This document shows positions 1-64,000 of a stretch of 64,000 nucleotides of DNA, in pieces. The notes beneath the pieces are model-generated. The model was not told where the DNA came from. It did no database searches and saw only the letters and a program-made list of their open reading frames with translations. The stretch is from contig OX485809.1 in NCBI GenBank assembly GCA_950295325.1, positions 13,826,001-13,890,000 on the forward strand. Reading direction: 5' to 3'. Position 1 is the first letter of the stretch; each line of letters starts with the position of its first letter. Both the position numbers and the translations under genes were made by a program. This DNA is from Polytrichum commune (Eukaryota > Streptophyta > Polytrichopsida > Polytrichales > Polytrichaceae).

Positions 1-249
1 CCTACATTAATTCATTCTCAGACCTACATGAATCCTAGAAATATAGTCTAGAGCATGCTCGATAGTCTGAATGTGCTTGCACTTTTTTAAAGAAAATTAA
101 ATGTTGAATCCAACGACCTTGTTAAAAACCATCTCCAAAATTTCATGCCAAGCTTATGGTTGTTGATTTTAAAAGTAAAGTAAGGCATTAATTGGGGTGA
201 TTGCAGTTTTGTGTGAACTTCCCACTCATATTATTATTATTTATGCCAA

Positions 250-1000
250 AATACCACGGCTATAGGATACTAGTGGATGTATCTCCAAATATTTAGCCAA
301 CCTCACTGCTTACAAGTTGTCACTCATCGCTCACCACTCACATGTTAGCACTTCTCTTATAAGGTGTTATGATAATGTTTGCTATTCATTTTTCCTTTGA
401 TTTTGGTCAACTCACCAACGCTCTCCCAACTGATGCAACCCCAAACCATGATGCTTCCTCCTTTGTGCTTCACAGTCTTACTAACCATACGATTGCTTAG
501 GGGTTCCCCATGCCTCTTCTAACACCACTCTCAACCATTAGACCCCACAATGTTGGATTTACTTTCGTATAGAATTACGATTTTCCTGGGACTTTCCTCC
601 ATTGCTCCTTCATCCAATCCTTATGCTATTTTGCCCACTTATGCCTTAATTGTTTGTGACGATCCTTAATTGCAAATCGTAGTCCTTGGTACTTTAGTGT
701 TTTTCTTACTATGTTAGGGGAAGCTATGATATTTGAAACCTCTCAAAGAACCCTCTGACAATTCACTGTAGTATTTTGCTCTTCTAGTTGCACCAATTGT
801 GCTAAGTAACAATCATCCCTCTCATTGGTTGCCTTCAACCTTCCGTTATCCTCCAACTTCCCCATAGCTCTGAAACGTTTAATGATGCGACTAACTATTG
901 ATGGTGTTGTTCCTAGTTTCTTAGCTATTATACGGCAACTTTGTTGTTCAGTTTGGAGGGCAATAACATTTGCATGAATTTCTAAAGATATTTTGGGCGT
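250..1000 (-). pseudogene. Tc1/mariner-type transposase relic (DD34E-like)
   Basis: Read on the minus strand, 1000 down to 743 encodes a helix-turn-helix DNA-binding region (residues such as IIAKKLGTTPSIVSRIIKRF followed by GKLEDNGR), which is the paired-like N-terminus of Tc1 transposases. Downstream the reading continues in pieces with in-frame stops: HKWAK-stop-HKDWMKEQW (about 590-640), then VKHKGGSIMVWGCI (about 430-475), then KIKGKMNSKHYHNTL (about 350-400). These are the successive conserved blocks of a Tc1 catalytic domain, in the right order. The block that should carry the second catalytic Asp (family form WSDES) reads LYESK, so that residue is lost. I did not find terminal inverted repeats or the C-terminal DPKH block. 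Seen: block order and stops. Known: the family. Inferred: a long-dead insertion. Confidence 0.85.
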
Positions 1001-3188
1001 GGAGAAAGGAGGAACTAAACCAAGGACCTCGTGAATGCAAAGCAAAAGTCTTAACCAATGAGTTATTGCATACAATTATGTGGATTGCTCTTGTAATTTA
1101 GCAAATTTGAAGAGTTTCAGAATCAATGCAACACCCCAACTTCATGTTTTTACCATACACTATTGACTTGTGAGTCCAATCACCATGGAAATTGTCACGA
1201 GGCTAGTTGCATACTCTACTTAGACTGTATTGACACCATGTGACATAAGCTTTTCTTGTTCTTAAGAAAATGTCAATTTTGTATATTTGCATTAAAGTCA
1301 CTGTATTTTCAAATAAATCTACAAATGACATCTTAATGCTTGAATGTCACCAAGACCTTGTTGGGGGTTCATACATGGGAAAAGACCTTGGATGTCCAGA
1401 TATGGCATTGGTTGGTTTGGCACTGTAGAATTCTCTCAAAAATAATGGATTTCATTCTGTTTCATTTTCTTGTGGATTCATCTTGAAGTCTGTGACCTAC
1501 CTATGTTGTCCTAAGTAGAATTGTCCAAAATAAATAGGAAAATAAACCAAAAACCAAATGTTGGTACCTTACAAACTCCAATACATTTTGTAAACCCCAT
1601 ATTAGAGGTGTATAAAATGACCCGGTGACCTTTGTGGATCAAACAAATAGAAGTTATTGTACCAATGGTTCAATCTATGGATTCAAAACAACCCCAATAG
1701 TAGGACCTCTTTGCGGTTAGGAGTCAAACATATGTTACATTATAATGATGGTCTGTTACGTCTCTAGTGGAGGGGATTTGGAGCTCTAATATTTTGTTTG
1801 CTACATGTGCATGCAACAACCACTCTTGATCCATGCCACGTGTTACAAGATTCACAATGATGCAAACTCATTACTCCTTGTACAATCTTAATAATCACTT
1901 CCTCTACCATCCGATAGTCACCCACACAAAGCTTGCAAGCACACATGGACCCATTGTTATGATGATGAGTTGGTATGTCCGTAGAAGGAGAATTTGTTCA
2001 TGCAACCCGCATGAATGGCTCATTCATGTATCTCTTATTGTAATGTTCTCCATGCACCTAAATTTCTTAGGGCGAAATAGGTTACTAGTCCGAACATAGT
2101 GTTAATTTTGGTATGATCCCACGCAATCATTTATTCTTTTGAGAATCTTGACTTCAAATCTCATATATGTCAACATTGGAGGAGTTAGAAAGCACATATG
2201 ACACCACATTAACTTGAAATTTTTAATTAGTGTGACCCATATTTAGATATAGAATTAGTGTAATTTTGTTCTCCTACCAATGCCAGGTGGGAGCAAGGCT
2301 TACACATTTTATCAAATGAGTAGATGCATGCAACAACATCAAAGGTTAGTGATTGGTATTCTCCTAATCACACATGCAACTTGGTAGCATTGGAGACATG
2401 GGATTAAAGGATGCAAAAAATGAATTTCATGAACTAACCAAAAAAAAGTTGCAAGAGGATCATGCCTACTTCATACCAAAGGCCCCCTTTACACTAGAAA
2501 GGTTGAAAGCTCAAAGAAAGGAGCTTGTCATTGGCACCGGAACCTCTTACACATGTTTTTTCTAAACAAGTCCACCTTACACTAAGAACTTGAGCACTTC
2601 AACTTTATATTGGACTTTACTATGCTTAGGTGGCCATTGGCACCTTGATGAATCCCATGGAGAACGAGTATGACAAGCTCTCAATTGTACTCTTAAGATG
2701 CCTCATGGAGATTGGTAAGGAACGTCAAAAGTTCTAACCCTTGTTTTTGTGGGCCCAAACGAGGGAGCTTTCAAGTACTCTTTGGGTTGTCATGTATTCT
2801 CCTTTGTTTAGCAACGATTCCCACCTTGATATCTCACTTTCAATATAACCACTTTAGACTTGTTGAAAATATTGCAAGCTTGAGGAACGATAAAGCTCTA
2901 AATAAATTGAACTTTGGATGAAAGCTTGCCAACTCCTAGTATCAAACTCCCAAGCTCTCAACTTGAGATCTATGGTAAATGTGACAAAATATACACTTAA
3001 ATGTTGCACTTGGGGGGCTCATTTGAAGATATTAGTGAGTTGTGTTTTGATCATGAAAGCAGCCCCTTTGTGGGCTCCTTTTGCCCCTAATGCTTCCAAA
3101 TTGAAGAGCAGGGACATGTACCTAATGTTATGCACAATCATACCTAGTGTTTCATATGTAAACCTCAACACATTTACATTTTAGAGGA
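1001..3188. other. AT-rich spacer, no gene recognised
   Basis: Only short open frames (up to about 88 codons) occur, without domain-like composition or splice-supported continuation. I see no RNA gene and no clear repeat structure here. Confidence 0.6.
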
Positions 3189-3969
3189 GGGGCCATTCAC
3201 GATTGGGGTACTATTTTTGGGACAAAGAAATTAAGGACTATGTCGCATTGGATCTCGGCGTTTATTATGATTTACTATTATTTGATCAATAAATCTTAAA
3301 TAAATATGTAGATAGGTCATAGGACTTATCAAGAAAAATATTATTTATTATTAAATATTCACCAATAAATAGGTCATAGGACTTGTAAAGAGGTCATATG
3401 ACTTGTTTGGGCCACATCAATAGCAATTTCATTATTAAAGTGTACATTGGGGGTGAATTATTTCTTGTTTTCCATCCTAGTACCTTGGTGTGAGTGTCAT
3501 GTGTCCATACATATAAATTTTTATGTCCAAGTCTAATACTAAACGTTCCTTTTTCACGTAGCCATGTTATTGTGTATTGTTGACCATGTTTGGTGTCATA
3601 TGTAAAGCTATACAATTGGTATGCGATACCATTTTAGTTCTATTGGTACACAATTGAACGATAATTGTGAGGAAAAAAATTGGGATCATTTTAATTTATT
3701 TTTGTTGTCCTTTTCGTTTCTTAATCCTAAGGTCAACAATTTTGATAGCACCCATGGAAGTCCGTTAAGGAATCAAGATGATGTCTTAGATAACCCTATT
3801 CCTTGTAAATTAACTTTGTCGGTGTACTCAATATGGAATATTAAATTTAGGTATGATCCAAAATATGCTTCACAATACAAATCTAAGCACACCAACTATG
3901 TAAAGTTATCTAATTTAATCCTTTAGCCGTTAGACACCCAAAAGTAGTACCCCAACCGTGAATGCCCCC
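3189..3969. mobile_element. Non-autonomous DNA transposon with about 33-bp terminal inverted repeats
   Basis: The left end (3189-3222) starts GGGGCCATTCACG and continues to GGGGTACTATTTTTGGG. The right end (3936-3969) is its reverse complement with about four differences (GGGGGCATTCACG and GGGGTACTACTTTTGGG). The 781-bp interior has no transposase. It carries an internal direct repeat built on the word ATAGGTCATAGGACTT near 3313-3385. No convincing target duplication is visible, so the superfamily is undetermined. Confidence 0.7.
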
Positions 3970-5105
3970 AGAAGTACATAACATCAAGTAACTAGGCCCA
4001 AAAAGGACCTCTCAATAGACCATCAAATGTGGGCATCCATGTTTGATGCTCTTTTTTAATAAAGGTAACAGTACATTTGAGAGACTACTTAGAGTATACC
4101 TATCCTTTTAAGTGGACAAGAACTTAGGATCCAAAAAGCGAGGTTCACCTTGCACCCTTAGTTTACAAGCCTTAATTACCTATGTTACAATTTGTACAAT
4201 ACAAAAGTCGTGTGAACTTAGAAGGTAGGGTGCTAACATTGTTACTTAATGTCATGTACTTGGCCAATTGTTTGTTGTACTTTGTCAACCCATTATAACA
4301 AAAGTCCAAAAACCAAATGACCCCCAAGCTCAACATTGCCTAATAAGCCTAAAAGTAGTTGCAAGCATTTTGTGAACATAACATTTCTCAACCACTCAAA
4401 GATTTTTTTCTTTTCTTTCTAATCTTAGATATATGCCCTAGCAAATCCAAGAGACAATTCTTGAATCCATATTCTAGTTGAAATCATGACAAATCATGAG
4501 CATGTTTGGTTTGGGGTGCTGCCCAAACTGCTAAAGATAGTTGGTACTTACAATGAGCAAAACCCACATACAAGAAAACTTGCCTCCTTGCTCAAAGGTT
4601 GATGACCTGCTACAAAACTTAGTTTCACTGGAGCATCATCTTCCTTCAAATCAAATCAAATCAAATCAACTGGAGTTACACCCCTCTAGGAATCTCCAGG
4701 ACTTGAGGTGGTAATCTAGAATACTTTCCCCAAAGATCAAGTCTCACAACTTTGAGGAAATGGTAATCATCAAGGTTGTACAGCCAGATATTCAAGAGTA
4801 CACTTGCAGAATACTCTGGCTAACTCTTGGCATTATTGGAGAATGTAGGCAAGTTTGTAAGATATGGCATCCACAGTAACAAAGTCTTTGGGTCGACAAT
4901 GTGATTCATTATCTCTGAACTTATACAATGTATATACACTTTAAAATCTCTGAAATTAGTCTTGTTACATCTTTCAAATGGCAACTCTGCAGAACAAACA
5001 TATCTAGAACCACATCTGAGTCTCCACAACCATCAACAACCATGATTAAAAATAAGAATACGGTATCCCACAGATATATAATAAGCATCAAAATAATCCC
5101 AGAAC
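3970..5105. other. Spacer without recognised features
   Basis: No coding exon, RNA gene or repeat recognised. A short (TCAAA)n-like run lies near 4647-4668. Confidence 0.5.
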
Positions 5106-5700
5106 TTACATGGTTCAACAATATGGTTTACATTTGCAAGTCAATACGCTCACTTGAGTGTAAGCCCACTGAAAATATTCTTGGGTTGAGCAAACTAAAA
5201 GAAATTAATGCTCCAACTCATTGATTAGGTGCACCCATATACAGTTGAAACATCTGCCTAGGCCCTAAAATCTAATATAAGGCAGGAGCCAGCACAGCTA
5301 GACTAACACTGACCTCCCTACGCTGCTAATTTGGACCCATCTTGAGCCCATGCCTGAGTATACAGTCTTAATACATTGCACAATCGAGCAATGTAGAGTA
5401 ACACTTACATGGTCGAACAATGTAGTGTACATTCAAGTCAATACATGCACTACAGTTTAATCTCACTCTATATACGCTTTGTGTACAGTTCTTCTCAAAA
5501 TGAAACAAATTAAACTCCTTCCCATCAGGTCCTGAAGTAAGCACCCAACATACACTTTGAACATCTGCCTAAAACCTTAAAGTCCAATATAAGACAGTAC
5601 ATCTGGACTCATACTACCCTTGCTATGCCCATATTTTAGACATGTTTTGAGGCCCACGCTCGGGTATACAAATTGACACATCATACTTCTGATCCAACAT
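5106..5700. repeat. Diverged tandem duplication, unit about 300 bp
   Basis: Three ordered word pairs recur about 300 bp apart. CTTACATGGTTCAACAAT at 5106 matches CTTACATGGTCGAACAAT at 5405. The CACCCATATACAGTTGAAACATC block at 5231 matches the block at about 5538. GAGCCCATGCCTGAGTATACA at 5345 matches GAGGCCCACGCTCGGGTATACA at about 5648. The duplication lies just downstream of the CCCH gene stop codon and may be 3' flank or 3' UTR. Function unknown. Confidence 0.65.
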
Positions 5701-6392
5701 CCATGCATCCCTGATATGACCCAGTTGACCTGTTGGAACGGAGGGCCAACCATCAGGAAGGGATTGGACATATAACCTCAGCTTGTGGAGTTTGATACTA
5801 AGATCTCAAAAATGCATAGACCATCAAGCCAGGATCTCAACAAACAGATCTGTACTTGTATACACCTGCCAGCGGCTTAAGCTCCTATAAAGTTCAATTC
5901 TCCAACACTTGCAGGTGACTAGACCTGCACATGGAGACCATTAACTTTATGAAGTTAAGTACGCTTGTGTAAACAACCTGATAACAGTAGCATGCCAAGT
6001 AGTAGAAAGGTGTTTCCATTTACCAACCAGCACACATCAGTCTGCTGACAGTGGTCACTTCTATGTAGCAGTAAGAGCTCCGTTGGAATTTGATTCTCCA
6101 CGGCAGACAATGTGACCACCTCCTCAGGCTGCTCTTATGGATCGCAATTGTTATTTGAGAATCAGAGATAGTTGATTCGCAGCTTGATATTTGCCACCAC
6201 TTGAAAGAAAACATCTTCCATAGGTGTGGCATACAAGTAACAAAATCGACTTCCGCATGTCAGTCTGTATTAAGGAGCTAGTAGCTTAAGGGGTAGAGAG
6301 GTTACCAGATTTGACCATCTGCTCCAGTCCATACACAAGCACCTTAAGTTGCCACTATCAGTTCATTCCAAATTTTGCAGCCACTAGGCATT

Positions 6393-9300
6393 CTATCCAG
6401 ATGCCTCAAGATGTTCCAGCAAGAATCTTGGCTTGATCAGACTTCGGTCCTTTGGCAGCCTACTAAGTTGGACAAGATTTCTCCCATGCAGTATACCATC
6501 AGGCTCAAGGACTTCTTTAAAGATCTCTATCCCACCTTCGTCAATGCTGATAAAATCTGTCCAGTCATCACCCTGTTCTGTGGTGAAGTTGCTTGTGGAG
6601 TTGGAATGAGGCACTTCTTGTCCTTCATTGTCTTCCTTGAGTGGGAAAGTAGACATGAAGTACCGATGCTCCCTTTTTGAGGTTACAGGTTCCTTTGAAG
6701 CTGATGAAGATTGCTTAACCTTCTTGGGATGACGACGTTTACAAGTATCACTATGAGAGCATTCCCCTTTCTCAATATACTCTGGGCACACATAGGTGTG
6801 TTTCTTGTTGCACTGTCACGAAAAAGGAATAACATTTCAATCGGTAGGAGTTTAACATTATTGATAAGAACTTGCAAATTAAATGCATCTGATTATGTAG
6901 GTCACAAGCATATACATGCTGCTGTTCTTGGCAGTATGCACTGCCCATTCTCTTTTACACCTTACCACCAGTCACCAGGGTGACTCAATTGAGTTTTTGA
7001 ATATAAATAACCAATCAACAGTGACCCATCACATGAGTCTTACGAAACCAAACCCACTTACCAGATAGCCAAATCAGGACAAGAGCGAGTCTGACATGGA
7101 AGAATAAACAAAAGCTGATTACTTTTGCATCATTGACATCTATGTATCTAGCAAATGACTTACCATGTCACCATCAGCACAGTAACCCTGGAGAAAGCCC
7201 TCACAAACTGGGGCTTTTGGATTAACGTTTACATGCCTATATGGACATTTCTCGTTGGTACATAAACCTGCATAGCCACAAAACCCTTGCTCCAATATTG
7301 TGATAATCATCCATAACAGAATCCAAAATATACACATAAAACCAAGTGACACCTCCACTTTTGAAGACCAATACCAAAAGAAAACTTCCATCAACCTAAC
7401 ATTTCTCTGCACACAAGCAACTGCCCTTGATTCTTGCTAATTTTAGAAGTCCGGTATGCCAGAAAACATAACCCTCAAACATATTCACATCCTAGATCTG
7501 TAGGGATCCATTTCCCACAAAAAGCAGCCCCAACCTTCAGCCAATAAAGACTGAAACCACAAGTGATGTAAGAGCTGTACTTAGGATCCATTAAATTGGC
7601 CTCAACAAGAAATATGAAGAAGTGCTGACCTTCAAGGAAATACGAACAGTCTGACATGCGCTCAGGAATCACCTGCAAAAGACAGACTAGGAGTATAAGC
7701 AGACCAGGAGTTCATTGACAGTCATGTATTCACAGTTAGGATAGCAATACCGAGGACTGCCAGAGCTACTAAAAATGTAAAATTCCACTGAATACATGTA
7801 GACAGGCCAGACATGCACAGTGCAACCACCAGTTGCAAAGACTGTCAAGAGGTAACAAGAATGCCACCACCTTGTGAGTCAAAGTACACTTTGGATCTGA
7901 GCACAAGCCCCTCAGGAACTTTGTACAAACAGCCACCTTGTCATGATCATGAATGTATAGACATTTATCGTCACCCCTTTTGCATTGACCAAATCTTGTG
8001 TAATACACACAGTAAGCCTGCTTCTTGGCTTTGCGAAACCGTGCATTGTGTAGACTCCAACGAACTTTCTCATTTGCAAGGCCACGACTTGTTTTCATGT
8101 CCCTCACTAGCTGGTTGCCGAATCCTTTTCGTACATAACTACAATTAGAGCAGAAATACTGCATTTTAAAAAGCTGATATATAAAAATAATTCCAAAACA
8201 CAACAGAAGGTCTTGAAAATAATTGTTCAAACAAAACAGAATAGTCTACAAACAGGAGATCATCTGAGGCACAAACAAACAGAAAATGTTACTACTCAAA
8301 TCTGTCAGCACATGTACGAAGAATACCTATCCCTAAAGACAAGATTTTCAGAGAATAGACACTCACACAGCTCCACCATTTTGAGACATCTCAGATACTG
8401 AAACTGAAGAAGGAACAGAGGATTCTGCACTAGATATAGTGGCACTCCCTGCAAAATCATTCAGTAAATGAATAATGTGATGAACTCCAAACAAATGCTC
8501 TAACTCTGTGCCCATCACCTCTAGCTTTCCTAACCTTGAGGATCTGTCAAATAAGCAGCATGTCCATTCCGAGTGAGAAAGTAAGCTACAACTAGTCTGG
8601 CTGACCTGCCTGCATATACACAGGTATGCTACTTTGATCTCATATTCAATCTACACTTCCAAAATCAACTCCAAAAAGCATTTGACTGTTTTAGGAATGA
8701 GCAACAATATCTTTGCCAAGCACAGATCATATCACATTGTTACAAGCTTTCTGGATTTAGGAGGCAACAACACCACTGGAAACATTCAATTAGGCCACAG
8801 AATTTCAATCAAATGAAGGTATGGCGGATATAAATGAGGAACACTGTTGCCTACTTGAAGTAAGCTTTGTTGATGTTGCAAGACTTTGCGCAGCTCTTCT
8901 TTTTGCCCTTGCCTTTGCAGCAGCCATCAAGACAGCCTCCTTCCTGTCTCTCTTCTTCTTCTCAGCTTCCACAACAACCTTTGTTGCAGCCTGTACATGT
9001 AGTACGCGGAGTAAGAGTAAAGGAACCTTAATGATATAAAATATATTGGACAAAGCCAAGAAATGCATGTTTGCAGTATGCCAAAAACATTACATTGTTC
9101 ATAGAAAACATAAGTATTCTAGAAACCTTCACACTCAGTGAGAAAAATAAAATAAACCAATACCATTTTCAAACAGCATCTCCTAAGTCATGATGGTAAT
9201 GTGGTGAGGACCACAGACCTCATTAGCAAGAATGGATCGTTTCTCCAGACTCTTTGTCCATTTCAAATTTGCTCCACACTGACTGACAACACCAGATCGA

Positions 9301-12300
9301 TGAAGAGAGAACCCATCTGCAGACCTTGTGTAGACGGGTTGTCCTGACCTATATCTTTGCAGTTTGTTCCTGTTTCAAGGTTTTATCTGTAAGTACTTAT
9401 CTTGAAAAGCTACTGGCGGAAGCTTAACTGAAGCTGACCATTTGAAGCTTATATGTAAGAGACATAGCCAAACAAAGTAGACGTTCATGCACATGCCTCC
9501 AAGAGGTACAAAGACAAGATGAGGGAGCAAACAGATTGTTTCAACCTCACTTGATTAAAACATGATGACAGAAGAATGTGATCTTTGAAAACCTACAATC
9601 TCTAAGTAAGAAAGAAATGAACAGCATTTTGTCAATTCAACCCACAACTCTGCTGGCTAGTAGCCATAAGCTATTCATTGTTTCAATCCTAGTTAGATAA
9701 ATCTGTGCATCCTCAATATCTATGTCACAGCAAAGATAGAACAACATCAGAAAACTGTGTACAAATTTGAACATAAAGATAGTGATCTAACCTCAAATAA
9801 AAAACCGAGGGACCCTTCTTTCCTTCAGACAAAGGTCTGCGCCGACTCAAATACAATGCCATACTCATCCTCTTCCAAGGAAATAATGAAGTAGGCCACC
9901 GCCTGCGCCGTGAGATAGTCGTGCCAGTGGATTTTTTCCTACCATTACTGCTTAGGGTCCAGACTGTAGCTGTGCAAACAGCAAGACCAGTTTTCTGCAT
10001 CAAAACTGCAGAGAGAAATTGACAAATTCTTGGAACCAAACTTCTGATCTCCACAACATCACCTCCAACATCCACTGTGTCAAAGCTGAAAACTAGACAA
10101 AGAATCACCCAAGCTCACTGCCATCTCTGTGAACTAGTTATTTGCTCTCTATCCCAATGACCAGTGCAGAATAGTTGTACAGAAAGGCTTGCCCTCAGGA
10201 GAAAATCGCATGAACACCCTGATAAAATCAATATAAGCTAGATACCTATCGAGCAATGACCATGATCTGCTTAAAATTCTACATTGAATTCAAACATTTG
10301 GAACTCTTCACATGGGAAAGATATCAATTAATGAACTTATTAAGTATCCACTCACCAAAAACAAATTGCCCAAGTTGTATTTGACTATATGTTCAGAGGA
10401 CTCTGTTTGTTTAGATTCCTTAAGAGTATTCCTGAACTCAATGAATAAGTAGCCAGACTTACACATGCAGCTTATATATAGAAAATTGAACCAACCTCTG
10501 CCATGCTTTGTTTTCAGTTGTGATAGACCTTTCCTCTGCTTGCTTCCACCTTTCAGACACTCACCCCTTTCTTGAACTTCATCCTGCAAAGTACCCTTCT
10601 TGCCAGAGTCCTCATGAACACTACACCTTATAAGTTGGTTGATCTTCATTTTCACATAAAAATCTGCAGGAGTAGAACCCAAAGGATTGCCAGACTTCTC
10701 TGCTAACATTGTGCCTGACTCAGGCGATGGTGCAATAATCAGCTGATTTGCCTTCCCCTGCATGGACAATCTAGTTCCAGACGCCACATATTCAGAAGCC
10801 CTTGCTTCCTTAACCTCAGCAGTTGCGGCTGGGCTCAATGCAGCCAGGGCTAAGCCAGTTTTTGGCTCAATATCTGGCATTCTAGCTTCAGAGAGCTTCA
10901 ACTCAGAGACGATTGAGGCATTTGAGTGTTTCAAATCTAACTGACTCTTAGAATCTTCTTCCACAAGAGGCATTGATGATTTTGATAACAGCAACGGACC
11001 AAGCTGCTCACGAGCCGTTACACCTTGCTCCACAGTTTTTCCATTTGTATTTAGAGTACTTTCCGACTTGACCAAGGATTTATTAACACCAGTATATACA
11101 GTCTGGCTGACATTATTATTGTTTCTCATTACATTTGGCTTAGTCGATGCAGAAATTGCTCTTCCAAACTCTGGAGCTGTATCACGAGTCCCTAATATGA
11201 CTGTCGGGGGAACAACAGCTCTCACAGGAGCCCCAATTTGTGGTGGAGGCAACCTTATTATACTGTATCTCTTACGCACATATGCAGCCTGTTGCGGAGC
11301 ACCTGCTGCACTTACAGCAGATTTTTGAGCAAGCTGATTAATGCTAAAATGAGTTCTGGGTGCTGTAGGACCCATGCGCCATGTTTTATTTCTGCCATAT
11401 GACCGACCCATCGCTGGAGAAGGTGGTTGGGTCTGTGCTGTGAAGTTTACTTTAATCGAAGGATAACTAGATATAGGTATTGTATCTACTCCCTTAGGAC
11501 CTGCGACTGGAAGCCTGATATCACCATTCATACTAAGTTGCTCCACCTCTGGCTTCCCCTGTTTACTCGCCTTCACATGATTTGGCCCCTCACCTGTTGA
11601 GTCAATTTCAACTGGAGTAGACACTTCTTTTGTTTTCTGCACAAGTTTCTTTTCTTTAGCGCTGTGCATTAATTTCTGCCTCTTCACTAAATGTCCATCA
11701 CCATTTGGGGTGTCTCCATTAGATTCCTCAGATTGCTTGAGCGCCATATGCCTGGCCTCAATATGATGCGCGACATTTCCTCCCTCATCCCTAAACACCT
11801 CATTCATTACCCCTGCAGCCACAGCAACTGCTCCGCTCACATTCACAGTACAAGCTACATTGACCTGCTCAATCCCTACTATTGATGGAATCATTTGCAA
11901 GTCAGTTTGACAAGCCTCTTCAATGATGCACTTTGCAGGAGATGCCTCATCAGCTTGTACAACTACAGATTTCGCATTTAAGTTGGTCCCAAAAAGAAGC
12001 ACCTCCTGCACTGCTGGACAGTCTGGAGGTAGTAAAGGTCGTGCTTCACAGATATTGGTGGCTGCATCAAAGCCATTCTCAGTACGAGGCTGAGTATTTG
12101 CAACCTCCAGAGAAGAATTCTTCATCGGTGATCCTTCTGGTGATGTTTTAGTGGCTGCTGAAGACAAATGCCCAGTACATTCCAGACTATCTGAACCCTT
12201 GCCAGATAATCTTGTGCCTTCTTCAATCTGTTTGATCATTGTGGAAGTTACAGTTTCTGAATCCTCAAGGTTCTGAAGGGAGAGGTTATCCGGCCCTTGC

Positions 12301-15300
12301 ACACTATCTGTAGCCTTGGCAAACAATATCCTGCACTCATCATTCCTGGTGCTAGGGGTGGAAGCTGCAACCTCAGACTTTTCATTATTCTGGTGTGGAC
12401 GACCATCCTGCTTCTTACCTGGCAATGACTGCTCCAGAGACAAGACAGAAGACCTCGACTTTGGGGAATCCTTTTTATTAGACATTTGCAGAGGAAGCTG
12501 GAAACGCCCCTTCTCTTTCATGTCTAGCACAGGCAACACCAAACCAGTGCCCGGTTGAGAGCAGGGAGTCCCAGAACGTTCTCGTGATAACCTTACACTG
12601 GGAGTGTGAGTCTTAGCCAAAGACGGTGAAGAGAGCGAGCCTGAACCTGTTGCTGTCTTTGGAAAAGTCAAAACCTTAGGAAAGGGCTCTGCTTTGTGGC
12701 CAGTAAAGATCACAGTCTGCCCAGATCTTCCGTCGCCTCCATTTCCAATGTCACTATTCACTGCAGAGTTATTGCCAGGTCCATGAAGCTTATGTGGCTT
12801 GGCTTCAGATAACAATTTTGAACTTAGAACTGGTTGTTTTGACAGGCTTGTTTCAGTATTAATATCCTCCCTTGTCTCACTTTGCTTACAATTTAGTGCT
12901 TCTAGCAAAACGTTTTCTGAAACTTCCTTTCCACCTTGTAAATTACCAGCACCGTTCCTGCAACAAAATAACTGTTTCTGTCCGTCATCTTCAATTTGGC
13001 TAGACTTTACGGAATCTGTTCTCTGACAAACAAATTCTTGCTTTCCCGTTAATATATCTTCTCTCAATTCAACACGAGAAGGGTTAGCTGCAGTTGACTG
13101 AAGCTGAGAGACAGAGCCACCTCGCCTCCGCCGCACTGTAACCTTTTCAGGTGGGCAATCTATATCCACTTCACTACCTTGAGAGACAATTTTCTCTAGC
13201 ACACTTGTTGACATAGGGTTTTTTACACCTCTCCTTGGTGCTGGAGCTTTGATAAGAACTGCCTTATTCTCCTCAGTTTTCCAACCATGGCAACCAGTAC
13301 TCAAATTTCCCTTGCCTTTGATGCGTTGCCGAGCATTTTTGTGTGAAGGCATCCTCTTTGTATCAAGAACTCCACTATGTTCAGCTTTCAATACCATCAT
13401 CTTTGGATAAAACTGTTCAGAATCATCCCGTAAAAATGGAGCTGGTAGTGACTGAGATTGAACTTTGCTCACCAACCCAGATGCTGCAATCTTTGATTTA
13501 TTATCCACCTTTGACATGGCACTGATATGGCTGTTCTCATTTAAGTAAGCAATCGGAGTTAATTGGGAGCTGCTTCTACTACCTTCTTCTTTCGCAGCTC
13601 CTCCAAGATGCCTTGAGGGTTTCAGAGGAGTAGTTCCATGGGGTTCTTCACAGCCCTCAGTTTTAAAAACCCTCTGCCGTGAATGAGCCTGTTCATCCAT
13701 TTCTTCCATTATATTACGCTTCCCTGTCAGCAACTGGATTGACCTTCGATCCCTACAATCAATTTCCCGACTGCGTCTCTTGCTTTGATGCTGATAAGCA
13801 CAAGGACTTCGTGACCCTTTACCTTGACGCAGGGACCTACCATCACCAATTTTGTCCCTAATTTGGGTATCTGAAGAGGGATTATGATACAAGTGATTAC
13901 CTCGTGGTGGAACAAGAGGAGACCGGACTCGAAAATGAGGATCACCTGACTGACGCCTGGGAGGTGTGGGGGGGAAATTAGACCTAGAGTGCAATTGTAA
14001 ATCTCGATGTGATTCCAAAGACAACTTTGCATGAGGTCTGGCATGATGAGAACCAGGTCCTCTTTCAGGATGGAAATCATGAGATGAGATATGTCGTGTC
14101 TTACTGTGCTGACGGCCTATCATTGATTGCGAATCACCTCTGCGTTCCAGAGAAGATAACCTCCTCTGCTCCAGATGCTTCTCCCTTTGCTCCAAGGAAT
14201 AGTGATGGTTGCTGGACTGGTCCCTCGAGAGAGACCTATCATCAGCAACCACTCGTAATTGATCAGGTCTTTCACTATCTATCTCCAGGTCATGCCGAGG
14301 TATGCGGTATGACCTAATTCCTAATGCCTCCTCTATCCTTGATCGCTTGGGAGATGGGGGTTCTTGTAGATTGCCATTCGTTTCTTCCACATGGCGTCGA
14401 TTTCTGGGATCGTGGATGGTCGCCACATTCTCTTCCTGTGGAATCTTTGGAGGAAAATCCCCAAAATATGAAGAGTTTGCGATTATGTTGTTATTTGTAG
14501 CCGGTTGTCCAGGGGGCGGTGGAGGTGGCAGTTGTCCACCATAATGTGAATGGGGCTGTTCTCGCCAACACTCCTTCCAAGTCAAGTCGGGATCCAAAGC
14601 ATGCTCCTGAGCACGATCACCTTGTGGCTGTGGCTGTGGCTGTGGCAGATGCAGTGCAGGAGGAAGCTTATGGGGATAGGCAGCAACTCGATTGTCCAGC
14701 ATTCCTCCTCCTCCTGAATTTGATAAACCTTCATCTGCAAACCAACCTCGGTTCGATACAGACCCTCCTCCCCCCGTGGATGATGATATCCCATGCACAT
14801 AATTAAGATGCTTCCCCAGGGGATCGTCTCCCCAGTTATTCCTGCTGAAATCTTTTCTGACAAGCATCCCCTCGTTGTTATTACGAAAATTCACCTCTGG
14901 CTTAGGATGCTGCTGCTGATGCCCAACAGCTGGTTCGTCCAAGTACATACCAGGCGGCCTGAACCCTGGAGGACATGACTGGGGTGTTATTGTCCAATCC
15001 GCCCTTCGTGATTGATGGCCCTGGGCTATGAGAGTCATATGACGATGTGCAGCCATGGTTTGCTGATCCCAAGGCTCCGATGTCATGACCATCGTCCCCA
15101 CGGGCATCGGTGGCAACCGCGAGCGTCCATCATGATTCTCCACCTTGGGCAGTGGCACATGTATGCTATTATTATTCTGATGACTCTGATGACCCTGATG
15201 ACCATGGCCGCCAGACACAGGCTCCATGCATATAGGAAACCCTCCATGACTCCCAACACCATGACTCCCAACAACATTAATCCGTCTCCGGTGGTCCACA

Positions 15301-15320
15301 ACAAACCCCGGCGGATGCAT
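6393..15320 (-). CDS. Five-finger CCCH zinc-finger protein, ZC3H3 / Arabidopsis C3H7 type (2080 aa, nine exons)
   Basis: Exons on the minus strand: 15320-10496, 10005-9792, 9369-9219, 8990-8855, 8448-8367, 8138-7871, 7672-7630, 7267-7164 and 6812-6393. Every junction is GT-AG and the phases agree, giving 6243 nt. The ATG has an in-frame TGA 18 nt upstream. Exon 1 encodes about 1608 residues that look disordered: Pro-, Gln- and His-rich at the start, then Arg/Ser- and Lys-rich. The small middle exons carry plant-conserved blocks (LFPWKR; VYTRSADGFSLHRSG; LKWTKSLEKRS). Exons 6-9 hold five CCCH fingers with spacings 8-6-3, 7-4-3, 7-4-3, 7-5-3 and 8-5-3; fingers 3 and 4 are split by introns. Known: animal ZC3H3 acts in nuclear poly(A) mRNA processing and export, so an RNA-binding nuclear role is likely. 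The acceptor of exon 2 could instead be at 9969, also in phase. No lesion seen. Confidence 0.95.
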
Positions 15321-16040
15321 CGTTGAGGCGCCTACTCAACCACCAATACTCCACTCCTCGTAATCACAAACACCTTCACAGATGTGACCAAATCCCACAT
15401 CACACCTCCCCGATCTCTTTCCACCCTTCACATACTCCTCCCATCACACAATCCTCCAACACACCAAAAGAGCTGCACAGTCTCTTATACACCGAGAAGA
15501 CTAAATCACACCAAAAATTACAACCAAAACAATAATCACAAAAGTGAAAAAACTCAAACCCTACCCTCCGACCGACTCAATTCCCTGCCTCCGGGAGATC
15601 CAAGACTGCCTCCAACCGTCCGAAAGCGTGCTCTTCGATGCATTCCAGTACCAAAAGTCCCGATGATGCGTGAATCGGTAACTACATCTAGACTACAACC
15701 ACTGAACTCCACCACTCAATCAAATCCTACCATACCTCCCGCTGAGTCGATGCTCTGGCTCCTGAAACGCTGTAAAGATGCATCGATCGTTCAAGATTTC
15801 TGACCCTCGATAAATGCAGCACTCCAGCATTCCCAAAGCATCGGTGTATCCGGTGCAATTTCGCTTGCAATTCCACCGAGCAGCGACGGAGGAGGTTGGA
15901 TTGTGGGGAATCAAAGTTCGATTAGGGTTCAGGCCGTTGGTTATGAGAGACTGGGCTACATCCCATCCTCTCTCTCTAGGCCCTCGGAAGGCCCGGGTAG
16001 CTTGTCTTCTTCTTCTTCTTCTTCTTCTTCTTCTTTATTA
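15321..16040 (-). promoter_or_regulatory. 5' leader and probable proximal promoter of the CCCH gene
   Basis: This GC-richer stretch upstream of the start codon has no conserved coding. A (TCT)n tract at 16005-16035 reads GAA-rich on the gene strand, typical of plant 5' leaders. I cannot place the transcription start or a TATA box with confidence. Confidence 0.45.
16005..16035. repeat. (TCT)n microsatellite
   Basis: About ten uninterrupted TCT units upstream of the minus-strand CCCH gene. Confidence 0.9.
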
Positions 16041-16181
16041 GTGGGCACCTTACAAAGATTTAACAGCCCGCCTAGAAATCCAGCAAGCCCTTACAACCGA
16101 ATTCTCCCCTACGTAGATCGACGGCTAAGGTGCCCCAGTCGAGATCTCACGGCCAGAAAGTCTTCCTGGGGCTTTCAGCGC

Positions 16182-16238
16182 GATAATGCCCTCGAGCGGG
16201 GGGGGGGGGAGAATAAGGGCCCGCTCTCGGGCATTATC
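16182..16238. repeat. Long hairpin with 19-bp arms and a G-run loop
   Basis: Arms 16182-16200 (GATAATGCCCTCGAGCGGG) and 16220-16238 (CCCGCTCTCGGGCATTATC) are complementary except at two central positions. The loop begins with a run of G residues. It lies about 860 bp upstream of the CCCH start codon. It may be the end of a foldback element or a regulatory structure; the sequence alone does not decide. Confidence 0.7.
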
Positions 16239-17984
16239 TATCACAAGCATGTTGTCATCTTTTTCTTTTACGTTGCCCGTGTGACTTTAAATGTGGCAAG
16301 GGTCCTAAATGCAAAAGGGACCCTAATTTATATTTCCCACTTTCTTCAATTTGTTGGTTTGTCGCTTATCATGGGATGGAGGTATTGTGGAGATTATCTT
16401 TGAGTGGTTATAGGGTTCAAATAGTGCATGTCAAAACTTAATGAATAAGGTTCGATGTAACTTAGTGAAAGCTCAGTGAAATTTTCAATTTATTATGAAA
16501 AGAGGTAGTATTTAAAAATAATTATTTCATAATGACACTTTAGGATAGTGTTCGTGGCAAAGGCACATCCCCTTGATGATTTCAAAATTTTGAGCATGTA
16601 AGTCATAGTTTAAACTTAAAAGGAGTTGAGTCCAAAATATTGATGGGCCTCAAATTACCATGTGAGAGGTTTTACATTAGGTTTTACATCGGTTGGGGTT
16701 GTGGTGAAATGATGGGTCCCATTCATGCCACTTTTAATCCTTTCTTACCCACGAAAGCTCTACGGGTTGTCTCTCAAAAAGAGGAGCCATCATGGAGCCA
16801 CTTCACATCTTCATTCACGACCTCCACTTGACATGAAGATTTCTTGTCATGTAGGTATGTGCAAGTCTCATTTGATTCAAATGTAATTTACAAGAGAAAG
16901 ATGTTCCAGAAAATTCGAAGCTTGTATAAGGTCACTAAGACAAGAAGACACAAATTTTCATGCTCTAGGTGTTGCTCATTATAAGGATCAGCCATCTTTA
17001 GTAGTGTGGTCAACACCCTAAACCAAAAAATTCAAAAGTTGGCATTCAAGCTCGTTGTGAGAGACATTCATTGTCCGGTCAATGAATTGTGCCACCCCTA
17101 GAATAGGAACATGAACTTCAAGTTTAGAAAATCGAATTCTCATATATGTGTATTCTAAATTTGTGTAATTGTATCCATTTTATGAAAGTCCCTAATCCAT
17201 CCGTTCATCCAAATTTAGAAGAAGAAAACTTGAATTCTCACTACTGTAGTTGCCCGAACTTGAAAACTTGAACTATACAACCATTAGGTCTTCTCAAATT
17301 TTGTTGAAACATTCATTTATATAAAATATAAATATAAAAATGACCACCTCCGACATTAGACATATGAGCGAGTTAGTTCTTGCATATCACTATGAATGAA
17401 CCCTAAATCAAGGAATATTGAGGATTGTGGGAATGACAGTGGAAACATCAATTTCCACACTCCGATCGATACATCAAAGGGAAAAGGTAGTGTTTAATAT
17501 TTCTTATATTTGATTTGTGCCTACTTTAGGTTATGGTGACCAGTTGGCAAAGCCAAAGATCTCCTATAATAGGGTTGAAGCACCTAAAACATTTGTCCAA
17601 GGAAAATTGTGTCAGATCCATATTTTGCATCTTTGGGGTATATTAAACACATTTACAATGCATATTTTGGATCTGACTCAGACTTGTGTCCTCAAATGTT
17701 GTTTTGTTAGCCTCCTCAATGTTAGGTTTTGCGATTGCAAGGTACCTCAAAAAATCACATTCCACTCCAAAGGCATAATTTTTATTTTCAGTGCACTTGT
17801 CGTACACCCATCTGGAGTGCCCTATTACAATTCATGTGGAATTTGTCACTTCTGGTTTGCCCCAAAACAACATCAAGGACTGCTTGGATTAAAACATTCA
17901 CCATCACAATATGCTTACCATGCCTTGGTTCTAGATTTAATCCATCTTCCAACTATTATCAAGAGACTCTTAGTTCCCAGCATG
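16239..17984. other. Spacer without recognised genes
   Basis: AT-rich. A 206-codon open frame at 17517-18137 has no family-like motifs and runs into the copia relic out of its frame. Nothing else recognised. Confidence 0.5.
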
Positions 17985-18420
17985 GTACAGAGTGAAAGTT
18001 TGCATTGGAAGATGAGATGCGCTCTCTTAGAGCAAAGCAAACTTGGAGACTCGTTTCCTTCCCACCAGGTCATAAACCCATTCGTTGCATACAAGAAAAG
18101 AAAAGAAAAGAAAAGAACAACAACAACAACAACATGATGACTCTCTTGACAAGTGCAAGGCTCATCTTGTTGCGAAGGGTGTTCCTAAAAACTTGGTGTG
18201 GATTTCACATACACTTTCAGCCATGTCATCAAGTATTACAATATCCACATCATTTAGCACTGGTTGCTATACTGGATCTAAATATTGTCCAATTTGACAT
18301 AAAAGCAGCATTCCTTTACGGATTTCTTATAGAAGAAATCTTTATGATCTAGACAGAGAGTTTTAAGGAGTTCTCACAGGGCGAATTGCCTTGTTTCCTT
18401 CTGGGTTAGGTAATCTACCT
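17985..18420 (+). pseudogene. Ty1/copia reverse-transcriptase relic
   Basis: The plus strand encodes the start of a copia reverse transcriptase in three frames: DEMRSLRAKQTWRLVSFPPG (about 18010-18070), KCKAHLVAKGVPKN (about 18148-18190), and LALVAILDLNIVQFDIKAAF with LIEEIFM (about 18258-18350). These match the family order W-x-LV...ARLVAKG...LDVKTAFLHG...EEIYM. An (AAAAG)n/(AAC)n microsatellite at 18090-18135 lies between the first two blocks. No LTRs or integrase found; a dead fragment. Confidence 0.85.
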
Positions 18421-18700
18421 TGTTACGTATGATGCATCCGAGGATAACACCGAAGAAGTAAAGTAACATGCATTTATCTGTATTTAACTTGACGTCTTAG
18501 ACGCAACAAGTTTGTAGAATCAACTCAAGGTGATGTCGGGGTCCATTTGCGTTCCGAAAATAACAGCATCATCCAAATAAAAAAGGAAAACATTTGGATG
18601 TATTATTTGAAAATGACTTTCATGACACGTTGAATGTCATTGGTGAATTCATTGCTCCAAACAGCACACGTTCCAGTTCATAGGGTGCCCAAATCTTGCT
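18421..18700 (-). pseudogene. Retrotransposon (gypsy-like) reverse-transcriptase relic
   Basis: On the minus strand around 18690-18560, FGAMNSPMTFN is followed in a shifted frame by VFLFYLDDAVIFG. This matches the family pair (F-G-L-x-NAP-x-TF then V-Y-LDD-I-L-VF) that forms the polymerase active site, and both catalytic Asp of the LDD motif are present. Stops and frame changes follow. The relic abuts the copia relic tail to tail at about 18420. Confidence 0.65.
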
Positions 18701-19070
18701 CCAAATGTTTAGACGACAAACAAAAGAGAGTATATATATTCAACATTGGATTGCACTGAGATAGAATACAAACGGGGAAAAAAATACACCAAGACATACA
18801 TTTCACAAGTCCGTTACTGTCATTATACATATTCCAACATTCTCTGTAGCATATGATATGGAATGATAAGATGCAAATGCTGTGGTGTTGAAAGCTTCCC
18901 AACAGCAGCAAATACTTCAAATGATCAAGATGATGAATAACTTCAACATGTTCTACATACATTCTCCATGCTCTGTTGAGACCAGGGAAAAGATGAAGCA
19001 AGATTGGAGAGCCAATTTTCCTGCCCAAGAATCATGGTGGTGTGCACCTTCTATGCTCTAAAATGTGCTC

Positions 19071-22000
19071 CTACAAAGGAGATGATCTAGTCACAGGATC
19101 AACAAGGAAATCGGCTGAAAGAAGTCCCGCACTGATAGGAAGAACCTTCTCCGTGAACACCTGAAGTAGAACAACAACCAAATCTTCACCAGTCAACAAC
19201 CTCATCCCGTGACAAGATGGCTATCTCTTCATCGCAAACCTCTAGATACATATATCAACGCTGGATTCACACCGGATCAGTCGCATTGAATCAATGCCTA
19301 CTAGATACAGGGTTGCAATTCCAATCTTTTGTTTTGATATTATATAGGTGCAAGACCAAAAGGTTGACTTATCAGTTGAATAATCAGCTAAATGTTTAGT
19401 TAGCACTGAAAATATATTATACCTTGAAGGGTAGTTATGTATCAATACTAACTCCACATTGAACATTGGTCACTTGCATTTTGGGATGTTGTGAAATAGG
19501 CAACCTACTTGCGAGGAATTATCATGTTCTAACAATTTGAGTTGAGACTCTTAAAATGGACATTCAATTGCAAATGATTGGATTTTGGTAGATCATAAGC
19601 CGTTTTAATTGTTTCTCCCAATCATAAATGTTGGCATTGTCTATCACCTCCAAAAGATCAATAATAAATCCTCTATGAATGGTTATCCTCTATACCGCAT
19701 AAAGTGCTCACATCTCAAGGGACATTTTGACAGTTTGGTCACATCAAGCTCATACTATGCTTGCAACTTTCCACCAATCTAGAGTATCTGTGATTTCATC
19801 AAATCCCATCAATTCTACCAGCATTTGAGATTATGATGAATTCTCGAAGCTTTTACATCTAATTTCATTCTGTGAGGACCAAGGCTATTATTCATAGTTT
19901 TGACTCTGTATGGATGTGATCCTTCAATAATGCCTCTCAAGTTCTCTTTTGTGAAACCCTTGGAAAAATTATTATTGGACAATCTTAGAAAAGTCTTTAT
20001 ACCTCAGACCTTAGAGACTCGAATTAAGGTTGCTTACCCGTACATAAGCTGGATGCTTGCTGAAAGTGTCCAATGCCTCTTCTGCAACCCATAAAATATA
20101 TGCGACATGAATTTCAAGATCGAGCAAGCATCCTCAGAGGAGTACTGGAATGTGAGATAGAATATGGACATTTCTCAAGTCACAAGAAGCACCAATCTGG
20201 ATGATTTGAACTTACCAAGTGCACATCATGCAAGACCATGTACATTGGAGATGCACATTTTGATGTAACAGAATGGTTTGCAGAAGAAAAGAAAGAAAAG
20301 AAAAAGTATGGAACGGTTGTAATTCAGCTCTTAACCAACCTGATGGCAACCGCGCCAGCACTCCATGTGTGTAGCCCTTGTTCAATTCGGAAACATTTAC
20401 TCCTGCTCACAAGTCAATATAGCTCACAAGTTATTTTCAAGAGGCACTTTTGTAACTTGAGATGCTTGGGAGAGCCCAAAGAGTGCATACAAAGCATGAA
20501 ACATTGGAACGTATGAATTTTTCTACCCTCTTTCAGATGACCATCACAAACTTGATAATACATATAAATCATATATCAACACTGATTTCACATTGATTCA
20601 ATCGCATCAAATTACAATATGGACTCGATGCCTACAAAGCATAGGGTTGCATTTTTTATTATTTTTATTTTTATTTTTAGATGCAGGACCTAAAAGGTTG
20701 AATTATGCTATAAATCTATTAAATGGATCATTACCTAAATGTTGAGTTAGCACTGAGAAATGAACAAGCAGCTTCGCTACAAGAGGCTTTGTCCTATCCA
20801 ATATTGACCCTACATTTCACCCTACCTCTCCTCATCTATAGCACCCTTCCCTTATGCATTATCTTAAAATTGGGAATCAACTTAGGTTCTATATTTCACC
20901 TCTACTCTACCCTACTCTACTCTTTTGCATCCACCCTACATTTCATTCTCCACTCTTGAAACCTGCTCAAACTAGTGGTGTTCCCACAATGCCTCTATCC
21001 CAAGTTTGATATAGAGCTAACAAACCGAGATCTTTGCACTAGAATAAAAAGGTGATACATGAAAGGCTCTACCCATTGGATGAATTGATCTTGTTGAAGC
21101 ACTTTGAACTCTCCTCATCTATAACTCCCCCTATGCCTAATCTTACGTGTGGGAGTAAACTTAGGTTTTACATAGCTCTCTTTAGCTTCTTACATTAATC
21201 TCTAGTTATCTAGAACTAATTTAGTTTCATCCACGTTAGTTTCACCTCACATGGTTTGCGTCTTCACTGTCAATGACTTCATTTTTATTTTTATCTTCAT
21301 TTGTTCATTTTGGTATGCTATGATTATGAATTTGGATCTTGGAGTCAAGGTTGTTCTTGAATTTGCAAATATTAGTACGGGATTTTAGCAACAATATATA
21401 GGTTTTTATAATCTTACTTGTTGATGTTGAAACAATTCAAAGTCAAAAAGTGTTGACTACTTGTAAATGTCATTAATTTACCATTTAGTAACTCTAAGAT
21501 GTGGTGATAATGTAAGCATGTTTGATTCAAGCTATTATCTAAATCCTTAAATGCATAAGCCACTTTTTGTTGCTTTCATAAATTGGACAAGAACTATTGC
21601 TTGATGTAATTCAAGAGACATAATGAAGCATAGATATATTATTGTGACCAGATCCATTCATTTATATTGATCAAAGTTCTTCACAACGTTCATAAAGCAA
21701 ATATATAAGAATTTGATTTTATAATGTAGAGACCCTTCATAATGAGCTATGAGAGGTGCTACAAGATAGAAATATCTTTATAATTGGAAATCAAATTTAT
21801 TGAAGTACTTTGACCTCTCCTTGTCTATAGGTCCTCCCTATGTCTTATCTATAGTGGGAGAGAACTTAGGTTTAGATGCCTCTATCTAATTTCTTGAATG
21901 AATTTCGAATTATCTAAAGTAAATTAACTTAGTTTCATCCACATTCCAATTTATCACACTCATCCACAAACTATCATTGAGGGGAAAACTTATGGGTGAC

Positions 22001-25000
22001 ACAGATTATAGAAAAATCATCTACTATAATTCTTCTTCTCATCCACCCACTACATTCATCTTTGAGCACCATTGTCAGGGCCAAAAGAGATCACATCGTC
22101 GCTGCCCCTAACGGGACAGGATCGATAAAGCATGAAATGAATGCATCAACACTGACTCCAACATAACACGCTGGTCACTTCCCGGTGCGTTGCTTAGTGC
22201 TTCTGCCTCCAGTTCAGGAGGGCCAGAGAAAATTGTCAAGGAAAGGCAGACTTGGTAGAGAATTTGTACCTGCGGTGAGTTGAATAAGGATTGAGGAATC
22301 CACCTGCTGTGGTAGGGCATTAAATGCCTCAACCATGCTTTCAGCTCCAGCTTGGCTAGTTCCTTCTCTCACTTTTATAAAAACCACATGTTCTATTCCT
22401 TGTTGGAAATCCTGGTATCCCCAACGTCATTAGCGAACAATTTCCAGAATGGTTGGGGTGTCTTTGTCTAAGGGACACTGCAAGAGGAGATCAGATGTCC
22501 ATATGTTTGTAAGGTAGCCCACTCTAAAGAGTGCAAGCGTGTATAAATGTTGGTGATGCAGGAAATGTGTATTGAGCACGAATTGAGAGGGAACGTAAAC
22601 CAGAAACTGGACAAGGAGTGGAAGCTATCGTAGTGTAATTGGTGTGCTCATAGATTCGAATCCAAGGACAATGAAAAAAAGACCCAACCATCACCTTCAT
22701 TGCGCATGGCATAACAAGCTGCCACCATTCAAAGAAGAGTTACATACAATGAGGGGTGAGAAAACTTACATCGCCGCGCCGGAAGAGCGGTTCGATATCA
22801 TTTTCCACTTCGGCTTCAAAATCAGCAATTATGACTCCCTGCGAATTCCACCAGTGTTTTCCTGTGATCTATTCTTCAGGGTCCAGGTGGACGTTTGCTA
22901 TGACAATAACTCACTTCTCGCAAACGAAGTGAGGACAGTGAGACTACTACGATTGAAAATTGCTTAAAGACCTTGATAGGAATGAATTAAGTAACTGTCC
23001 AGGATGATTAGCAAATGTGTTTTCGACAAGGCACGATACGCACAAGGAAATCATATCACAAACCTCTGACGTCCACAATTGCTTCAGTCAGAGGACCTTC
23101 GCCTGGCAGATGCACAAAAATGTTTTTGAATGCACCGAGACCCCTCTTTCAAGAAATGCAATGCACACAATTGTGTTGAAAATGTCACCTTATAATGAGG
23201 AGAAATAAATTCGTCGAACACTTTAATATGGGCTGGATGATCCATATATTGCTCTAGGGATTCTCTGGTATGAAAACGCTGAAACAAAGCATGCGTGACT
23301 CCTTCCGGCATCCTTCCAATAACTCGACCTGCAAGCAGAGAGAACAGCAAGTGCCAGACTTAATTGACAACCCCTTCAAGGTGAGAGATGACGGGAGAAC
23401 AGCAAGAGTAGGGGAGAACTGCTCTGCTTATGCAGCCTTCATCTTTGTCAATAATGAGAGAGCAGACTCCATTCTGAATGACGAGTTGTCACCAATGAGT
23501 TCCTCACTGACCCCACATTCAGAAAAATCTTGAAAGTAGACAAGATGAACGAGTTTGACAATGGATGTAGCAGGAGTGAAGTACATGCACTTAATGACTG
23601 CCTATGAACTAGGTAATGGATGCAAGGAGCCCTCCCATAATAGGTTTGGACTACAGCAAGAGCCCAACCTACCAATCCACGGTAGAGGTAAGGTGGGTAC
23701 TAGGTGCCTACTACAATACAACCAATGACATGATGACACGTGTCCATTATCAGACATATTGGTCAAGCTATGATAAGGTCATTCATTATATGTGATAATG
23801 TGTCTCCTCATACCCAATCAAGAATAGGCACGTTAATAAAAATTGCTTGGCCTGACAACTATGAACCATGTAATGGGTGAGAGAAGCCCTTCCATAGGTT
23901 GTAGTGGGTGCCCAACCTACTGAGCCATGGTAGTGGAAAGGTGGATACTAGGTGTCCACTACAAACAATAGAAGGGCATCACGTGTCTGTTACCGGACGT
24001 AGTCGTCATGTCATAGATAGGGTCATACATTACAGGTGACAATGTGCCTCCTCGTATCCAATCAGGAACAAGCACGTCAGAAAAATTGCTTAGCTTGACC
24101 ACTATGACAATTCCATTGGAACAGGGGAGTTCCATTCCTAGGTGAGATCCTCCCTAAACTCTAAACCAAAAACCTTATTCCTGCCTCCAATATATTACCT
24201 CATGTACCGGCAGGCTGGGTACAATGACCTCAATACTTCTGTCCAACTCTGCTAACAACATAGGACCACTAAATGTGCGCTAGGGAGGATATCCAGCACA
24301 TTTCAGGAATGAGTACAAATATTTAGCTCTTCACAGAAATTGACGGTGGTTAAAGTTGCTAAGGTAATTGGGTGTTATTCCGTTCATTTTTCATGTTCTC
24401 CAACTCCTACCGATTAGATTTACACAAAGAAACGTGTGTTGCATTAGCAAATCTACAATAAAGCATCAACCAAAAATCAGACTTCCCCTAATTTAGGTAT
24501 GCTTATCGGAAGTGCATGTTTGGTGAATCCTTTATTTAAATACATAGGTCCTGCCAATTATAATCACTATTCAAGTGTCGAATAGTTTTTAAAACCATTG
24601 TCCAATCTCTTGTAAACATGTGTCTTTATGGTGTTTGTTCTTTTACCCTCACCTAACCATAAACCAATCAAATATAGGTATCCACTTAAGAATGATAACC
24701 AAATAACACCCGCATATCTTATGGTGGTCACAAGATGTTCAGGAAAAAGGACCCTGTTTGAAACACGCACTTCGAGGTATTCATCAATACTTTCAAATGG
24801 TGCTGCAAGGTTCATAATGGGATATGCACACAGAAATACACACCTAAGGAAACAGCGAGAATGCCTCGGAACCGATACTGCAGGGAGAAAAGGTGATCCA
24901 GCATGTCCTTCTCCTGTTCATCAGTCAAGTCGTCCTTCATTTTGTACAACACAACATGCTCCACCACCTTCCTGCATTGTCCACCTTTTTGGCCCACCAC

Positions 25001-27245
25001 TCAGACAGCATCAACCAGCCATAATCTATAGGTCTCCAAAACCAGCAAGTAAAGCATGTCTATGTTTTTCGCAAAACCACATGACCTGAAATTATACATT
25101 CTTCAGCTTCCTTTGCTAGTGACCCTTCCTACTACAAAAGCTTATGATACCAGGATGTCATAAATCAATGGATTGTTCTCCCCCAACCTAAGATCGAAGA
25201 CTGAGCAAGACTTATATTTTTTCAAAACTTCTTGAATTTCAAAACATGTACCTACTCCAATCTACACTAGGCTGCAAGCGTCTCCAAAACCCAGATTCAG
25301 ACTGAATATTGAAGCATATTAAGGGTATGTCCAATTTTATTCCTCACCGAAAGGGTCATGCTTGGCATTGCTGAATTATGTTATGATCCCACACATTCAT
25401 TACTGATGTTCGACTGTGGTGTTAGGGCTGTGTCCTGTACATATGACATATTCTCTCCAGTGTATCCTCACAGACACACAAATGTAATGCAACATACACA
25501 GTTCTCCACTCTGTTTACAAAACACCTGATTACAATAGATATCATTAATCTGATTGGATTGAACGCTGAAGAATTCAACACCAACACACTTGCAAAATTA
25601 GGTCTTCTCGCTGTAGAAGAATGCAATGAAAGCTCTCTAATCACAAGAGGCTAGTTGTGGAAGAGTATGTAGCTGTTGCATATGTACCTCATGTTCTTAG
25701 GCCTGGTGGAATGATGAGGGCCATTTCCGGAGAAGCGCTCTGCTGCAACTGTGAGATTGTTCCATCTCCTACGCACTCCCCCCAGATGGTGGTGGCAATG
25801 CCATCGTCGTCCGTCTTCTGGCCGTCCAGAAAATCCTGTGACGCACCAATATGCCGCAAAACGTCAGTAATGTGCTTTCTACGGTGTTTCAAGAAGCTCG
25901 AAGGACCGCTGTTTTGGATACCTATTAAATTTTGCATCCATGGTGTAGACACAACAAGATCCATACATTTGAAGAACTCAAATATCAAGTTGCACTAGTT
26001 CATGTAAAACCCTAAAGAAAATATCTAACCCTCAAACCAAGAAAATTGACATGATAGATTCCCAGCTTGGACGCTAAATATATGCGGAAGTGTTTTCTTT
26101 TAAATCAAAAGTTAATTCCGTTACACCTCGCAATAGTCTCAAACCCATTCTTAGGTTGCATAACTTCATTGCGTTTATACTGCCCATTCGCTCAGGTAAG
26201 ATTAATCCTCTAAGACGAATCAAATCAGGTCAGTCATTTCAATCAAGTCCACAGATTGTTGTGAATGTACCCACAATTGCAATGTGCACTAAATCGTGTG
26301 AAACCTTCCGCAATCCCTCACCATGACTGCAGCTACAATTTGAACGGGGAGGAAATCATTGCGACCAAGAAACCTAGTAATTCGAGAGACTTGCGCACTA
26401 AATTAACTCAGAAATTCTTATTTCCCTTATTACACCTCGCAAACAAACTCCACGCCTGCATTCATATTCAACCCACAATGCAAATTGCACTCGACTGCGT
26501 GACACCTCGACAATCGGAAGAATCTTTACGTGCATATCCTCAATTGACTCTACAAGTGAATTGGAACCCCCCCCCCCCCGCAAGAAAGGGCAAATGACAT
26601 CCAAGATGTGACTATTGCTTCTACGCAATCCTCAAATCCAATCTAACGTTATGGACACCCATTACATCATTTATTGCTCCTCCACATTCACGGACTCTTC
26701 TCCTTCGACCCACAAGAGGAATTCAGGCAAAATTGAAACACATTTGAATTCAACCCACAAATGCAAGCTGCACTGGTCTGTGTGAAACCCAAACAATCGG
26801 AAGAATGTAAATGTGCAATCCTCAATTGACATTACAATTGTATTCTTTCTTCCCACCGCCCCCCCCCCCAAAAAAAAAAAGGAAAAGGAAATTGACAAAC
26901 GAAAAATTCAAGATGTGAGAATTACCCCTCGCAATCTTACGTTACGTACATCCACTATATCAATGTTGCGAGTTTGCTCTGAACACATTGCTCCTGTACA
27001 AATCCAGATATACCTCTTCGACCCACAAGAGGAATTGAGGCTAAATTGAGAGCAAAGATGGCAAGGAGGAGGAGGCTTCTCATACCAAAAGCAAGGGACC
27101 TGGAATTGAGCAGGGAATGTGGCTCGGATGGTCCGAGCAGCTGAAGGAAAGTGGCATGTTGCAATGTTAGCAAACAGTTCATGTTGATGGCCAGTGAGGG
27201 AGAAACGCCAGTACTTGTTGCATGGCACAGGGGCACTGGAGACAT
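19071..27245 (-). CDS. Stress-responsive A/B-barrel protein with two Dabb domains (about 327 aa, nine exons)
   Basis: Exons on the minus strand: 27245-27086, 25835-25688, 24971-24844, 23328-23189, 22838-22770, 22411-22270, 20402-20340, 20081-20038 and 19160-19071. All junctions are GT-AG with matching phases; total 984 nt. Domain 1 runs from RKVVEHVVLYKMKDD through THALFQRFHTRESLEQYMDHPAH; a DFEAEVENDIEPLFRRGD linker follows. Domain 2 runs from GIEHVVFIKVREG through YTHGVLARLPS, DTFSKHPAYV and LLSADFLVDP. This is the plant two-domain Dabb family, whose molecular role is poorly defined. The last seven exons are well supported. The first two give an Arg/Ser/His-rich leader resembling an organelle transit peptide and are less certain: a short alternative starts at the in-frame ATG at 25692. 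Introns reach 1.9 kb and hold MITEs and duplications. No lesion seen. Confidence 0.85.
19240..19430. repeat. Direct repeat copy 1 (last intron of the Dabb gene)
   Basis: About 190 bp matching 20566-20765. Shared words include ATATATCAACGCTGGATTCACA / ATATATCAACACTGATTTCACA, TAGGGTTGCA-like, AAAAGGTTGA and TAAATGTT-AGTTAGCACTGA. Same orientation, about 1.33 kb apart. Confidence 0.7.
20566..20765. repeat. Direct repeat copy 2 (intron 6 of the Dabb gene)
   Basis: Partner of 19240-19430. It has an extra T/A-rich insertion (TTTATTTTTATTTTTA) near 20655-20680. Both copies flank exons 7 and 8 of the Dabb gene. Confidence 0.7.
20828..21955. repeat. Three diverged copies of a CTCTCC-TCTATAG...AACTTAGGTT unit
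   Basis: Copies at about 20828-20900, 21112-21245 and 21806-21955, all in intron 6 of the Dabb gene. Copies 2 and 3 share the longest match, from the CTCTCCT-TCTATA block through GGGAG-AACTTAGGTTT to TTAGTTTCATCCAC. No coding potential. Confidence 0.6.
23595..24105. repeat. Tandem duplication, unit about 260 bp
   Basis: Unit 1 (about 23595-23860) and unit 2 (about 23861-24105) share TATGAAC-A-GTAATGG, CCCAACCTAC, GGTGG-TACTAGGTG-C and the tail CAATCA-GAA-A-GCACGT. They lie end to end in intron 3 of the Dabb gene. Confidence 0.75.
24360..24725. mobile_element. MITE family A, copy 1 (terminal GGGTGTTATT)
   Basis: Starts with GGGTGTTATT at 24370 and ends with AATAACACCC at 24702-24711. Homology to the second copy continues a few bases past each end. 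The second copy (42275-43085) matches in order: GCATTAGCAAATCTAC, GACTT-CCCTAATTTAG, GGAAGTGC, CCAATCTCTT and CATGTGTCTTT. No protein coding. This copy lacks the insertion found in copy 2 and so serves as its empty site. Confidence 0.75.
26255..27052. repeat. Three diverged copies of an about 290-bp unit
   Basis: Best copies are 26466-26745 and 26748-27052. Both contain TTCAACCCACA-ATGCAA, CAATCGGAAGAAT, TCCTCAATTGAC, a C-run (about 26567 and 26866) and TTCGACCCACAAGAGGAATT-AGGC-AAATTGA. A partial third copy lies near 26265-26330. They sit in intron 1 of the Dabb gene model. The homopolymer runs make short spurious open frames. Confidence 0.7.
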
Positions 27246-27315
27246 GGCAGACCTCAGCCGGTTCACAAGAATCTGGGTTGTGCCATAACTAACAGCATAC
27301 TACCACCACCATCGT

Positions 27316-27348
27316 CTTCTTCTTCTTCTTCTTCTCCTCCTCCTCCTC
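27316..27348. repeat. (TTC)n(TCC)n microsatellite upstream of the Dabb gene
   Basis: CT-only trinucleotide tract about 70 bp beyond the predicted start codon. It reads GAA/GGA-rich on the gene strand, as in the CCCH leader, and suggests the Dabb 5' leader or promoter begins here. Confidence 0.7.
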
Positions 27349-27349
27349 G

Positions 27350-28772
27350 TTGCTTCCTTACTTGCTTGCTTGTTGGTTGGTTGTTTTGTTTGGTGCAAGC
27401 GGAGTCGTTGCTTCAGGAGCCCTGCCTGCATTGCATTGCGTTGCATTGCGTGGGCTAAGTTAAGTTATCCCCTGCTGCCTCCGAGTGGCTGGAGCTCGCC
27501 AGCCAACCGGGGCCACTTGGATCAAAGGAGGCTTTGCCATGCTCCTTCACTTTTCCTTGTAATTTCCTTTTGCCTTCAATTCGACTTGCAACAAGGACTC
27601 ACATTGCCTTCACAAATTGCTCCAAGGGCAACATCCACGTCACCGCCTTTTTTTGTTGAAATTGCAAGCCACGCTGCCCTTATTTTATTTCCCTGTAGTA
27701 AGTGGGTATTAACCTCCCCGGATTTTGCACAACAGATCATAACAAGGACAAACACTATCCAGCATATTACATCGAGAGCAAAAACCAAGTCTTATATTTA
27801 TATATATAGTCGAGCCTCCCTCACTTTAAATTGTAATTATAAACTACCTCATTTTTGTCTTCAAATTGGCGTGTGCATGCACACATGCAGCTTGCATAGT
27901 AGGATGCTAAGCAAGGCCTAACATTATCATGGCATATTACTCTAAGGGAGACACTCAGTGGATAATTGAACTTCCCCCCTCACGAGGTCAACCATAAAGC
28001 CCACTTACTTGCCTCTCAAAGTACTTTAAGGACATCATGATTCACTCAAATCGACTGCTCGTAGCAAATTTGAAAAAGTGTCCAAATCTCACCAATTTCA
28101 ATAGATAAATAAATAAAACAATAGAAACAAAACTTGCATCCAAGACTAAAGGGAAGCATACCCAAACCCAACACATGTGCAACACATAAACTAAAACCAA
28201 CATAATTTACCATTATCATACCCTTGAAGCCCTAAAATGCATGATTTTGGTCTGTAGTATTGGTTTTAATTCTATGTTGGTTATAAGCAAACAAGCCTTA
28301 GGTTTTCTCAAGGAATTTGGGGATCCATGTGGACACTTGGCACATTAGATGATTGGTATCCCTACCTCGTGCCAAGAAATGGTTGTGTCTAATGAAGCCT
28401 TTTACGGAAGGTATTTGGTGTTTAATTATAAGATCAAACACGTCTAACATAATGTGAACAACATCAATATCTAATATTCATATTTTGAATTGCTCTTAGC
28501 TGGAAAATTTAAACATAGACCTTGCTAATGCACGGTTGACTGTACTAGATGATGCCATCAAGGGTTTTTGTAGCATAGTCTCATCTCAAGCGATATATTT
28601 GATTTATTCCGCGTGTAGCATGTGGGTGCACATCAAGGGCATTAATTATGACTATGAATTACATAACATACATAGGGCAAGGGTATTCTTTACTCTTGGC
28701 GATATAGATATATCGTGCCTTATGGAACATTTGAACCCATGCATAATTTACAACAAGGGCATAGCTAGGTAA

Positions 28773-28804
<32 letters not shown>

Positions 28805-29019
28805 GGCTTAAGCTAGAGACCACCATCCAACATCTCCATATTGCATCCAATCTATAGATGGCATCACCCTAGGATTTGACATGTGGTTTCAAGATTTTTC
28901 TTTGGGGGGGGGGTCTACCACTTGGGATTTAGTATGAGTTTAGGTTATTTGCTTACAATTATTGAGGGCCTATTCTTGCAACATTCTTTTCATACATAAA
29001 TGTTAATATTCTCTCATTC
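27350..29019. other. Spacer; short open frames only
   Basis: The 183-codon frame at 27370-27921 has no recognisable domain, and its composition follows the GC-rich promoter-side DNA. No exon or RNA recognised. An (ATAG)n array lies at 28773-28804. Confidence 0.5.
28773..28804. repeat. (ATAG)8 microsatellite
   Basis: Eight perfect tetranucleotide units. Confidence 0.95.
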
Positions 29020-29240
29020 ATATATATATATATATATATATTGTGTCACCAATTCTAATTTTCTTGCTCGGTACTAATTGTAAATTGTGATATAGTGTCA
29101 CCAACACTAAAAGTTAACCCAATATTATTTGTCATTCCTTATTATTTTTGGGGGGATTATAGATTTATAGTGTTGCAACAACTGTCACTTACCAAGTGAC
29201 TTTTCATCCAAATTTCAATCATCATTATTTCAAACTTCGT
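29020..29240. mobile_element. Truncated copy of a TA-type MITE behind a (TA)n tract
   Basis: 29041-29240 matches 60467-60672 in order (GTCACCAA, ATAGTGTCACCAACACTAAA, TTTGTCATTC, TTGCAA-A-CTGTCACTTACCA, CATCCAAATTTCA). The left end is replaced by a (TA)n run at 29020-29041, and the right inverted repeat is not found. Confidence 0.7.
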
Positions 29241-29996
29241 TAGACAAGCACGCTCAAGCTTGGTTACACTTTATATCATACTCAATTCAACCAATCTTCT
29301 CCGAAACAATTAGGTTGCAAACAAAGAGGCATACCGTCTAACACATGGTTTGATTGCAATTATCGAGAAGTTTAGCGAAACTAACATATTGTGTTAGATT
29401 CTAGTCACTAGGTCAGTACTTCAAGAATAGCTTTCCAAATAATAATAATAACCGCATGATGATCCAAGATATGAAATACTCTTACTTGGAGTGCAAAGCA
29501 AAGGACTACATCTTTTGCTAAAAAGGGACCCACAATTGTTCTAGAAGGGCTTCAAAGAAGAAGAAAACCGATTCAACCCTCCCATTTACGGCCACAATAA
29601 GGGGGGGGAATTAAATGAGAAAATGATGGTGTTACTATCACTGGCATGAATATGAGCATGTTCACCCTATATTGATTATGGTTGCCCATTGTGCAGTATA
29701 CGGTTTGTGGCCTTGCTTTTGGAAGGTGTGCTCTATGGTTAGGTTTAGGTGATAGTGCTTTTAGTTCCATGGTGTCATGGTTTCTTAGTTTGGGGTCGTC
29801 ATTTTGTCAAAGGGGAAGGGGCCATGGGGCATTAATTGTTTGCTCTCTAGTTTCCTTTTGTTTAGTATGAGTTATGTGAGGTGTTTGATGATGTTTTGGT
29901 GCATGCATTTCATCATGCTTTTGATGTTATTTTTTGGGGATGTTGAGGTCTTTGAATTGTGACATTTGGTGCTCATGGACAACACCTCAAACTTTT

Positions 29997-30064
29997 GCGA
30001 TAATGATAGGTGAAAGTGTCAGATTGTGAATTTGAAAACACGGGTTCGAATCCCGTTATTCGCC
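29997..30064 (+). tRNA. tRNA-His(GUG)-like sequence of mitochondrial type, probably a nuclear organelle copy
   Basis: The 68-nt segment folds with a perfect 5-bp T arm (ACGGG/CCCGT around TTCGAAT). The 5-bp anticodon stem (TCAGA/TTTGA) has one G-U pair and its loop TTGTGAA gives anticodon GTG with the expected T33 and A37. The acceptor stem GCGATAA/TATTCGC has two mismatches and the D arm is degraded. The ends GCG...CGCC and the loop resemble organellar tRNA-His; plant cytosolic tRNA-His, as I recall it, has different arms, and the plastid anticodon stem differs too. I infer a mitochondrial fragment in the nucleus, probably not functional. Confidence 0.6.
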
Positions 30065-30294
30065 AAAAAAACAGATCATCCATTAGCTTAAATCTTTAGA
30101 AGAGGATTTACTTTCCACCCTTTACTTTCTAGCGCACCTATGAGTGGGTTGTATTTTTGTGTGTTCTTCCTCCACTTATGATTCAAGGTATTGGTCATGG
30201 CAATATGTGAAATCTATGAATTAAAGGGCTATCGCACTTGTGGGTTTTATGGCCCATAGTATGGTTTGGCTTGAGAAACTGACTATGAAACTAG

Positions 30295-30420
30295 ATGGTG
30301 CTCAACTTATCCCTATCTCTAGAGATAATAAATTATTCCATTATTTTCTCTTATTGTATAGTTGAAAATGAAGCACACCTTGTATTGGAGTGTCCCATGT
30401 TTTGTTACATGGAAACTATA
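30295..30420 (+). pseudogene. Possible retroelement zinc-binding fragment
   Basis: IPISRDNK in one frame is followed in the next by CIVENEAHLVLECPMF. This resembles the short Cys/His segment (RDNR...C...VENE-HFVLECP) found near the C-terminus of plant LINE-type reverse transcriptases. Only about 40 residues are visible, with one frameshift. Low confidence. Confidence 0.35.
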
Positions 30421-30479
30421 TACATGAATTCCCCAGATTTTCACACTTCCCAAAGTCCTGTTTACCATATTTGTCTGTA

Positions 30480-32335
30480 AAATGTAATCAAATCAACAAA
30501 AATGGCACAGACAATTACCACTGCTGCAAAGAAATATAGTCTATCCGCAATGTATTCTTTTCGCTCACCGTAATTTTTCCATGAATGGATCAACTTTGTT
30601 GAATGTTGAAGCTAACTATCGTTACTTTCTCACTTTCAGGCACCTCTTTGGTGAAATTACAACTCAAAAGTACAGCAACTAATTTTGTACCTTCTCGAAT
30701 ATAACTGTTGTAATGAGTAGACCTGCACTGTGTTTGTAGGCGTCACCAAAACACGTTCGTCTCCAATCTTGCAGCCCACATATGACTAACATCCAACTGC
30801 TTCCCTAAACCAACACACTTGCATTTCCTTTCATTATCCATCCATGCCCTCACACATACCAAAAACCAAGGATCTGCTGCATTGAGTCCCTTGTAAGCTT
30901 AGTACTTATTATATGTGTGCACTACAGTAGCTCTCTGGGAATGAGCATGCTCTTAATAACACTTGTTCCTTGATGCCTGCCTCAATGGACGTGGACATTG
31001 CTAGCTGCTCCACATTTGCAATCTCCATGGCCACCTCGCATTCACTTGGGCTCATCCTCCACACTCTACAATGGCCGAGCACTTCACCAAACCAAATTTT
31101 GGCCACCCAACACACCAATGTTGTATCCAATTTGTGATATATAATATGCAGGCTTCACGGGTTCATGGAATCAAACCCATGGCCACTAGCTACACACATA
31201 CATGAAACATGCAAGTGAAATTTGTTGTCAATGTGTCGTGTACATTTTGCGCCAAATTCTGCCTACATGTCACCGTCATCTTTTCCCTCCATCCATCCTT
31301 GAACTTCTTTTTTTATGCTCTTGCGTTATAATCCCTCTTGCCTCATTCGTTCAATCTATGATGCGGCACTCTGAGATGAGTCGGGCATGCATGGGTCCAG
31401 AAGTTGTGCAATGCCCTCCCTACATGTCCTACGCCTCCTCGTGGATGTAAAATCCAGCAAGGGGTTCCATTAGAAATGACACTCAACGAAATGGACATAA
31501 ACCCAACCATTACTTACAATAATGAGTTCACATCTACTATGCAATTTATGCCTACCATATGGATGGGGTTTCATGAACATTACCTTTCGTTTCTCTTATC
31601 TTAGATAATTGGCACAGAGGTGAGCACTTTCCATGACGAAGGCTTGCATGCCAAGGGGGTGTCCTTCTTTCATGGTTTTAGGGTGGGGTGGTTCATGCAA
31701 CTTAAAATGCTCTCTCTCTCTCTCTCTCTCTCTCTCTAGCTCGAGGGTTTGTTTTGTATGTTTGTTTTGAGCTTTGTGAGCTTGTGATATTGGTATGACA
31801 ACGATTTTGTAAAATATTGGTGTGTAGGAATGAGATGACCACATTTTAGTGTGCAAGATATTGTTTTGGTGAAGTAGATACCAAGTTGGGTTTGAGAGAA
31901 ATTTTCCTTTGGTGAGGCATTTGGCCTACAACACCAAATTTGAATTTGATTATCTTTGGAAATTGATAACAAAACTTTGTTTAAGTATCTTTTGTCGTTT
32001 CTCTACATGTGATCCAATCTTTGAGCACCATTTCGTTCTCTTTGCGAGAAAGTCATTTGTTTTTTGGCACTTTGTGGGCACTGTGGCCAAATTCAAGACT
32101 ATTCCCACAAGGTTCCAAGATATGGAGCAAATGGTGAGCGAGAAAATGTCGATAATTTTCAAGAGCAGGTCTGTAGTTACATAAAAGAATGTTTGGTCCT
32201 TCTTGAATGAGAGGTGAATCAACTTGATAATTTGTTTGGTATTTAAAGCATTGAGCACACCTTGTTGGAACACCCAAAGGCCATCTACCCACAAAATCAA
32301 ACTAATGAAGCCCAACCGCTTCAAGATAAACAAGG
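30480..32335. other. Spacer, no gene recognised
   Basis: Short frames on both strands without motifs. A (CT)n tract lies at 31710-31738. Confidence 0.5.
31710..31738. repeat. (CT)14 microsatellite
   Basis: Perfect dinucleotide run; it accounts for the repeated ERER residues in an overlapping minus-strand frame. Confidence 0.95.
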
Positions 32336-32339
32336 CTCC

Positions 32340-34575
32340 AATATCTTGTAATGCTTGAGTTGCATGGAGCGGTTCTTGACTGTGGGTCAATCGCCAACCA
32401 GGAGAAAATACAAGTAGCTTGGACTTACCTCAAACTCCGAGTGGCCCAACATTGGTACACCCTTTCCAATGAAATTGAGGTGGCTTGTAGAAGAAGTTTT
32501 GCCAAGTGCTAATTAAAGCCTCCGGGGATGTCCTTCCCGAGTAGGTGGTTTGGAACAAAATGTGGAATCTAACATAAAAGGGGTCGGTGGAGGAGCATGC
32601 CATTGAATTCCAACTTCTTTGTGCCCAAATTACCAATATGAAATTGATTTTGCATACACATGCGTTCGGGACCTATTTATTAGGGGGGGGTATTTACCTT
32701 GCAAAAAAGATTATAAGGTGATGGTATTTTATATGTAAAAAGCCTGAAAATATTATATGTGATGGTATTTTACATGTAAACATGTTTCACTATTTTAAAA
32801 TCCCCTATTTTACATGTACATTTTTTACAAAATTTATCTACAATGAATATATTGGACCCTATTTTTTATCGCACGTTGTTCTACGATTTTCGCCAGTGAA
32901 CCCCCCGTGTGTGAAGGAAATGTTTTCTCTATGCTTAAAAGAGACATCGAGCTAAGAAATGTAAGGGGAGAAAAATGATGGTGGGCCACCTTTTGACAAT
33001 GTGAAGACCACAACAAAAAAATAGAATTAATTCACCAACATTGACTAATAGGTTCCCTATTGGTGATGTAAAATAATATGTTAGTTGTTGTTAGCTCTTT
33101 GATCTCATTAATAGAGGCTAAGATAGAGCATGTTTTTTTTATTTCCTCATTCATACAAACCCAAATAATGAAGCAGATGATACATTTGTTTCTATTAAAA
33201 TGTTCACTTGGCTATTTATTGAGTTACTACTCGTAAGTTTATGGAAAATGCATATTTATTATTTTCACTTCTCTTATTGTGGAAACATTTCATTTGATAT
33301 ATAGAAAGGGAAAATGATTGCATCTATTTGATACAACAATATTTTATTTCAAACAAAAATTTGAGAGTGTATTTATAAGATTTTTTTTGGAAAGATTGCA
33401 ATTGTTGCATAAATTTTCCAATACTTTTCCATAATTATGCAATCTAATTATAGAGTCAAATTGCATGACACAATGCTCATATAATTTTGGACACTGCAAC
33501 CACACGTTCTTTTTGTCAACTCTAGTTTATTTAACAACTTTGGAGCACACTATGTTAAGAATCTCAATCTCTTACAGTGGGCTAATAGACATGAAATTCA
33601 AGGTGAGGGATATGCCAAATTACGTGTTAAAGTGCAACAATCCTATAAATACCTAAAGTGTGTGATCACAAAGCTCAACGATGTTACTGATTTGATATTG
33701 GGTGATGATTGGTTGAACAAGTATAAGGCACGTGTGGATTATAAATCCAAAATCTACATTATTCAAAAAGTGACAACATATTACATCACAAACTAATCCT
33801 TTGATACAAGGGGCACCTAAATTCTTAACTAAATACCTATGGGCAATGCAAACGGGGCCATACCCATTTTATTCTAATTGTCTAAGGTTGACAACAAAGA
33901 AACTTCTTCATAGCCTATTAATACAAGGTGCCTAGTCACATTATTGAAAGAGTTTAAGGATGTTTTAAAGCCTTTGCAAAATGAATTATCCCCTAAAAAA
34001 GAAATGGCTCGTACAAACCCTTTGGAGGAAGGTAGTAAATTGTTTTAGGTTGAATTATCATTTAAGTCCAAGAGAATCGGAGGAGGCAAAGAGCCATGTA
34101 CAAAAATACTTAGAAAACACTTGGATTGAACATAGCACCTCACTTTATGGCTCTCGTATTATTTTTTGTACAAAAGAACGATGAAACTTTGAGGATGGTG
34201 GTGGATTACCACGTGTTGTACATATGATACAAACATGCACCCCTACCTTAATCAACGATTTGTTTGATATGTTGGTAGGTGCTTGAAATTTTATGTTGCA
34301 TATCAATTTATCGCAAGGTTATCATCAAAACCTCTTTTCGGATGAGGATGTTCCTAAGATAGCATTTCGGACTTGATCGGGCACTACCAAATTAAAGTTT
34401 TAGACTTTGGATTGACTAATGCACTAGCTACCTTTCATGATGTAATGAATCTAATTCTTAACAAATACCTTGGTAAGTTTGTCTTGGTATACCCTGATGA
34501 TATACAAGTATTCTTGAAGAATGGAGATGAACATGCTCCCACCTTGGCGTACAAGATGGAGAAGTTTTGGGTCTT
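32340..34575 (+). pseudogene. Ty3/gypsy gag-pol relic
   Basis: Gag remnant, in shifting frames: QVAWTYLKLRVAQHWYTL (about 32415-32465) and later GSVEEHAIEFQLLCAQITNM (about 32582-32640). This is the order of a gypsy gag. Protease tail: DLILGDDWLNKYKARVDY (about 33690-33745). Reverse transcriptase: fragments from about 33940, then IKVLDFGLTNALATFHDVMN and LVYPDDIQVF (about 34390-34510), where the family motif is YLDD. About 1 kb of AT-rich DNA between gag and protease has no recognised coding. Many stops and frameshifts; no LTRs identified. Confidence 0.85.
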
Positions 34576-37550
34576 TGCTTGGGGGGGGGGGGGGGTGGCT
34601 CCAAACTTTTATGGTGGAGGAACACTCTTTGTTTGTTTGGAGAGGGTTGCCGACAAGTCTAAAGCTGCATCTATTGAATTGGATGCCACGTACAATGACA
34701 TGATGATGTGGAAGTACTTTAGGAGGACAAAATATTGGCTAGGGTATCACAATTTGTGCTTTGACTGGGCTCTCGTCTAATTGGGCCTTAGTGCTATGAG
34801 TTTCATCCTCCACATCATCATGTTATATTGTATACCCAAATGTTGTGAACAATGTTACTATATGAACTCGTCCTCCAAGGTGCGATTTTATTTAGGGATT
34901 TATTCCATATATGTAGGATGGAGACAAAGTCCAACCAAGTTGAAAGGTTGTTGTTAGAATAGGCAAAGTTACTTTCAAGTGACTAATTTGTTTGACAACA
35001 TTTATTTACTATAACAAAAGATCATTTTCTTTGGAATATGTATGTTTGTCTTGCTCACATCCCTTAAAATATGGGGTGGGTCACTGGGTGGGGGTGTTCT
35101 CTACATCGGATGCTCTTTATTATGAGGACTTTGGATAAGACTCACTAGGCTTTAATCAAGTTTGGGCATGTTAGTTTTGTGTCTTTCCTAGATCAACCAT
35201 TGTGTGCAACATGTATCTTGCAACCCGTATTCATAGTCATTTCAAAAAAAAAAAGAGGATTCTTATTTATTTCTTTATTTCAATAATGGACAATGATTGC
35301 ATGATATAAAATAGCATTTTCTTCTATTGTATATCAATATGCTAAGCAAAGTAGAAATTTAATATCATAATTTTGATTAAATAGCAACATCCTAGTGAAG
35401 GTGAAGTTTGCACTTGTCCCTTGAAGGAGTTTTCAATTATTCTAAAAGAATCCTAACCCAATCCTCCTCGGCTTTATACTTTTGGATTTCAAGGATTTTT
35501 TTGACCAATAATTTATGTAAAATTGCTAATATATCATTTATGATGAGTGCATGACCTTAGACTAAAATGGTGGTTGTGAATCCATTTATAACGTTATTTT
35601 GGGGTTTTTTCACACAACTATCATTGTAATATTTGACCAAAGGCACATGACACATGCGTAACATTATTAAGCCTATGCACCCTTACATTGGAGGGGTAGA
35701 CAATAGGCTTAGTATGTTGCCTCACAGTAATTCATGGATTCTTGTTGCAATTATGAGATGAATGTATTAAATGTCAATGGCTACCTACCCATCAAGTCAG
35801 ATGACCCGTGTGGGGGCCCATCATGTAGGGATGCCATCTACCATCCATTACGACATTGTTTATAAACAAATCTTAATTACCATGAGAGGTCACAAATGCC
35901 TCCATTGTCAAGTCACTCTTGAAAAATGATCAATGCTTGAGTTCAAACCTACTCATTTTGCAAGGGTGACCCAACATAACTAAGGCATGATGCTCCCATA
36001 ATTCCCAACCTTAGGATGCAACACCACAGTACTAAGTGATGTTATGATTGAATCTGTAACCAATTTGTACATTTAAACCTTAAAAAGGATAATATAAGAG
36101 AAATTGACATTTTTCTTTACAAATGTGCATTTGTTGCTACTACATCTGCTTTGAAGAGTGTTACTAGAACTGAATCAAATATGAAAAGGCCTAAGAAAGT
36201 ACTCGATTGGCTCAGACTATGCGATGTTGGACGACGTCATGCATGAGAGAGACCAAGTCTCCTCTTATTTCTATGATTATCTACGATTTTATTTTTATGG
36301 CATCTACAATTGACTTAGGTACTTATAATTCTTGTTATACAATCCAAATATCTAACCAAGTAAGATTAATCACACTCAACTAAGTGCACCGATTATCCTA
36401 ATTAGTGAGTGTTATTATTCAGAGTTACGCAATTCAATAAACATCTTACTCAAGAGTTCAATCTTTACCAATAAAAGTTCAACGAGTTGTTGGACAACAT
36501 AGAATACAAATGACTTTGCTTTGTAAAATAATACACTCTCATTAAAAAAAATTATAGCATTGCATAACTCCAAATGATAACACACAATAATTGGGACAAT
36601 CAGTGTGCTTCTTTTAAATTGGGTACTTGATCCCAGTCTTCAACTTGCAACAAATCCTTTCAAAAACATGAAATTGGTAAGTGCCAAGCAAATTTGTTAT
36701 CTTTGTTATGTAAACTTGTAATCTGTAATTTTGGCAATAGTTCTTTCTTTTTATATGTAAGCCAAGTTAGCATTCACCAAGGGAACACAAATAGAATGTG
36801 AAAAGGGCTACTAGATGAAAATAGGAGGCGATATTCATGTAAAGACGGTTATATGTACTGAGGGCATGAGCCTCAAACTTGGCTACACAAAAAATAAGGC
36901 GATAGGCAAGAGGTGGCTCAGAAAGCTCAAAGAGTGCAAGATAGTGTGAGGACAATAGGATGTGGTTATGAAGTTGTTGAAGCAACAACGAAAGCTATAG
37001 TCATGAGTTAGAATTAATTGAGAGAAATAGTGCCTATGAAAGGATTGTTGAGTGGATTGTTATCAAGCATCCGGATTTCCTATGATAGGAGACAATGCTT
37101 AGACTATTCATATAATATAGCTAGTATATCAATCACGTTGGAGTTGTGTATTATTGTGTGCAATAAATTATCTTGAATGTGTGTAGCATGTGCGAGGGAG
37201 TGAAGTTAACATAGTTATGAGTCTAGTGTTAGCATGCCAAAAGAATGGTAATCAAAGTATGTGAAGCCAAGAGGAAGCCAAGAGCGGAAACTAAGATGAC
37301 ATTAGACAAGATAAAGATTGTAACCTATCTAAGGTTAGGTAGGATTGACGACGCTAAGAACAAAGCAATAAATGTAAGAGTGAATTGACAACGAGGATGC
37401 ATGCATAACATAAACCAATATACCTAAGGTTAAGTGAAGAGGAGTATGAGAAAGACGAGAGGATATTGTAGGGATAGGGAGATAATTTGATACCAAGCTA
37501 CCAAGAGGTTTGGTGAATGAAGTGTCAAATGAGTTAGGCGAACTACCTTA
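34576..37550. other. Spacer, no gene recognised
   Basis: A G-run at about 34580-34593 interrupts the end of the gypsy relic. An A-run at about 35243-35254 could mark the 3' end of another retroposed copy, but I found no flanking duplication. Nothing else recognised. Confidence 0.5.
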
Positions 37551-37917
37551 GAAATAAGATTGGAAGTTTTTTTTTTTTTTTTTTTTCTTGCACAAATTGA
37601 AAATTCAGTTGCAAAGAGAACCCAAAATACAACCAACCCCGCCGAAATAGTGTAGCCTAAGTGGAAATCAAGAAATAATGCTCATATGAGGCCTATCCTT
37701 CCAAGTAATGACTAAGTTGCTCCAGGTCACAATAAGACCTTTGACCACCTAAGTCAAATCAAATTTGTTAAGAATGTCGTGGTAGGCCACGTCCGGGGCT
37801 TTTTCCAAGTCCTTGAGCTTCCTTTTCCATTCAATCCTCATGTAATCCTCCAGGGTGTCCCAAACGATTTGACATGTTTTCTCAATGGGCCATTGCAATT
37901 TGATATAAGATTGAAAG
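37551..37917 (-). mobile_element. Poly(A)-tailed retroposed segment with 16-bp target duplication
   Basis: The minus strand of 37901-37567 ends in 20 A residues (the T-run at 37567-37586). It is flanked by GAAATAAGATTGGAAG (37551-37566) and GATATAAGATTGAAAG (37902-37917), 14 of 16 identical. The interior encodes an Arg/Lys-rich stretch, WDTLEDYMRIEWKRKLKDLE, then a stop and VKGLIVTWSNLVITW. I do not recognise the source protein. Known: long imperfect duplications plus a poly(A) tail mark LINE-machinery insertion. It may be a 5'-truncated LINE or a processed pseudogene. Confidence 0.75.
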
Positions 37918-38410
37918 TGAAGAGGATAGACAAAGAAGTTAGGCTATATGAATGTGAGTGCAGCTGAGCAAGTAGCATAATTGTTAGAAAGGTTGTTAGG
38001 CTAAATTAGGTTGTTGGATTTGTGATTACTTGTTGTCACATGATGTGTACAATGTGCTTATCACTACGGCCAATTAGATAGCATGACCATAGCCTACACA
38101 TCTCATCTCAATTGATTATCGCCTTGTTAATGTACACTTAATCGGGCTTAATTAGTTCGAATGTGTATGAATACTTGTAGAAACCTAGGCCTTGCGCTCA
38201 ATGACCTTCTAATTATAATCAATTAAACTTAATCACATTCAATCACACTTCACTAGTTTGAATGTGTATGAATACTTTGTGAAAGTAGAAGGCATTAACT
38301 AAAATATTCTAAAATAAACAAACTAAAATAATACACCTATTTTAGTTCCATTTTAGAATGACAAAGGCCCTATCAATGGTAAGTCACAAAATTTATTTCC
38401 AAGTTAATTT

Positions 38411-38440
<30 letters not shown>
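38411..38440. repeat. (CA)10(TA)5 microsatellite
   Basis: Compound dinucleotide tract. Confidence 0.95.
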
Positions 38441-38441
<1 letters not shown>

Positions 38442-39481
38442 TGGATTTTGGATCTTGAAGATGAAGTGCACTCACTATGGGCTATATGGACAAGCGGCCT
38501 TCAAGAATGCAAGGGCAATTTTCTTAATTGATGTCGGACAACAATTTTCAGCCATAAAATATATGAATTTGTTTGATTTTTCTGTGGAGCCTGCTTGGAA
38601 GTGATGGATGGTGGGCCCTAGCCCCTATCCACCTCACCCTGAAAGATTGTAGAGGGAGGCTTAGTGTCTGCCCTCTATTCTGAGTATGGGAGTCACATGT
38701 GTGTAGGACCCCACATTATCACCTTCCCCCCCTTTATAGATATACAAACAAAAAAATCATTCATGACACGAAAGAAGATTGGTTGAGAGCATAATAATCT
38801 TAGTGCGATTTCCCACGTGCGGGAAACGTATCGGTCTGTTGTGGGGCGGTTGTATACATATCATAGACTACATAATTGTCTCATGTATGTATACAATAAT
38901 CTTGAGCCCCTATAAAATTTCACCTTGATTTTGTTTTCAAGATATAAGCGATTGAACATGAATATGTTTTATATATCATGCTCATAAATTATTGACAAAG
39001 TCATTGAAGAAAATTTGTTCACTGGATGAAGCTCATACACATATGTCTCCACTGTACATAGGAGCAAGAGGCACAACACATATCCCATCAATGAAAAAAT
39101 TGGAAACAACGCTCACAATCCCCATTACGAAAATCAAAAACACGTTTAAACAAATTAACATAATCGCCACACAATATGCACACTCCATACTAGTCCACAA
39201 ACGTAGGCTAGAAAATTGACAAACTATTAATGATCTCCAAGACCCCGCATGAATAAACAATACCTCCCACCCAACACAGATCCCCCCCCCACTAACTATC
39301 CCAAAACAAGGTTCATACATAATAACTGGCTACCGAAATTTATTATTGGTTACTAAATATAGTGTCTACGTCTTGCAAAGGGCGAAGTAGTTTTACATCT
39401 GATGCCACTGCCGTAAGGCATGGCCTAGGGTGTTCTACAAACAAACACTTTATTCACTCCGGCCTCCTCCGGAGACCGGAG

Positions 39482-39509
39482 TTCTTCTTCTTCTTCTTCT
39501 TCTTCTTCT
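39482..39509. repeat. (TTC)9 microsatellite
   Basis: Near-perfect trinucleotide tract. Confidence 0.95.
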
Positions 39510-42274
39510 CCACTGTATATGTGATAATGTTAAGGAAATGATGGCATTTAACTCTATTGTCACATGGTTTGTTAAATGGTATCTCCATAGTAGTGCATCA
39601 TATTTTTTATACCAACAAAGACTTACATGTGCATGAGAAGTCCGGTTCAAGAGGTTGATATAAGGAGGTGATATATAAGGACTTGATCAACCACCCCACC
39701 AATTTTCAATTTTCCTTCTTGTTCTATAGACCCTCCCCAAGTATCACTTCCTCACGGTTAGCGGCCTTATATATATTTGATGCGACTCTTTCTTAGGGTG
39801 GGTAATTTTTATGTCCGTTGTCGGTTCAATAGAGTCTAGATAATAGTGGGTTGGATATGTTCTCATGAAGATAACAAAAGCAACCAAACAACCACATTTT
39901 AGTTGTTTTTCAAAGTGTGAAGGGCCATGATCACATGTCACTAGACTTACATGTGCCCACTAAACATATAAGATAATAGTGGCCAATCGGCACATACGAA
40001 CCTGCTCATCATATTATTTCATTTGCATTTATCTTTATTCCCATCATAATAGTCTTGCGGGCAAACAACATACATGAAAACCCACCCTTAAACTTTTCAA
40101 CAATTGCACCATCAAAAATTGATCACATCGTGTTTGTTGTACTTACTTGGTGGCAATATCGGTCTTAACAAGGTTACACTCATCAAAGACCCCATGCACA
40201 AATGAGAGGTGACCTTGAGTTTGGGATAGACCACAATTCAAAATTGAGATCACAACCCTACCCTTAAAACTCATACAAGGAGTTGGGATCCATTTCTTTT
40301 GGATGACATCCATAGTAGAGGTGCCTATTCCCAATCAAGAACCCATCGGGCACATGTAGGGTAGCACAATTTTGATCAAGGTAGGACTAAATTTCAACAT
40401 GGTTGGAACCAGTAGTGCCATGATACATATCCCTGGTTTGAGTGCTAAAGTGAGGAGGAATGAGCCTTGGGCTAAAGACTTGAGGGGTAAGTCATTTCTA
40501 CAATGCTATTGAAATAACATTTCTGATGTTTTCCGGGGATCTAGTGCATAGAAAGTAGTGGGTCACTAACTATCAAAAGATCACATCCATGCAATTACTA
40601 AAAATGGTCTCGAAGTGATAAGAGTATGAAGATGTTATTGCCGACATGTTCGTAACATTATTCAATTGCTATTAGCCGTTTCATTCTAATAATATCAATA
40701 GATTGCTTCACACGAGTTTTTTCAACTTGAATATGTCAATGCGATGCTATGATGTGAGATCAAACACAACATACTTCTGTAGAGAATCTAGCCCGATGTA
40801 GAGGCTCAACTAAATAGTGTTACGTTGGAAATTCAAGTGACCATTGGCTTCTAAAAGTGCAACTAAAACAAAAGATAGATTGACAACCATTTCATACGTG
40901 TGTCTGTAAAGAGTCACTCCCCTCGAGGTATGTCGTCTACCCTTAAAAAAATCATTGAACCTCAAACCAACACTATGTAGTGGTATGTACCATGCTCATA
41001 CATTTGAGGACTTGCATGGCTTATCCACCTTTGCCAATGTTTTAGCGAGCCTTGCCGACCACGCTACCTCAATAAGGTGGCCTTGTCATTATTGCTCATG
41101 CATGGCAGCGAGGGCCTCTCTCAGGGCACCAACTGTCTCATATAGGTACATTGTCGACCAAGCAAGGCCCTTATTAGCAACAACACTCATTATAAGGTAG
41201 AGGGTGCTTAAACCAACACTTTAAGCTATTGCACATACATATGGCTATGTGGTTGATATATTAAATATATATTCATATTAGCCTTTGGGCTAAACATAGG
41301 TATCAAGAAAGAAAAAATATTTTTAGTCTCAATTGAATATTTGATGAATATTCAAAGTCAAAACTACTAGCTTCCTTATACCAATCCATAGGCCCCGTGT
41401 ATGGCAACCTCGCATATGATGAGGACCCCCACCTTCATTGCCTAGAACCAACACAACATAGCTGGGTACTAGACCCAAACTACATCAAAGCCCAAGTAGT
41501 AATGGTATGCAAAGCCACACGGCTACCTCCATGATCCCTCCCGGTTCGCTTGCAAAACCATCACCTTGCATCCCGGGAACCGACCCCCTTTGCATCCCGG
41601 GAAATGACCCTTTTGTGCTTTGTGGGCCTACCTCCTTGGCGTTGTGAATAGAATGACTAGAATAGGCATTGACAAGCCACCCTAATCCCACCTTGAACCA
41701 ACCCGAGATAGGGTGGAGCCCGTTACATACCCTAAATGAAGGTCATGGAGGCCGCTATGAGGTGGCACCACTAATGGCACCTAAACCGTCACTTCGTGGG
41801 CCCAGACACTCCTACACTGCCGGGTACGGTTCAAGGTTGTAGAGTGTTGGCAATTGGGAGGCGTTTATAGGTGTTGGTTTTGGATGGGGTGTTGGATTTA
41901 GCACCCTCTACCTTACTCAAGGTGGGCACCACGCAATTTTTCATAATTGGGTTTTTCTTAGTTTTTCTTTAAAAAAAAATCCAATCGTCTGAGGTCCTTC
42001 AAAATATGGTTTTATTTCATTTTATTACAGCTAAGTTGAGATTATAGGGCAAAGGGTCCAATGTCTGCCAATGGTGGTTCCGATTGCCAAGTGCCAAGTG
42101 TTGGATTAAAACCATGGTTTTATTCGCAGAGATCAAGTTTTTTGCATTAAAACCAAAAAAACCCAATGCATCGGCTTGAAAAAGTTTGGTTTTTTCCACC
42201 TTTGATTATGCTACTTGAAGTGTTGGACTAGTTTGGACCCATGCCATCCTGGCCTACTGCACTTATGGATAACG

Positions 42275-43085
42275 TATAGTACATGGGTGTTATTTGATTT
42301 CTTTTTTAAATATTATGTAGCTTCTACCAATCATATTTAGGCAACCAAACTTGTATTGCATTAGCAAATCTACTGTATGATGAAGCATCACCAAAAATTG
42401 GATTGGAAATCGGACTTTCCCTAATTTAGTTATGGTTATTGGAAGTGCGTCTTTGTAGACTCTTCAACTGAAAACGTACGTCCCTTCCAATTATGTTCAC
42501 TACACGGGGAGGTCACTTCATTGTCAAGTTGACACCACGTGCGGACAAAGTTTGCTACCCCTATATTACATGCCATATATAATCTTAAAATTTATGATAT
42601 TTTTGTTACATATACATAACCATTGATAGTATCTTTTGTATATATTTTTGAAAATTTTAGTCATCTTTATTTTTTTTAGTAATTGTTTTAGTTCAATTCT
42701 GTGTCATTCTAGTTAGAAACGGTATGTTTTATGAAAAAACAAATCATCAAATTTAGTTACCACTTTTAACTATGTCATAGGTACTGTGTATATCTACTCA
42801 TGAAAAAAATTTGATAAAATTTTGACCCATTTTGGTGGTGCAACTTACCAAAAGAAGATTTTTTTTGGTCGCACGTGGTGTTCAACTTGACAATGGAGTG
42901 ATCCCCCCGTGGTTCACTATTGAGTGTGCAGTAGTTGATAACATTTCAAACACGTAGTCCAATCTCTTTCAGCATGTGTCTTTTATGTGCTCGTTCTTTA
43001 ATCCTCGCCTACCCATACACCAATCGAATTTAAGTGTCCGATTGAGGGTAAAATTTGAATAACACCCACATACCTTATGAAACCA
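42275..43085. mobile_element. MITE family A, copy 2, split by a nested MITE
   Basis: Begins with GGGTGTTATT at 42285 and ends with AATAACACCC near 43058-43067. It aligns in order with copy 1 at 24360-24725 on both sides of an insertion at 42503-42911. Confidence 0.75.
42503..42911. mobile_element. hAT-type MITE with 8-bp target duplication
   Basis: 409 bp with terminal inverted repeats of about 42 bp. The left end starts CACGGGGAGGTCACTTCATT and reaches CACCACGTGCG; the right end is its reverse complement with a few changes. The flanks are identical 8-bp repeats GTTCACTA at 42495-42502 and 42912-42919. Copy 1 of the host repeat has a single related site (ATCACTATT, near 24568) without the insertion. 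Known: 8-bp duplications and CA...TG ends fit the hAT superfamily. Confidence 0.88.
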
Positions 43086-43772
43086 TCTCCTAGGTCATCC
43101 ATGAATTGTTTGCTCGACATGTCATCGTTGATGACCAACGGTTTTTAGAATCTTTGAAACAATGATTTCGTCAACACCCACCCATGCCCTTTGTTAGAGT
43201 TCCTATAATGTATATATGATTTTGTGGAATTTAACGGACGACTCGTCACGAAGGCCAAGGATTCGTGCCACTCAAGTAATTTGAAGGTAAGGGTGTTGGG
43301 AGCTTAAGTTAGATGGACCCCATTCATGACTCGAGTGGCTTGAATCCTAAGCCCATCGTGACTCGTGATTGTACCTAAGAAATAAAGGTTAAAGAAACGG
43401 AATCAATGTCCTTGCACTCGGTCGGTATTCTTTGTCTTTCTTGCGTAGCACAATTTGCACATGCAGTTTGCCTTGAAACAAGGTAAGGAATGAGCACTAG
43501 TAGGGTTAACCCTTGAAGCTATGAGAGGTCCATTATGGGGCTCAAGCTGCAATACGTACATGCGGGTTTAAGATTGCTTCTTGATATTTCTAGCTAAAAG
43601 TTTTAAGAGTGACAATGTGTGAATTGAGCTCATTTATCACATGCCCCATTCCAATTGAGGCAATACGGTAAGTAGGGCATGTGGGCCTTACGTCGTCATT
43701 CTTCTTAATTGTCCACACCTAGTTAAAGTAGTAACATCGAGGCATTCATAGTTGACTGAGTCCATTTAACTG

Positions 43773-44420
43773 GCCGGACGCTAAAGAACCCCTATCGAGC
43801 TTTGTGCGCCTAAGAATCCGCGTCCCCTGGCCCACGTGTCAGTGCCCAAACCATAACTTTTTGGACCTGCCCACGTTGTTGCCCGCACCTTGCCAGACCG
43901 GATGGAACCTTGGACGGAGTTAGCTTCAACGACGTTAGTCATCCTTCGAGCCATGGACCCTCTTCCGAGCATAGGGAACGTTCCCTATCTCCTTCCCATC
44001 GGTTTTCAACCACATTTGCTAATGTGTTATGCAAACGATATCTACGGATGTGTTATGCATCAAAATCTCTGGAATGTGTTATACGCTAGTCCCAAATCTA
44101 CAAATGTGTTATGCACTAAATCCAAATTTACAAATGTGTCATCCGTCATATTCATATTTACGAATGTGCCATGCACTAGATCCAAATTTACAAACGTGTC
44201 ATGCACCATATCCATATTTATAAATATGTCATGCGTCATATTCATATTTACAAATGTGTCATGCACAAGATCCAGATTTACAAATATGTCATGCATCATA
44301 TTCATATTTATAAATGTGTCATGCACTAGATCCACAATTTGAAAAATGTGTTATGCGCTCAATCCATATTTGCAAATGTGTTATGCATTTAATCCATATT
44401 AGCAAAATGTGTTGTGCACC
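43773..44420. repeat. Left terminal inverted repeat of the MULE, with about 12 copies of a 30-bp unit
   Basis: 43773-44060 is unique terminal sequence. About 44060-44420 is a tandem array of a 30-bp unit related to ACAAATGTGTCATGCAC plus an AT-rich half. The unit has no stop in several frames, so long meaningless open frames appear on both strands. Confidence 0.88.
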
Positions 44421-45719
44421 ACAAGGGAAGCAAGATGGCATGGCACGCCAAATGAGTGGACTTGATGGAGTTGTTACAGGTGGTGGGCTTTGTGTTCATC
44501 AGCATGCCTTCTGGGAGCATGGCTATTGGAGTACAATGCATATTTCGCGGCCCTTCCACATTGAAGTGATTAGCAAATTTTTGTTGTTGCAAGACTTAGG
44601 GTTGGGGGAAAGAGGTTCAGGGTTACATGGCCAACTATCCCATTCCCACCTGCACTTCAGAGAGCCTGCCACCCGTCACCCGTTAGGGTTTTCCGTTAGA
44701 CCATAGCCATTGTAAGCTTTCGTGCTTTCGAGCTCCAATTTCTTTGTTTACTCTTCTAGAGAGTGCTTGCAAACGAAATGGTGGGTTTACTCTGTTTTGT
44801 ATTAGGGGGTAACATGTATATATCAGGTCCTAGCAATTCGACTTGGCTCCACCGAATCCAGGTGATTGAAAACGTTTTGTTCAATGCAGAGATGTTTGTT
44901 CAGGCAAAGGCCAGCCGAATAAGGTGACAAAAGCAAGCTAGAGCTCCAGTGTCCAAGAGATGTTTGGGCATAATCGGTTGAGATCCTAGTGGTACCAAGT
45001 CCAACCAGTCACATGTTGTGATCGCCCGGTTTTTGTCTAATAAGTTCAGGTGTATCCACAGATTGTTCTAGAATGATCAGTTAGTTTCTTGGATTCTTGA
45101 ACCTCGGATGGTTATTTCTTAAGCTCAACCAGTTTGTCTCTAAATAGCAACCGGTTCTCCATTCATATCAGAGCTAGCTAAAACCCACCAATGCTAAAAC
45201 ATAAATTCCAGCTCTAACTGGTTTAAGCGACCCATCCTTCTCTGCAGAGTTCAGGGAGGGGAGTCACAACCTCACCTGGATATTGGAGATTGAAGGCAGG
45301 CTGCAACTAAAACTTAGCAACTACCATTGCTATCAAGTTCAATGTAGGCAGGAAGTCACGCTTAGCTAATGACATAGAACTACCAATGGGAACATAGGGA
45401 CCAGTGATCAGGGAGATTTTTGGGCACAATCGGACAAGATCCTAGTGTTTGCAAGTCCAACCGGTTACATGTAGACATCCTCTGGTTTTCCTGTATTGAA
45501 TTGGGGTATATTCTATAGATTCTTCTAAAACGACTGGTATTTTTCTTGAAGTCTTTGATCATGTGGAGAAATCGATTTAAGGTGGCAATCATAGTTCTTG
45601 ACTCCTTGATATTTGCAGGATTCAAACATGTAGTTAGTTTTTTGCTATGGTTGAACAAACAAAACCCAGGGTACAGACTCTTAAGGAAGGCTTTACTAGT
45701 GTCTATTACAAGCATTTGT
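44421..45719. other. MULE interior without recognised genes; one direct repeat
   Basis: 44960-45110 and 45415-45565 share GGGCA-AATCGG, GATCCTAGTG, AAGTCCAACC-GT-ACATGT and TTCT-AAA-GA-T words, in the same orientation about 450 bp apart. No coding recognised. Confidence 0.55.
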
Positions 45720-47590
45720 CACATTATAGTTCATTAATCAGACAATAGGGATGCTATCTTCACTCTAAAACATGATTGGTATGTCTTTTACTCTCCTTTT
45801 CTCTCTTGGTTTCCCTCTTAATCTTTCTCAGTCAGTAGGGTATGTGTGTCAGTAAGCTGTAGTTTCCATCTCGCCATGAGATTGTATAACAATAGTCTTT
45901 CGAGAACAATAGTCTTTGAGTATCACAATTGTCTTTGGTAACCATTGGCCAATGCATCTTCAATTCAAAACAACTCCTTCATTATTTGGTCAATGTTAAT
46001 TCCAATACAAGACAATTGTTTATTTATTAATTCCAGATTTAATCATTACTCACAACTTATGCAACTAACAAGGTTAATAGTCAGCTATAGTCTCGGTCGC
46101 CCTGCACAACCTGCAATAACAACAACCAGGGTAACACACAAGACAATAGTTGATCGGGTTAACTTGTCATTTTATACTCAAAGATTGGGTCTCTAGACTA
46201 AATTCCAATTCACCTCTTAATTAAGATTATAATAACTTATGCCTAGGTATCATTTATAATCCAAAGTCATTCTATCTTATGTTCGTTAATCCCTCTCACA
46301 ATCCTCACTTCTTACTCTAATCAACTGATCAGAAGTGATTTCTCATCACTTCAGTTGATTGAGATCCTCTCTTAATTCCATTCTTCCCAATTACAAACCT
46401 ATCAACCTAATTATACGAGTTCCAACTATACTCTCTGTTGGCTAAACTATAATCATTTCACTCCTTCCTGCCTCTCTCAGGCTAACAATAATCATTTCTC
46501 CTTGTGGATTGGCCTTTGGCCTTACACTTCTCCCCAGTGCCTATCTCATGCCTCAACTATAGCCCATAGTTACACTTCGTTCAGGTTAACTCTCGACCGC
46601 TCCGACTTCTCCTTCTCACAAGTAGTCGAAAGGTCTCTCAATAATGTTCTCTGTTTCCCCAGACAATAGTTCGACTCTTTCTCACTCTTTATTGGATCCT
46701 TCCTACTTCTTTCACACAGGTCGACTTCCAAACTCAACCAACATTGCTCACATTTCTTACCCTCAACCACATTCTCTCAATCTCTCTTTCTTACACAGGC
46801 TGATGATAGTTTAACTATGACCTTTTAGCCTCTGCGCTCATAGTTATACACTTCTTCTCATTTTTGGTTTACCATTTTGGTAGGCTCAGCTATATGCTAG
46901 GGTTTGCACTCAGACGATAGTTGCACAGTGTTTAATTCGCCAATAGTTTTCTCTCTTACTCATATCTTCTCACACTCCGAGGTGGGTTCATTCTCACTCA
47001 GTCTCCATTCATTCACAATAATCTGAATGTGCACAATTTCCGCTCTCAAGTTCATCACTCACCGTTCATTTCTCTCTCTCTATTCCGGGATTTCTCCTCG
47101 TCAATTCCAGATTACTCCATTCTTTGCCCACCGGGCTTCAACCTCTCTGTCTCGCACACACACTCTCTTACAATCAGGTCCTCAGACAATAGTGATTACA
47201 TTCACAGAAAATAGTTATCCAATCTCACATTCACACACTCAAAATCAGAAAATAGTTCGACGAGGCTTCGGCCATTCCATCGAATCAACATTCAAAATAA
47301 CAATAAGCTTCAATAGAAAACAATGTCCCGCAATCACTGCGGCGATCACTAAGTTTAATTAGAAGATAGTTCAATGATTATCCTCTCACAATCTCTGTGA
47401 TGAGGGAGACAAGTCCATAAGTTTAACTATGTGCTCAAAACTATGCAAAGAAATGTCTGGCTTCCTCCTCCTCGCCAGCCCTCTTAGCTCGGCGGGGAAG
47501 AAGACGATAGTTACAATAACTACCTAAGGGCACCTAAGCCCGTGCCTATGGTTATAACTACTTCCTAGTCTATAGTTTAACTATGTTTGT
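45720..47590 (+). promoter_or_regulatory. Region dense in ATAGTT / AACTAT words upstream of the protease remnant
   Basis: I count 20 exact ATAGTT or AACTAT hexamers between 45726 and 47580 (for example 46146, 46665, 46806, 46916, 47210, 47250, 47365, 47505, 47571). Many extend to GACAATAGTT-like forms. With A=T=0.3 about two are expected. The background is CT-rich. The spacing looks irregular, so it is not a simple tandem repeat. It may be a degraded repeat or a set of protein-binding sites. Confidence 0.5.
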
Positions 47591-49761
47591 CTAACTGGAT
47601 GGACTTCATCCATTTACTACCTATTTGCTTATTGTTAAACTAAAAGACCAAAAATTTGGCTTACAAAACACGTTTGGCAAGGGTTTAGGGTGTGATTTGG
47701 AACTTTTGAGTGATATGGATAAGAAGGGCTCAGTCAACAAAGTTAGTTTGAAATTTTTGCCAGAGGCTCTCCCGCGCTTTGTGGTTCAAGAGGATGACAA
47801 GATGATTGGTTGGTTGGGCCGCGCCACTTTTGTGAGCACTTGCATTTCCGGTCCAGAGGGATGGCAAGAAGGGGTATGTATCTTAATCCTTTTGATTCCG
47901 ACTACATTTTCAATAAAATGCGATGAACTTCATCAACATTTGTGATTTATAGATGATGTTGTGGGTTCAGCTTGAATATGTCAGTTAAAACTTATTATGA
48001 TTTGTAATTATTCTACTTGTATAAATAGTTATTAAGTTCTCAATATGTGTATGTAACAGCTTTTCGGGGGTGAAGATGAAAATATGCGGATTTATAAAAG
48101 TACTATGACACACAACAAACACGTAAATGCGGTTTTGTATGAGGAGGAAGAATACGAAACATTGGTGTTAGAGTGTTATTGGCAATCCAAGACCAATGTC
48201 AAACATTCTAATAACTGTTATATTTATAAATGTATTTATTGTAGTCAACAATTTCTTGATAAAAATGGGTTTTCATATCATAGGCTCATGAATTTATGCA
48301 AATCTTGGAATGGGTCTGGTGTCCTTAAAATGTATCATACGTGGACACGATCGAACAATTCTGAATTGAAGAGGATTGCATTGAAATTTGGGAAAGATAC
48401 GAATACACATGTCAAGTAAGCCGCGACAAGCGATGATGACCGTAAAAAAAAAAGACAAAGTAATGCAGGGACGATGGACCAGCATAAGAGAAAGAAGTCC
48501 ATTGAAGTTGCTGATAATACTAATATTGCGAGGAAATCAATGATTACAACGTCAGTTGTTGCTACGGAAGCAGATGTGAATGAAATTGTTGTAGTTGGAT
48601 GTTCGGAAACATATCCACTTGTATGTCAATCGGGTTGTATGAAAGTATACATGTCTCGTAATGCATCATACAATATGTCCAAGCTAAAGAAAAAATGTCT
48701 CAAATTAAAGTCGCAGAATGTGCGAAGGCCAAAGCAAACACATTTACAATTGAAAATCGGTTCAAATTTGCTCCTCCTCCGAGTTTTGTTCCACTCCATG
48801 GTTTATATGTGTTGATAGCAAAGACGGAAAAATAATGGATACCGAAGGATTTGTTGAACATGCCAGATCATTGCATTGACCATCTAAAGCGTCTGAAGGA
48901 TGAATGATTGCTTGGTGTTACATTAAGTAATTCTTTTGGGAATTGGTTTATTTACGAGAATTTATAAGTATGATTTTTTTCAAATTTTTATGGTCATTGC
49001 TTGTATAGAATGTTGGTTTGTTACAACATGATTAATATGTATAATATGAAATTAGTTTGAAGTGATGATTTATATTGCAGTAATTATGTTTGATCAAACT
49101 CGGATTTGTGCTTTATATATGTATGTAGTTAGTACGAAGTGCAGAAGAACGTGACAAATTAGGAGCATCTATTCGATTGCAGCTGAAAGCATTTCAAAAT
49201 TCTACTACTTCAACTGAAATTATAGATATTGAATTTTTGAGTCTGGAAAAGTATCTTACCTATTGTCTCTCTCTTTCCGTTTATAAAGAGGCTACGGTAT
49301 GTGATATAAATATGATATTATTTGCTTAAAATCAAACCAAAATATGCTATCAAACCATCTCATGGTGTGGTTTCGAGTGTGATATAATTCATATGTAGGT
49401 GATATAAATTGTAATGTTATGAGTCCTTACACATTACATGTTTTTGTTGGATGGGTGAGATCATCAAGAGGTGATGGCAGTGATAGTTTTACTACATGAA
49501 TAGCGAAGAAGTGAAAGGTGAATGTTCTTGAAGTTGACGTTCTTTTTGTTTCATACTATGAAAAAAATCATTGGAGTATTTTTGTCATGAGTGACGAGTA
49601 TTTTTTACACTATGATTCTTTAAGGACTGCCAAGTTCTACGATGACAAACATATTCGTATTTATTTGGCGAAGATGTGGACTATTTGGAAAGGATTTCGC
49701 AACGGACCCAATGCATGGGAAAATTGTACAAATACAAAAATTTGGAAAGATTAGTAATGCC

Positions 49762-50104
49762 TATCAGGGACACAAGAATGAGCAACGAGAGATTAAGTAC
49801 TAGAAAACAAGAACCACTAGGAAACTTGGATTAACAAGAAGAGTACACGATCAACACCCAGAGAGGTGAATTAGAGTCCTAAAGAGTGCGTTATTGAGAC
49901 TGAAAAATTCTTCAGCCTCGACTCCTATATATACTTCTAGAGTCAACTCGTAAGCTTCTAGAGAAGGTTCTACCAACTTCCATTGGAGGTTTCTAGAAGG
50001 TTCTAGAATGTTCTTGAAAGTTCATTCTAGAGTGTTTTAGAGACTTGTTTCTAGAACTTTCTAGAAACTTGTCCTTAGAAGGTTCCCAAACTATGTCCCT
50101 AACA
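49762..50104 (-). mobile_element. Solo LTR (343 bp) with heat-shock-element array, inserted in the protease exon
   Basis: Plus-strand ends are TATCAGGGACA and TGTCCCTAACA, inverted, flanked by perfect 5-bp duplications ATGCC (49757-49761 and 50105-50109). A TATATATA box lies at about 49926-49933. Read on the minus strand the LTR begins TGTTAGGGACA, and the heat-shock elements then lie upstream of the TATA box, as expected for U3; hence the minus call. The terminal CA has become TA. The insertion separates the His/Asp from the Gln/Cys of the protease. Confidence 0.85.
49991..50023. promoter_or_regulatory. Uninterrupted heat-shock-element array
   Basis: Seven consecutive alternating TTC and GAA triplets, each separated by exactly 2 bp (TTC-GAA-TTC-GAA-TTC-GAA-TTC). 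More TTCTAGAA words follow up to about 50080. Three units are enough for a classical heat-shock-factor site. The array sits in the solo LTR about 60-150 bp from its TATA box. Confidence 0.8.
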
Positions 50105-50418
50105 ATGCCACAGCAGCAATCAAACTGGGAGTGCGGTTACCATGTTTTGAAGTGCATTACAGATATTTGTACAAGAAAAAGAACTACGCTATAAAATATG
50201 TAGAAGATTAGTTGTTTGATATTTAAAAAATATATTTTTTACTTATAAGTTATAATATAATATTTAATATGTTATAATATGGATTGATTTGTGATTGGTT
50301 GCAGGACAAAGACCTACAATTTTTTCAGAGTGCAGCTCTTGATGTAAAAAATATGCTTTACTCGGGCATTTTAGAGGTGTTTATACCTAAAGAAGGCCAA
50401 GAAAGCGATTGGAAGTAG

Positions 50419-51445
50419 AATGTTGCTCCTGGGAATAAAAAAAACTGACAAAGTGTATTGTGAGAAATCTCAAAGAGGCATTAAGAAAGATTTCATGAGA
50501 TAGCCTATAACTGAATAACAAAAGTAGGGTATCCTAGTATAAATTATAATTGTAGGAAAATTCGTATCCGCAATAGATGCAAACTACAATGATTGGAATT
50601 AACTCCATATTTTTTTTATGTCCTCAAGCTTTATAAAATAAAATGTTAATTTCAAAATTATTGTAATCTATATGCATGTGCATTATGTTATGGGAAAACG
50701 TCATATATTGTTTGGTCTAATATTGTATTCATAATAAGAATTCATAAGTCAAGTTTGAGTTAGTCATATTATTTTGCATTTAGCAACTTGTAGGGTGGGA
50801 TGTTTTGTTGTTCCAAAGCTAATTTCTTGAATTTTGCGAGCAAAATAAACGTTGTATATATAGTGAAGGTATAGCTGGCCAAATTGATATCGTAAAGCTG
50901 AAACATTTACAATTAGGGTTTGAGAACTAGTGTGTCGGAGATTTTATTGTATGTTACATATTTATTGGAAAAAATATAATCAAGGGTGTTTTATCAAACA
51001 AAATGAGTCTGAAAATTTGGAAAATTATTTTTGTTAATATTTCATAGTAAAAAACTAATACAAAGAGTATGCGACTATGGTTGTAATTTCCAATGACCGA
51101 GACTTTTAATTCTTTACACTATTCTAGTTTCAATTGTAGGATATGTAACAACCGTCGAAGTTTTGCACTTCAAAATTGATACAAGCTTAAAACATGAAAA
51201 ATAATGATCATGTATATACACAAATATCACTAAGGTTTAAACATTTAGTATATCACAATGCAACCACAATCTGTTCGATTTAAATGAATGCTAATATGTC
51301 ATGCATGATGTCATGTCATGTCAATATGAGATATCAAATTTGTTATGCAAAACATATCATATATCATAAAATTTTTATTTATAACATATTTTCCAATAGA
51401 TAAATATAAATTGATTTATTTCCTACCAAGCTCTAATACAAAGAT
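50419..51445. other. Convergent intergenic space of the MULE
   Basis: AT-rich DNA between the 3' ends of the two convergent remnants. No coding or clear terminator recognised. Confidence 0.5.
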
Positions 51446-54090
51446 TTACTCTCCTCCGTAAGCATTATGCTTCTTGGATGGACCTCTAGAAGATCCTTCA
51501 AGAAGACTTCTATGTCTTTTCAATGAACGGTCACCATCACATGCATAAAATAATGTGGTGTTATTTATTTTTTGAAATGGCACCACACCTCTTGCATTTA
51601 ATTCTTTTTGTTTTCTTTTTATATGTTTCAAGTCAGCGACTAAATGTTCTTGTAAACCAGGGTATTCTATCACGGTTTGGATAAGAAATTCATATAACAA
51701 TATCATTGTTTTTTGAATCTTGTCACCTAGTGTGTTTTGTATGTCTTGTGAAAATTCGAGAGAAGAAGCTGCATCTCTAAGATTTCGATCAGGCAAAGAA
51801 ACTTGCGACAACAAATCGAGTGGATATGTTTGACCAACCGGATTTCCTACTTGACTTACTTGACTAACTTCACCATAAATGTTGATGATATATTTAATAT
51901 TCTGCTCTTCAAATATTTGTAGATTTGCAAACCATTAAGCCAATGGAAGTGTTCTTTGGGTTCCATCTCCATGCGAGCGTGTCGGATAATGATCTCGTCT
52001 TCAATTTCAGGGTACGACATTTTAAACACTTTCATAGTATGCTTATAAATCATTCATTAGGCAACAATAGGACAGTTGCACTGTGTCCACTTTGAATTGG
52101 GGGAATAGATGGTCCATACCTTAGGAAGATTGTTGACCGAGCCGACATATGCAACGTCGTCGTCAATGCATATTAGAACGTTAGAATCTGGTATGACACT
52201 GGCTCAGATAATAGCTGAAGCGACAATGCCCTCTTGGTTGCGATTGCGAATGAATCCAAAGGCCTTACATTGAATGCCGTACCAATAATGGGTGACCACC
52301 TCTCCAGTAAGATGATAAATCAACCAATCCATACGGCGGCCATTGAAACGTGCTTTCGCAAATTTAAATATACTCTTGAAATTCGAGTGATATGACTCAA
52401 TTGCAGCATTTGTGTTCTGCCCAACATGTTGAATGTTGCGACTACCGGTACACCACATGGAAATTTTATCCATCCAAACTTCATTCATGTATTTCATGAA
52501 TGTCGCTGCTTGGACGATTGCGTTGTATGTCACGGAGTTGGTTATGTGTCCATAACACCGGATCATAATCAATGGGACAACCCTTTCCATACATAATAAG
52601 TCCAATTCGTTGTAAAACAACAACTTTCTTAACATTGTCGTTAATTTTTTTGGTAGCATTTTTTGCCCATGCTTTTCGCACATGCCGTAAGCATAGAAAA
52701 ATTTGGGCAGATGGCCACACTTTCCTGAAGAAAATATATCAAATTCATAATTAATTATCAAGTATTTTAAACTATAATGAATTAGACATATGATGGTGTC
52801 AAAACCATGACCTTCAATCCATAACACATGCATATAAAAACCTTAGAACTAGATATTCATTGTATGATCCCCACAATAGATGCTTAAGTAATATTGCAAC
52901 AGTTTTTATGTACTTTTTAGAGCTCAATACATGTCAATGTGAAAAACTTACAATGCATAATATATATATATATATATATCACACTAAATCCATGACACGA
53001 TGTGTGCATATCATATAATGCATAACAAAGAGGGATATACATGAGAGTGTTGATTTCAACTTGTACATTATCAACAATTATTGATGATGGACTCCATGTT
53101 TCGTGAAGGCTCTGAATGTTGCAATGCAATGCATCAAGCACAAGTCTAAGATCATCTTCACGAGACCGTGATACGACAAAAAATGCTACCGGTATTCCAT
53201 TCGTCCAATCATCAAATACCATGACTGTATAAAGCGGATACTGGACAACCAATAGAGCAATAAAATGATGTTAGAAAAATGTTAAACAAATTTCATAATA
53301 ACATAAATTGTGCATAAATTTTTATGTTTAAACCTTTGAGATAGCAACATATCCTGGTTTGATTGGTTCCAAACGTCGCGTCGATTGCAATTGCACTCTT
53401 ATGGCCAAATCTGGCCATCATCTGTTGTTGCCATTCAGTCTAAATTCCAAGGCTGAATGGGATGTCTTTTTGATTGGTGATATTAAGGTCTAGAAGAGAA
53501 TGTTCTTGATAAAAAAAAAACACATAGTCAGGGTTTTCATGTACCCACATCCGTACGTTGATTGGATCCGAAGGATGTTTTTCCCACAATTCTTCAGCTA
53601 TCTTCTTGTAGATATTACGTACATCGGAAGGAAGCAAAAAAATATCCCTTGTTACCCGTTCGTTACACTTCGCCAACTCCTTCATATTTTGTTTGTGTTG
53701 GCCTATGATTTGAGGCGGAGATAATCCCAAGGCATGCATCTGCTCTATGCGAAGTTTCATGTCTTCAAAAATATTAGACCCCAATGCATGACGAAAGCTA
53801 GCCACTGTACTTCCATGACATGGCTCCCCATATTTATTTGTATGCTCTACATGCTCATATATGAGCTGACATAATGAGCCATCAAGATAAGGCCTCTTCG
53901 CAACAAAACGACGAAGACATCCATGCTTAATGGACATACCTGCCAGAGTTTTTCCAATTCTTTGTATCTTTTGGCCCGTCTTGCAAGTAACATGGAAAGC
54001 GTCATAGTCAGGGATAGTCTTGCGACCTCGCTTGGTTTTAATTTCTGATGATTTCTTTTTATATTTTTTTTGCGTAGGTTTTAGGAGCGC

Positions 54091-54700
54091 TGTGAGCCCA
54101 AAATTGATGCCCACATTGGTTGTTAACACTTGTAAAACATTACAAGTGGTATTTTGGTGATTTATGATTATTCACAAAAATATAAAAAGAGTGAAGCTTG
54201 AAGAAAGCTTAGTTTGAATCATTAGGCTTTTGTGGAGTGGATTTAAGTAGGAGAAGGACAAACCTTGGTAAAGTGTGGTAGGTAGAAAGCCAAGGTTAGT
54301 TAAATGTTTGAATTAGAATCCTTGTTGATCATTTGAGGGAGGAAGGCTTAGGAGATAGAATAAGAGTCTACAAAGTAGGAGGAAATCTCGAGGGCTTATC
54401 GTGAGCCTTGAGGGTGCTCACCCCCTCAAACTCACTATATAATCCCTTATTCTTCCCTCACTCATCCTCTCTTTCCTTCGTGCTCCTTGGCACTCCACGT
54501 GTTATAAGTGTGGGTGCGTGGGAAGCAAGATAAGAGCACGTGTGTGTGCATGGATGTAAGGTTAGGAGCTTGAAGAGGGCTTGACCTCTTGTTAGTAATA
54601 GTTGGGCGTGAATGATTTAAAGTTCAATTTATGGCTTTGTTTGAATACTTGAATTTACATTGATTAGCCTTATACTTATGCGGATGTGCAAAGTCTCTTA
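54091..54700 (+). mobile_element. LTR fragment, same family as 56734-58215
   Basis: Begins TGTGAGCCCAAAA followed by TGCCCACATT, like the intact LTR. It shares the CACAAAAATATAAAAAGAGTG block, the GGTAAAGTGTGGTAGGTAG block and a TATA box (about 54436). It lacks about 355 bp present before the TATA box in the other copy. Homology fades near 54690 and the 3' terminus was not found. Confidence 0.8.
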
Positions 54701-54720
54701 TTGGAGCATTTAGTTTTGTT

Positions 54721-55160
54721 GGACTTCATATGAATTTTTGAAAGCCAAAAAACCGAAACTATGTCCAAACTTCCAAAAACTAGTGAAAAAGTGTAGGTTC
54801 AAAGGGAACAGCGTAGAATTACGACCATATACTTTGTGGCAGTAGAAATATTATTGCATATTCATATAGAGGACTTCATTACCTATCCATGGATACCAAG
54901 AACTCATTTTTTGGACTTCATATGAATTTTTGAGAGCCAAAAAGCCGAGACTATGTCCAAACTTCCAAAAACTAGTGAAAAAAGTGTAGGTTCAAAGGGA
55001 ACAGCGTAGAATTGCGACCATATACTTTGTGGCAGTAGAAATATTATTGCATATTCATGTAGAGGACTTCATTACCTATCCATGGATACCAAGAACTCAT
55101 TTTTTGGACTTCATATGAATTTTTGAGAGCCAAAAAACTGAGACTATGTCCAAACTTCCA
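54721..55160. repeat. Tandem repeat, period about 192 bp, 2.3 copies
   Basis: The word GGACTTCATATGAATTTTTG recurs at 54721, 54913 and 55106. Units 1 and 2 are almost identical over their length. The array lies between the second and third visible coding pieces of the transposase, beside the LTR fragment. Confidence 0.9.
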
Positions 55161-56429
55161 AACTTCCAAACTTCGAGATTAAGGAGTGTAAGAAGACATA
55201 GTATAGACTTGGTTAAGTTGCGTATATTCCAACGATAGATTGGAATCATACATTGTGTTACTAAGAGAGAAATCTCTACATGTCATTATAAACTTCTCCA
55301 TTCGGGCTAGGACGAAATTGAAGGGTGGAGGCTTTTTGGTGACAAACGCTTGCGTGTCTTGTGGAACAATCCCTGTCTTATCCTCTGTTCCAAAGTTGCA
55401 TCTATATCTGAATACAATAGAGAATGTTAAGCATTGATAATTTGATTGTAGATTTGTCACATGACATCCTAATTATTGACATCTGCTATTGTCAAGCTTG
55501 AATCTCTCAAATCAGGGGTTTGATGTATAGACGGAGGCAACTATTGTAATTGAAGGCCTTATTTACACACAAACATTAGAATGAATAGGCGATGGTGCAT
55601 TAATATGAGAAATGGAGAGGATTGTAATGGATAACATTACCTGGTTGCAATGCTAGGACTGTTGGCTCTTAGATTGCTGAGGGAATTTGGAAGATTTGTC
55701 TTGATAATTTCTTTGGTAAATTTGCAAGGAAATAGGTCATTATTTTGTTCCCCAACTATGAAGTCATGAAGCCTCTCCCAAGGTATGATTGCATATTTGA
55801 TGGTGTTGTAACGACCATTTCCAGACAAAACTTGTTGAGTCCACTGGAGGTCTTCAAAGGCGAATGGGCGTGTCAGTGGATATTGAGTCGATTCTTATAA
55901 TCTCTTTATCAAATCTGCCTGTACAACTTGGAAATCCAGCAAATCAACTTTGGCAACCTATTTCCAACCATCTCTTTGTAATATATGTTGCAACCACAAA
56001 ACTCAGCAAATGAATATGAAATGTGTAGGTGGGTATATTCTATTAGATCAATAAGTTTGTGTCATTAAACCAACCACATTAACTAACCAATTAGAGACAC
56101 ATAGGACTCATTGATGATGATCCAAGCAGAGAAGTACATAACAATTTTGGATCTACCCTTGATATGAACAATAGATTATAGTGAATCAACCTAATTATCA
56201 GATGTAGCAAATCTCATAAGACTATATCATCTACCAGTACATAATCGAATAAAATGTGAAAAAAATACTCATACTAAACCTACAAACCATGTATATGTAA
56301 TACGGGACAAAAGAAGTGAGAGCACTAAGCAATGAAATATTTGCATCACATGCTAATAGAGGAAGATCGCTTCATTACAAGCATTATTTGTACGAAATAG
56401 TTGTTAGCACTAACAATAATGGATCTGTT

Positions 56430-58742
56430 AATTTTGTTGCACAACACATTTGTAGATCTGGTACATAACACATTTATGGATTTGGATCTGGTGCACAACA
56501 CATTTGTAAATATGAATCGGATGCACAACACATTTGTAAATCTAGACCTAGTGCACGATACATCTATAAATATGGATTTGGTGTATGACACATGACACAT
56601 TTTTCAAAATATGAATCTAGTGCATGACACATTCGCAAACCTTGATGTAGTGCATAGCACATTTGTAAATTTGAATATGATGTATGACACATTCACAAAT
56701 CTGGATCAAGTGCATGACACATTTGAATATGATTGTGAGCCCAAAAGGGTGCCCACATTTAGTCTTAGACCCTTGAAACGTTAGTTGATGCACTTTGAAG
56801 TAGCATGTTACTTCACAAAAATATAAAAAGAGTGAAATGTTAGTCTTAGAAGTACCATGTTGTAAGAGGCTAGGATGTGAGTTGTTATTGTGTTTTTACC
56901 TTCGGAAGGATTTGAGTGAATGAGGATAGGTAAGGAGAACTTGGATTGAGTAGTTAGTGAGTAGGCTAGTACAAATGGATGGAGACAACCAAAGTGACTC
57001 AAGAGGCAAGTGCATTCGAATTGGGATGAATGGAGGATCACATGGAGCGCACAAGTGGACCACCTCATCATGGCCACTTAATGGGGAAGGCCCAAGGAAG
57101 AATGCAAGGTGGAGGATAAGCAAATTTTCAAAGCACCAATCAAATCACGAGTTAAGCATCGTGGTTTGAATTAAGTGGTGAGCGACGATTTGGGAAAGTA
57201 AGGGGAGAAAGTTATGGCGGCGGAAAGCGAAGGAGGCTAAGTTTGGGTTGAAGCATCCCAAGTTTGGTAAAGTGTGGTAGGTAGAAAGCCAAGGCTAGTT
57301 AAATGTTCGAATTAGGATCCTTGTTGATCATTTGAGGGAGGAAGGCTTAGAAGATAGGATTGGCGCCTACTAAGTAGGAGGAAATCTCAAGGGCTTATCG
57401 TGAGCCTTGAGGATGCTCACCCCCTCAAGCTTACTATATAATCCCTCATTCTTCCCTCACTCATCCTCTCTTTCCTTTGTGCTCCAAGGCACCCCACGAG
57501 TTATAAGTGTGGGTGTGGGAAGCCATATTGGAGCACATGTGTGTGCTTAGTTTTTAGTTTGAGAGCCAAGGCTTGTTAGCCTTGAAGAGGGCTTGACCTC
57601 TTGGTAGAATTAGTGTTGACGTGAAGGATTTTAAAGTTAATTCATGATTCCAATTTGTAGTACTTTAAGTTCATGTTTTGAATACACGTGGTTGCAAGTT
57701 CCATGTTTAAGAGTTGAGCACTTGATGTTGTGATGAGTGCAAAAATATACTTGTGTGGATTAGTTAGTCTTAGTGAAGTTAGGAAATTCTCTCTCCCCCT
57801 CTCCTCTCTAGGATTTTAGGATTTTAGGATTAGAGAAGAATTGTGTGATTAGAAAGGGGTTGTTAGTAGAATTAGGGAAATTAGGTAGGAAGATTAGTTA
57901 AGGGCTTCAATAATTAGTGAGGTAGTTGGGGATTACAACTACAAAGTTGTGGGTTCATGAAGGAGCTGGGTTTATGAAGGAGCTGGGTTTGTTTAGTTAG
58001 AAAGTAAAGAGCTGGGTTCATGAAGGAGCTGGGTTTGTTTAGTTAGAAGCTAAGAAGCTGGGTTTATGAAGGAGCTAGTTAAATCCAAGACCACTTGAAG
58101 GGTGAACCTTGCACTATGGACTCATCCAAGTCCAAATCCAATACCGCGGAGGAATGTGAGCCCAAACCCACTACTCGGACTACGGACGCTTAAGGGTGGG
58201 GGGTTTGGCCTCACAATGATGCATGATACATTTATAAATATGAATATGATGCACGACATATTTGTAAATTTGGATCTTATGCATGACACATTTGTAAATA
58301 TGAATATGACGCATGACATATTTATAAATATGGATATGGTGGATGACACGTTTGTAAATTTGGATATAGTGCATGACACATTCGTAAATATGAATATGAC
58401 GGATGACACATTTGTAAATTTGGGACCGGCATATAACATATTCCAAAGATTTTGATGCATAACACATCCGCAAATATCGTTTGCATAACACGTTAGCAAA
58501 TGTGGTTGAAAACTGATGGGAAGGAGATAGGGAACGTTCCCTATGCTCGGAAGAGGGTCCATGGCTCGAAGGATGACTAACGTCGTTGGAGCTAACTCCG
58601 TCCAAGGTTCCATCCGGTCTGGCAAGGTGCGGGCAACAACGTGGGTAGGTCCAAAAAGTTATGGTTTGGGCACTGACACGTGGGCCAGGGGACGCGGATT
58701 CTTAGGCGCACAAAGCTCGATAGGGGTTCTTTAGCATCCGGC
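56430..58742. repeat. Right terminal inverted repeat of the MULE, with about 18 copies of a 30-bp unit, split by a solo LTR
   Basis: 58742 down to about 58450 mirrors 43773 to about 44060. The 30-bp array occupies 58216 to about 58450 and 56430-56733, interrupted at 56734-58215. Units alternate between two variants (decapeptide phases ending NMNM and NLDL), giving a 60-bp higher-order period. The array is longer than in the left end. Confidence 0.88.
56734..58215 (+). mobile_element. Solo LTR (1482 bp) with perfect 5-bp target duplication ATGAT
   Basis: Ends TGTGAGCCCAAA and TTTGGCCTCACA are near-perfect inverted repeats with TG...CA termini. The flanks are ATGAT at 56729-56733 and 58216-58220. 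A TATA box (CTATATAATCCC) lies at about 57434. Sub-repeats built on ATGAAGGAGCTGGGTTT occur at 57955-58075. The last 61 bp form a hairpin, because TGTGAGCCCAAACCC at about 58155 pairs with the terminus. No internal retrotransposon genes remain. It interrupts the 30-bp array of the MULE right end. Confidence 0.88.
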
Positions 58743-58751
58743 ATTCAACTG

Positions 58752-60461
58752 CTCACTAGGATCATGTAATGTCGACAATGATGAGGTCTATAATTTTTAG
58801 ACGAACAAAGTTGAGGTTTATGTGGATGCGGGCTTGTGATTGATTATCCTTGTAAGAGTTTGGGCAATTGTTGTACCCAAGCATTAGCATTTAGATGAAA
58901 CGTTATGGGTTAACCTGCAAATCGACTACGTGCTACCCTATCTTTACCGCTTCAATTTTTTTACCAATTTCCATATTCATGAAAATAAAAATGAAAGTTT
59001 GCATTATGCTTAGAATTTGTTTTCATTGTGCAAGAAAAATAATTCCCACATATTACTCCTCCTAAACATATGCAAACTCTCTTATTTGATCGGTTATAGG
59101 TTCCTCAACCTTTAAATGCCAAGGTTCAAAGTTAAGAATGGACATCAAAAAGACACAACGTTACAATGAGATTGGACTATGTGTTTGTAACATATTTGAC
59201 ACCATTCTACTGTTGGTGTAAAACAAAATAAAAAATCAAAGCAATCATGTATTAGCCTAGTTCTAAAACATGGGGTGAAACTCCTTGCAATTCCTATTTC
59301 AATCCAAATTGCTTGCAAGAACTTTAGGATATAGAATGGAGTTTGACTCATGTTCCCATCCTTACTTCTTGATTGGCATGTGCAAGGCTAGCTTGGCCCC
59401 ACGTACGATAGTCTCAAATATCATTTTTTCTTTTTCCTTTTGGCATGCAAAGTTAAGCCTTGATCAAAACTTGAAAGCCTCTATGCACAAGTTGCCAAAC
59501 TCACCGTTCAGCCAACTTGCCCAAAATTTGACCCAAACACTTTTCAGATAATTCTAATGTCCATCAAAAGTTCACATACACAAGAAGAAAACATGTCCAT
59601 TACAACCATTTGTTGCAACTTGCGACTTACATCAAGGAAAACATGAATAGATCATTTTGAAATCCACATGTCCAAAATTGCAACCAAAAACCTCATATTG
59701 ACAACCAAAATTATCTATCTATGCATTTCCTCACCTTGAGTTGTAATGGACGAGTTGCAACAATTGGACAAGTTTTTTTTTTGAGTGATTCCTCTGGTTG
59801 CTTTAAGCCATTTCTCTCATTTGCAAAGTGGGTGGCATATGAAAAACGAGATGAAAATCAAATAATGTCCTCACCCACTAGGTAAATAGTAGGTACCTTG
59901 TAGCACTATATAGTAGGAAGGGGGTATGTATGTTACACCTTTGCCTTTTTCACACCAAGAGATCACTGTAACAAAATCCTCCACAACTTGAAGTATATTT
60001 ACAATCATGAAAACTCCACCCCCTATAAGTAAAACATACATGCAAAGTGGCCCACATCTAACCTCAATTTAACGGCTTGGGATTTGTGGCATCTATGTGA
60101 ACTCATCCATTATGGATGAGTAAGCCCCACTATCAAAAAAATCCTTCAAGATTGGAGGCCGATTCATTCCAATTCAACACCACTAGACTAATTCGGAATC
60201 TTTGACTTCATTGTCGGAGTCAATTAGTTAACAATAATCATTTACATGTTACAATATAGTTCATTACGTTTTCCCTTTGCAACAAATGAGTTTCCGTAGA
60301 CACCACGAATCCCTAGCTAAATTCAACTACACCTTTTTGTCTACTTAGTGTGGATTACCATTCAGAGTCACGTGTTGCTATAACTTTTTAACCGAAATGA
60401 TTGATTTCTACCAGCTGAGTTTAATGAGATTCTTGGGCGTGCACACTAACTACACTGAATA
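58752..60461. other. Spacer, no gene recognised
   Basis: Only short frames (up to 88 codons), none with motifs. No repeat recognised. Confidence 0.5.
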
Positions 60462-60815
60462 TGATATTTAGTATCACCAATTTAAGTGTCTTTCTCAACA
60501 CTGGTTGTAAATCGCGGTATAGTGTCACCAACACTAAATGTGAACCCAACAATATTTGTCATTCTTTGTAATTTTTTGGGGGACTATACATTTACTGTGT
60601 TGCAAATACTGTCACTTACCATGTGATTATTCATCCAAATTTCATTCATCCGTGACAATACTTCATTGCAAGTTGATGACAATAGAAGGGTAGGGTTTTG
60701 CCCAATGAATGCACTCATCCATCATCCATGATAGTATTTGTTCACTTATTCATAAGAAATCTCATCCGAAAAGTTACAATGGTGACATAAAATACCATAA
60801 TGACACTAAATATCA
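60462..60815. mobile_element. TA-flanked MITE (354 bp)
   Basis: The ends TGATATTTAGTATCA (60462-60476) and TGACACTAAATATCA (60801-60815) are inverted, 14 of 15 matching, and flanked by TA on both sides. A TA duplication fits the Tc1/mariner superfamily (Stowaway-like). A truncated relative is at 29041-29240. Confidence 0.7.
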
Positions 60816-63800
60816 TATTTAGTGTACATATGTTATTTGGGTAGAAAACGTTATAGCAATACATAACCCACACTGCTTAGATTTAATTTTTAATGTAATT
60901 TTTAAATGTAGCTGCCCAGAAACTTAGTTTCATGGGAGCGTCGGAGACAGACCGGGTCAATAGCATCCACCAAATAAGGAAGGGTTTCAGTGACAACGTT
61001 TGGGCCATGACTGTATAAAAAATGATCTCCACCAACTTCACAGATTCACATGAAATCTCCACGTCAGCGATGAAATTAAGTATAGGGTTGAGACACCTAT
61101 AACTGATAAAAATAATAAGAGACTTTGCATTTGTTTAGGAGGAGTAATATCGGGGAACTATTTGTCTTGTGAAGGGAAACAAATTCTAAGGAGAATGAAT
61201 ATTTTATATGTTTATGCATGAATATGGAAATTGCTGCACATTTCAAAGCGATAAAGTTTAGGGTAAGCCAAACACAATTGTTCTATAGGTTAACCCAAAC
61301 CACTCAGCTAAATGCTTTTGCTTGGCTATGACATTTGTCAAAAGTCTTATTGTGAGGGTGATCAATCACAAGCTGCCACCACACAAACTTTATCTATGTT
61401 CGCCTACAAAATATAAATCTCATTCATGTTGGCATTATATGAACCTTGTGAGCAGTTAAATGGACACAATCGACTCTAGATGCCTGGACCTACTCTTAAA
61501 TTGTGGATGATGCGTGACTTTGAGGTTTGAGCTTTGAAGTTTGCTTCAACAACACTTGCACGTTGTTTGAACGTGGTTTAAATGTTACATTCTAACCTCT
61601 CTACTGTTTATGTATGTGGCAACCAAAATGCACGTGACAATAAGCTCTATAGTGTTAACAAAATAGACTTAGTATAGCAAGTGACTATGTGGAAGAACAC
61701 AAAGGTAACATTGCAATAATGACAATAATGAGGATGATGACAACGTGATGTGTGCGAGCACATGGTTTGAATTATTTGGTGAATTAATTTTTTGTCAAAA
61801 CTTGTGAAATATGGGAGGGAAATGTGACAACAAAGAGGGAGAGTTAATTAAGCACATCCATTCCATGTGGTTCCGGGATATAAGAGAGGGAATGACATTA
61901 TGGAGGGTGATGTTCTGAAGGGTAGGGTGTACTATCTAGTATGGGCCCCTTGTTGTCTCAGGCTTTTCCACATGTGCATATGACATGTCATTTCAATGTG
62001 GTCCCCCACCTTTTGGGAACAATGGGGACCGTTGGGGAACACCACCACCGCCACCACCACCATCACTATGTTGTCCTTGTATATAGATTCTCAAGTTCCA
62101 CACTTCTATGTGCCCATAGGGCCAATGAAGAATGACAACTTTGCTACCAACATTGGTATTTGACAACCATTTGGCGGACATTTTTCGTACTATGGTGGTG
62201 TCATCACCTCGGAACATGTGATTGCTTTAACCTTTAACTCCCCAAGCAACCTTTTCATGGTTGATGGATGATTTATGCCCTACATTAATCCCATCTTGCT
62301 CGTTCATTTGAGATCAAAAGTACGATGAACATCAAGTCAACATGATATCTACCCATACACATTTGGCTTGTGCAATTTGGAGAAGATTAGAATGCGTAAA
62401 ATATTTCAACACAGTAAGTGATCATGTTCTGTTGTGTTGGGAGCTCATGTAAGGGTGTTGACTCCAATCAATGGTTGCCATTTCACTAAAATTATTGCTT
62501 GAACATTAGTGGTGCTAATTTTGGTAAAAGTGTATTTCTAGGGTTCCTGTAAATGTAACCTTCATGCTAACATCAGTCGGTTGCTTTAACTTTTGGACAC
62601 TCTTTGATTCACGAGGACTTCTTTGCATATAGGTAGTAAGAAATATGGGTCAATTCACATACTCCAATTGCAACGTGGCTAAACCATCATGTTAAACATA
62701 TTTTGACTTAAGAAATTTTGGAGGTGCTCAAGTATTGAGTTCTTCCCATCTACTAAGTGGATCACGCGAGCATTTTACTTGATTTCCATGCAAATTCGAT
62801 TGGTCAAAGGTCTTTCATTGGGGATAGAATATGGCATTTCCATGTGCACTCCTTCCTTCAAGTCTTGTAATATGTATATGTATAGGACAATTCATGAACA
62901 TTTCCCTAAAAATAGCTCATCTCCCATGTTTCAAGAGCATATTGATTTAGCCCACTTCAAGCTCATGACTTGTCCATGTAATATCCACAATCAACATTGA
63001 GTGAAATGCACTCAAAACAACCCTTTCATAGGCTTGGGAAGTTGAGCTATGACTTGGGCATGATTTGTGTGAATGGGAGTATATATATATATATAATTGG
63101 AGCCTCAACTTATGAAGTTGTTTTACATATAAAAATGGACATTGTTCGGGTTTGCATGGAAGCAAAGTCAAGCACTTGACATTACGAACCATGCATGCTC
63201 ATTGAGTATCTTTGCTTCATGTCTCAACTTTCAATCACACTATTTTTTTTAAATAATTTTTTTTAAAGAGTGATCTTGATTAAAAGTATCACAACGGATT
63301 ATTTTGGTTACTACAATGGGGGAGCATCACCCTAAAACAACTCATCAATGTTATTTGGGGGTGGAGTTTCTAGCCAACTAACTCTTAAAATAAGCATCAA
63401 ACATTTAGGTCATTTTTTTTACCGCATACCAAAATCGAATTGACTTGAATGCACGGAGTATCAAATTTGGTGTGAGTGTGTGTAACTTAGGGGTTGTTTA
63501 CACCATGGACCATGAGGTCATCCTAAGGTCCTGTAAAAATTGTGATTGGTTGTTGAGCTCGTCCCGGGACCACTTCGGGTTACACTAAGGAAAAAAATGT
63601 TAGAGTGACCATGGAGTTCGAAGTCCCCAAAGAACATATTTCAAGGTCTACATTATCCACTGACATGGTCCAACAAGTTTTGGGTGGGAGAGGCTAAAGA
63701 GGTGCTCTACTAGAAGAAAGTAGGGCCCATGGCAAAGAAATGACGTTATAATAATGTTTTGATGAATTTTTTTTAGGGGAAGAGAAGACGAATACGAAAA

Positions 63801-64000
63801 AAGGACAAGAGAATGGTCAAACCTCGAGTTTTTTGTTCCTTCCAAAATTGCCCTTTTTGGGCATATTTTAAACAAATTAGCACACTCACTTTTGGGTGCA
63901 TGGTCATTCCTCTTGGTCCACATTCGGTCTACACCTAGTGAGGGGCCCAAAGACTTTGTAAATTGGTTTTTATAAGTAATCGGACCATGAATGTTGGACC
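60816..64000. other. Spacer, no gene recognised
   Basis: Contains a (CAC/CGC)n-like run near 62042-62066 and a short (TA)n near 63081-63094. No coding exon, RNA gene or element recognised. Confidence 0.5.

Follow-up and report, generated by a model that had tools for sequence, protein, structure and literature searches.

Within the window, the 64,000-nucleotide stretch of DNA that was analysed, positions 43773-58742 form one transposon, a single MULE copy of 14,970 bp in which the remnants of a C48/ULP1-type protease gene and of a transposase gene face each other (Table 1). The element is bounded by terminal inverted repeats, about 270 bp long in this family, whose termini are 98% alike over 269 bp, and by a 9-bp target-site duplication with one mismatch (ATTTAACTG vs ATTCAACTG), both as described in an earlier note on this DNA; the element proposed there is real, but its span of 43764-58751 took in the target duplication, the true termini being 43773 and 58742. 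Besides, the empty site with one target copy that the note had suggested looking for is present at a paralogous place, C7:13997200-13997699, where the joined flanks with a single target copy match 500/500 bp at 94%. The left-type end sequence was scored at no fewer than 40 places in the genome, and four other copies with the window ends are flanked by exact 9-bp duplications (TAAAGTAAC, GATCTTTGG, GTTGTTTGT and ATGGCGAAG), as is the largely intact relative B (TGGCACAAG); in relatives B and C, the inverted repeats measure 70-80 bp and their terminal sequence is similar to that of the window family. The window ends also bracket gene-less interiors of 1.3-2.6 kb. Ends without the interior had been named in the earlier note as a finding against a single MULE, but because each of these copies has its own exact 9-bp duplication, they are ordinary non-autonomous derivatives, and the single-MULE reading stands.

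Table 1. Features of the MULE copy, in window positions.
Feature	Position	Strand	Evidence
Whole MULE copy	43773..58742	.	inverted ends, 9-bp duplication, C7 empty site
Left target-site duplication ATTTAACTG	43764..43772	+	single copy at C7 empty site
Left terminal inverted repeat, starts GCCGGACGCTAAAGAACCCC	43773..44043	+	98% to right end over 269 bp
Left subterminal array, 30-/90-bp units, motif TGTGTYATGCA	44021..44421	+	TRF; motif scan
Nested insertion, 2,034 bp	45632..47665	.	8-bp duplication AAACAYGT; absent from C5 sister copy
Protease gene remnant, 5' part	47666..49294	+	aligned block common with C5 sister copy, 88%
CCHC (BED-like) zinc-finger exon, protease gene	48060..48395	+	51% identity to a relative, E=4e-26; alignment
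C48/ULP1 catalytic region, interrupted 49753-50104	49314..50200	+	exon match to relative; catalytic residues
Nested insertion, 352 bp, within C48 exon	49753..50104	.	not in the sister copies on C1 and C2
Transposase C-terminal region	51449..51934	-	homologous end '...GD.SLKRHRS.LE...' in relatives
Transposase exon, Glu 52398 and SWIM-like region with two stops	52018..52720	-	68% to L051 over 173 aa, E=2e-81
Transposase exon, second Asp 53072	52920..53270	-	Pfam MULE PF10551 E=8.7e-6
Transposase N-terminal exon, first catalytic Asp 53382, in-frame stop 53442	53353..54033	-	63% to L051, E=5e-98
Nested insertion, 1,255 bp, starts GTGAGCCCAAA	54092..55346	.	not in the sister copies on C5, C1 and C2
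Right subterminal array, inner part	56435..56734	-	TRF; sister-copy alignment; motif scan
Nested insertion, 1,481 bp	56735..58215	.	absent from C5 sister copy
Right subterminal array, outer part	58216..58466	-	nested insertion separates inner part; TRF; motif scan
Right terminal inverted repeat	58473..58742	-	match to left end
Right target-site duplication ATTCAACTG	58743..58751	+	one mismatch vs left

Comparison with sister copies reveals four nested insertions, 5.1 kb in total, inside an element of about 9.85 kb, the 1,481-bp and 1,255-bp insertions belonging to one family (84% over 386 bp). The 15-kb size of the window copy is due to these insertions, and since they are missing from sister copies, such a length is ruled out as a family feature: the "unusually large" element of the earlier note is a property of this copy.

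As for the transposase, the three acidic residues of the DDE region previously proposed could all be located. The Pfam domain PF10551 scores 26.5 bits on the window exon at 52920-53270, just below the curated cut-off of 27.6, and reaches 3.9e-6, at the cut-off, in the relative L051. A SWIM-like pattern CxC...CxH is visible, but PF04434 stays below its cut-off (E=0.13); the two in-frame stops of this SWIM-like region lie directly past 'CNCPIVA' near 52060. Among pairs with unsaturated dS, the transposase shows a dN/dS of 0.05-0.12.

The C48 remnant likewise displays the four residues announced for it, namely His 49569, Asp 49614, Gln 50114 and Cys 50132, the first two being in a different frame from the last two because the 352-bp insertion splits the exon; the same split explains why Pfam C48 gives no match on the broken window pieces. 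PF02902 (C48) is matched at 3.4e-6, above cut-off, in an intact relative to which the window exon is similar at E=3e-22. The four catalytic residues are invariant among relatives down to 24% identity, and the fold predicted for C48 in an intact relative matches Ulp1/SENP/NEDP1 (best E 4e-6). The dN/dS of C48 is about 0.13-0.22, with values up to 0.31 for nearly identical or most distant pairs; these ratios and those of the transposase show both genes to be under purifying selection in the relatives of the window copy. With exon borders as predicted, the second protein of the relatives comprises about a thousand residues, and this predicted architecture would unite on one protein a CCHC (BED-like) zinc finger near the N-terminus and a C48/ULP1 domain near the C-terminus. 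The zinc finger is recognised only by its cysteine/histidine spacing, its AlphaFold model being poor (pLDDT 47). No VANC-linked Pfam match, including DUF1985, was obtained in the exons of the relatives L051/L057 and L049/L055, where a divergent VANC domain could escape detection.

Genome-wide, 73 of the 74 transposase/C48 neighbours at most 15 kb apart are convergent, and they occupy all seven large contigs; this spread and the divergence of the pairs exclude one segmental duplication behind all of them. Upstream of C48 and in its orientation, 58 of the 73 convergent pairs also have a zinc-finger exon. The genome holds transposase copies devoid of C48 as well, some at 30-45% identity. The search for full copies sharing ends and both genes, advised in the earlier note, yielded three further copies with the window end sequence and an identical layout: the one at C5:14026774-14045397 has both ends and both genes, and those at C2:6.20 Mb and C1:68.73 Mb have both genes and one end within the stretch examined. 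They bear out a single MULE in which a ULP1-type protease gene (+) converges with the transposase gene (-). There are largely intact relatives, 10.7-12.5 kb long. In the window copy both genes are broken; it is a dead, insertion-bloated member of an autonomous-type two-gene TIR-MULE family. Its identity as a two-gene MULE is practically beyond doubt, and the protease is very probably selected for the benefit of the transposon.

The satellite-like arrays noticed in the ends were confirmed by TRF, with 30-/90-bp calls at 44092-44421, 56467-56723 and 58216-58423. They represent a family-specific version of the motif RTGTCMTKCA, which has 95 sites over 126 kb of element sequence and 3 over 71 kb of controls, an enrichment of about 18-fold counted in the same elements from which the motif was derived. 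Its sites favour the sense strand of both genes by 69:20, in six families they are more numerous than in any of 200 Markov simulations, and the enrichment recurs across families without alignable noncoding DNA. The tandem arrays differ family by family and are kept by non-autonomous copies; the most distant family, L053, is devoid of RTGTCMTKCA and has another motif, TGTAGTGC. Part of the sites fall inside open-frame spans, and in intact relatives they are also scattered over introns and the element middle, which rules out, for these relatives, a motif confined to the ends. A function as splice sites also found no support, the sequence contexts inspected giving no steady position before an AG.

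In the mechanism that we propose, an intact DDE/SWIM-like transposase would cut at the inverted ends and reinsert the element with a 9-bp duplication, in a cut-and-paste manner; of this, the analysis shows the 9-bp duplications and an empty site, and the transposition chemistry is extrapolated from the superfamily. The zinc-finger protease would bind RTGTCMTKCA, a motif that occurs all over the element and is clustered in tandem arrays particular to each family, and would there free silencing or chromatin proteins of SUMO or a related modifier, thereby allowing its own family to escape silencing in the way of a VANC/KIU-like factor. By analogy with VANC, such an anti-silencing activity on the motif arrays might exist, although we give it slightly less than an even chance. 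Motif enrichment, sense bias, family-specific arrays, their persistence in non-autonomous copies and VANC parallels were counted in its favour; the missing VANC-linked Pfam match, the poor zinc-finger model, the motif-less L053 and the sites in open-frame spans, whereas VANC21 sites are mainly noncoding, were counted against it. As a whole, a dead two-gene MULE with a motif-binding anti-silencing protease is the best explanation and probably holds. The broader proposal of a TIR-MULE clade in which a zinc-finger-guided SUMO protease would read a clan-wide RTGTCMTKCA and its lineage variants and strip silencing proteins, either before or independently of the Arabidopsis VANC/KIU, is speculative and doubtful.

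Instead, the protease may act in transposition itself: its targets would be the transposase, or host repair factors at the excision/insertion site, which it would free of SUMO or a related modifier, the motif being then unrelated or a host-factor site. Such a role was proposed for the ULP1/OTU domains of Ginger and Mutator transposons (PMC2836005), and purifying selection and long-term pairing fit it equally well, yet it accounts neither for the zinc finger that the protein also has nor for the element-wide, strand-biased motif, and we consider it somewhat unlikely. Arrays and motif could also serve in transposase binding or as promoters, unrelated to the protease; this reading has a parallel in the subterminal repeats of other DNA transposons, and is in line with window-family arrays that adjoin both inverted ends, facing inward, and persist in short non-autonomous copies; the occurrence of the motif in introns and in the middle of intact relatives nevertheless makes it fairly unlikely. 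The sense-strand bias could also reflect a motif acting on RNA, e.g. in splicing or transcript stability, a very improbable function for sites that are dense in arrays near both ends, outside gene bodies, and kept in short gene-less copies. Finally, while MULEs frequently capture pieces of host genes (PMC2528002) and the degenerate window copy would allow it, a protease piece passively captured from the host or adjacent to the transposase by chance is scarcely credible, and is ruled out for the family by convergence in all pairs but one, both-gene sister copies, purifying selection and a layout that is identical even in families with saturated dS.

Proteases of the ULP1 type are found repeatedly in transposons of the Mutator, CACTA and Ginger groups, and their precise function in MULEs is presented as unexplained by a review of 2026 (PMC13317346). 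The present genome supplies about 70 copies in which both genes are paired in a fixed layout, largely intact copies under purifying selection, a predicted zinc finger-protease protein and a candidate motif, which together would turn the transposon SUMO-protease question into a DNA-binding/methylation problem. The host genome has flagellar dynein heavy-chain matches (PF12774) and a tandem Lhcb array. This array and the size of the seven large contigs, 42-78 Mb, would suit a bryophyte or a lycophyte, a tentative placement. Because of its dynein heavy chains, the host is not a flowering plant, which puts the transposase/ULP1 pairing outside the lineage for which the capture of ULP1 by non-TIR MULEs has been dated. 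A search of the open-access literature, which is no proof of absence, found no ULP1-MULEs in bryophytes.

With regard to known systems, the 9-bp target duplication (8-11 bp in MULEs) and the MULE-type DDE transposase place the element in the MULE superfamily, its terminal inverted repeats among the TIR-MULEs, and its C48 second gene, inside the element and common to independent copies, among the ULP1-bearing MULEs. Its clear inverted ends set it apart from the Arabidopsis Kaonashi elements (KI-MULEs), which lack terminal inverted repeats. Hoen reportedly found in 2006 that purifying selection maintains the KI ULP-type gene in many copies. Descriptions of MULEs whose ULP gene converges with the transposase have been in print since 2006-2008; the "undescribed system" of the earlier note was therefore too strong a claim, and the window family is a variant of the known ULP1-bearing MULEs (Kaonashi, melon, grapevine). 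The KI protease gene is, as here, reversed relative to a mudrA-type transposase (PMC2528002), and in the descriptions consulted, on which the comparison is based, no zinc finger is mentioned for the KI protease protein. The melon (CUMULE; PMC5299730) and grapevine TIR-MULEs, which are angiosperm families unlike that of our host, share inverted ends, a transposase and a downstream ULP1-like region (PMC2528002), but there the orientation of this region varies, being opposite in some families, whereas it is nearly always convergent here.

The resemblance to MuDR with a protease in the mudrB position, also put forward earlier, holds for the layout, and for the layout only. The second gene of MuDR, mudrB, is not known to encode a protease. 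The maize element has, like the window family, long inverted ends, a 9-bp duplication and two genes (PMC9569675, PMC6446971). VANDAL elements with VANC/KIU have a second gene beside the MULE transposase and, in tandem repeats of their noncoding DNA, a short motif that differs from family to family (PMC5735166, PMC10398659), as here, binding to it being only a candidate activity in the window family. In Arabidopsis, VANC proteins bind such short motifs, arrayed in one orientation in the noncoding VANDAL repeats (PMC5735166), and some VANC genes have an ULP1 domain, which KIU genes carry (PMC13317346). VANDAL inverted ends are degenerate or absent, whereas those of the window family are clear, and anti-silencing is demonstrated for VANC and suggested for the protease described here.

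That the element inserted can be read from a 500-bp query containing both flanks and a single target copy, which matches C7:13997200-13997699 end to end (94%). This stretch, about 112 kb away, is an unoccupied paralogue of the insertion site, the kind of empty site that the earlier note had proposed to look for, and the match is direct evidence for the insertion of the window element. The claimed inverted ends are also present, the termini being 98% alike over 269 bp. Over 35 scored copies elsewhere, at about 80% identity, place the right flank (window 58742-59001) within a dispersed repeat.

Both convergent coding remnants previously described, a transposase and a C48 protease gene, were located, and both are pseudogenes; the SWIM-like region following the transposase Glu holds two stops, and a further stop lies at 53442. 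As for the element being unusually large, this holds for its present 14,970 bp, but 5,122 bp of these are four nested insertions that alignment with sister copies shows only in the window (45632-47665, 49753-50104, 54092-55346, and 56735-58215), without which it would measure about 9.85 kb. The last two are related, their repeat family starting with GTGAGCCCAAA, and the fourth interrupts the right-hand satellite array. Part of this repeat seems present also at about L057 5426-6220 ('PLLGLRTLKGGGFGLT'), in one of the relatives.

Features of the window element and its relatives (bare positions refer to the window)
Feature	Position	Strand	Size	Details
Whole element	43773-58742		14,970 bp	between ATTTAACTG and ATTCAACTG
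Transposase		-		first Asp 53382, second Asp 53072, Glu 52398
Protease gene		+		N-terminal exon, then CCHC zinc-finger exon, then C48 region
CCHC zinc-finger exon (protease gene)	48060-48395	+
C48 region	from 49314	+		split by 352-bp insertion
Two-gene sister copy	C5:14026774-14045397			both ends present
Two-gene sister copy	C2:6.20 Mb			one end within fetched stretch
Two-gene sister copy	C1:68.73 Mb			one end, lacking its outermost ~47 bp
Relative B			~12.5 kb	largely intact; duplication TGGCACAAG
Relative C			~10.7 kb	largely intact

Searching the genome with the outer 280 bp, as had been suggested, gave 40 scored places among 164-171 candidates. Many pair around 1.3-2.6 kb and are non-autonomous derivatives. 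Three others that share the end sequence contain both genes, with transposase and C48 arranged as in the window element. Exact 9-bp target duplications flank three derivatives and the 18.6-kb C5 copy.

The two genes form a unit well beyond these copies. At least 150 relatives of the transposase N-terminal exon were scored, along with 99 matches of the C48 piece; the two lie within 15 kb in 74 cases, mostly 2.5-5 kb apart, and are convergent with C48 downstream in 73 of them. In 58 of these 73, the strand that encodes C48 also has the zinc-finger exon, on the 5' side. Across pairs, transposase and C48 identities to the window copy, itself left out, correlate (Spearman 0.44, p=1e-4). Relatives B and C are bounded by their own inverted ends, whose termini (GGCAGACGCTAAAG..., GGCAGACGATATC...) are similar to GCCGGACGCTAAAG... 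of the window element. In largely intact relatives (L056/L054 and L057/L051), a near-perfect palindrome, CCCCCTACGA...TTGTAGGGGG, lies directly inside the terminus.

Both proteins are under purifying selection: in pairs with unsaturated dS, the transposase has a dN/dS of 0.05-0.12, and most values for C48 fall at 0.13-0.22. The catalytic residues of C48 are unchanged down to 24% identity. Pfam PF02902 scores above cut-off in the relative L051 and many others, and the AlphaFold model of the L051 domain (pLDDT 67) has Ulp1, SENP, and NEDP1 as best structural matches.

Noncoding tandem arrays, particular to each family, occur in most of the families examined, with almost none in L053 (C1:58.33 Mb), the most distant two-gene family. 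Among counted 7- and 8-mers, TGAAGGAC/TGAATGAC stood out in six families and TGCATGAC in the window family, each more frequent than in any of 200 order-3 Markov simulations. Their combined form, RTGTCMTKCA, is enriched in the elements (7.5 versus 0.4 per 10 kb in controls, p ~5e-15), as computed on the same data in which the motif was discovered, so that its recurrence across families with unalignable noncoding DNA is the stronger argument. Two of the three control matches fall in a single 1.5-kb flank; in intact relatives, 69 matches lie on the sense strand of both genes and 20 on the antisense strand. The motif is absent from L053, which carries TGTAGTGC instead; there (1400-9901), TGTAGTGC/GCACTAC occurs at 20 per 10 kb, dispersed and without tandem arrays.

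Catalysis would be ensured by the transposase, and the protease may have a deSUMOylation-type activity, with SUMO or NEDD8 as candidate substrates. This zinc-finger protein would bind RTGTCMTKCA and may thereby act in anti-silencing, which appears the most economical reading joining motif, zinc finger, and protease because of the VANC (PMC5735166, PMC10398659) and KIU (PMC13317346) precedents from Arabidopsis VANDAL elements. A protease acting directly in transposition (PMC2836005) is a serious rival to anti-silencing.

Several observations concern the host. At 1,675 aa, the open frame at window 10308-15335 (- strand) far exceeds every other one of the stretch in length; low-complexity and basic, it resembles a host gene. 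Elsewhere, no fewer than eight genomic loci encode pieces of dynein heavy chains (PF12774), a family known to be absent from angiosperms. The genome also encodes chlorophyll-binding proteins, and the two findings together suggest a plant whose sperm are flagellate. At C5:1751760-1846160, 14 or more Lhcb-type genes with equal domain scores stand in tandem, and C2 and C4 have additional clusters of ELIP-like matches with weaker scores. At L055 75-2756 (C5:33.908 Mb), a PHD-finger-like stretch closes the integrase reading frame of a Gypsy-type polyprotein.

Finally, the window copy is rated an ordinary decayed family member. Published accounts already describe ULP1-bearing MULEs in Arabidopsis, melon, rice, grapevine, maize, hydra, and lancelet (PMC2528002, PMC13317346, PMC2836005). 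Compared to these, the present family combines inverted ends and a fixed convergent layout with a protease protein that bears a zinc finger, a clan-wide motif, and a non-angiosperm host, and is therefore a variant among them.
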